Notes under the pieces: model-generated
The model's database searches: none
What the model was told of the DNA's origin: nothing
What the model saw: only the letters and a program-made list of their open reading frames with translations
Translations under genes and position numbers: made by a program
Shown here: positions 1 to 38,662 of the stretch, piece after piece
Layout of the letters: each line of letters begins with the position of its first letter
How positions within the stretch are numbered: the first letter of the stretch is position 1
NCBI GenBank assembly: GCA_017440045.1
Contig: JAFSIA010000032.1
Span: forward strand, 1 to 38,662
Source of the DNA: Lachnospiraceae bacterium
GTDB lineage: Bacteria > Bacillota > Clostridia > Lachnospirales > Lachnospiraceae
Reading direction: 5' to 3'
DNA: 38,662 bases

Positions 1-1368
1 ACGTCCTGTACGTCCACCGAGTAAGATGATGATATCGCCCGGATCAGATGTCTCTCTCTTAACTGCACGTCTTGGAGCAGCAACCATAACAGCACCGATT
101 TCCATTCTCTTAGCTACGTAATTTGGATGGTAAATCTCCTTAACAAGTCCTGTTGCAAGACCAATCTGGTTACCGTATGAGCTGTAACCGTTAGCTGCAC
201 CACGAACAAGCTTCTTCTGTGGAAGCTTTCCTGGAAGAGTCTCCTTAACTGATTTTGTAGGGTCTGCAGCACCTGTAACACGCATAGCCTGATATACATA
301 TGTACGACCTGACAATGGATCTCTTATGGCACCACCAAGACATGTAGCAGCACCACCAAATGGCTCTATCTCTGTAGGATGATTATGTGTCTCATTCTTG
401 AAATTAACAAGCCATTCCTCTGTCTGTCCATCTACTTCTACTGGAACAACGATTGAACATGCATTAATTTCCTCTGACTCCTCCTGATCGTCTAACTTGC
501 CCTCTTTCTTAAGCTTTTTCATAGCTAAAAGTGCTAAATCCATAAGACAAACGAACTTGTCATCTCTACCCTTGTAAAGAACCTCTCTGTCAGCCATATA
601 ATTATTGTATGTATCTACGATTGGCTTATTATAATATCCATCTTCAAACTCAACATTCTTAAGCTCTGTCTGGAATGTTGTATGACGACAGTGATCTGAC
701 CAATATGTGTCAAGAACTCTGATTTCTGTCATAGATGGATCTCTGTTTTCCTCATTCTTGAAATAATTCTGTATGTGAAGGAAGTCCTTAAATGTCATAG
801 CAAGGTTAAGTGAACCATAAAGTTCTTTAAGCTCTGCCTCTGCCATAGCGTTAAATCCATCAAGAATCTTAACGTCTGCCGGCTCATCAAATACTGTAAC
901 AAGAGTCTCCGGCTTAACCATTCCAGTCTCTCTTGAGTCTACAGGGTTGATACAGAAGCTCTTAATGCTTTCAAACTGCTCATCTGTAACTGTTCCCTCT
1001 ATAACATATGTAACAGCAGTCTTAATAACAGGTGTCTCATTCTCGTTTAAGAATCTTACACACTGCTCTGCCGAATCTGCTCTCTGATCAAACTGACCAG
1101 GAAGATATTCAACACTAAAAATTCTATCATCAGCTGAGTGTGGAAACTCCTCCTCATAAAGAGTATCTACAGGTGGCTCTGAAAATACAGTATTTAAAGC
1201 CATCTTGTAAGTTTCATCTGAAAGATTCTCAACATCATAGCGAACGAAAACTCGTACACCTGTAACTGTCTTAATACCTAAGAAGCTGCTGATTTCCTCC
1301 TTCAGTTCTTTTGCCTTAACAGCATAAGGAGCCTGTTTCTCAACGTAAACTCTTTTAACCTTACTCAT
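1..1368 (-). CDS. purL: Phosphoribosylformylglycinamidine synthase, N-terminal part (cut by window edge)
   Basis: The 456 visible codons read MSKVKRVYVEKQAPYAVKAK at the start and contain DTYWSDHCRHTTF, the motif with the conserved catalytic histidine of FGAM synthase. This enzyme makes FGAM from FGAR, ATP and glutamine in the fourth step of purine synthesis in the cytoplasm. The N-terminal layout resembles the long single-chain form of about 1,240 residues found in Clostridia and streptococci, not the small PurL that works with PurQ and PurS; the missing part should hold the rest of the synthetase and a C-terminal glutaminase. The start is fixed by GGAGGT 5 bases before the ATG. It overlaps the end of the upstream DUF1461 gene by 8 bases, which suggests co-transcription. 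The C-terminal end is outside the window. Confidence 0.95.
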   Translation of the reverse strand, partial: MSKVKRVYVEKQAPYAVKAKELKEEISSFLGIKTVTGVRVFVRYDVENLSDETYKMALNTVFSEPPVDTLYEEEFPHSADDRIFSVEYLPGQFDQRADSAEQCVRFLNENETPVIKTAVTYVIEGTVTDEQFESIKSFCINPVDSRETGMVKPETLVTVFDEPADVKILDGFNAMAEAELKELYGSLNLAMTFKDFLHIQNYFKNEENRDPSMTEIRVLDTYWSDHCRHTTFQTELKNVEFEDGYYNKPIVDTYNNYMADREVLYKGRDDKFVCLMDLALLAMKKLKKEGKLDDQEESEEINACSIVVPVEVDGQTEEWLVNFKNETHNHPTEIEPFGGAATCLGGAIRDPLSGRTYVYQAMRVTGAADPTKSVKETLPGKLPQKKLVRGAANGYSSYGNQIGLATGLVKEIYHPNYVAKRMEIGAVMVAAPRRAVKRETSDPGDIIILLGGRTGR

Positions 1369-2074
1369 AAGTACCTCCAAGTTTTTTGTTTTTCTTTGCA
1401 AAAAGCAATAACCCACCCATTATTAAAATGAGCATAATAAATATTACCACTATTCGTGTAGCAGTGTCAACAAAAAAGCCTTCCGGCAAAATATTTATAA
1501 GACGACTGTTCCTTTTATCAAGCAACCACTCGTAGTCGCTAAAGAAAAGTGCATGAAACTTATAGAACGCTCCGGTGAAATCAATTAAACACCACGCCAC
1601 AAGTCCTGTTATAACTCCAGCCAACACTACTAATGTTGTTTTATATGCATTATACAAAAGAATTTTTATATCCTTCATATAAAGTAGCATACACAAATTT
1701 ACAAATGACACAACGACCATTAAAGAAGCAGCAGCTCTCACATCTATAGCTGCCACAAACAAGTCTCTCACATCTGCCATATGGCTCTTTTCCCTGTCAT
1801 TAAAAAACTCCTTTACCTGACCGTCTATAACTGCATCAATAACCAAAGTATCTCTGTCACCGCGAAGATAGCTCATCATTTCCTTTGTCACCCTCACAAG
1901 CTCGTCCATCTCCATATTGACGATGCCCTCTTTATTATTGACATTATATTTCTCAAACTCTTCTCTAAAGTAATCATAATCAGCATACACCGCCAGTTCA
2001 ACTGAGCTTATTATAATAACTAAAAACATACTGACCATAAATACACCGGCCAAAAACCTTTCTACAACCTTCAT
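1361..2074 (-). CDS. DUF1461 / TIGR01906 family integral membrane protein
   Basis: This 237-residue protein has four predicted membrane segments (about 9-30, 115-133, 145-165 and 206-226). A large outside-type loop lies between the first two. The signature FHALFF (173-178) followed by LPEGFFVD (196-203) is typical of the DUF1461 family (TIGR01906), whose function is not known to me. Its ATG overlaps the stop of the upstream helicase gene as ATGA, and its own end overlaps the purL start, so the three genes are probably translationally coupled. The family assignment is firm. Any role in purine metabolism or DNA repair from the neighbours would be a guess. Confidence 0.85.
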   Translation of the reverse strand: MKVVERFLAGVFMVSMFLVIIISSVELAVYADYDYFREEFEKYNVNNKEGIVNMEMDELVRVTKEMMSYLRGDRDTLVIDAVIDGQVKEFFNDREKSHMADVRDLFVAAIDVRAAASLMVVVSFVNLCMLLYMKDIKILLYNAYKTTLVVLAGVITGLVAWCLIDFTGAFYKFHALFFSDYEWLLDKRNSRLINILPEGFFVDTATRIVVIFIMLILIMGGLLLFAKKNKKLGGTYE

Positions 2075-4485
2075 CGCTCACTTATCCTCTTCCAAAATTC
2101 ATTTATGACATCAGAAACTTTTGCCATATTAACAGATTTTATGTCATTCCATTCTCTAGGAAACAGCCGAGTATAATCCCTACTCATAAATCTGTCATCC
2201 AAAAGTCCTATAATCCCCGTATCTTCGTGGGTTCTTATTACTCTTCCTGCTGCCTGCTGGACTTTATTCATACCAGGATATCTGTAGGCGTAATCAAAAC
2301 CATCTAAGCCTCTATCCTTAAAATAATTCATAATAATATCCCGCTCCACGCAAACCTGCGGAAGTCCTGTCCCTACAACGACTGTACCTATAAGCCTATC
2401 ATTTGTCAAGTCAATACCTTCTGAGAATATGCCACCCATTACACAAAATGCCGCCATAGACCTTTCTCTAACCTGCTCAAACAGGCTTAAGAATTCTTCT
2501 CTCTCCGATTCTGTCATGGAGTTCTGCTGACATATTATATCAACCTCCTTAAATTTATCACTATTTACCGCTACATCATAAACTGAGCGAAGCAGATTGT
2601 ATGACGGAAAGAAAATCATATAATTGCCAACCTTCGACGAGACAACCTGATATATGTATTCTGCCATTTTCTCATACTCTAGGACACCTCTCTTAGTATA
2701 TCTGCTTGTGACATCATTTGCTATAAATATTAGTCTGTTTGACTGGTCAAAAGGCGAATCAATATACATTGCGTAATCGTCCTTATTGCCACTTAAAAGC
2801 TCCTTATAATAGTTTACCGGCAATAATGTAGCTGAGAAAAATATAGTAGATACAGCCTTCTCCATACACATTTTCAGATTGTTTGATGGGTTGATGCACA
2901 TAAGATGTGTCCTAAACTCTCCATCCTCATCAATGCGTGCATATATTTCATAGCACTCATCCAATCTCTCCACTGTTGCCATATAATTTAATGACTCAAA
3001 ATAGAAATCTAATACTATATCTCTATTCTCAAACTCCCTGTGAGTCTCCATATACTTTTCAAACAGCGAATTAAGGCGCATAAGCTGTATCTCAAGCTCT
3101 GCTGTATGAGGCATTATTATATAAGGCTTATCCTCACACATTCTTTTATAACCTAAAAGAACTCTGTTTATACGTTCCAGCGCACCTGTTATCTTCTTAT
3201 CTCTTCCATTCATTATGCGCTTTACTTCCAATACCTTTTCCTTGGAGATGGATGCCGAGTACATTTCTCTTGCTCTATCTACAAGGTTATGCGCCTCATC
3301 CACCAGAAAGATATATCTGCCATTTCCACCCTCTGAAAAATATCGCTTGAGAGATGCTGATGGGTCAAAGGCATAGTTATAGTCGCATATTATAGCATCT
3401 ACCCAATTGCTTATGTCCAAACTCATTTCAAATGGACAGACATTATGCTTTGCTGCATATTCTTTAATAACCTCTCTTGTAATATCTGATTCATTGTTAA
3501 TAATGTCAAAAACTGCTTCGTTTATCCTATCATAATGTCCTTTTGCTCTCTCACAGTATATGGGATTGCAGTTTGCTTCATCCATAACACACATTTTTTC
3601 CTTGGCCGTTATGGATATGGTTTTCATATGAAGTCCTGATTTTCTTAGGGTTCTAAATGCCTCGTGGGCCACCGTTCCAGCGATAGTCTTTGCTGTGAGA
3701 TAAAATATCTTTTCAGCCTTATCCTCACCCATAGCCTTTACTGCCGGAAAAACCGTAGACATAGTTTTCCCTACACCCGTTGGCGCCTGTATAAAAAGCT
3801 CTACCTTTCTATTTATAGCCCTGTATACAGATACTGCCACTTCCTTCTGGCCTGCACGGTATTCATAAGGAAAGTTTAACTCTGTAGCTGTACGTCTCAT
3901 TTCTCTCTGATTTTCATATAAATATTTCACCCACAGAGAATATTTATCAATCACTTCCCTAAACCATACAGTTAGCTGTTCTAGGGTAAAATCCTCCGTA
4001 AATCGTTTCACTTCCTCTGTGTCGATATTTACGTAAGTCATCTGTATAGTAATCTTTTCCAAATCCGACTCTACTGCGTACATATAGCCGTAGCACATAG
4101 CCTGTGCCTTGTGTATAGGCTTTGGTTCCTCAATAAAATAAAGGTCTGCGTAGACACATTTTATCTCATCTATGGTTGCTGATTTTTCATCATCCCCATC
4201 TATGATACCGTCTGCTCGACCCTCAACTATAATGGAAAATTCATCATAAGGAAACTCCATACGAAGTGGTACCTCCGCATGGTAGTTTCCTCCCATTTTC
4301 CCCTGTATTTTCTTATGTAATCTGGCACCTTCCTGCATGGCATTCTTGTCAGCACCTGCGCTAACACGATTATCAATATCACCATATCTTAAGATAAACT
4401 CTACAAGATTTCTCACTGATATTTTATGTTTAATCGAAGCTGCTACGCAGCTGGGATTTTTCATGCCATCCGTTAAAGTTTCCAC
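2071..4485 (-). CDS. DinG/XPD-type iron-sulfur DNA helicase with N-terminal PD-(D/E)XK-like domain
   Basis: An 804-residue superfamily 2 helicase. Visible motifs in order are: a nuclease-like region with GRADG (89-93) and DEIK (106-109), resembling the RecB/Cas4 PD-(D/E)XK core; Walker A APTGVGKT (234-241); four cysteines C299, C306, C311 and C350 spaced like the XPD/DinG 4Fe-4S cluster; DYNYAFDP (368-375); the DEAH box (396-399); a SATLLP motif; GGIFSEGIDL; and QAAGRVIRT, the arginine-bearing motif VI. Family knowledge predicts ATP-driven 5'-3' unwinding of DNA, probably in repair. The nuclease-like domain makes it longer than plain DinG helicases without exonuclease fusion. It ends with a 4-base overlap into the DUF1461 gene and begins 28 bases after znuB. 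I cannot tell whether the nuclease domain is active. Confidence 0.9.
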   Translation of the reverse strand: METLTDGMKNPSCVAASIKHKISVRNLVEFILRYGDIDNRVSAGADKNAMQEGARLHKKIQGKMGGNYHAEVPLRMEFPYDEFSIIVEGRADGIIDGDDEKSATIDEIKCVYADLYFIEEPKPIHKAQAMCYGYMYAVESDLEKITIQMTYVNIDTEEVKRFTEDFTLEQLTVWFREVIDKYSLWVKYLYENQREMRRTATELNFPYEYRAGQKEVAVSVYRAINRKVELFIQAPTGVGKTMSTVFPAVKAMGEDKAEKIFYLTAKTIAGTVAHEAFRTLRKSGLHMKTISITAKEKMCVMDEANCNPIYCERAKGHYDRINEAVFDIINNESDITREVIKEYAAKHNVCPFEMSLDISNWVDAIICDYNYAFDPSASLKRYFSEGGNGRYIFLVDEAHNLVDRAREMYSASISKEKVLEVKRIMNGRDKKITGALERINRVLLGYKRMCEDKPYIIMPHTAELEIQLMRLNSLFEKYMETHREFENRDIVLDFYFESLNYMATVERLDECYEIYARIDEDGEFRTHLMCINPSNNLKMCMEKAVSTIFFSATLLPVNYYKELLSGNKDDYAMYIDSPFDQSNRLIFIANDVTSRYTKRGVLEYEKMAEYIYQVVSSKVGNYMIFFPSYNLLRSVYDVAVNSDKFKEVDIICQQNSMTESEREEFLSLFEQVRERSMAAFCVMGGIFSEGIDLTNDRLIGTVVVGTGLPQVCVERDIIMNYFKDRGLDGFDYAYRYPGMNKVQQAAGRVIRTHEDTGIIGLLDDRFMSRDYTRLFPREWNDIKSVNMAKVSDVINEFWKRISER

Positions 4486-4513
4486 TAGCTTTCCTCCAAA
4501 TTTATCGAATACT

Positions 4514-5341
4514 TTATGCTTTCTTTCTAAAATATCCTACTATTGTCATAACAACAAACACACATAGGTTGCTCACAACAATAGTTGCTCCTGTTGGCAA
4601 TTCAAGTAAATATGATGCCACCAGTCCTGTGAAGAAGCAAAACATTGATATAATGACAGACATTATCATAACCTGTCTAAATCTATGTGTTACACGCATT
4701 GCCGACAGCGCCGGAAAAATAATAAGACTTGATATTAAAAGTGTACCCATTATTCTCATGCCAATTACAATCGTAACTGCTGTAAGTACTGACAAAATCG
4801 TCTTATACACTTCCACCTTAAGACCTGTAGCTCGTGCAAAATTCTCATCAAATGTTATGGCAAAAATAGGGTTGTAAAAATATGCAAATGCACCTATAAC
4901 AACCACACCGAGAACTATGCAAAGAACCATCTCACTCTTATCAATGGCCAAAATACTTCCAAACATATAGCTGTTTAAATCAATATTTGTCCCTGAGCTG
5001 CTGGCATTTACAACCATACCAATAGCCAGCGCGCTTGACGATATTAGCCCTATAGCTGCATCTCCCTTTATCTTGCTGTTTTCACTGACTCTTAAGAGCA
5101 GAAATGCTGCAATGACAACAACAGGTATAGCCACTGCTAATGGCGCCTGATTAAATGCCAATCCTACCGCCATGGCACCAAAACCAACGTGAGATAAACC
5201 ATCACCTATCATAGAATATCTTTTAAGTACAAGGACTACACCTAAAAGTGAAGCACACAAGGCAACAAGCCCTCCTACGATTATGGCTCTCACCATAAAT
5301 GAGTACGAAAACATACCAATAATTTCTTCAAAAATACCCAT
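4514..5341 (-). CDS. znuB: Zinc/manganese-type ABC transporter permease
   Basis: The 275-residue product is strongly hydrophobic, with about eight membrane segments, and carries the family hallmark RYSMIGDGLSHVGFGAMAVG near residues 41-60. It belongs to the ABC-3 permease family (ZnuB, MntB, AdcB) that passes divalent metals through the cytoplasmic membrane. It sits directly after the ATPase gene, sharing one base between stop and start. The tail runs NLCVFVVMTIVGYFRKKA. Zinc is preferred over manganese as the substrate only because of the histidine-rich binding protein encoded two genes upstream; the permease sequence itself does not settle it. Confidence 0.93.
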   Translation of the reverse strand: MGIFEEIIGMFSYSFMVRAIIVGGLVALCASLLGVVLVLKRYSMIGDGLSHVGFGAMAVGLAFNQAPLAVAIPVVVIAAFLLLRVSENSKIKGDAAIGLISSSALAIGMVVNASSSGTNIDLNSYMFGSILAIDKSEMVLCIVLGVVVIGAFAYFYNPIFAITFDENFARATGLKVEVYKTILSVLTAVTIVIGMRIMGTLLISSLIIFPALSAMRVTHRFRQVMIMSVIISMFCFFTGLVASYLLELPTGATIVVSNLCVFVVMTIVGYFRKKA

Positions 5342-6192
5342 TACTGCTCACCTCCAGTCTTTGTATTTAAGCTGTGGTGATGACACTGACATGTTGGATT
5401 TTTACATTCGCTGTCAGCCGGTCCGTACTTCAACTCATCAGCAGTAATTTTCTCCTCGTCAAGAAGTGTCCTTGGAAGCTCTGATACATCAGGAGCACAA
5501 CACTCATCTGTACATCCTCCATGTATAAGATAATCATCCTTTGGGCCAAAATAGTATTTGTTATTTTTGTGAAGATGAAGTATCTTATTTGAATATTTTA
5601 AAGCATTATCTATATCATGAGTTACCATAACAATAGTTATGCCTAAATCTTTATTTAACTTATTTACAAGATGATACATATCTGCTGTAGCCACCGGGTC
5701 AAGTCCTGTCACCGGCTCATCCAATATAATCATTTTATCTGTGGCACACAAAGCTCTGGCCAGAAGTACACGCTGCTTTTGTCCACCTGAAAGGTCCGCA
5801 TAACAGCTCTTTTTGTATCCCTCCATACCCATCTTTTTAAGATTCGCCACAGCTAATCTTCTCTCTTTTTTTGAGAAAAAAGGTCTAAATCCTTTGCTTT
5901 TCAAACATCCGGATAACACAACCTCGTAAACCGAAGCCGGAAAATCCTTCTGCATTGGATTTTGCTGTGAAAGATAACCTACATTTTTGCGGTCTAATCC
6001 ATCTCCGAATTCAACCTTACCATTTTTCAAAGATACAAGACCTAAAATACCCTTTAATAGAGAACTCTTTCCCGTACCGTTTTCACCGATAATGCTGACA
6101 TAATCTCCCTGTTCTATAGCTATAGACAGATTATCCACCACATTTTCTTTCTCGTATGCAATTGAAATATTTTTACATAATAACTGTGACAT
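5341..6192 (-). CDS. znuC: Zinc-type ABC transporter ATPase with Cys/His-rich tail
   Basis: A 283-residue ABC ATPase with Walker A GENGTGKS (36-43), signature LSGGQ (134-138), Walker B IILDEP (155-160) and H-loop histidine 192. It powers metal uptake through the adjacent permease. The odd part is the C-terminal extension beyond about residue 220: C227, C231, C232, then C263, C268, C270 and HHH (271-273). This looks like a metal-binding tail facing the cytoplasm and could act as a sensor that stops transport when zinc is abundant, but that is inference. The start ATG follows the znuA stop by 28 bases. ZnuC proteins are commonly near 250 residues, so the tail accounts for the extra length. Confidence 0.93.
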   Translation of the reverse strand: MSQLLCKNISIAYEKENVVDNLSIAIEQGDYVSIIGENGTGKSSLLKGILGLVSLKNGKVEFGDGLDRKNVGYLSQQNPMQKDFPASVYEVVLSGCLKSKGFRPFFSKKERRLAVANLKKMGMEGYKKSCYADLSGGQKQRVLLARALCATDKMIILDEPVTGLDPVATADMYHLVNKLNKDLGITIVMVTHDIDNALKYSNKILHLHKNNKYYFGPKDDYLIHGGCTDECCAPDVSELPRTLLDEEKITADELKYGPADSECKNPTCQCHHHSLNTKTGGEQ

Positions 6193-6220
6193 TTCATCCT
6201 ACTTTCTGCGCTATATATAA

Positions 6221-7303
6221 CTAATCAAGTGCTTTTCTAAGGTTTTCCACATTCTGCTTCATAAGAGAAAGATATGTGACACCTGATTCCATCTCTGACT
6301 TTGAAACGTTGTGACATGAGTGAAGAAGCAATATCTCTCCGCCTATTTCCTCTGCAATAATCCTTGCAGCCTTCGGGTCTGTCATCTCCTCATAAAAAAC
6401 ATAACGTGCTTTATCCTCTCTCATTTTTTCAATAATCTTTACAATAAGTCTGGCGCTAGGCTCAGACTCAGTTTGACACGAGTCAAATGCTGCCACGTAG
6501 CTTAGCCCGTACTCTCGTGCAAAATATGACATAGCAAATCTTCCACCAAAATAAATAGTTTTAGTAGCCGAATTAGAAACTATGCTCTCAAACTGGGCAT
6601 CAATTTCTTCAAGCTCCATTGTATATTCATCACAATTGTCCAAATAAAATGCACTGTTTTCTTCATCGAACTCTGCTAGAGCCTCTGCTATATTAGATGC
6701 CATTTTTATGGCATTTACAGGGCTTGTCCAAATGTGAGGATCCGCCGTATGGGAATGGTCATGCTCCGCCTCTCCTAAGATAATACTTTCTCCACTGTGA
6801 CTATCCTCGTCATGCTCTTCCTCATGCTCCTCACTATGGTCAGCCTCATCATCTTCATGGGCATATTCATCCTCATGCTCATGCTGACCATCTTCATGAA
6901 CATGATTATGCTCATGGTTTTCTTCCTCGCATATAAGTTCTATGCCATCACTTACATCTAACACATTAAGATTCTCGTTATCTATACTCTCTAATATAGT
7001 CCCTACCCAAGGCTCCATCTCATCTCCTGTATAGATAAATAAATCTGCCTTATTTATAAGAATAATATCCGATGGTGTCGGCTCAAAATCATGAGATTCA
7101 GTACCTGGTGGTAACAAAAGCACTACCTCCGCCTTATCCCCAGCTATATGTTTTGCAAAATCATACTGCGGAAAAAGAGTTGTAACTATAAGAAGCTTAT
7201 TCTCATCTAAATTTTCATATTTGTGTGCCCCACAGCCTGTCAGTGACAAAATCATAATTGACACCATAGCAATGGCGGCTAACTTCTTAATTAAAAACTT
7301 CAC
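6221..7303 (-). CDS. znuA: Zinc ABC transporter substrate-binding lipoprotein with His/Asp/Glu-rich loop
   Basis: The 360-residue protein begins with a lipoprotein signal ending in LTGC (cleavage before C24), so it is tethered outside the membrane. It belongs to the ZnuA/AdcA cluster A-I binding proteins. H71 (ESHDFEP) and H190 (DPHIW) match the first two metal-ligand histidines. Residues 129-188 form an acidic loop crowded with histidines, typical of zinc chaperoning. Where a third histidine is usually found (HDAF or HGAF type), this protein reads GGRFA (253-257). The start codon is GTG, preceded by GAAGGGA; only 42 bases separate it from the upstream DUF1015 gene. No recognisable Zur operator was seen in that gap. 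Confidence 0.92.
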   Translation of the reverse strand: MKFLIKKLAAIAMVSIMILSLTGCGAHKYENLDENKLLIVTTLFPQYDFAKHIAGDKAEVVLLLPPGTESHDFEPTPSDIILINKADLFIYTGDEMEPWVGTILESIDNENLNVLDVSDGIELICEEENHEHNHVHEDGQHEHEDEYAHEDDEADHSEEHEEEHDEDSHSGESIILGEAEHDHSHTADPHIWTSPVNAIKMASNIAEALAEFDEENSAFYLDNCDEYTMELEEIDAQFESIVSNSATKTIYFGGRFAMSYFAREYGLSYVAAFDSCQTESEPSARLIVKIIEKMREDKARYVFYEEMTDPKAARIIAEEIGGEILLLHSCHNVSKSEMESGVTYLSLMKQNVENLRKALD

Positions 7304-7345
7304 AGTTAATCCCTTCTTGCATTTATAATGCTACTTTACTTAAGA

Positions 7346-8584
7346 CTATGAAAGCTTATGTATAAAGAGTCCACTTCTAAGCTTTGGCTCAAACCAAGTA
7401 GACTTTGGTGGCATAAGAAGACCTGAGTCAGCCACATCAAAAAGCTCCTGTATAGATGTAGGATACATAGAAAATGCAACTGTCATATCTTCCTTACATC
7501 TTCTCTCCAGTTCTCCTAAACCTCTGATTCCACCTATAAAATCAACTCTCTTATCAACTCTTGGGTCACCGATGCCAAGTATTGGTGAAAGAACGTGATT
7601 TTGAAGAACTGACACATCAAGACCATCTACAGGGTCATCTGACTTAATTTCATCCTTTGCACTAAGCTCATACCACTGTCCATCAAGATACATTCCTACC
7701 TTGCACTTTTCTGAAGGAGCATAAGCTGTAGCTCCAACACATTTCACATCATAAACTTTTGAAACTTTTTCGAGATATTCCTCTTTAGTATTTCCGTTCA
7801 AATCCTTTACAACCCTGTTGTAAGGCATAATCATAAGCTCCTCATCAGGGAACAAAACTGATAGGAAGAAATTGAACTCCTCTGTGCCATCAAAGCCTGG
7901 ATTTTCCTCTCTTCTCTTCATACCAACCTTAACTGCTGATGCTGCTCTATGATGACCATCAGCAATGTAAATCTGAGAAATCTTCGCAAACTCACTTTCT
8001 ATAGCAGCAATGTCCTCAGCCTGTCCGATCTTCCATACAGCGTGTCGTATGCCATCATCTGCCACGAAATCATATACAGGTGCATCAGACTTAACCTTTC
8101 CAATCACACTATTAATAACACTGTTTGCACGGTATGCAAGAAAAATAGGTCCAGTCTGAGCATTACAGTTATCAACGTGGTTGATTCTATCAACTTCCTT
8201 ATCCGCTCTGGTATTCTCATGCTTCTTTATAACACCATTAGCGTAATCATCTATAGAAGCACAAGCAACTAAACCAGTCTGCTTTCTTCCATCCATTGTA
8301 AGCTCGTATATATAATAGCAACGGTCATTATCTGTTATAAATGAGCCCTCAGCCTCCATTTTATCCAATAATTCCTTTGCTTTCTTGTAAACTCTCTCAT
8401 CATATGTATCTACTGATGAATCAAACTGAGTCTCTGCTCTGTCAATATTTAAAAATGATAATGGATTGCCCTTTACTACCTGACAAGCCTCCTCGCGATT
8501 ATATACATCATATGGTAATGCTGCAATTTTATCTGCTTTATCTGCCGCTGGACGGACACAGACAAATGGTCTAACTGTAGCCAT
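7346..8584 (-). CDS. DUF1015 family protein
   Basis: This 412-residue soluble protein has the conserved DUF1015 features: an N-terminal RPFVCVRPAADKADKIAALP segment, then PYDVYNREEA, and the central YIADGHHRAASA motif (ADGHHR). DUF1015 proteins are widespread in anaerobic bacteria and archaea and are often encoded near serine biosynthesis genes; the reaction is not established as far as I know. No serine genes occur here. The start is well supported by AAGGAGG about nine bases before the ATG. It is transcribed divergently from the small membrane protein gene and lies just upstream of the zinc transporter operon, though the 42-base gap does not prove co-transcription. Confidence 0.88.
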   Translation of the reverse strand: MATVRPFVCVRPAADKADKIAALPYDVYNREEACQVVKGNPLSFLNIDRAETQFDSSVDTYDERVYKKAKELLDKMEAEGSFITDNDRCYYIYELTMDGRKQTGLVACASIDDYANGVIKKHENTRADKEVDRINHVDNCNAQTGPIFLAYRANSVINSVIGKVKSDAPVYDFVADDGIRHAVWKIGQAEDIAAIESEFAKISQIYIADGHHRAASAVKVGMKRREENPGFDGTEEFNFFLSVLFPDEELMIMPYNRVVKDLNGNTKEEYLEKVSKVYDVKCVGATAYAPSEKCKVGMYLDGQWYELSAKDEIKSDDPVDGLDVSVLQNHVLSPILGIGDPRVDKRVDFIGGIRGLGELERRCKEDMTVAFSMYPTSIQELFDVADSGLLMPPKSTWFEPKLRSGLFIHKLS

Positions 8585-8661
8585 AATATAATTCCTCCTT
8601 TTGTGTTATCACTGCTAGTAGTATATATGTTTTAAGGGTTTTATACAAGGGATTTTTATGA

Positions 8662-8667
8662 TATAAT
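8662..8667 (+). promoter_or_regulatory. Probable -10 box for the 106-residue membrane protein gene
   Basis: A perfect TATAAT lies 31 bases before the plus-strand ATG at 8699, followed by a strong ribosome binding site (GGGAGGGA). At 17-base spacing the -35 position reads TTTTAT, a weak match. The call rests mainly on the perfect -10 and its position. Confidence 0.45.
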
Positions 8668-8698
8668 TATATATATTTATTGAGCGGGAGGGATAGTT

Positions 8699-9019
8699 AT
8701 GGATATTGAAAATACTTATGATAAGGAGCAACCAAAAATATGGCCCATTAACACTTTGTTCATCATTACGACCATTATAACAACTATATGCTGCGTAGTA
8801 ATTTTTCCCAATTACTACTGGATTATATACCTTGTAGATATAATATGGTGTATTGTGTATACTTCTAAGGAGTGGACTATAAAAAGTGCTGCGCTTGATG
8901 AAACACGCATTAAAATTGTCAGAAGAATAGTTGTTGGCTATACTATACTGTCTGCTATTTTACCTCTAATTTATTTTCTCATTATTCTTCTCGACACTAC
9001 CATTAATCCTGTTTTCTAG
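8699..9019 (+). CDS. Small three-helix membrane protein, unrecognised
   Basis: A 106-residue protein with three strongly hydrophobic segments (about 17-37, 41-54 and 82-101). A short charged cytoplasmic-type stretch between the second and third contains KEWTIKSAALDETRIKIVRR. I do not recognise the family. The gene is credible because it has a good ribosome binding site (GGGAGGGA seven bases before the ATG), a TATAAT upstream, and stands alone on the plus strand with no competing gene opposite. After the stop there is a hairpin (9076-9096) but no clear U-tract. Nothing in the neighbourhood points to a function. Confidence 0.75.
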   Translation: MDIENTYDKEQPKIWPINTLFIITTIITTICCVVIFPNYYWIIYLVDIIWCIVYTSKEWTIKSAALDETRIKIVRRIVVGYTILSAILPLIYFLIILLDTTINPVF

Positions 9020-9075
9020 AATGATATTTTGTAAACTCGTTAAGATATATTTCTCTAATATTAAAAAACTGCTGC

Positions 9076-9096
9076 TATGTAGACCAATTCTACATA
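9076..9096 (+). other. Hairpin after the small membrane protein gene
   Basis: TATGTAGA pairs with TCTACATA across a 5-base CCAAT loop. It lies about 57 bases after the stop codon of the plus-strand gene. There is no run of T after it, so termination is only a possibility. Confidence 0.3.
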
Positions 9097-9105
9097 ATAT
9101 TACGT

Positions 9106-9205
9106 GCAATTCGCAGCCATAGGCTGCTCATCGCGGGCTAAAGCCCTTCTTTATCCGAGACGCGCAATTCGCAGCCATAGGCTGCTCATCGCGGGCTAAA
9201 GCCCT
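9106..9205. repeat. Two direct copies of a 42 bp unit made of two small hairpins
   Basis: Positions 9106-9147 and 9164-9205 are identical over 42 bases, separated by a 16-base spacer. Each unit contains GCAGCC-ATA-GGCTGC and GGGC-TAAA-GCCC, so each can fold into two short stems. This two-hairpin build resembles REP/BIME-type palindromic repeats that occur many times in a genome; a genome-wide count is needed to confirm it. Confidence 0.8.
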
Positions 9206-9207
9206 AT

Positions 9208-9271
9208 AAAAAGAAAGAAACACAATGGGTTATACAAGCAAGCTTGTAACCCATTGTGTTTCTTTCTTTTT
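9208..9271. terminator. Perfect 25 bp stem, possible bidirectional terminator after tRNA-Thr
   Basis: The arm 9208-9232 is the exact reverse complement of 9247-9271, with a 14-base loop (TACAAGCAAGCTTG) that can itself form a 4 bp stem. The arm starts with five A and the other ends with five T, so the transcript of either strand ends in a U-run. It lies about 24 bases downstream of the tRNA-Thr gene on the minus strand. A stem this long and perfect is unusual for a plain terminator and may belong to the repeat element beside it. Confidence 0.6.
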
Positions 9272-9283
9272 GCACGTCTCGGT

Positions 9284-9297
9284 GCTTTCGCGAAAGC
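9284..9297. repeat. 14 bp palindrome overlapping the tRNA-Thr 3' end
   Basis: GCTTTCGCGAAAGC is a perfect palindrome. Its last three bases are the 3' end of the tRNA acceptor stem and discriminator region, so the tRNA trailer could fold back on the acceptor strand. It may mark the processing site or be part of the adjacent repeat cluster. Confidence 0.5.
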
Positions 9298-9367
9298 TGA
9301 TAACGGGAATCGAACCCGTGACCTCCTCACTACCAATGAGGTGCGCTACCGACTGTGCCATATCAGC
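9295..9367 (-). tRNA. tRNA-Thr (anticodon GGT)
   Basis: The minus strand gives a full 73-base cloverleaf. The acceptor stem is GCTGATA paired with TATCAGC, with discriminator T. The anticodon arm is CCTCA-TTGGTAG-TGAGG with GGT at positions 34-36, which reads threonine codons ACC and ACU. The T arm is ACGGG-TTCGATT-CCCGT. The CCA tail is not encoded: the next bases are TTC. Confidence 0.96.
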
Positions 9368-9379
9368 TAACCGAGGTTT

Positions 9380-9408
9380 ATAGTATAATAAAATAGGCAT
9401 TTTGTCAA
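9380..9408 (-). promoter_or_regulatory. Promoter of tRNA-Thr
   Basis: On the minus strand a perfect -35 TTGACA (9403-9408) is followed after 17 bases by TACTAT (9380-9385); TATACT is also available with a 15-base spacer. The -10 lies 12 bases before the mature tRNA 5' end, so the primary transcript carries only a short leader. Confidence 0.75.
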
Positions 9409-9435
9409 TTATTTTATGGCTTTTATTGCATAAGT

Positions 9436-9460
9436 AAAGGGACGCTTTCGCGTCCCTTTT
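9436..9460 (-). terminator. Terminator of the chemotaxis receptor gene
   Basis: AAAGGGACGC pairs perfectly with GCGTCCCTTT across a GAAA tetraloop on the minus strand, just after the receptor stop codon at 9467. The stem's own TTT is followed by ACTTAT, so the U-tract is short. It separates the receptor gene from the tRNA promoter. Confidence 0.75.
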
Positions 9461-9466
9461 AAAGTA

Positions 9467-11569
9467 TTATTCACCTTTGTAGTTTTCTTCTACAAACTTA
9501 TAGATTTCCATATCATCATCAAGCATACGGCATCCAACTATGTATTGTCCGGAATTGTTTGTGATACGGATTATCTGACCCTCTAAGGTCTTTCCTGCAA
9601 GTAATGGGAAGTCTGCTACATCCAACTTAACTAATGTGCCCTTTGTATTATCAATAGCATCATTAGTTGTCTCAAATGCAAATCCACCAGCACTGATATT
9701 AACCATACGTCCCTTGATTGAATCTGTAGAAGTCTTAAGGTTAATAGCACAATTATTCTTAAGCGGCATACGTCTATATTTTCTACGATTAAGTACCTTC
9801 GGATTATTGTTTACAATAATCTTATAGCCACCTTCCTTGCACTCTATTATCTTTAAATCAGTCCAGCTATATATACCATTATCTACAATTATTCTAAGCT
9901 CATAAGCTCTAGACTTTATGTACTGTAAGTCACCTGAAGAGCTTCTCACTCTATCAGTAATAATCTCGCCCTTATCAGTCATCTCAGCTATAACACCCTT
10001 GTACTCTACAGTCTCCTTACCAACTGTCTCAATGATGCTAAAGTACATTCCAGCTCTTAAGTCATCAGCGCCCATAAATCCGCCTTCACCGAGTTCTTCA
10101 ATAAGATGACCAACAACCTTTTCAATATTGATAACGTTTGTTGATGTCTCTGCGTATTTGCTTCTCATGATTCTAGTTGTATCATCAGCAACTGCAATAC
10201 TCTGAGTCATAAGTTCAACCACTTCGCTAACCTGATACATATTGTCAACCATGTTCTTGTTAGAATCCTCTACCTCACGCATAGCTGAATCTACTACCGA
10301 AACATTTTCACCAAGCTTAATAGAATCCTCTGTAATGGCGTTTACGCTCTCACTAACAGTCATAACACTCTCAAGTGTAGAATTGATAAGCTGTAATGTC
10401 TTTGTGATAGACTCTGTCATCTTCTCACTTGTTTCCTCAAGGTGTGCCAGCGCACTCATAATACTTGTTGAAGATGTCTTTGTTCCCTCACTAAGATTTC
10501 TAATTTCATCAGCAACTACTGCAAAACCTCTACCTGCTTCACCAGCTCTTGCAGCCTCAATAGAAGCATTTAAAGCAAGAAGATTTGTCTGACTTGTAAT
10601 CTGCTCAATAGTTCCTGTCTCGTTCTTAACCATCTCAAACTCATTCTTGAAATCTCTAAGAATCTTGTCTACCTCTGTAGAAAGCTGCGCCATCTCATTT
10701 GTAGACTCTACTACATCAGCAAGCTGCTGTGAACTCATCTTGGCATTGCTTACTGACTGCTCCATGAGCACTACCATCTCCTGTATGAGTCCAGCCACAT
10801 TTTCAACCTGCTCATTAATCTTTCCAGTCATAGCGATAGATGAATTCGTTCTATCCTGAAGAACCGCATTATTAGATGTCAAATCTTCCATATTTGAAAC
10901 AACGTTTTCTGCACTCTCCTTATTTTCATCAGAGAGCTCTCTAACTACTGTAACTCCATCTACAACTGATGTACTAGCTTCCTTAACCTGCTCAATAGTC
11001 TGAACAACTCTGTCAAGGTTTGCCTGAACAGAACCAAGCATTGCACCATCTGATTGGATAGTATGACTTAATGTTAAGACATATCCCAGATATATCAAGA
11101 ATGTAACTGCAAATACAATCTCATATTCCGTAACATCCTGAGATGTCAGATTGTCTGCCATTATATCCTTAACCAATCTGACCACAAGAAGCAACATGTT
11201 CAAGATACCAATTCTTATCATCAAATTTTTATCCTTGTAAAGGAGAAGCATACTCGCTACTGGAAATACATACATACATGTAAGCTGCGAATCACCTGTC
11301 ATGGCTACGAATGCAAAGAACAATCCATATCCAACTGCTATTGTCTCCTTACAGTATGTAGTCTCTAATCCCTTCAATTTTATAAAAACAAAGGATAAAA
11401 TAATAGGAATCCAACACACAAACATAAACACGATAGTGTATGTCATTGTTCTCTTTCCTACCATCCATTCAACAAAATATGCCACTGTAAGAACAACCGC
11501 TATAAAAAGCCACACGGTCATAGCCTTTTTATTGGCACTCTTTCTAAAATAAATCTCATCATATTCCAT
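9467..11569 (-). CDS. Methyl-accepting chemotaxis receptor with C-terminal YcgR-like/PilZ domain
   Basis: The 700-residue protein opens with about six membrane helices (roughly 17-170) and no large extracellular ligand domain. A long coiled-coil signalling domain follows, with the hairpin tip [20 protein letters not shown] (321-340), [20 protein letters not shown] (341-360), the CheA/CheW contact region. After residue 500 comes a beta-rich segment resembling the YcgR N-terminal domain, then a PilZ domain with RRKYRR (595-600) and NISAGG (624-629), the two parts of the c-di-GMP binding signature. It probably links c-di-GMP level to chemotaxis signalling at the membrane. The start has a strong site (GGGAGG). 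It is a single-gene unit with its own terminator. No other chemotaxis genes are in the window. Confidence 0.92.
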
Positions 11570-11677
11570 ATAATTAGACCTCCCTATATTCTATTTTCGT
11601 TTATTATTCACGAATACAAATCATATAATTATATTATCATAAAATTTTACTTTTTTCTACATTTACTTGCAAAATTT

Positions 11678-11710
11678 AAAAAAAAGTATGGCCCCAACAC
11701 TGTGCCATAC
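11678..11710 (-). terminator. Terminator of the nrdD-nrdG-dut operon
   Basis: GTATGGC pairs with GCCATAC across an 11-base loop, followed on the minus strand by eight T. It sits 25 bases after the dut stop, a textbook intrinsic terminator. Confidence 0.85.
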
Positions 11711-11734
11711 CCTTTCCCTTTATATGAAGATGTT

Positions 11735-12181
11735 CTACTTTCTTCCTGTAGAGCCGAATCCTCCTGCTCCTCTATCAGTGTTATCCAGCTCTTCCACCTG
11801 GTTAAATGCTGCCACTATATATGGTGTGATAACAAGCTGTGCTATTCTCTCTCCCGACTCTACTGTCACTGGCTGGTTGCTGTGATTATGAAGAGCTACC
11901 ATTATTTCTCCTCTATAGTCAGAATCTATAACACCTACTTTATTTGCTGGCGCAAGACCCTTCTTGCATGCAAGTCCACTTCTCGCATATATAAGTCCAG
12001 CGTATCCTACTGGTATCTCCATTGCCAACCCAGTCTTGACAAAATGCGTCTCACCCGGCTTAATTTCCACAGCCTCGTCCATACACGCATACAAATCTGC
12101 ACCTGCAGCGTACTCTGTTCCATATGTTGGTATAACTGCCTTCTCATTTAATTTCTTTATATTTACATCAAACTTTGTCAT
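11735..12181 (-). CDS. dut: dUTP diphosphatase
   Basis: All five motifs of trimeric dUTPase are present in 148 residues: AGADLYA (26-32), ARSG (66-69), GVIDSDYRGEI (83-93), GERIAQLVI (110-118) and the flexible phosphate-binding arm RGAGGFGSTG (137-146). The enzyme hydrolyses dUTP to dUMP and pyrophosphate, which keeps uracil out of DNA and feeds thymidylate synthesis. The length is normal. The gene begins six bases after the nrdG stop, so it should be on the same transcript as the anaerobic ribonucleotide reductase, a fitting partner because both shape the dNTP pool. AAAGG lies upstream of the ATG. A strong terminator follows. Confidence 0.96.
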   Translation of the reverse strand: MTKFDVNIKKLNEKAVIPTYGTEYAAGADLYACMDEAVEIKPGETHFVKTGLAMEIPVGYAGLIYARSGLACKKGLAPANKVGVIDSDYRGEIMVALHNHSNQPVTVESGERIAQLVITPYIVAAFNQVEELDNTDRGAGGFGSTGRK

Positions 12182-12187
12182 ATGTGC

Positions 12188-12721
12188 CTACCTTTCTTTA
12201 CTTTCGTCCCAGAGGACTATCTCACCCTTTTCAAGAGACTCTTTTACCATTATTATTCTTTGATTAGAGGAACCTCTGAATCTTATGGACAAATCCTTTA
12301 ATTCTTCAACAAATTTGCCATCTACCATCACGTCAAAGTACGATACCAGCTCCTTTGTCTCAGGATATTCATTCATCATCCTGCCCAAAACATCCTTTTC
12401 AAAATCATAGCCTGTAAAGCACCACACAGATTTTTCTGGAAGTTTTTCCCTAAACTGTCTAAGCAGCGGCAACAGTCCCTGCTGATTGGCCTGCTCCATA
12501 GGCTCTCCACCAAGGATAGTAAGTCCTGCTATGTATGGACTGCTGACATAATCAATAATGTAATCTATCTCATTTTGTGTAAAAGGCTCTCCATAATTAA
12601 AATCCCATGCCTCTTTATTGAAGCATCCCTTACAGTAATGTGTGCATCCGCTGACAAACAGAGACATACGCACACCCGGACCATTAGCCACATCCATTAT
12701 CTTTATAGACGCATAATTCAT
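12188..12721 (-). CDS. nrdG: Anaerobic ribonucleotide reductase activating protein (radical SAM)
   Basis: The product carries the radical SAM cluster motif C26-x3-C30-x2-C33 within SGCTHYCKGCFN, and TILGGEP further on. It uses S-adenosylmethionine and a 4Fe-4S cluster to create the glycyl radical on NrdD. I place the start at 12721 (MNYASIKIMD, 177 residues) because AGGAGG lies seven bases before that ATG and NrdG proteins normally begin this way; the open frame extends 21 codons further up to 12784, but those codons cross a hairpin and lack a ribosome binding site. The gene lies between nrdD and dut. The gap from nrdD contains a stable stem-loop that may lower expression relative to nrdD. 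Confidence 0.94.
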   Translation of the reverse strand: MNYASIKIMDVANGPGVRMSLFVSGCTHYCKGCFNKEAWDFNYGEPFTQNEIDYIIDYVSSPYIAGLTILGGEPMEQANQQGLLPLLRQFREKLPEKSVWCFTGYDFEKDVLGRMMNEYPETKELVSYFDVMVDGKFVEELKDLSIRFRGSSNQRIIMVKESLEKGEIVLWDESKER

Positions 12722-12755
12722 ACCTTCGCCTCCTATACTTTCTAATAATAGGAAA

Positions 12756-12780
12756 TTCGCCGACATAAAATGTCGGCGAA
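12756..12780 (-). other. Stem-loop between nrdD and nrdG
   Basis: TTCGCCGACA pairs perfectly with TGTCGGCGAA across a five-base loop. On the minus strand only TTTCC follows, so it is a weak terminator at best. It could protect the 3' end of nrdD message or tune the NrdG to NrdD ratio. Confidence 0.6.
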
Positions 12781-12804
12781 CCAACTGTTTTCACTATATT
12801 CAGA

Positions 12805-14931
12805 TTAACAGTGAAGTACTCGTGCCTTGATTTCCTTTGTCTTTCCGACATTCCAGAAATTCTCACCAAGGTAACCACATGTACGTCTTGTGACATTCAT
12901 CTTACCCTGATCCTTATTGTGGCACTGTGGGCACTCCCACTCCATCTTATCATTTATCTCAATCTCTCCGTCATATCCACATACATGACAGTAATCTGAC
13001 TTAGTATTAAACTCAGCATACTGAATATTGTCGTAGATAAACTTAACAATTTCCTCAAGAGCTGTAAGATTGTGACGCATATTTGGAATCTCAACATATG
13101 AGATGGCACCACCAGAAGAAATTGTCTGGAACTGGCTCTCAAATGTAAACTTAGAAAATGCATCAATCTTCTCTCTAACATCTACATGGTAAGAGTTTGT
13201 ATAATATCCCTTATCTGTAATGTCCGGAATGCTTCCAAAACGCTCCTTATCAATACGGGCAATTCTATAGCAAAGACTCTCTGCCGGTGTTCCATAGAGA
13301 CCGAAGCCGATACCTGTATTTCTCTTCCATGTATCTGCTGCCTCGCGAAGTCTAGTCATAACCTTCAATGCAAACTCAGTTCCCTTTGGATCTGTGTGAC
13401 TCACACCTGTCATAAGCTTTGTTACTTCATAAAGACCTATGTAACCAAGTGAAATTGTCGAATATCCACCATGAAGAAGACTGTCAATAGTCTCACCCTT
13501 CTCAAGACGTGCAATAGCACCATGCTGCCAATGAATTGGACTAACATTTGAAAGTGTACCCTCAAGAGCACGATGTCTGCACATAAGTGCCTCAAAACAA
13601 AGTGAAAGTCTCTCCTCCATAAGCTGCCAGAAAAGTTCCTCATCACCCTGAGCAATGATACCAATCTGTGGAAGGTTAAGAGAAACAACACCCTGGTTGA
13701 AACGACCTTCCCACTTATAGTTGCCATCCTTGTCCTGCCATGGGCTTAAGAAGCTTCTACAACCCATACAAGAGAATACATTACCCTCGTAATTCTCTCT
13801 CATCTTCTTAGCTGAGATATAGTCAGGATAAAGTCTCTTTGATGAACATTCTACTGCAATCTTTGTAAGGTAATCATACTTGCCACCCTTTAAGCAGTTG
13901 CACTCATCAAGTACATAGATAAGCTTAGGGAACGCCGGTGTTACATATACACCCTTCTCATTTTTGATACCCTCTATTCTCTGCTTAAGGATTTCTTCTA
14001 TAATCATAGCTACTTCTTTTTCATATTCGTAGCCTTCCTCTATCTGCATAAATACAGTAACGAATGGTGACTGACCATTTGTTGTCATAAGAGTATTAAT
14101 CTGATACTGCATAGTCTGAACACCAGACTTAAGCTCATCCTGAACTCTATCCTCTACAAGTGCCTCTATTACATCCTCTGGCACCTTTCCCTGATAAATT
14201 TCGCTATAATGCTCTCTATACTTATCAGCACTCTTTCTTAAATACTTGCCTAAATGTCTTATATCTACAGACTGTCCACCATACTGACTGCTGGCAACAG
14301 CTGAAATTATCTGTGTCATAACTGTACAAGCAACCTGGAAGCTCTTTGGACTCTCAATAAGCTTTCCATTCATAACTGTACCGTTGTCTAACATATCCCC
14401 AATATTAATAAGACAACAGTTAAATATACTCTGAAGGAAGTAATCTGCATCATGGAAGTGAAGAATACCCTGCTCATGAGCTCTTGAAATCTTGTCTGGA
14501 AGAAGTACTCTTCTTGTTAAATCCTTTGATACCTCTCCTGCAATAAGATCTCTCTGAGTAGATGCCACTATGGCATTCTTATTGGAATTCTCTTCCATTA
14601 CATCCTTATTACTATTTTTAATAAGGCTCATAATTGAATCATCTGTTGTATTTGCCTTACGAACAAGCTCTCTTGTGTATCTGTATTTGATATATGCTTT
14701 TGCAAGGGCGAACTTCTTCTCAGCCATAATCTTTTCCTCGATTATATCCTGAATATCCTCCACATGCATTGTGCTAAGACCCCTGTTTTCAATAGCAGCG
14801 ATAATATTGTAAATTTTCTCCTCACTTATTCGCTCACCAGCATCAACACCATCATTGGCCTTTTCGATGGCTATCGCAATTTTATTGCGGTCGTATTCGA
14901 CTTCTCTACCATCTCTTTTAATAACCTTCAT
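12805..14931 (-). CDS. nrdD: Anaerobic ribonucleoside-triphosphate reductase (class III)
   Basis: A 708-residue class III reductase. The N-terminal ATP-cone (MKVIKRDGREVEYDRNKIAI, about 1-90) senses ATP/dATP. The catalytic barrel includes FSCMGCRSFLSPW (387-397) with active-site cysteine. Near the C terminus C648, C651, C667 and C670 form the zinc site, and RRTCGYLG carries the glycyl radical at G686. The enzyme makes dNTPs without oxygen, marking a strictly anaerobic or facultative lifestyle. The start has AAGGAGAA upstream. It is the first gene of an operon with nrdG and dut, served by a promoter at 15016-15044. Confidence 0.97.
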   Translation of the reverse strand: MKVIKRDGREVEYDRNKIAIAIEKANDGVDAGERISEEKIYNIIAAIENRGLSTMHVEDIQDIIEEKIMAEKKFALAKAYIKYRYTRELVRKANTTDDSIMSLIKNSNKDVMEENSNKNAIVASTQRDLIAGEVSKDLTRRVLLPDKISRAHEQGILHFHDADYFLQSIFNCCLINIGDMLDNGTVMNGKLIESPKSFQVACTVMTQIISAVASSQYGGQSVDIRHLGKYLRKSADKYREHYSEIYQGKVPEDVIEALVEDRVQDELKSGVQTMQYQINTLMTTNGQSPFVTVFMQIEEGYEYEKEVAMIIEEILKQRIEGIKNEKGVYVTPAFPKLIYVLDECNCLKGGKYDYLTKIAVECSSKRLYPDYISAKKMRENYEGNVFSCMGCRSFLSPWQDKDGNYKWEGRFNQGVVSLNLPQIGIIAQGDEELFWQLMEERLSLCFEALMCRHRALEGTLSNVSPIHWQHGAIARLEKGETIDSLLHGGYSTISLGYIGLYEVTKLMTGVSHTDPKGTEFALKVMTRLREAADTWKRNTGIGFGLYGTPAESLCYRIARIDKERFGSIPDITDKGYYTNSYHVDVREKIDAFSKFTFESQFQTISSGGAISYVEIPNMRHNLTALEEIVKFIYDNIQYAEFNTKSDYCHVCGYDGEIEINDKMEWECPQCHNKDQGKMNVTRRTCGYLGENFWNVGKTKEIKARVLHC

Positions 14932-15015
14932 CGCTCTTCTCCTTTTCCCTGTTTTTTATCATAAGTTTCTTCAATGTTTCTTACACGTTATCATATATCG
15001 GTCGCTACAGGAAAA

Positions 15016-15044
15016 ATTATAACACCTTACACAAAATATGTAAA
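15016..15044 (-). promoter_or_regulatory. Promoter of nrdD-nrdG-dut
   Basis: On the minus strand TTTACA (15039-15044) and a perfect TATAAT (15016-15021) are separated by 17 bases, about 85 bases before the nrdD start. The spacer contains TATTTTGTGT, which partly resembles one side of an NrdR box (about 10 of 16 consensus positions). NrdR control is therefore possible but not shown. Confidence 0.65.
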
Positions 15045-15065
15045 TGTTTTTTAATAAAAACACAA

Positions 15066-15098
15066 CATCTTGTGCTTCCATTTCAAAAACACAAGATG
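15066..15098 (-). terminator. Probable terminator of the gpr-spoIIP-hemW block
   Basis: CATCTTGTG and CACAAGATG form a 9 bp stem with a 15-base loop, followed on the minus strand by TTGTGTTTTTATT. It lies about 100 bases after the hemW stop and upstream of the nrdD promoter, the right place to part the two operons. Confidence 0.55.
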
Positions 15099-15196
15099 CT
15101 ATAAACGCCTATTTTATGCACTTTTCTGAACTTGTCAAGAAAAAAAATTCATTTGCACATAGTACATTTTTACTATACACAAGGCACAATATTTAG

Positions 15197-16378
15197 TTAT
15201 AACAAAAATTCTGACATAACGCTGTTACTCACGTCAAGACCCAGCTCTGTTAGGCTTATTTGCTGACTTTTTTCATTTTCTTTCAAAAGTCGTTGCTCAA
15301 TTAATCGTTTTGTGACACCACCATATATTGTGTCATAGTCACATTCAAAACACTTAAGAAATTCTACCTTAGAAATACCCTCTGTCATTCTAAGACCCAA
15401 AAACATAAATTCTGCCATCTTATCCTCTCTTGTAAGATGGTTTGTTTCGTCATTGTCGAGGGCACCGTTTTTCCTTACACCCTCTATATTATCAAAAATT
15501 TCTATATACTTGTCTATATTATCAATGTTTTTAGTTCTTACATCATCTACACAGGAAGCTGCTCCGATGCCCATACCAATGTAATCTTCGCGCCTCCAAT
15601 ATGCAGTATTATGTCTGCACTCATACCCACTCTTTGCATAATTAGATATCTCGTATCTATTATAACCGGCTTCTTTTAACATACGGCCTGTAAGATAGTA
15701 CATTTCCCTCTCTGTATCCTCATCAGGTAAGCCTGTATCCACTCCCTGCTCCAACTGTCTATTTACGGTGTCATAAAGACATGTTCCCTCCTCTAATATA
15801 AGACTGTAAGCAGAAATATGCTCCGGCTTTAACTGTAATATCTTTTTTATAGTATCCTTATAGCTTTCCATAGTCTGACCGGGCAATGCACTCATCAAAT
15901 CTATATTAATATTTTCAAAGCCCAGCTGTCTAGCCATATTATATGCATCTAAAAACTGCTTATAACTATGTATTCTGCCTATTCTTTCAAGCTCCTTATC
16001 ATCAGCTGATTGAAGCCCTATGCTAAGCCTGTTTACACCTGCCTCTTTATATTTAGAAAGCTTATCTCTATCCACTGTTCCCGGATTACATTCAACTGTT
16101 ATCTCTGCCGTATGCTCCAGCGAGAATTCTTTTTTTATTTTTAAAAGAATCTCACAAAGTACATCACCATCCAAGACAGACGGTGTCCCTCCTCCAAAGA
16201 ACACTGAATTAATTCTTTCATCCCTACCGGATTTTCCATATTTCTTTCCATAATATTCAATCTCGTTTAATAAGCTTATTACATAAGCAGACTTTTTCTC
16301 TTCATTATAAGTTCCTGACAAGAAATCACAATAATAGCATTTTCTTATACAAAATGGTATATGCACGTATATAACCAT
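15197..16378 (-). CDS. hemW: Radical SAM heme chaperone HemW (HemN-like)
   Basis: The 393-residue protein starts MVIYVHIPFC and has C10-x3-C14-x2-C17, the radical SAM cluster, then FFGGGTPS (60-67), ITVECNPGT and NINIDLMSALPGQT. The single-cluster CxxxCxxC followed by Y-C-D-F and the shorter length separate HemW from true coproporphyrinogen dehydrogenase HemN. HemW binds heme and delivers it to target proteins. In Bacillus subtilis the order is gpr, spoIIP, yqxA, lepA, hemW; here hemW follows spoIIP directly (12-base gap) with lepA absent. Old annotations call it oxygen-independent coproporphyrinogen III oxidase, which is probably wrong. Confidence 0.92.
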   Translation of the reverse strand: MVIYVHIPFCIRKCYYCDFLSGTYNEEKKSAYVISLLNEIEYYGKKYGKSGRDERINSVFFGGGTPSVLDGDVLCEILLKIKKEFSLEHTAEITVECNPGTVDRDKLSKYKEAGVNRLSIGLQSADDKELERIGRIHSYKQFLDAYNMARQLGFENINIDLMSALPGQTMESYKDTIKKILQLKPEHISAYSLILEEGTCLYDTVNRQLEQGVDTGLPDEDTEREMYYLTGRMLKEAGYNRYEISNYAKSGYECRHNTAYWRREDYIGMGIGAASCVDDVRTKNIDNIDKYIEIFDNIEGVRKNGALDNDETNHLTREDKMAEFMFLGLRMTEGISKVEFLKCFECDYDTIYGGVTKRLIEQRLLKENEKSQQISLTELGLDVSNSVMSEFLL

Positions 16379-16390
16379 ATTTCCTCCATT

Positions 16391-17704
16391 TTACTCTAGT
16401 ACTCTGTGTAGCACATCCGCTAATATTTCCATAGCATTTAATGCTTCCTGTAGTGTATTATTCTGCGCGCCCACCTCAACTAACACCGACTTGGGTCTTA
16501 AATGCAGATTATATTGGTACGCATCTATATAATTTCTTCTTGTAAACTCCGGAAAACATTCCATAGCCATAAGCTTTAATTGAAAGCTAAATGCCAGATT
16601 ATCTTTCTTATATTGATTATACAGATAATCTATGTCACCTGTGGCACTGCTTCTGCTTACACCATTAAAAAACATAATCTTTGCTGTATCTTTTCCATTA
16701 ATATTGGCAACAAGCTTATCTGCTCCCTCCGGCAACCCATCTCTATGAATGTCTAAGACAACCTCAATAGAAGGATTGTCTGCCAATATCTGCTTTATGG
16801 TATCTCCGGAATATGTGTATGCCTTTGACCTGTCCAAGGTCCCGCCCTTCATATCAAAATACTCTGTACAGTGAATAACATTATAACCATACACCTCTGA
16901 AAGAAGTTTAGCAAGATACGCTCCTACGCCCACAATAGTTGTAGATTCATCCCCTGCCACCGAGTCTGCAAAGCCCTCCTGGGAATGTGTATGATATATA
17001 AGTATCTGTGGTTTTGAATTGTCACCCTGCATCTTCATATCCTTCGCCAGCATCTCCTCTGCCACCAGCTCACTTTCCAATACCTTAGCTCGTGATGGAA
17101 CTGTATACAATCTAGACATAAGGAAATCAAAATCAGCCAGCTCCTCCATAGAGTATATCTCACTCATCTGAGACACTACCGGGACAACATAATCACCCAT
17201 AGCATCTGTTTCGTTACTTTCATCAGGGGTAGTATTCTCGCCTTTACTATTCTGTGCTACCTGCTGCACATCTGACCCATTTTCTTTCACAACCATTGTA
17301 CCACCAAACTGTTCTTTAGTATAGGAAGGATCATAATAAGTCAATTGAATATGATTTTTTTCATTATTGGCATAGGCATATAGATTATTATGATTATTTA
17401 TAAGCTCCATAATATTGTATGCCACGTCTTTACTGTCATTATCCATAGAAAGCATACTCATATATCCACCTATATTATACTCATTTCCTGCAATAAATCT
17501 ATACAATGACAGTGTCATTTCACTTGCACCATCCAAAACTAAATCTCCAAAATATTGCCCCATAGATTCAGCTCCAGTAACCTTGCACACCACATTATTT
17601 ATAGCTGCTATTCCTATAATAGCACTTAAAAATATGGCTGCTCCCCTAAATATTAAACCATTTTTTCCAGCTCTCTGTCTGTTTCTTACAAATCTTATAA
17701 ACAT
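16391..17704 (-). CDS. spoIIP: Stage II sporulation protein P
   Basis: A 437-residue protein with an N-terminal membrane anchor (about 16-37) and a C-terminal amidase/endopeptidase domain: ILIYHTHSQEG (H238, H240, E243) and VVLDIHRDG (H320), the zinc ligand motifs of SpoIIP. With SpoIID and SpoIIM it thins septal peptidoglycan and drives engulfment of the forespore. I place the start at 17704 (MFIRFVRNRQ), where GGAGG precedes the ATG by seven bases; the frame stays open to a GTG at 17815 inside gpr, without a ribosome binding site. The chosen site lies in the arm of a long hairpin (17706-17771). It lies 82 bases after gpr. Confidence 0.93.
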   Translation of the reverse strand: MFIRFVRNRQRAGKNGLIFRGAAIFLSAIIGIAAINNVVCKVTGAESMGQYFGDLVLDGASEMTLSLYRFIAGNEYNIGGYMSMLSMDNDSKDVAYNIMELINNHNNLYAYANNEKNHIQLTYYDPSYTKEQFGGTMVVKENGSDVQQVAQNSKGENTTPDESNETDAMGDYVVPVVSQMSEIYSMEELADFDFLMSRLYTVPSRAKVLESELVAEEMLAKDMKMQGDNSKPQILIYHTHSQEGFADSVAGDESTTIVGVGAYLAKLLSEVYGYNVIHCTEYFDMKGGTLDRSKAYTYSGDTIKQILADNPSIEVVLDIHRDGLPEGADKLVANINGKDTAKIMFFNGVSRSSATGDIDYLYNQYKKDNLAFSFQLKLMAMECFPEFTRRNYIDAYQYNLHLRPKSVLVEVGAQNNTLQEALNAMEILADVLHRVLE

Positions 17705-17705
17705 A

Positions 17706-17771
17706 AGGCTTCCTCCACATAACTTAATAAATGAACAAAGTTCCCTACCTATAAGATATGTGAGGAAGCCT
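17706..17771 (-). promoter_or_regulatory. Hairpin that sequesters the spoIIP ribosome binding site
   Basis: Positions 17706-17721 and 17757-17771 are complementary over 15 base pairs with one bulged base. In the transcript the upstream arm AGGCTTCCTCACATA pairs with TATGTGGAGGAAGCCT, which contains the GGAGGAAG ribosome binding site and ends at the spoIIP start codon. Translation should be low unless the stem is opened or unless transcription starts inside it. ACATATCTT in the upstream arm loosely resembles a sigma-E -10 element, which would give a transcript lacking part of the stem. Confidence 0.65.
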
Positions 17772-17786
17772 ATTTTAGACCATCTT

Positions 17787-18779
17787 TTAAACGGCAAAAA
17801 CCGCGTTAATACCACAAGCCACTGTCTCTGCCATACATTTTATATTCTCATCTATGTCCTTTGGTGTCACAAACATAGTTCCAAGCTGAGGTTCAAGAAG
17901 CTCTCTAATCAGCTGTATCTTTTGTGCCGGTGTAAATTCACTAAACACATTTGTCAAGCTTCCTTTTTCCTGCTTAGATGCACTCTCAAACGCCTTAATC
18001 ATGGCGTCAATTGTATCACTTACAATAGTTGCCGCATCTATGACTGTAGGTATACCAATAGCAATGACAGGCACACCTAATGTCTCCTGGTTTAACCCCA
18101 TCCTGTGATTGCCTATGCCGGAGCCTGGATGTATACCCGTGTCAGCTATCTGTATAGTTCTGTTTAGCCTTCTTGTATTTCTGGCTGCCAGCGCATCAAT
18201 AGCAATAACCACGTCCGGCTTAATCTGCTTAACAATACCCTTAACCATCTCTGCTGACTCCATACCCGATTGAGCCATAACTCCCGGTATCATAGCCGAC
18301 ACACCTTTACCTGTCACTGGCTTCTTTTGAAGCATATATATATGCCTGTTAACTTCCAGATTTGATATGACATATGGACCTAAAGCATCAGGTGTCACAT
18401 CTCTATTTCCAAGACCCACTACCAGCACTGAGAGTTTTTCAATATCCTGAGGATTTTTAACAGGCAGCATCCGCCTTAGCTCTTCTGCCAATATTTCAGC
18501 TACATTTTTCATCCCCTGAGGAGGATATCCTTCATTCATATTATATACCTCTATGGTTATATAATTCCCCTTAGGTTTGCCCATAATAGATGCGCCCTCA
18601 TCAGTCACTATCTGGACTTTTGTCAGGCGCACATCACTATAAACATCCTCCTCCTCCAGCTTCACACCCGGTATTTCTACATTCTGACCTGCAAATTTCT
18701 CTCTGTTTTCCACTGCCAAATCAGTGTGAATATTGAAGGATTCCTCTATGTCACTATTATCTTTATTGAAAATTTCCAT
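17787..18779 (-). CDS. gpr: GPR endopeptidase (spore germination protease)
   Basis: The 330-residue protease degrades small acid-soluble spore proteins at germination. Diagnostic stretches are FNIHTDLAVE (15-24), the region of autoprocessing that resembles its own substrates; VVGLGNRDVTPDALGP (120-135) with D127; VIAIDALAARNTRRLNRT (191-208) with D195; and ADTGIHPGSGIGNHR (212-226). D127 and D195 match the aspartates taken as catalytic in Bacillus GPR. I set the start at 18779 (MEIFNKDN), where AGGTGG precedes ATG; the frame extends 14 codons further without support. It is made as a zymogen in the forespore. A sigma-G-type promoter lies just upstream, and spoIIP follows. Confidence 0.94.
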   Translation of the reverse strand: MEIFNKDNSDIEESFNIHTDLAVENREKFAGQNVEIPGVKLEEEDVYSDVRLTKVQIVTDEGASIMGKPKGNYITIEVYNMNEGYPPQGMKNVAEILAEELRRMLPVKNPQDIEKLSVLVVGLGNRDVTPDALGPYVISNLEVNRHIYMLQKKPVTGKGVSAMIPGVMAQSGMESAEMVKGIVKQIKPDVVIAIDALAARNTRRLNRTIQIADTGIHPGSGIGNHRMGLNQETLGVPVIAIGIPTVIDAATIVSDTIDAMIKAFESASKQEKGSLTNVFSEFTPAQKIQLIRELLEPQLGTMFVTPKDIDENIKCMAETVACGINAVFAV

Positions 18780-18809
18780 ATAGCACCACCTATCAATTAT
18801 TATCAATGA

Positions 18810-18838
18810 TAGAATGTACATTATATGTAATTTTATGC
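18810..18838 (-). promoter_or_regulatory. Sigma-G-type forespore promoter of gpr
   Basis: On the minus strand GCATA (18834-18838), 17 bases, then CATTCTA (18810-18816) match the sigma-G pattern (GHATR, N17-18, CATNHTA) at every specified position. It lies 31 bases before the gpr start, and its -35 overlaps the stop codon of the upstream hydrolase gene. In Bacillus gpr is a sigma-G gene, so location and pattern agree. Confidence 0.8.
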
Positions 18839-19756
18839 ATCAGGCAAGCCTCTAAGTATATCCTCAAAGACTGTCTTATGCTCCTTCTCATTAAATATCT
18901 CGTGGCGCATACCCTTGTAAAGCTTTGCTCTTACATTTTTGTAGCCCACTTTTTTCATTAACTCTACTGACCTTCCAAAAGCCTTTTTACTGGCAATACA
19001 CGGATCATCTTCCCCTGCTAAAAATAGAATCCTGAGTTTTTTATTATTCACAGTCCATCCACTCCTAGCATATGCCATTGTCTGCAGCTCACACAAAGTT
19101 TTATGACCGTTTATAGTAAACATAAAGCCGCATTTAGGTGTATTGTTGTATTCCTCAACCACTTCCATATCACTGCATATCCATGAATTTTCTATACCTT
19201 CCCGTGCAAACCTTTTCTTATAGGAACCCATAACAAGCATATCTATAAACTTATCTGTTTCATGCTCATCCCTTATAATAGACCAAAAATTGGTAATCCC
19301 TACACCCACGTGTCTAAGCTTTCGCGCTGACGGATGTCCGCAGAGTATAAGCATATCAATATCTTCGTCATACTTTTTTGTAAAGGCTCTGGCAATCAAA
19401 GACCCCATACTGTGTCCCAACAAAGTAATCGGCAAATCAGGATAATTATTCTTTATAAAAATTGTTATGGCGTGAATATCCTCAACCATCAGACTAGCTC
19501 CATCATCTCCGATGTATCCTAAATCTTTCTCAAACTCTACATTCTCACCGTGTCCTCTTAGGTCACATATAACACATATATATCCTTTTTCATTGAAAAA
19601 ATTTATAAAATGGTCATATCTTTCCTTTGCTTCACACATACCATGAACAATCTGAATAACACCTTTTCTAACTGCTGTCACCGGTGGCAAATACACCTTT
19701 GTAACTACAGGTAAATCTTCTAATGTCTTGTACTTCTCGTATTTTGAAAGCTCCAT
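18833..19756 (-). CDS. Alpha/beta hydrolase, monoacylglycerol lipase / lysophospholipase-like
   Basis: A 307-residue alpha/beta hydrolase of the serine aminopeptidase S33 (Hydrolase_4) type. The nucleophile elbow is GHSMG with S116; GEDDP (D251) and the MRHE histidine (H285) complete a catalytic triad. QIVHGMCEAKERYDHF and DLRGHG are typical of the lysophospholipase group, which cleaves acyl glycerols or lysophospholipids; the true substrate cannot be read. I chose the ATG at 19756 (MELSKYEK), which has GGAAGG five bases upstream, over a TTG start at 19789 that would overlap the PHP gene. It sits 22 bases after the PHP gene and may share its transcript. Confidence 0.85.
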   Translation of the reverse strand: MELSKYEKYKTLEDLPVVTKVYLPPVTAVRKGVIQIVHGMCEAKERYDHFINFFNEKGYICVICDLRGHGENVEFEKDLGYIGDDGASLMVEDIHAITIFIKNNYPDLPITLLGHSMGSLIARAFTKKYDEDIDMLILCGHPSARKLRHVGVGITNFWSIIRDEHETDKFIDMLVMGSYKKRFAREGIENSWICSDMEVVEEYNNTPKCGFMFTINGHKTLCELQTMAYARSGWTVNNKKLRILFLAGEDDPCIASKKAFGRSVELMKKVGYKNVRAKLYKGMRHEIFNEKEHKTVFEDILRGLPDA

Positions 19757-19778
19757 AGTAACCTTCCTTTTATCTATA

Positions 19779-20618
19779 TTAGTCTTCAAAAAGCCAATGG
19801 CTTATTTCCTCTTTTATTCTAAGATTTCCTTTGCCCGTACCAAGACTTATGTCTGGTTTGATAGCTCCATGAAAATCAGAGCCACCCGTTATATTAAGAC
19901 CGTGCTTCTTTGCAAGCTTAAGTAGAAAATCATCATCTTCCGGACTATTTAAAGAGTATATTGCCTCGACTCCCTGCAATCCGTATCCCTTTAGCATATC
20001 AATAACACTGTCAATCTGTATCTTAGAAAGCTTGTATAGCATAGGATGTGCAAGAACCGGATGACCATTTGCCATAAGTATCATTTCCACTGCCTCTTTT
20101 GGAGTAACCTTAACCCTAGGAAGATAACAAGGTCTGCCTGGATTTAAATACTTATCAAATGCCTCATTTTTATCCTTTACATATCCCTCATCTACAAGAT
20201 ATTTTGCAAAATGAGCTCTTGTTATAGAGTTGTCACCGAAACGCTTTAGCATCTCATCCCATGTGAGAGGAAAGCCCTGCTCCCTCATCTTTTCTACCAT
20301 CTTTAGATTTCTGTTATGCCTGCTGTCTCTACAGTCTGCCACTTTATTGGCAAACTCTTCATTGTCTATATCAACATTTAATCCTAAAATATGTAGGTCT
20401 GCACCCTTAAACTCTGCTGATATCTCTATCCCCGGAATGACCCTTACACCATACTTTTCTCCGGCTTTTACAGCCTCTCTCACACCATCAATAGTGTCGT
20501 GGTCTGTAAGAGCTATAGCTGCAAGTCCACTTTTAGCTGCAAGCTCAACCACTTCTGTAGGTGTCAGTGTCCCATCCGACGCCATAGAATGTACATGCAA
20601 ATCTATATATCTACACAT
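19779..20618 (-). CDS. PHP-domain phosphoesterase (YciV/RNase AM-like)
   Basis: The 279-residue protein starts MCRYIDLHVHSMASDG, with metal ligands H8, H10 and D15, then ALTDHDTIDG, GIEISAEF and VLAHPMLY, and ends with GGSDFHG. These are the conserved metal-binding motifs of PHP phosphoesterases. Members of this shape (about 280 residues) include E. coli YciV/RNase AM, a 5'-3' exonuclease that trims RNA, and related 3',5'-nucleotide bisphosphate phosphatases. The precise substrate here is inferred only by family. It begins one base after the ppk1 stop with AGGAGA upstream, so it is probably translated from the ppk1 message. Confidence 0.88.
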   Translation of the reverse strand: MCRYIDLHVHSMASDGTLTPTEVVELAAKSGLAAIALTDHDTIDGVREAVKAGEKYGVRVIPGIEISAEFKGADLHILGLNVDIDNEEFANKVADCRDSRHNRNLKMVEKMREQGFPLTWDEMLKRFGDNSITRAHFAKYLVDEGYVKDKNEAFDKYLNPGRPCYLPRVKVTPKEAVEMILMANGHPVLAHPMLYKLSKIQIDSVIDMLKGYGLQGVEAIYSLNSPEDDDFLLKLAKKHGLNITGGSDFHGAIKPDISLGTGKGNLRIKEEISHWLFED

Positions 20619-20619
20619 A

Positions 20620-22842
20620 TTATTTTATATCTCCTGCTGTCATAGGTTCAAATACCCTGTTTTTCTTAACTGCATTATCCTTTACTTTAGCTCTGTCCAT
20701 AGCCTCCTTGCAGAAATACATCTGAGCAGTAACAGGCTTCTTTCCTCGTCTGTCAACCTTTTTATATATTCCGTCCTTGCCCATTACGTGAGCCTTTGTA
20801 TTATCAGCTAACTGGATATCTAAAATATGGATAACTTCCTTCTTTAATGCAGCATCATCTACTGGGAACATAATCTCAACACGCTTGTCAAGATTTCTTG
20901 GCATCCAGTCTGCGCTACCCATATATACCTCTTCCTTGCCACCATTGTGGAAATAGAAAATTCTGCTATGTTCAAGGAATGTTCCCACTATAGAACGAAC
21001 ATGTATATTCTCACTCAATCCCTCAACACCTGCTCTAAGGCAGCAAATACCTCTAACGACCAAATCAATCTTTACACCAGCCTGGCTTGCTGCATAGAGA
21101 AGAGATATAACCTTCTTGTCACAGAGAGAATTCATCTTTGCCTTGATAAACGCCTTCTTGCCAGCCTTTGCGTTGGCAATTTCTCTCTGTATGAGGCTCT
21201 CAAATTTACCGCGAAGCCAAAGTGGCGCCAATGACAATTTATTCCAAACCTCCGGCTCAGAATATCCCGAGAGCATGTTAAATACAGCCGTAGCATCCTC
21301 ACCAATCTTTTTATTGCATGTAAGAAGACCCATATCTGTGTATAGCTTAGCTGTGGCATCATTGTAGTTACCTGTTCCCAAGTGAACGTATCTCTTTATG
21401 CCATCCTTTTCCTTTCGCACAACAAGGGTAATCTTGCTGTGAGTCTTTAATCCTCTAAGTCCATATATAACATGACATCCTGCCTTTTCAAGCATCTTTG
21501 CCCAGTTAATGTTATTTTCCTCATCAAATCTGGCCTTAAGCTCAACAAGAACAGATACCTGCTTACCATTTTCTGCTGCCTCTGCCAAAGAAGCGATAAT
21601 AGGTGAATTTCCACTTACTCTGTAAAGAGTCTGCTTAATGGCCAATACATCCTTATCCTTTGCCGCCTGTCTTACGAAATCAACTACAGGGTCAAAGCTC
21701 TGATATGGATGATGAAGCAATATATCTCCCTTTCTTATAGATGCAAATATACTCTCATCAGGGTTAATTGCCGGATTTGGCTGTGGAATATACTTCTTTT
21801 CCTTAAGATGGGTGAATCCATCTATGCCATACAGCTTCATAAGGAATGTAAGGTCGATAGGACCGTTTATCTTGTATACATCAGCCTCTTGGATATCAAG
21901 CTCCTTCTTTAACATCTTAAGAAGTCTCTTATCCATATCCTCCTCTACCTCGAGTCTTATGGCCTCACCCCACTGACGTTTCTTAAGCTGCTTTTGAATC
22001 TCCTTTAAAAGGTCTGCTGCATCCTCCTCGTCGATTGTAAGGTCCGCATTTCTCATAACTCTGTATGGATGCGCGCATACAACCTTGTAATTTAGGAAAA
22101 GTCTATCAATATGTCTCTCAATAATCTCCTCTAAAAGAATTATAGTTGTCTCACCTTCCACAGATGATGGAATCTGAACAAATCTAGGAAGACCTGATGG
22201 TACCTGAACTGTAGCAAACTCAAGCTCTTTATCCTTGCTTTTTGCTTTCTTTTTACCATTGTCTTCATTTGTTAAATCTTCACCAGGAAGCTCTTCCTTT
22301 GCCTTCTTTCTAAGCTCATCTGCCTTCTGCTTTAAATCATCAGCACTCTCAAGAAGCGCTCCAATATTTAACGACTTATTTCTAATAAGCGGAAATGGTC
22401 TTGAGGAATCTACTGCCATTGGTGTAAGCACCGGGTATACATCCTCTTCAAAGTACTTATCAACAAAAGCCTTCTGCTCATCTGTAAGCTTCTCGTGTGC
22501 TCTTACAATTCGAAGCTTTTCAGCCTTCATCTGTGGTCTAATAGCACGATTGTAAGTATTGTACTGTGCCTCTACCAATTCGTGAGTCTTTATATTAATA
22601 AGGTCCAACTGCTCCTGTGGTGTGAGGCCTGCTATATCAGGCTTATCAAACTCAGCATTAACCATATCCTTTAATGATGCAACTCTAATCATAAAAAATT
22701 CATCTAAGTTAGAAGCTGTAATGCTCAAAAACTTCATTCTCTCAAACAGAAGATTCTTTGTATCCTTCGCCTCTGAAAGAATTCTAAAATTAAAATCAAG
22801 CCAGCTTAACTCTCTGTTAATAAAGTTTTTATCCTTCGCCAT
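20620..22842 (-). CDS. ppk1: Polyphosphate kinase 1
   Basis: This 740-residue enzyme reversibly builds inorganic polyphosphate from ATP. It begins NFINRELSWLDFNFRILSEA, contains LKTHSKITLVVR with the histidine (H468) that is autophosphorylated, followed by RYVHLGTGNYND, and later FLEHSRIFYFHNGG and YMGSADWMPRNLDKRVE. A lysine- and glutamate-rich insertion at about 169-207 is unlike the compact E. coli protein. The start is placed at 22842, with AGGAGG five bases before ATG, not at the longer frame start 22878 which lies inside the DUF815 gene. It overlaps the DUF815 stop by 14 bases, pointing to a DUF815-ppk1-PHP operon. Confidence 0.95.
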   Translation of the reverse strand: MAKDKNFINRELSWLDFNFRILSEAKDTKNLLFERMKFLSITASNLDEFFMIRVASLKDMVNAEFDKPDIAGLTPQEQLDLINIKTHELVEAQYNTYNRAIRPQMKAEKLRIVRAHEKLTDEQKAFVDKYFEEDVYPVLTPMAVDSSRPFPLIRNKSLNIGALLESADDLKQKADELRKKAKEELPGEDLTNEDNGKKKAKSKDKELEFATVQVPSGLPRFVQIPSSVEGETTIILLEEIIERHIDRLFLNYKVVCAHPYRVMRNADLTIDEEDAADLLKEIQKQLKKRQWGEAIRLEVEEDMDKRLLKMLKKELDIQEADVYKINGPIDLTFLMKLYGIDGFTHLKEKKYIPQPNPAINPDESIFASIRKGDILLHHPYQSFDPVVDFVRQAAKDKDVLAIKQTLYRVSGNSPIIASLAEAAENGKQVSVLVELKARFDEENNINWAKMLEKAGCHVIYGLRGLKTHSKITLVVRKEKDGIKRYVHLGTGNYNDATAKLYTDMGLLTCNKKIGEDATAVFNMLSGYSEPEVWNKLSLAPLWLRGKFESLIQREIANAKAGKKAFIKAKMNSLCDKKVISLLYAASQAGVKIDLVVRGICCLRAGVEGLSENIHVRSIVGTFLEHSRIFYFHNGGKEEVYMGSADWMPRNLDKRVEIMFPVDDAALKKEVIHILDIQLADNTKAHVMGKDGIYKKVDRRGKKPVTAQMYFCKEAMDRAKVKDNAVKKNRVFEPMTAGDIK

Positions 22843-24175
22843 AAATACCTCCTGCCTCCTCCAAGGCCTTTTGTCCAATCACGTAGTTAATAAACTGTTT
22901 CGCCGTTCTACCGGATATGCCACCGTGGCTAAGCTCCCATGCATTTGCCATCATAAACAGCTTATCCTTATCCATATTAACGCCATATCTGTCAGCCAAT
23001 ACACTAACAATATTCTGGAATTCTTTCTTGTCCGGTCTCGAGAAACATATGGTTACACCAAATCTGTTAACTAAGGATAATTTTTCCTGTACAGTATCGT
23101 TTGTATGTAAATCCTGGTCTCTATCTTCTTTGTCCTGCCACTTTTCTCTCACAAGATGACGTCTGTTTGATGTAGCATATATCAGTACATTGCTTGGCTT
23201 CTTGCTGAGTCCACCCTCGATGATAGCCTTTAAATACTTGTACTCAATCTCGTAATCTTCAAAAGATAAATCATCCATATAGATAACAAACTTATAATTT
23301 CTATCCTTCACCTGCTCGATTATCTTCGAAAGCTCCCTGAACTGATGCTTATACACCTCAATCATTCGAAGGCCTCTGCCGTAATATTCATTTAAGACAG
23401 CCTTGATGCTTGATGACTTTCCTGTACCGCTATCGCCGTAAAGGAGCACATTGTTTGCCTCTCTTCCACAGACAAAATCCTCTGTATTGTCTATAAGCTT
23501 CTTCTTTTGTAGCTCGTATCCAACCAAATCATCCAGATTTGTATGCTCGATGCTGGTAACAGGTACCAAAACAGCCTTATCATTTTCATCCATCTCTATA
23601 CGAAATGCCTTGTTTAATCCCAGCTTGCCTACCCCAGTTTCCAGATAGAAATCAACAACCTCCTCGTAAAAGCCTCTTAAGTCATATGCCTTTGAAAGCT
23701 TTTTTGCCAGCTCACAAATCCTGTCTCTGATTCGCTTATTGAAAACCTTGCTGTTTCCGTCCTTATGCTTATATTTTACCAAAAATCCAAAGCATTTTCC
23801 ATTAAGCTTTTTGTCAATTTCAATTAAATCAACATTGAACAGCTCTATAAAAATCTGAAAATCATTTAAGGCAATAGCATTTATAGAACCTTCTCTCTCA
23901 CCTATCTTCTCACAGGACATAGAGAATGCGTTTTCGTTATTTGCCAATAAAAATGCTAAAAATGAATGATACAAATTGCCCTCAAGACCATACTTATCTG
24001 TAACTTCTATCAACTCATTTACGTATGTATAAGCCTTCGCTATAGTTTCATCCTTTGTCATACCCTTTAAGTTTCCATCACCATAAAGGCAGGCATTAAT
24101 AATATCTGCGATTCCATAAAATATTTCATTGTAGACAAAATTTTTATAAAGCATAAGTCTCTCTGTGTTTATCAT
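22829..24175 (-). CDS. DUF815 AAA-family ATPase
   Basis: A 448-residue protein whose C-terminal half is a DUF815 ATPase: DDLVGYELQK, then Walker A LLYGDSGTGKSS (GDSGTGKS at 247-254), Walker B FVIYMDDLSFE, sensor-like IYATSNRRHLVREKW and VNRFGVTICFSRPDKKEF. The N-terminal 200 residues are helical and not recognised. DUF815 proteins resemble AAA+ remodelers; their substrates are not known to me. It starts 31 bases downstream of pheA, with AAAGGTGGG upstream, and overlaps ppk1 by 14 bases. Because of the coupling to ppk1 a link with polyphosphate or stress response is possible, but the sequence does not show it. Confidence 0.9.
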   Translation of the reverse strand: MINTERLMLYKNFVYNEIFYGIADIINACLYGDGNLKGMTKDETIAKAYTYVNELIEVTDKYGLEGNLYHSFLAFLLANNENAFSMSCEKIGEREGSINAIALNDFQIFIELFNVDLIEIDKKLNGKCFGFLVKYKHKDGNSKVFNKRIRDRICELAKKLSKAYDLRGFYEEVVDFYLETGVGKLGLNKAFRIEMDENDKAVLVPVTSIEHTNLDDLVGYELQKKKLIDNTEDFVCGREANNVLLYGDSGTGKSSSIKAVLNEYYGRGLRMIEVYKHQFRELSKIIEQVKDRNYKFVIYMDDLSFEDYEIEYKYLKAIIEGGLSKKPSNVLIYATSNRRHLVREKWQDKEDRDQDLHTNDTVQEKLSLVNRFGVTICFSRPDKKEFQNIVSVLADRYGVNMDKDKLFMMANAWELSHGGISGRTAKQFINYVIGQKALEEAGGIYGEG

Positions 24176-24206
24176 AATCTATCTACCCACCTTTCTACCT
24201 GGTATT

Positions 24207-25349
24207 TTAATAACTGCCTAGAATCATAAGAGAAAGTGCTTCAGCGCCTATACCCTTTAAAGCATTCTTCACTGCTGCATCTCCAAGCTTTCCTTCAAAA
24301 TCCACAAAGAAGCGGTACTCCCATTTTCTTCCCTCAATAGGACGCGACTCAATATTTGTCATATTCAAGTCATTGAAAATGAAGTGTGAAAGCATGTTGT
24401 AAAGAGAACCACTCTCATGGGCAAGTTCAAAACAAATGCTGACCTTCTTTGCATCATTGCTGTATATTTTATTTTTTCCAACAATAACAAACCTTGTAGT
24501 ATTTACATCACTGTAATTGACCTTCTCCTGCAAAACCTTAAGGCCATATAGCTTACCTGCACGTACACTGGCAATAGCCGCCTTGCTCTTGTCATTGTCA
24601 TCAGCAACCTTCTTGGCACTGACAGCATTGTTTGATAAGCTAATCTGCTGCCATTCTCTATGCTCCTCCAAAAACTTTGCACTCTGCATAAGCGACTGAG
24701 GATGAGAATAAACTTCCTTTATATCTTCAATCTGAGCATCAGGTGTACCGAGCAGTGCATGTTCAACCTTCACAAAGGTTTCCGCCACTATATAATTGTC
24801 ATATTCCACAAGTAAATCGTAAACCTGACTCACTATACCGGCTGTAGAATTTTCTATAGGAAGCACTGCGTAATCAGCTCTGCCCTCCTTAACCTCTTCC
24901 ATGGCATCTCTCCATGACTCCACGTGGTACATATTACAATCCTCGCCAAAATACTGACACACTGCATCATGGGCGTATGCACCTTCAAGGCCCTGATACA
25001 CAACCTTTGCACTCTGTATATCAACCTTATGAACCTCTTTGAAATCAATAATCTTATCAACATCACTTTTGACATTGTGCTTCTCCAGTATCTGGTACTG
25101 AAGCTTACGACTCATTGCCATAATCTGCTTAAACAGCTCCTCGACACTTTTTTCGTTGAAATCATTAGTCGCTAAGGCTCTAACCTTCTCTATTTTTTGT
25201 TTCTCCCTGGTTGTATCCAAAACAGGCTTTCCATTTTCAATCTTAAACTCCGCAACATTTTTGCAAAGCTCCATACGTTTCTCAAAAAGCTCTACAATCT
25301 GTTTATCTGTAGCATCTATATCATCTCTAATCAAATTTAAATCCAACAT
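24207..25349 (-). CDS. pheA: Bifunctional chorismate mutase / prephenate dehydratase
   Basis: The 380-residue protein combines an AroQ-type chorismate mutase (about 1-90, LNLIRDDIDATDKQIVELFE), a prephenate dehydratase domain (about 115-290, with YQGLEGAYAHDA, PIENSTAG and the catalytic TTRF at 284-287) and a C-terminal ACT domain with ESRP (334-337), the phenylalanine binding motif for feedback inhibition. It converts chorismate to phenylpyruvate on the way to phenylalanine. Length and order match P-protein. It is divergent from bipA. The 196-base gap contains no T-box or obvious attenuator that I can see. GAGAGGTAAGGG precedes the start. Confidence 0.96.
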   Translation of the reverse strand: MLDLNLIRDDIDATDKQIVELFEKRMELCKNVAEFKIENGKPVLDTTREKQKIEKVRALATNDFNEKSVEELFKQIMAMSRKLQYQILEKHNVKSDVDKIIDFKEVHKVDIQSAKVVYQGLEGAYAHDAVCQYFGEDCNMYHVESWRDAMEEVKEGRADYAVLPIENSTAGIVSQVYDLLVEYDNYIVAETFVKVEHALLGTPDAQIEDIKEVYSHPQSLMQSAKFLEEHREWQQISLSNNAVSAKKVADDNDKSKAAIASVRAGKLYGLKVLQEKVNYSDVNTTRFVIVGKNKIYSNDAKKVSICFELAHESGSLYNMLSHFIFNDLNMTNIESRPIEGRKWEYRFFVDFEGKLGDAAVKNALKGIGAEALSLMILGSY

Positions 25350-25475
25350 ATATATACCCTTACCTCTCTTTTTTCAGGCTCATTTCAGCATCAAAACAGC
25401 TACTGTCTCAAAGACTGATAATTAAATCTATTTTACCACTAAATACCTAAAATCTCCACTTATTTCTTTTTTTTG

Positions 25476-25503
25476 TTGATTTTTGAACAGATTGTGCTAA
25501 AAT
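25476..25503 (+). promoter_or_regulatory. Probable promoter of bipA
   Basis: TTGATT (25476-25481) and TAAAAT (25498-25503) are separated by 16 bases and lie 43 bases before the bipA start, which has AAAAGAGGT as ribosome binding site. Both boxes are near consensus. Confidence 0.6.
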
Positions 25504-25545
25504 GAGTGACGTTGCTTAATATAGATTATCGAAAAGAGGTATTTT

Positions 25546-27384
25546 ATGATAACTAAAAGAGAAGATGTTAGAAATATTGCTATTATCGCTCACGTTGACC
25601 ATGGCAAGACAACACTTGTAGACAAGCTTTTAAAACAGAGTGGTACCTTCCGTCAGAATCAGGAAGTTGCCGAAAGAGTTATGGATTCAAACGATATTGA
25701 AAGAGAACGTGGAATCACAATCCTTTCAAAAAATACAGCTGTATATTATAAAGATACAAAGATAAATATCATCGACACACCTGGACATGCTGACTTCGGT
25801 GGCGAGGTTGAGCGTGTTCTTAAGATGGTAAATGGTGTTATACTTGTTGTAGACGCATTTGAAGGTGCTATGCCACAGACTAAATTCGTTTTGAGAAAAG
25901 CTCTTGAAATGAATCTTCCAGTTATCGTATGTATAAATAAAATTGACCGTCCTGAGGCCAGACCTACAGAGGTTATTGACGAAGTACTGGAGCTCTTCTT
26001 AGAGCTTGACGCATCAGATGAGCAGCTTGACTGTCCATTTGTATATGCATCAGCCAAGGCTGGTCACGCTGTATTAGAGCTTGATGATACACCTGAAAAT
26101 ATGATTCCACTCTTTGAGACAATCCTTAATTATATCCCTGCTCCAGAGGGAGACCCTGATGCCGGCACACAGATGCTTATCAGTACAATTGACTACAATG
26201 AATACATTGGTCGTATCGGTGTAGGTAAAATTGATAATGGTACCATTAAGGTTAATCAGGAGGTTTTACTTGTTAACCACCATGATGCTGCCAGAAGACA
26301 GCGTGTAAAAATCAGTAAGCTTTATGAATTCCAGGGATTAAACCGTGTGGAAGTACAGGAAGCCGGTATAGGTGCTATCGTGGCTATATCTGGTATAACA
26401 GACATAAAGATAGGTGACACTATTTGCTCATTGGAAAATCCTGAGGCAATACCATTCCAGAAAATTTCAGAGCCTACAATCGCTATGCAGTTTATGGTAA
26501 ATGACAGCCCGCTGGCTGGACAGGAAGGTAAGTTTGTCACATCAAGACATTTGCGTGACAGACTCTTTAGAGAATTAAATACAGATGTTTCGTTAAGAGT
26601 TGAAGAAACAGATACAACAGAAAGCTTTAAGGTTTCAGGACGTGGCGAGCTCCACTTATCAGTTCTTATCGAGAACATGAGACGTGAAGGCTATGAATTT
26701 GCCGTATCTAAGGCAGAGGTTCTCTACAAGAAAGACGAGGACGGAAAACTCTTAGAGCCAATGGAAATCGCTTATGTTGATGTACCTGAAGAATTTGCAG
26801 GAAATGTTATCGAGAAACTGTCTGGCAGAAAGGGCGAGCTTCGTGGAATGTCTACTGCTAACGGCGGATATCAAAGACTTGAGTTTGCTATACCTTCACG
26901 TGGTCTTATCGGCTACCGTGGCGAATTCATGACAGACACAAAGGGTAACGGTATCTTAAATACAGCCTTTGACGGATATGGACCATACAAGGGAGACATT
27001 CAGTACAGAAAGCAGGGCTCACTTATCGCATTCGAGTCTGGTGAAGCAATCACATACGGCCTTTACAATGCACAGGAGCGTGGAACACTGTTTATCGGTG
27101 CAGGTACAAAGGTATATTCCGGTATGATAGTTGGCCAGACAGGAAAAGCTGAAGATATCGAAGTAAACGTATGTAAGAAAAAACAGCTTACAAACACACG
27201 TGCTTCCGGCTCAGATGACGCACTTAAGCTTAGTCCACCAAGAGTTTTAAGTCTTGAACAGTGCTTGGAATTCATCGACACAAACGAGCTTTTGGAAATA
27301 ACACCATCAAGCCTCAGAATCAGAAAGAAGATACTTGATCCAACTCTCAGAAAGAGAGCTGAAAGAGCAAATAATACGCTTTAA
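25546..27384 (+). CDS. typA: Translational GTPase TypA/BipA
   Basis: A 612-residue ribosome-associated GTPase. G1 is AHVDHGKTT, G2 includes RERGITILSKNTA, G3 DTPGHADFGGEVERV, G4 NKIDRPEARP. The downstream domains include SGRGELHLSVLIENMRREGYEF and the family-specific C-terminal domain. TypA assists ribosome assembly and translation under stress. The length is standard and the frame intact. The last 34 bases of the gene and stop (27352-27385) are repeated exactly at 33054-33087, which marks this 3' end as the edge of an inserted segment. A 17 bp terminator-like hairpin follows the stop. Confidence 0.97.
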   Translation: MITKREDVRNIAIIAHVDHGKTTLVDKLLKQSGTFRQNQEVAERVMDSNDIERERGITILSKNTAVYYKDTKINIIDTPGHADFGGEVERVLKMVNGVILVVDAFEGAMPQTKFVLRKALEMNLPVIVCINKIDRPEARPTEVIDEVLELFLELDASDEQLDCPFVYASAKAGHAVLELDDTPENMIPLFETILNYIPAPEGDPDAGTQMLISTIDYNEYIGRIGVGKIDNGTIKVNQEVLLVNHHDAARRQRVKISKLYEFQGLNRVEVQEAGIGAIVAISGITDIKIGDTICSLENPEAIPFQKISEPTIAMQFMVNDSPLAGQEGKFVTSRHLRDRLFRELNTDVSLRVEETDTTESFKVSGRGELHLSVLIENMRREGYEFAVSKAEVLYKKDEDGKLLEPMEIAYVDVPEEFAGNVIEKLSGRKGELRGMSTANGGYQRLEFAIPSRGLIGYRGEFMTDTKGNGILNTAFDGYGPYKGDIQYRKQGSLIAFESGEAITYGLYNAQERGTLFIGAGTKVYSGMIVGQTGKAEDIEVNVCKKKQLTNTRASGSDDALKLSPPRVLSLEQCLEFIDTNELLEITPSSLRIRKKILDPTLRKRAERANNTL

Positions 27385-27385
27385 T
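27352..27385. repeat. Left copy of 34 bp direct repeat (bipA 3' end)
   Basis: This 34-base stretch, the last eleven codons of bipA including the stop plus one base, is identical to 33054-33087 and in the same orientation. The flanks on both sides differ at once. It is the likely attachment site copy that kept the gene whole. Confidence 0.9.
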
Positions 27386-27401
27386 GCTCTATTCCATTTA
27401 A

Positions 27402-27442
27402 AATACCACCCTAAATTGTAATACTCAATTTAGGGTGGTATT
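27402..27442. terminator. Convergent terminator between bipA and the ABC operon
   Basis: Positions 27402-27418 and 27426-27442 form a perfect 17 bp stem with a 7-base TAATACT loop. It lies 18 bases after the bipA stop and just below the stop of the minus-strand operon at 27443, so it can end both transcripts. It lies inside the repeat-flanked segment. Confidence 0.8.
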
Positions 27443-27979
27443 CTATTCTTCTTCGAAATCAAATCCCCACATTTCTTCCGCACACGCCATCATTTTCTTT
27501 ATCTCACTTGAATTTTCTTTTATATAATCACATACTATTGCATAATCATCATCTTCTGTTGAATAATTAATTATATTCAAATCTTTATCAAATATTACCT
27601 GATACGTATTATCCCCACTAAAAATCATGACGCCCATTTCATAATCTGTACCAAACTTAGGCCATATATAATAGTCAATTTTTAATTCATTTTCGTATAC
27701 TGCATTTCCCTCTTCATCCAAATAGATAATAAAATCTTCGTTTTTGGATATTCTAAGAAATCCTCCCTCGAAAGCCATAAACATTGCCGGCTTAACTTTT
27801 AGCAAATAATCTCCATGCACCGACTCATAGTATACTAATTCCCCATCTTCTTGTCTCTCAACACTATCTAGCCAATCAACGTACTTTATACCTATTCCAA
27901 AAAACCATACTGCAGCAATAACAATAAAAATCCCAAATACAGTAACTGCAAATATTATTAATTTCTTTTTAACACTCAT
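27443..27979 (-). CDS. Membrane-anchored protein of the ABC operon, unrecognised
   Basis: The 178-residue product has one N-terminal membrane helix (about 7-27) and then an acidic, aromatic-rich outside-type domain with no motif I recognise. Its last residues are very acidic (DFDFEEE). It overlaps the ATPase stop by four bases (ATGA), so it is the third member of the permease-ATPase operon. By position it could be an accessory or immunity protein for the transporter. That role is an inference from context only. The AT-rich base use matches its operon neighbours, not bipA. Confidence 0.75.
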   Translation of the reverse strand: MSVKKKLIIFAVTVFGIFIVIAAVWFFGIGIKYVDWLDSVERQEDGELVYYESVHGDYLLKVKPAMFMAFEGGFLRISKNEDFIIYLDEEGNAVYENELKIDYYIWPKFGTDYEMGVMIFSGDNTYQVIFDKDLNIINYSTEDDDYAIVCDYIKENSSEIKKMMACAEEMWGFDFEEE

Positions 27980-28584
27980 AATCTTATCACTCTCTTTTCC
28001 TTTGAAATAATCATTTCATTATGTGTAACTAAAACCACCGTTTTTCCTTGTTTATTCATTTGATGTAACAAATCCAAGACTATATCTGCATTTGCAGCAT
28101 CAAGACATGCCGTAGGTTCATCAGCCAATATTATGTCACACTTTTTATATAGTAATCTAGCTAATGCCACTCTTTGCTGCTCACCTCCAGATAATTTGTA
28201 AACCTTTTCCCTAATCTTATCTTCCAATCCAACTTGTTTCAAAACCTCTTCCACACTTCGTCCCGTTCTAGATTTTTTTTGTACAAATTCAATATTCTCT
28301 TCAACGGTTCTATTTTCTACGAGAGCGAAATTTTGAAACAAGAAACCAACTTTGTACAGATAATAGTCCTTAAGGTTCTTTTCTTTTGTAATCTCTAAAT
28401 CATCAACAACAATTTTACCTGTATCAGCCTTTTCTATACCACCGAGCATATTTAAAAATGTAGTTTTTCCACAGCCGCTTTTACCCGCAACTACAACAAA
28501 TTCTCCAGTATTAATTGTCACATTCAAATTGTCAAATATAATTTTATCTTCGAACCTTTTGTTTAAATCTACTACTTTAATCAT
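27976..28584 (-). CDS. ABC transporter ATPase, lactococcin-972 group export type
   Basis: A short 202-residue ATPase of the MacB/LolD family with Walker A GKSGCGKTT, signature LSGGEQQRVALARLL, Walker B DIILADEP and H-loop VTHNE. The string FLFQNFALVENRTVEENIEF and the compact size fit the group described as putative bacteriocin export ATPases of the lactococcin 972 type (TIGR03608). LSGGE and PTACLD (usually PTGSLD) are slightly divergent. It should power the 654-residue permease encoded directly upstream, whose stop it overlaps by four bases (ATGA). Confidence 0.9.
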   Translation of the reverse strand: MIKVVDLNKRFEDKIIFDNLNVTINTGEFVVVAGKSGCGKTTFLNMLGGIEKADTGKIVVDDLEITKEKNLKDYYLYKVGFLFQNFALVENRTVEENIEFVQKKSRTGRSVEEVLKQVGLEDKIREKVYKLSGGEQQRVALARLLYKKCDIILADEPTACLDAANADIVLDLLHQMNKQGKTVVLVTHNEMIISKEKRVIRL

Positions 28585-30545
28585 AACGCTCCGCCTTTAA
28601 GTATTTTTACTATATTTACTTTTTCAAATTTACGTATAAAAATAAATGTCATCACAAGCTCAACCATCATAAGACATACACCGGATAAGACTATTAAATA
28701 AGGTTCTTCTAATTCAAATAAAATACCCATACATAATAGCAATACTACTGCAATAATTGCTGATAATATTATATTAAGAAGTATCGCTTTATGCCTTTTC
28801 CAAACAGAATATCCCATTACCTTTTTTACAGCCAGTTCAATAGCATTAACACTATATTCCAATCGTACTATAGTAGCAATAATTCCTAATTCAATTATGA
28901 ATAATAATCCACTTATCACGCAGTTAGTAATAATTGTCTTTTCCAACAGCAGTTTATACTGCGTATATCGTTCTATAGCATTCGTACACGTCAAATATAA
29001 GCCTTTACTTTCCAAATCATATTTTTGTGACAAATAATCCATATCCTCTTTTGATATCTTATACATAAGATTTCTTTTAATATGCCCAATATTTAGCATA
29101 TCTCTTGCATCTTCACTAAAATCTTTAGTACTATATGTACAATATGAAATAATAGGATTATGGGCATAATCAGAGCTGTACATTAAATCTTCATCAAAAT
29201 AAAGAATATCAACCTCTTCCTCATAATATATTACTTCATAACTTTCTTCATAATCTATACCAAGAATATCAGCACAAAACAATGCCTCTTCTATATATTC
29301 AACATTTTCTTTACAATTATTCGGTAGAAAAATATGGACTTTATAATTCGTATTTACATTATATTTATGTAATAATTGAGAAATAGTATCAGATGCATTA
29401 CTATTTATCATTAAATACTTTCCATTATACAAACCATCATACATTGCCACAGAATACGCTATTTCATACCTATCAAAATTATCTAAATACAGAGATTTCG
29501 AATAATATTCATAATCCCTGACAACCTCGTCTTGCATATTGTAAAAATTTAATTCCACATAACTATAATCCTTATATTTTTCTACTTCTTTGTGTTGATT
29601 AATAAAATCAATTCCATTTTTTACACCTATAAAATTGGTCGCAAACGACAAAACTGCCATAATCATAATTATAACCTTAATTATATAGCATGTTCCACAT
29701 AACGATTCAGTGAAGTTGCCGTTTGATAATACCTGCTTCATGTTATACTTAAGCATACAAAGATATACCATGGAGTTAGCAACCACAACCAATATAGCCA
29801 TTATTATTACTTCTAATTTATTATAGCCTACATAAGTATATTGACCCACAATTCCATTTACTGCAACAAATATTAATAACAGACCAACTATATCCTTTAA
29901 TATGTTTTCTATTATAAGTTTCCATATTGACTGGCCCATTACAATTTTTATATAAATTTCTTTCTTTTGAAAAGCAATATCAAATATTGTTAATAGTATT
30001 ACAAAGAAACCTACAACTCCCCACGCGAATCGAACAATAACATCATGACTGTCCGATTCGCATTCATTCAACCCCGAAATATCGTATAAAACACTTAACT
30101 TATTATACAACTTATTAATATCATTTTGTGTTCCATAAAAGTAAATATTTCTTATGTAGTGATTATTTATCATTTGGTTTACATCAAAAAATTCAACTAT
30201 ACTTTCTCCAGATACAATACTTTTAAATGTGCCTGGAAATATTTCATATGCATCGTATAATTTCTGTTGCATTTCCTGTTCTGCAAATATTTTTAAATGA
30301 TACTTTTCAAAACTGTCAAACATACCTACAACAGAAAAGATTTGTACATCATTCTTTTCAGCCAATTTGCATATTTCCTTACAAAAACTTTGCCATTGAT
30401 TTTCATCCTCATAATCATATTCTATATACTGAAACTCATTTTTAAAATTTTCTAAATGTCTCTGATATGCCTCTGAATTAACTATAATTAAAGATGTAAT
30501 CAAAAAACAAAATATTAACATTTTAATTTTCTTATAATTCGACAT
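28581..30545 (-). CDS. DUF1430 / TIGR01654-type bacteriocin-associated ABC permease
   Basis: The 654-residue permease has an N-terminal helix (9-24), helices at about 171-191, 214-236, 245-265 and 287-306, a large outside region (about 310-535), then helices at 537-560, 587-609 and 615-637. The two halves share a cytoplasmic coupling motif: VMGQSIWK (202-209) and VMGYSVWK (576-583), the second inside ELAVKKVMGYS (570-580), typical of bacteriocin-associated membrane proteins of the lactococcin 972 group. The fold is FtsX/MacB-like. With the ATPase it probably exports or expels a peptide, or gives immunity. It is preceded by a 310-base gap containing LytTR-type repeats and promoter candidates. 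Confidence 0.85.
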   Translation of the reverse strand: MSNYKKIKMLIFCFLITSLIIVNSEAYQRHLENFKNEFQYIEYDYEDENQWQSFCKEICKLAEKNDVQIFSVVGMFDSFEKYHLKIFAEQEMQQKLYDAYEIFPGTFKSIVSGESIVEFFDVNQMINNHYIRNIYFYGTQNDINKLYNKLSVLYDISGLNECESDSHDVIVRFAWGVVGFFVILLTIFDIAFQKKEIYIKIVMGQSIWKLIIENILKDIVGLLLIFVAVNGIVGQYTYVGYNKLEVIIMAILVVVANSMVYLCMLKYNMKQVLSNGNFTESLCGTCYIIKVIIMIMAVLSFATNFIGVKNGIDFINQHKEVEKYKDYSYVELNFYNMQDEVVRDYEYYSKSLYLDNFDRYEIAYSVAMYDGLYNGKYLMINSNASDTISQLLHKYNVNTNYKVHIFLPNNCKENVEYIEEALFCADILGIDYEESYEVIYYEEEVDILYFDEDLMYSSDYAHNPIISYCTYSTKDFSEDARDMLNIGHIKRNLMYKISKEDMDYLSQKYDLESKGLYLTCTNAIERYTQYKLLLEKTIITNCVISGLLFIIELGIIATIVRLEYSVNAIELAVKKVMGYSVWKRHKAILLNIILSAIIAVVLLLCMGILFELEEPYLIVLSGVCLMMVELVMTFIFIRKFEKVNIVKILKGGAL

Positions 30546-30670
30546 AAATAACTCTACCTATTTTGTCCGACGATAATCTATTATAAAATAGTACTGTATT
30601 TCCCACTCATCATCAAAACATTTTCTTTCAGTAAATCTTTTTGTTTGACTATATTATACTAATGTTCCAT

Positions 30671-30699
30671 ACAATATCACCTTTTATTTTCACAATCAA
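30671..30699 (-). promoter_or_regulatory. Candidate promoter of the ABC operon
   Basis: On the minus strand TTGATT (30694-30699) and TATTGT (30671-30676) are 17 bases apart, 11 bases downstream of the nearer LytTR repeat, the geometry expected for an activated promoter. An alternative perfect TATAAT lies at 30653-30658 but has a poor -35. Either gives a leader of roughly 100 bases before the permease start. I found no peptide ORF longer than about ten codons in this gap. Confidence 0.45.
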
Positions 30700-30709
30700 T
30701 CTAATTTGC

Positions 30710-30738
30710 TCAAACGGTATTTTTTTTACTTAAACGTT
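30710..30738 (-). promoter_or_regulatory. LytTR-type direct repeat operator
   Basis: On the minus strand AACGTTTAA (30730-30738) and ACCGTTTGA (30710-30718) are 20 bases apart start to start, near two helical turns. Each matches the AgrA-type nine-base site (WMMGTTNRK) at eight of nine positions. The adjacent gene encodes a LytTR-domain regulator, so this is its likely target, controlling the permease operon. Confidence 0.6.
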
Positions 30739-30855
30739 CTTAATATTGTTTATGTTTAAATAAAATGTAATAATATTCTAATCAAAGACCTACCTTTAGC
30801 TACGAAAATCTATGCCCGCTGTTATATGTATTATGAAATATAAATACCAACAACA

Positions 30856-31554
30856 TCACCCATTTGCACATTCATACATTCTTTTTAAATATATCCTATT
30901 AAATTCTGCAAGCTTCCTTTTAGCTATATCCAAATCCTCGCCATTTTTCATATATATAATCTTGCCATCACATTTCATTATCTCATCTAAATTTACAATA
31001 AACGATTTGTGGCATCTATAAAACCATTCTTTACAAATACTACTTTCAATCTCAGATAAGGTCATATTACTCTTCTTGTTTCCAATTTTAGTATGAAATA
31101 GTGTACAATGCCTTTCCGCCTCAACATAATATATGTCTTTTAATCTTATTTTTTGTATCCCTTCCCCTACAATATTAATTTCTATTTTTTCGTTCCTACG
31201 AAATAAAACATTCGCTGCATTCACAGCTTCAATTATTTCTTCCGACATGTTTGCCTTATCCAGATATCTAAAAGCATTAACCAAGTATCCTTTACGACTC
31301 ATTTCTGTATGTGTTGTCAATATAATATATACACCCGCGTTATTTACTTCTTTTGCTCGTTCTATTACCTGAAATCCATCCATATCAGGCATTTCAATAT
31401 CAACAAAAGTAATATCATATTGCCTTTTAGCCTGCAAATATGTTTTTCCAGACTCATACATATCAATACAATTCTTATCAATATATATTTTTTCAATCTC
31501 TGCCTTTATATATTTTCTCCAATGGCTTTCATCATCTACTATTGCTATATTCAT
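30856..31554 (-). CDS. LytTR-family response regulator (AgrA-like)
   Basis: A 232-residue regulator. The receiver domain (about 1-120) has acidic D7 and D8 and phosphoacceptor D52 within FVDIEMPDMDG. The LytTR DNA-binding domain (about 131-230) includes IQKIRLKDIYYVEAERHCTL and FYRCHKSFIVNLDEI. It is the partner of the kinase encoded 12 bases upstream. LytTR regulators commonly control bacteriocins, their immunity and quorum sensing by binding pairs of nine-base repeats, and such a pair lies just downstream before the ABC operon. AGGAG precedes the start. The gene is AT-rich like the rest of the module. Confidence 0.93.
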   Translation of the reverse strand: MNIAIVDDESHWRKYIKAEIEKIYIDKNCIDMYESGKTYLQAKRQYDITFVDIEMPDMDGFQVIERAKEVNNAGVYIILTTHTEMSRKGYLVNAFRYLDKANMSEEIIEAVNAANVLFRRNEKIEINIVGEGIQKIRLKDIYYVEAERHCTLFHTKIGNKKSNMTLSEIESSICKEWFYRCHKSFIVNLDEIMKCDGKIIYMKNGEDLDIAKRKLAEFNRIYLKRMYECANG

Positions 31555-31566
31555 AAATCACCACTC

Positions 31567-32862
31567 CTATAAGTCTGTATTCTTCATCATAATAGATATA
31601 CAGAATTGTTCCTTATCTACCTCTATGTTTACAATTCCATCATTTCTTTTAACAGCATCTTTTATATTATTAATACCAAAACCATGCCTTTCCTTATCTT
31701 CTTTTATCGTATCTAATTCTTTACCTTTAAACTGACCTACATTTTTAAACTTATTTTTTTCTAAAATAATTATTTCTTCATCCGTATAACGACATTCCAA
31801 AAATATCTCTTTGTTCTCTATTTTATCTACTGCTTCCATTGCATTACTCAACACGTTAGAAAATACTGTACACAAATCATATGCGTCTATATTACAAATG
31901 GTTGGCAATTTTCCTTTTATATTTAATTTAATTCCCTTCGCCACAGCCTCAGCATAGAATTTGTTTATAATTGCATCCACTATACTATTATTTACAGTCA
32001 AGGTATTTCCGAATTCTTCTATTCTAATATTTAATAATTCTAAATATTTATCAATCTCTTCATATTGCCTCTTTTTCTGCAGATAATATAGCATCTGCAT
32101 ATGATTTCTCACATCATGTCTAAACTTTTTAGTTTCTTCTTCCCTAATTTCTAAATACTCATAATGCTTTTTTTGATCATTTAAATACTTTTTCATTAAT
32201 GAGTCATTTTCTACATACACACTATTAGCTGAGTATAATAAAAATACAGTTCCAAGCTGCAATAACATTCCTATTACAACAAATACAATTATTATTGCAA
32301 ACAATATTTTCTTTTCTTCCTTTGTTCCATTTTGATAAACAACAACAATTGCTAACACTATTATAGTGTCTATCGCCACCAATATTGTAAAAAATGCAGA
32401 GTTCTTTACATTAATCCAATTAAATCTTCTATAATATTTTCTTCTATACACACACAATAAACTATATATCAAAAACGTAGAAACCATTGATTCTATTAAG
32501 TCTTTAAATATAAATTCTGGCATTTTACATATATCCAAAACCATATCAATCATAACCATATTTATTACATCTACCATTGATGCAATAAACATAAGACCAA
32601 TTGATAACAACAGCGTTTGCCACATCTTTATAACATAAATTGTATAAAATACAACAAACATCAACCCTATATATAAGATTAATGAAAGCACATCTGCAGT
32701 TCTACAATATATAATTTGAGAAATTATTACTGATAAAAAAAATAAAATAATATATCTCTTATTATCTCTACGCTTTTCAAATTTAAATAACAATTCACAT
32801 AATAAAATTATTTTAAATATGTGTAATAAATCAGTAATAATTGCAGCAATATTTGATATCAT
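31567..32862 (-). CDS. GHKL sensor histidine kinase (AgrC/ComD-like)
   Basis: The 431-residue kinase has an N-terminal part with about six membrane helices (1-215), a dimerisation helix with the phosphoacceptor H249 in FRHDVRNH, and a GHKL ATPase domain with FSNVLSNAMEA (334-344) and HGFGINNI (393-400). This AgrC-like layout senses extracellular peptides in known relatives. No signal peptide gene (agrD or comC like) was found near it. GGAGGG precedes the ATG. It is first in the kinase-regulator pair. The 191 bases between it and the right-hand repeat contain a TATACT but no strong -35 that I can see. Confidence 0.92.
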   Translation of the reverse strand: MISNIAAIITDLLHIFKIILLCELLFKFEKRRDNKRYIILFFLSVIISQIIYCRTADVLSLILYIGLMFVVFYTIYVIKMWQTLLLSIGLMFIASMVDVINMVMIDMVLDICKMPEFIFKDLIESMVSTFLIYSLLCVYRRKYYRRFNWINVKNSAFFTILVAIDTIIVLAIVVVYQNGTKEEKKILFAIIIVFVVIGMLLQLGTVFLLYSANSVYVENDSLMKKYLNDQKKHYEYLEIREEETKKFRHDVRNHMQMLYYLQKKRQYEEIDKYLELLNIRIEEFGNTLTVNNSIVDAIINKFYAEAVAKGIKLNIKGKLPTICNIDAYDLCTVFSNVLSNAMEAVDKIENKEIFLECRYTDEEIIILEKNKFKNVGQFKGKELDTIKEDKERHGFGINNIKDAVKRNDGIVNIEVDKEQFCISIMMKNTDL

Positions 32863-33053
32863 TTTACCCTCCGTAATATGTAAAGCAAGTTAAATACATT
32901 ATTTCATTTAGTATACCATACACTGCTTTTACACGAAAGGTTAACACCAAAATATCTACCAGAAAATACGATTTGCTAACTCTAAGAATAACTTAAACAA
33001 AGCTTGTCCTTTCCGTATATACTGTTTTATTATCCGGATATGGCTATAATATT

Positions 33054-33087
33054 AAGAGAGCTGAAAGAGCAAATAATACGCTTTAAT
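33054..33087. repeat. Right copy of 34 bp direct repeat (copy of bipA 3' end)
   Basis: An exact copy of 27352-27385, same orientation. It has no coding role here. Downstream of it the sequence probably continues what once followed bipA, including a hairpin rich in GC with a U-rich flank on the plus strand. Confidence 0.9.
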
Positions 33088-33126
33088 ATATAAATATCTC
33101 AGTTTGGGGCATTCTCCCAGATTCAC

Positions 33127-33152
33127 GAAATGGCGGGTTAACCCGCCATTTC
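33127..33152. terminator. Palindromic hairpin A, probably the original bipA terminator
   Basis: A perfect 26-base palindrome built on AAATGGCGGG and its complement with GTTAAC at the centre. On the plus strand it is followed by ACTACTTTTTACACTTTTTTT, so it best suits plus-strand termination; it lies 8 bases from the stop of the convergent minus-strand gene. A close relative occurs at 36768-36794. Confidence 0.65.
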
Positions 33153-33160
33153 ACTACTTT

Positions 33161-34045
33161 TTACACTTTTTTTTCACGTACATAATTAATAATCAGAACA
33201 ACAATCACCGACACAACCACAGCCACATTAAGCAGCCCCAATATACTCTCAAAAATTATATAATCCGTACACCCTATTCTAATATCTTCCTCTGCAATAC
33301 CCATAGTCCAGCGATACACCGCACCGTATACTAAATATCCATATATTGCATACCCACATATAGAAAAAAGATATTTTCCACTTTCTATCCATTTTCTAAC
33401 AACACATACAAGCAAGATGGATGCCGGTATCACGAAGAAAAATGTAAAGTGCAGTACAATTGCAATAACTGCCAAAGCACCCAGATAAAGGTTTCCTATA
33501 ATCACTGATAGCACGGGCACTGATATTAGTATAATATGCAGATATGATCGGCTTTTTAGAACCTTTTGCTGTTCAATTGCTTTACTATGCTTAGTCGAAG
33601 TTTTTTTTAGATAACACACTATGGCCACAACCATCCATACAACATTAATCGCCATTAAGATACACGCTATAACAACAATCACTTTTGCATGGTCATCCAA
33701 CATAATACATTCTCTAAATTCAGCAGTTTTTATAACTCTCTTAGCTATCAAAATTGCTCCAATCATTATACTCATCTGCAAAATGCTGCATATTATATTT
33801 ATAATACAGGTACTAAGCTTATTAGCAACTTTTGCATTAAGAAAACTAATCAATGCTATAGTAAATGAAACTCCAAAGCATACCATTACTGGTACATAAC
33901 TCATCCTGTATATTGTATAATTCCAATCATCATAACTGCACGGCTCGTAAAACTCAAAAACATTAAACACAAGACCATATGCAATTAAATACATCAGTAC
34001 TGCTATTACACCAATAATTCTAAGCAAATTAATCTTTTTACTCAT
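33161..34045 (-). CDS. Multi-pass membrane protein, paralog of the next gene
   Basis: A 294-residue protein with seven to eight predicted membrane helices. I do not recognise a family. It is clearly related to the 300-residue protein encoded just upstream: both share IPASILLV followed by a WI..(G/K)KY.F motif, YLVYGAVYR, and a matching final helix (LLNVAVVVSV against WINVAVAAVA). The N-terminal region also aligns in spacing. AAAAGGA precedes the ATG. The gene ends 8 bases from hairpin A. The local base composition is AT-rich. Function is unknown; transport or signalling cannot be told apart from the sequence. Confidence 0.75.
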   Translation of the reverse strand: MSKKINLLRIIGVIAVLMYLIAYGLVFNVFEFYEPCSYDDWNYTIYRMSYVPVMVCFGVSFTIALISFLNAKVANKLSTCIINIICSILQMSIMIGAILIAKRVIKTAEFRECIMLDDHAKVIVVIACILMAINVVWMVVAIVCYLKKTSTKHSKAIEQQKVLKSRSYLHIILISVPVLSVIIGNLYLGALAVIAIVLHFTFFFVIPASILLVCVVRKWIESGKYLFSICGYAIYGYLVYGAVYRWTMGIAEEDIRIGCTDYIIFESILGLLNVAVVVSVIVVLIINYVREKKV

Positions 34046-34068
34046 TTCCTTTTCCTGTCTTGTAACAT

Positions 34069-34971
34069 CTACCGTGATGCTCTTTTATTCTCTATCGCCA
34101 TCATAATCAACTTAACAACTGCAACTGCTGCCACAGCAACGTTAATCCATTCTAAAACACACTCAAAGAATACGCTACCCGGCTCATATTTAGAATATAT
34201 TCCGTGTTTCATACCTGGTACAGAACGATATACTGCGCCGTACACTAAATACATATATAGCAAATATCCACCTATAGCAAATGTATATTTCTTCTGTCGA
34301 ATCCAGTCATTAACTACCTTAACCAGCAATATACTTGCAGGTATACCAAACGCAAGCAAAAACAATGGCGCAACTAATAAAACTCCCAATAAAGACCAGA
34401 AGTAAAAATAACTCGCAATAGCAGATGACATAAATACACAAAGCACTGCTCCGTGATAATAAAAGTAACTATTGCAGTACGAATTATCTCTATCAACGAT
34501 AACTTCTTTGGTTTTACTGACAATGATAATATTAGCTATCGCTATAATAGCCTGTAATATAGCAATTATTCCTACCACCACTAGCATAACTAAAATAAAA
34601 TCACAACGCCATTCCAAAGCCCCATCTTCGTAACTTATTGCACAACCTCTTACATCCCTTGTGACCATACCGGCATAATACAATACAATTATCTGTACCA
34701 GTCCACTTATAAGGTTAACGCCATTAACTTTAATTCTATTATAATTATTTAAAATTACATATCCAATCAGAGCTGCAATAAAGCTGCCACCCACGCTAGC
34801 CATTACCAGCATATAATCCCATCTGTTATCCCACCAATCACCTGGAAACTGTCCTTCAAACTGGAATGCATTAAAAGCAATTGCATAGATAAAAAGATAT
34901 GTGCATATAGATATGACAGACACTAGTTTTTGCATATTAAAATTTCCATTTTTTTGTAATAAATTAATCAT
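34069..34971 (-). CDS. Multi-pass membrane protein, tandem paralog
   Basis: A 300-residue protein with seven to eight membrane helices, 24 bases upstream of its paralog. A loop between the first helices is rich in tryptophan and aspartate (FPGDWWDNRWDYM), matching SYDDWNYTIYRM in the paralog. The shared block GIPASILLVKVVNDWIRQKK and YLVYGAVYR marks the common origin. AAGGAGGGGG lies just before the ATG, a very strong ribosome binding site. A tandem duplication followed by divergence explains the pair. No function recognised. Confidence 0.78.
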   Translation of the reverse strand: MINLLQKNGNFNMQKLVSVISICTYLFIYAIAFNAFQFEGQFPGDWWDNRWDYMLVMASVGGSFIAALIGYVILNNYNRIKVNGVNLISGLVQIIVLYYAGMVTRDVRGCAISYEDGALEWRCDFILVMLVVVGIIAILQAIIAIANIIIVSKTKEVIVDRDNSYCNSYFYYHGAVLCVFMSSAIASYFYFWSLLGVLLVAPLFLLAFGIPASILLVKVVNDWIRQKKYTFAIGGYLLYMYLVYGAVYRSVPGMKHGIYSKYEPGSVFFECVLEWINVAVAAVAVVKLIMMAIENKRASR

Positions 34972-35116
34972 AATACCCCCTCCTTGTTTCTTCCACTTAC
35001 CATAATTAGAAATTCACCATCATAATACTTAACTTCATACATTACTCACGACATACACATCATTACTTTACCATATTAAACCAATAATGAAAAGTATTTT
35101 TACACAAACGACATTT

Positions 35117-36355
35117 TTAGTTGCTTATATATTTTTTTATCTCAACATTTCCTGTACCTATCTGTGACGGGTCAAGGTAATACCATTCAAAACCGCCTCG
35201 AGATTTCAGCAATATCTGATTATGTCCTGCTTTTGGAAGCATATCTGCTGGAAGCGGTATGGTATCAAGTAATTTATAATCTTTATCATACACCTTCGTA
35301 TAATATCCATACTCATCTATAAGCTCTTTACTCTCAAAATATGGTGTTATAAATATATAGTCTCCAGTATAGGTAATAGAATTTGTTACTGATTTTTCAA
35401 CATCATCTAGCTCTATACACAGTTGCTTGTCCCCATTTGTATCTAGCAGATATACATCATTTCCCTCTTCACTATATAAAATCCCTTTATCTGTCACTGC
35501 ATAACCCACTGGTGAAATATCTTCCAATAATTCATTTATCTTACCAGTATTCATGTCTACTTCATAAAATCTTATATAATCAATATATTGGCCTCTATCA
35601 TCCGGTTCTGAAAAGTAACATAATAATACAAGCTTGTTCTGCAATATGTATGTATCAACTATCGTACCATTTAAACCATATACAGTTTCCTCGGTAAGTT
35701 CCTGTATTCTTTTTCCATTATCCAAATCATATACATCCACGTAGAAAAAAGATGTATCTTTCTCTTTTCCATCTACAATGCAGGTTACATATATCTTATC
35801 GTTGTATATCTCCCAACTCACTGCTGCTCCTATACCATTTGTATCACGATAATCTGTTGGCTCAATATTTTCTTTTCTCTGAACATACCTTTCAAAAATA
35901 TTATCAATTACAATTTCTCTGCCCGTTCCATCTACATTCATCCTATATAATCTCTGAAAACCATTATCATCTTTGCAGTCGGCATACAACTTTCCATCAT
36001 ACATCTGCATCCCCCTGGTTATATAAAACTTGGCGTCGCACTCGGTTTCATAATAGTCTTCCAAGTCATGTTGACAATTTGCTTTTGTACAAAGCATTAT
36101 ACTGTATCCGCTTTCCTTATCAAGCAAATATGTATATCGTCCATCATAGTAATAAAATGCCGCTTCACTCTCTGCACATGATTGTGTGTATACTACATAG
36201 TTACTATCAGCACTTTGGTCCAATTTATCAATAATATTTTTACCACTTTCAAAATTATCTAAAATATTATCTACATTTTCATCTCCACTGGAACACGCAC
36301 ATAAAAAACACATCAATAAACATATGATTATCATTGTATAAAAAAATCTCTTCAT
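35117..36355 (-). CDS. Secreted lipoprotein with beta-propeller-like (DUF5050-type) repeats
   Basis: The 412-residue protein has a signal peptide ending in the lipobox LCAC (C21), so it is anchored outside the membrane. Near the start of the mature part is C89-x4-C94-x1-H96-x9-C106, a motif I associate with a group of Firmicutes lipoproteins. The rest alternates short strands and acidic loops (YDGKLYADCKDDNGFQRLYR, YDLDNGKRIQEL, EVDMNTGKINEL, YLLDTNGDKQL), as in WD40-like or DUF5050 propellers. It may sense or bind an extracellular ligand and could work with the two membrane proteins encoded downstream, 145 bases away. AGAGGT precedes the ATG. Role unknown. Confidence 0.75.
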   Translation of the reverse strand: MKRFFYTMIIICLLMCFLCACSSGDENVDNILDNFESGKNIIDKLDQSADSNYVVYTQSCAESEAAFYYYDGRYTYLLDKESGYSIMLCTKANCQHDLEDYYETECDAKFYITRGMQMYDGKLYADCKDDNGFQRLYRMNVDGTGREIVIDNIFERYVQRKENIEPTDYRDTNGIGAAVSWEIYNDKIYVTCIVDGKEKDTSFFYVDVYDLDNGKRIQELTEETVYGLNGTIVDTYILQNKLVLLCYFSEPDDRGQYIDYIRFYEVDMNTGKINELLEDISPVGYAVTDKGILYSEEGNDVYLLDTNGDKQLCIELDDVEKSVTNSITYTGDYIFITPYFESKELIDEYGYYTKVYDKDYKLLDTIPLPADMLPKAGHNQILLKSRGGFEWYYLDPSQIGTGNVEIKKYISN

Positions 36356-36388
36356 ATTATTTATACCTCTATACTAAAAATATAGTAA

Positions 36389-36421
36389 TCTGCTAAGCTC
36401 TTATACAAGTTGCTTAGCAGA
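36389..36421 (-). terminator. 10 bp hairpin before the lipoprotein gene
   Basis: TCTGCTAAGC and GCTTAGCAGA pair perfectly with a 13-base loop. On the minus strand TTACTATATTTTTAG follows. It may terminate transcription from upstream (36.45 kb and above) or form part of the lipoprotein leader, since the start codon is only 34 bases further on. Confidence 0.5.
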
Positions 36422-36452
36422 CTTCTGTTTCTCCGAATACATTACTCCATAA

Positions 36453-36701
36453 CTAATACCTTAACCTTCTTCTAACATCATCTAGAGGAGATTGATTCTG
36501 TAATATGACATCTATGTGGAGTATTTTCAATTCACTATAGCTTCTTCCCACATGTACATTTTTGTAACACCCAGCATAAGCATAATCCTCCCCTGAGCTA
36601 TCCCATTTACAATCATCATTGTAGGATGATTTAAGATAAACATCTGTTGATACATATCCATAATACTTATTTGCACCTTGAGAGTCCCTTTCTATAACCA
36701 T
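36453..36701 (-). CDS. Short ORF of 82 codons, doubtful or remnant
   Basis: The reading frame gives a polar, tyrosine-rich protein (SSYNDDCKWDSSGEDYAYAG, then CYKNVHVGRSYSELKILHI). I do not recognise it. There is no ribosome binding site before the ATG, and the frame is closed by a stop about 25 bases upstream. No signal peptide is present in any frame just upstream. It may be the end of a decayed secreted-protein gene; the style faintly recalls lactococcin-972-type peptides but lacks their C-terminal features. Apart from it the stretch 36356-36817 holds only two hairpins. Confidence 0.3.
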   Translation of the reverse strand: MVIERDSQGANKYYGYVSTDVYLKSSYNDDCKWDSSGEDYAYAGCYKNVHVGRSYSELKILHIDVILQNQSPLDDVRRRLRY

Positions 36702-36767
36702 ATTTACGGAAAAATATACTTTTTATTGTTACCTTTCGTTGCTTTTTGTTGTAAATCTAGGTTCACG

Positions 36768-36794
36768 AAATGGCGGGAAGTTACCCCGCCATTT
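36768..36794. terminator. Hairpin B, related to hairpin A
   Basis: AAATGGCGGG pairs with CCCGCCATTT across a 7-base loop. It lies 24 bases after the stop of the DUF4143 gene and shares the sequence TTCACGAAATGGCGGG and a downstream ACACTTTTTT with hairpin A at 33127-33152. It may terminate transcription after the ATPase gene. Confidence 0.65.
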
Positions 36795-36817
36795 TTATTG
36801 TTCTAACACTTTTTTAA

Positions 36818-38110
36818 TTATAATAATTCTCTCATCCTTGTAGCAAGATAAAGGGGCATATTTGTAATATAACCGTCCTTACGATAACCACGTTTAGAAA
36901 AACGTACAGCATATTTAGGTTGATATTCAGACACATTCTTCTTGAAAGTTGGTGCTGACTTATCTTCGCCACTTTTGGCCTCCACAGGAATAATTGATGT
37001 ACCATATTGAATAACAAAATCAATCTCCCCACTACGTTCAGAATAATAATGTGGCGCAACATCAAACTGCGCGCATAGTTGTTGTAATACGTAATTTTCT
37101 GTCAATGGGCCCTTGAACTGATAATCTGATTTTAGCAGAATAGCACTATTATCAATACCCGCCATATACTTAAGAAGTCCTGTATCAAATACAAACAATT
37201 TAAATTGGTCTAATTTCTCAAAAGCAGAAAGTGGGTGCTCTAACTTTGATACATTATAAACACGATTCAACATACCGGCAGATACAAGCCATTCAATCGC
37301 CTCTTCAAAATCACGTGCTCTACCTCCTTCACGCACTGCTCCATACATAAACTTCTCATTGGACTTTGCAAGTTGTGTCACAATGCTTCGAAAAACCATC
37401 AGTATTCTTCCACTGTTCACTTTACCATTATGCTTAGAAAAATCATTTTCATATATCTGAACAAGTTCCTTTTGTATCTGCGCAATTCTTGCTGGGTCCT
37501 TATACTTTACCCACGAAGCAACACATTCAGGCATGCCACCGATAATAAGGTAGTTGTTATATGCCTCCATCAAGCGATTATGAAACAGCTCTTCTATTTC
37601 TTGCTCCTTTGTAATGCTCTGATAGTAAGCAAACAGTGACTCATCTGTCGCATTAAGAAACTCATCAAAAGTCAATGGTGAAATATCCAAAAGATTTACC
37701 ATACCGACTGGATAAGATTTAGGTTGAGCCAATAAAGTACCAAGCAAACTGCCTGCTGCGATTACATGGTATTCGTTTGCTTTTTCTTTAAAATATTTCA
37801 GTGCATTCAGCGCAGATGGACACTCCTGAATCTCATCAAAAATAATAAGCGTTTTTTCTGGTTGAATCTTCTCACCAGCAACCAATGATAATAATTCTAC
37901 AATGCGTTGAGGATTCTTATTAGCTTCAAAAATAGACCTCAATTCGTCCTCCTCGTCAAAATTAAAATATACAAAACTATCATAATATATTTTACCAAAT
38001 TTTTTCATTAACCAAGTCTTGCCAACCTGACGAGCTCCTTTAAGAACCATGGGCTTACGCTCCTCATCATTTTTCCACTTGATAAGTGCATCTATCGCAT
38101 TACGTTTCAT
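36818..38110 (-). CDS. AAA_14/DUF4143 family ATPase
   Basis: A 430-residue ATPase. Walker A is GARQVGKT (25-32), Walker B LIIFDEIQE (D92, E93), with IAAGSLLG after it. The C-terminal DUF4143 part carries a PD-(D/E)XK-like core: SGEIDFVI (E362, D364) and PVEAKSG (E377, K379). These single-gene ATPases are common and variable in gut anaerobes and often move between genomes; their function is not settled, though defence or toxin-antitoxin links have been suggested. AGAGGTG precedes the ATG. It stands alone between hairpin B and a region of phased T-tracts. Codon use is a little less AT-rich than the membrane protein block. Confidence 0.9.
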   Translation of the reverse strand: MKRNAIDALIKWKNDEERKPMVLKGARQVGKTWLMKKFGKIYYDSFVYFNFDEEDELRSIFEANKNPQRIVELLSLVAGEKIQPEKTLIIFDEIQECPSALNALKYFKEKANEYHVIAAGSLLGTLLAQPKSYPVGMVNLLDISPLTFDEFLNATDESLFAYYQSITKEQEIEELFHNRLMEAYNNYLIIGGMPECVASWVKYKDPARIAQIQKELVQIYENDFSKHNGKVNSGRILMVFRSIVTQLAKSNEKFMYGAVREGGRARDFEEAIEWLVSAGMLNRVYNVSKLEHPLSAFEKLDQFKLFVFDTGLLKYMAGIDNSAILLKSDYQFKGPLTENYVLQQLCAQFDVAPHYYSERSGEIDFVIQYGTSIIPVEAKSGEDKSAPTFKKNVSEYQPKYAVRFSKRGYRKDGYITNMPLYLATRMRELL

Positions 38111-38166
38111 TACACAACACCTCTCTTACACTGTTTCAGAGAAAGCTTATCACATTTTCGCATTTT

Positions 38167-38258
38167 TATCAAGGCAACTTTTTCACGTTTTTACAGCTTT
38201 TTTTGAATGTTTTTACACATTTTTACAACTTTTTCACACTAATTTTTACACATTTTTT
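38167..38258 (-). promoter_or_regulatory. Candidate -35 with helically phased A-tracts upstream of the DUF4143 gene
   Basis: Eight runs of five to seven T (plus strand) begin at 38179, 38188, 38198, 38210, 38220, 38230, 38243 and 38253, a mean step of 10.6 bases. Seen from the minus strand they lie directly upstream of TTGATA (38167-38172), a possible -35. Tracts repeated once per helical turn bend DNA and can act like an UP element. The segment 38112-38275 has no coding potential. Confidence 0.55.
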
Positions 38259-38275
38259 CACTTTCATTCATTTTC

Positions 38276-38494
38276 CTATCTCGTATTGTCGTAGATTTTA
38301 AAGCCTAATATACTTATTTGCACGCCCTTCACATCACTATAAATACTCTCACCATCATAATAATCGACACGGTAAAATGGTGAATAATATGTATCATATG
38401 AGCTGGCTCCACCTTGCCTTGGATATAGTAATATACAAAGCAAAATAATGATTGCACCTAATATAAGATTCTTGACACTCACCTGTTTATCCAT
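38276..38494 (-). CDS. Small single-helix membrane protein, unrecognised
   Basis: A 72-residue protein with one N-terminal membrane helix (about 9-25, LILGAIIILLCILL) and a short tyrosine-rich outer part ending VQISILGFKIYDNT. I do not recognise the family. A strong ribosome binding site (AAGGAGG six bases before the ATG) supports it as a real gene. It is followed by the phased T-tract region. It starts 34 bases after the stop of the partial gene at the window edge, so both may be one unit. Confidence 0.7.
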   Translation of the reverse strand: MDKQVSVKNLILGAIIILLCILLYPRQGGASSYDTYYSPFYRVDYYDGESIYSDVKGVQISILGFKIYDNTR

Positions 38495-38528
38495 ATGTAA
38501 CCTCCTTGCAAAATAGATTTTCTTAACA

Positions 38529-38662
38529 TCACCAAATTATATATTTATAACCTTTAACATTATCTATAAAATACTCAATAAACTCCTCAATCTCGTCATA
38601 ATCAGACTCAAACACCCCCCAAGGATTACAGTAACCATTTTTTTTAACATATATATTTCCCG
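38529..38662 (-). CDS. C-terminal end of an unrecognised protein (cut by window edge)
   Basis: The last 43 codons of a minus-strand frame run off the window. The peptide reads YVKKNGYCNPWGVFESDYDE then IEEFIEYFIDNVKGYKYIIW before TGA. It is acidic and aromatic with an alpha-helical look. No family is recognisable from this piece. The frame is open all the way to the edge, and the next gene starts soon after its stop with a good ribosome binding site, which supports it as coding. Confidence 0.5.
   Translation of the reverse strand, partial: GNIYVKKNGYCNPWGVFESDYDEIEEFIEYFIDNVKGYKYIIW

Follow-up and report, generated by a model that had tools for sequence, protein, structure and literature searches.

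The window analysed here is a 38,662-nt stretch of DNA from a Lachnospiraceae bacterium (GCA_017440045.1, contig JAFSIA010000032.1, forward strand), an uncultured organism of gut type. The assembly (1.91 Mb, 68 contigs, 74% complete) appears to be a metagenome-assembled genome. Five genes on one strand, coding for a GHKL kinase, a LytTR regulator, a DUF1430 permease, an ABC ATPase and a small protein, lie between two copies of a 34-nt direct repeat, with bipA to the left and further accessory genes to the right:

25546–27384, forward strand: bipA/typA, intact, terminating within the left repeat copy (TIGR01394, 928 bits, cut-off 757.3)
27352–27385, forward strand: left repeat copy, including the bipA stop codon (exact identity)
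27399–27445: hairpin directly next to the left copy on the module side, where the convergent bipA gene and module operon end
27443–27979, reverse strand: small protein of 178 aa, with a hydrophobic N-terminal segment (by eye) and no family match
27976–28584, reverse strand: ABC ATPase, lactococcin-972-type (PF00005; TIGR03608, 231.3 bits, cut-off 254.85)
28581–30545, reverse strand: permease of the DUF1430 / bacteriocin-associated integral membrane type, resembling mediterrocin mdcH (PF07242, 30.5 bits, cut-off 28.2)
30546–30855: gap upstream of the permease gene, occupied by a mediterrocin-like gene in 8 of 15 homologous loci
30856–31554, reverse strand: LytTR response regulator (PF00072, PF04397)
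31567–32862, reverse strand: GHKL histidine kinase, N-terminal half hydrophobic by eye (PF14501)
33054–33087, forward strand: right repeat copy, bipA 3′-end fragment (exact identity)
33127–33152: hairpin A, past the right copy, with a near-copy at ~36759–36828
33161–38662, reverse strand: other accessory genes of the bipA–yigZ island (two paralogous membrane proteins, a lipoprotein by eye, a DUF4143 ATPase, and others)

The two repeat copies are identical and on the same strand, and the next 10, 20 and 40 nt around them have 15–20% identity on both sides, which is about the chance level; exact direct repeats reach no more than 14–17 nt in 30 versions of the window generated with a first-order Markov model. 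The bipA stop codon (27382–27384) sits in the left copy and bipA is intact, and the right copy is outside every open reading frame of at least 60 aa, falling within just two, of 24 and 29 aa. The sequence of the right copy marks it as a piece of the bipA 3′ end. Repeat positions 1–16 have one mismatch to bipA of the nearest relative (G004), and when both bipA ends are aligned by blastn the alignment terminates at 27367; about half of the 34 bp is unconserved in the sister species. These results bear out the initial annotation, which had described a perfect 34-bp direct repeat with flanks that differ at once, a left copy that completes bipA and a right copy without a coding role; its reading of the repeat as a duplicated bipA 3′ end agrees with the partial match to bipA of relatives. 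A search allowing up to three mismatches finds the 34-mer nowhere else in the assembly (1.91 Mb in 68 contigs, 74% complete), and neither contig C44 (see below) nor the G004 island has a copy that would mark the island's far end. Inverted repeats of the core type within the 34-mer are weak at most.

The insert has 28.3% GC and the remaining window 37.9%, as expected from the earlier description of the module as AT-rich. Low GC is not peculiar to the module, because the rest of the bipA–yigZ island (32.4%) and the G004 island (33.1%) are AT-rich too. The accompanying claim that no integrase lies inside is also in keeping with our searches: among the listed family matches of the five module proteins (best 25 per protein) there is no integrase, transposase, relaxase or transfer family. 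The module has no terminal inverted repeats (the best score is reached by 496 of 500 shuffles).

In sequence, the module resembles the immunity and export half of lactococcin-972/mediterrocin systems. Its DUF1430 and ABC genes are counterparts of mdcH and mdcI; the permease is above the PF07242 cut-off and far under that of TIGR01654 (36.5 bits, cut-off 189.35), and TIGR03608 is the best NCBIfam match of the ATPase, though under its cut-off. As in the mediterrocin (mdc) and lactococcin 972 clusters described in the excerpted text of PMC12345188, there are genes for a DUF1430 seven-helix type protein and an ABC protein, GC is low, and occurrence in Lachnospiraceae is sporadic; unlike the clusters in that excerpt, the module has a GHKL/LytTR two-component system and no detected bacteriocin gene. 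Specifically, there is no open reading frame for a precursor in the gap upstream of the permease gene, and none was identified in the window by tblastn with five precursor ORFs. The permease is 19–34% identical to the homologues found, and small-protein homologues (tblastn, 34–39% aa identity) adjoin both of the closest ones. Distant permease homologues (20–24% identical) are present in two of 72,556 plasmid records and one of 50,697 phage records, and in a wider genome sample there are matches with E up to 1e-30 in 2 of 392, one being the window's own genome. Viral contigs gave no match to the permease pattern or to a 22-nt repeat, and there are no relatives of the permease, by sequence, among solved structures. 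None of the 15 homologous modules (some in short stretches) has an exact flanking repeat longer than 22 nt. A plausible role is that the kinase and regulator would sense a bacteriocin of the lactococcin-972/mediterrocin type and induce the DUF1430/ABC exporter as immunity, with no bacteriocin being produced. The cargo is probably a sensor-controlled bacteriocin-immunity pump without its bacteriocin, and if so it would be a resistance trait spreading without the weapon.

In six of seven congeners bipA is followed directly by yigZ, and the window's genome and G004 have differing accessory DNA at this junction. The interval here is all accessory, ~18.5 kb across two overlapping contigs; the end of the window contig and contig C44 share an overlap of 113 identical bases, and C44 continues to yigZ. 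The only parts common to this island and that of G004 are the regulator and kinase adjoining yigZ (44–46% aa identity) and a short ORF between them (49%), and the G004 accessory DNA has no gene-end repeat of this kind. It is doubtful that the sequence from 33088 onward was the ancestral neighbour of bipA, as the initial annotation implied, since yigZ takes that place in most congeners. The related proposal that hairpin A was the original bipA terminator fares no better: there is a near-copy of the hairpin 3.6 kb further on, and its similarity to the bipA terminator of the sister species is reached by 59 of 300 shuffles. This is not significant, and we rejected homology between the two.

A second instance of the same plan is at a CYTH gene in the same genome, where a 32-bp repeat of the 3′ end, including the stop codon, accompanies a 3.8-kb insert of 31.8% GC with a known family match and no recognised integrase. 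The site is empty in six of seven congeners, where the CYTH gene has the HD-domain gene as its direct neighbour; the accessory DNA at CYTH in G006 is without such a gene-end repeat. The bipA and CYTH repeats each end no more than five bases from the stop codon, with a hairpin soon after, and the longest exact stretch common to the two inserts is 15 nt, away from their ends. Both junctions, bipA–yigZ and CYTH–HD, look like insertion hot spots. Reshuffling within the island, with the right copy being an older bipA–island junction and the module one island segment, would fit an interval that is accessory throughout (~18.5 kb), is different in the nearest relative, is AT-rich along its length and has a repeated hairpin. 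However, the scar at CYTH is of the same kind and lies at a simple junction, without an insert in most relatives, and we consider reshuffling unlikely. It is highly improbable that the repeat is an artefact of a metagenome-assembled genome, fragmented as this one is (68 contigs, 74% complete): a misjoin is unlikely to yield another exact copy whose flanks differ left and right, the overlap of 113 bases between contigs suggests that the assembly graph used words much longer than 34, and the same plan is present on another contig.

Among 80 bipA loci elsewhere (one genome per species; downstream sequence of 5.7 kb or more in 64 and less in 16) there is no exact downstream copy of more than 13 nt of the locus's own bipA tail, save for local tandem repeats in L065 and L079. 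A tblastn survey of 87 locus records (L011–L097), using four tyrosine recombinases of this genome as the only seeds, identified integrases in two (L020 and L033), both 7.7–7.8 kb downstream of bipA. The integrase-bearing elements next to bipA that the initial annotation had suggested seeking in other genomes were therefore not found in these records, both hits being in other contexts. In L020, rejected as an integrase element at bipA, the genes adjoining bipA are common to other genomes; an 11-nt match to its bipA tail is directly behind the integrase gene, and 11-nt matches are frequent across the surveyed loci. L033 was also rejected, with bipA followed by the ordinary genes yigZ and PBP, and the integrase near a tRNA-Thr gene. 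No report of typA/bipA as an integration site is among the literature matches listed.

We infer that the module was inserted at bipA, and site-specific integration is the leading, though unproven, reading. Our tentative preference is for a horizontally acquired cargo cassette without an integrase, a circle with the last 34 bp of bipA that entered by one crossover. The incoming circle would itself have borne this gene end, and a single crossover with the chromosome would leave a complete bipA on the left and the spare end on the right; the catalyst may have been a site-specific recombinase that was supplied in trans or has been lost in the meantime, by analogy with streptococcal cis-mobilizable elements (CIMEs). 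The abruptly ending exact repeat, the intact bipA, the match of the right copy to bipA of relatives, the AT-rich insert and the same plan at CYTH count for this reading, as do the gene-end pairs in the repeat census below, the correspondence to mdcH and mdcI, and the mediterrocin-like genes at 8 of 15 homologous loci. Against it are the lack of an empty bipA site from the same species, the lack of an integrase-bearing relative at bipA, and the absence of such repeats from the G004 (bipA) and G006 (CYTH) DNA and from the 15 module homologues. Of the initial interpretation, the AT-rich module, the origin of the repeat in the bipA 3′ end and the lack of an integrase inside are supported, as is the plan itself by the CYTH case with its empty site in relatives; the characterization of the duplication as the classic trace of site-specific integration stays tentative, given the lack of a genome with the predicted empty bipA site, of a bipA-tail copy longer than 13 nt in the 80 loci (local tandem repeats apart) and of an integrase-bearing relative at bipA. 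One integrase cannot ordinarily explain both scars because the bipA and CYTH repeats look unrelated, and because about half of the repeat is unconserved in the sister species, the source of a matching attP would have to be a close relative.

At lepA, there is an 83-nt copy (98%) of the 3′ region 7.5 kb off, with a tyrosine recombinase in between; the copy ends 67 bp short of the stop codon and is not of textbook form. We counted the enclosed recombinase for the cassette reading and the non-textbook form against it.

An identical scar is expected from a single crossover of the RecA type. Circularised DNA from close kin, carrying part of the bipA end, could have entered through a single homologous crossover, or else through homology-facilitated illegitimate recombination, without an integrase ever being involved, the bipA–yigZ and CYTH–HD junctions being hot spots fed through recombination at flanking core genes. 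This accounts for the identity across the unconserved half of the repeat, the unrelated repeats at different genes, their varied lengths (34, 32 and 83 nt) and the lack of integrases. There are precedents, in that E. coli gene-end duplications of 109–950 bp are ascribed to a single crossover of circles without part of the homologous fragment (excerpt of PMC3240628), and an integrase is present in 45% of hot spots, with recombination at flanking core genes proposed (excerpt of PMC5635113). However, the repeats of 34 and 32 bp are of much the same length, fall short of those in E. coli, and both end no more than five bases from a stop codon; we regard the host RecA route as possible but rather doubtful.

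Returning to the cassette, the module is like the streptococcal CIMEs, as excerpted in PMC5704250 and PMC7563491, in having cargo between putative recombination sites at a gene 3′ end without integrase or transfer genes; the S. salivarius classical CIMEs in these excerpts are 1.2–13 kb. The exact 34-bp repeats flanking the module would correspond to attL and attR as putative recombination sites, and integration and transfer genes are absent from the listed matches of its five proteins, which sets it apart from elements with their own integrase. CIMEs derive from an ICE or IME that uses the same integration site and move by accretion with an incoming one. At bipA, by contrast, we identified neither an ICE or IME sharing the site (80 loci, 16 of them with less than 5.7 kb downstream, one genome per species) nor a tandem partner, and the repeats at the two genes look unrelated. 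As in the integrase-poor core-gene hot spots of PMC5635113, accessory content differs at the same junction in related species and the module is without mobility genes; unlike the hot spots in the excerpted text, short gene-end repeats mark two inserts here. According to the same excerpt, it 'would be very surprising' if there were many radically novel elements lacking an integrase. For the question of how accessory genes reach integrase-less hot spots, inserts flanked by short gene-end repeats offer a searchable scar that can be tested in strains.

It is improbable that a single, unknown insertion process duplicates ~33 bp of target at gene ends, although two unlike targets have repeats of 34 and 32 bp, each spanning a stop codon shortly before a hairpin. 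There are just two clean cases, with no enzyme and no common end sequence seen, and known transposases make target duplications shorter than ~33 bp. We give similarly little credence to the specific form in which recombinase-less cassettes would enter convergent gene junctions by one undescribed process, with 32–34 bp of the upstream gene end, including the stop codon, copied at the far border; if true, this would be a mobile cargo system supplying hot spots without recognisable mobile elements.

A census of exact repeats of at least 24 nt with unlike flanks, 1–15 kb apart, covered 1.37 Mb from this genome and, from others, 128 stretches totalling 2.22 Mb; the latter are no fair rate control because most of them are bipA or module loci, with samples from G004 and G005 added. 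The filter leaves out pairs otherwise found (lepA, part of L140, L136, L198 and paralogous genes). Two repeats were identified in the other genomes, at L140 and L263; the latter, at CYTH, was rejected as an insertion, being a palindromic hairpin that recurs beyond neighbouring genes. The four in this genome are those at bipA and CYTH, one intergenic pair on contig C3, and one whose copies lie at the ends of two paralogous genes. Two of these four are pairs of a gene end with an intergenic copy, and none spans a start codon. At a threshold of at least 16 nt, start-codon pairs are also present, one in this genome and two in the others.

A perfect 34-bp direct repeat with unlike flanks is present at 27352–27385 and 33054–33087 on the same strand, as the initial annotation had proposed, and the repeat is real: in 30 random windows with the dinucleotide make-up of the window the longest repeat was at most 17 nt. 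No third copy was found in the assembled host genome with up to three mismatches allowed. The bipA gene terminates within the left copy, and the right copy is a surplus 3′ end of bipA. Its opening 16 bases agree with bipA of the sister species (G004) at all but one position, in agreement with the suggested derivation from the 3′ end of the gene, and a blastn alignment of the host and G004 bipA ends breaks off at 27367. The repeat is very likely the scar of an insertion with a sensible cargo, whose genes are in the following order:

minus strand, GHKL histidine kinase
minus strand, LytTR regulator
310-bp gap
minus strand, DUF1430 permease
minus strand, ABC ATPase
minus strand, small protein

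The DNA between the copies was also said to be AT-rich and to lack an integrase, and both points hold: it is 28.3% GC compared with 37.9% in the window outside it, and there is no mobility family among the matches listed for its proteins. The counterparts of the permease/ATPase pair in the mediterrocin cluster are mdcH and mdcI (PMC12345188). Of 299 genomes sampled from the family, 19 (the host included) have a homologue of the permease, and a mediterrocin-like gene adjoins permease/ATPase homologues at eight of 15 loci examined, with profile confirmation at three of the eight. No such gene was found beside the pair in the window and, because the mdcH/mdcI-type pair is present without it, the cargo would seem to provide sensing and immunity but not the bacteriocin, a presumed role.

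Six of the seven other congeneric genomes have bipA and yigZ (assigned by TIGR00257) as convergent neighbours, ~32–278 bp apart. The distance is 9.1 kb in G004 and ~18.5 kb in the host, where yigZ is on a second contig (C44) that overlaps the end of the window contig by 113 identical bases. The only common part of the two islands is the regulator and kinase adjoining yigZ (44–46% at the amino acid level); the G004 island is 33.1% GC and the host island outside the module 32.4%. Because the genes are neighbours in most congeners and the islands mostly differ, the junction looks, from these arrangements, like a hot spot, and the DNA past the right copy itself looks accessory. The sequence from 33088 onwards, which bipA was expected to join directly in genomes lacking the module, has no match in the compared bipA loci except for a weak protein match (30% at the amino acid level) in one locus (L094), ~11 kb from bipA. 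Elsewhere in the window, near-copies of one hairpin (AAATGGCGGG...CCCGCCATTT) lie next to two minus-strand gene ends (33119–33187 and 36759–36828), and the stretches 9102–9205 and 9208–9271, adjoining tRNA-Thr (9294–9368), have two 46-nt copies (98%) with 58 bp spacing and a perfect 25-bp inverted repeat.

The searched part of the host genome, 1.37 of 1.91 Mb examined for exact repeats 1–15 kb apart, has two clear cases, of which the module is the first. The second (contig C19, 11049–14884) is on the same plan, with a 32-bp repeat whose left copy, at 11049, includes the stop codon of a CYTH-domain gene and whose second copy is at 14853. The 3.8-kb insert is 31.8% GC, and its three larger genes run in the opposite direction: one resembles trigger factor (83 bits, short of the cut-off), and the other two have no family. 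No integrase was recognised in the insert. In six of the seven congeners the site is empty, the CYTH gene being adjacent (33–123 bp) to the HD-domain gene that follows it, and another congener (G006) carries a different 3.8-kb ABC/FtsX-type insert there, with no repeat of at least 14 nt at its borders. Alignment to three congeners scores 68, 68 and 44 from the right copy onwards and 30, 22 and 21 over the left copy plus the flank inside it, the higher scores being owed mainly to the end of the HD gene; the parsimonious reading is an insertion at the CYTH–HD junction. In G004 (C13), a 35-nt palindromic hairpin at the CYTH gene end (9931) occurs again 3.6 kb off (13550), past the neighbouring genes.

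There are further gene-end duplications. The 3′ region of lepA (TIGR01393; host contig C3) is copied over 83 nt at 98% identity 7.5 kb off (1222–1304 and 8747–8829), with a 307-aa tyrosine recombinase between the copies; the copy stops 67 bp before the stop codon. The same contig has a 39-nt repeat (92%) at 1450/10324. In a second genome (L140, G110:C21) an ABC gene 3′ end is duplicated with a deletion (5642–5921 and 7972–8101), flanking a DUF4143-type ATPase homologue. A permease/ABC/kinase/regulator module bordered by terminator-like 16- and 22-nt repeats adjoins this duplicated end.

The bipA, CYTH, lepA and L140 cases fit single-crossover insertion of DNA carrying a gene-end copy. Site-specific recombinases are among the usual agents at gene 3′ ends, and such an origin for the bipA insertion is plausible, if tentative, at a little under an even chance. 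Decayed elements without a recombinase are common in S. salivarius (PMC7563491). Several observations count against a site-specific origin: the integrase-bearing elements anticipated next to bipA in other genomes were not found among 80 bipA loci, none of these loci (64 with at least 5.7 kb downstream) has a repeat comparable to the 34-mer, the bipA and CYTH repeats look unrelated, and the bipA repeat is conserved in G004 over only about half its length. A RecA origin is somewhat less likely than a site-specific one; gene-end duplication by single crossover is reported in E. coli (PMC3240628). Rearrangement, a new process or an artefact would each be less probable again. Integrase-less cargo at gene ends is of a kind already known.

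Elsewhere in the host genome, contig C2 has a 245-aa XerC-like recombinase reading frame (6924–7661) whose profile match covers only positions 3–132 of 172, and contig C24 has four successive genes of 404–435 aa (9612–14963) with exact stretches in common, which are apparently paralogues.
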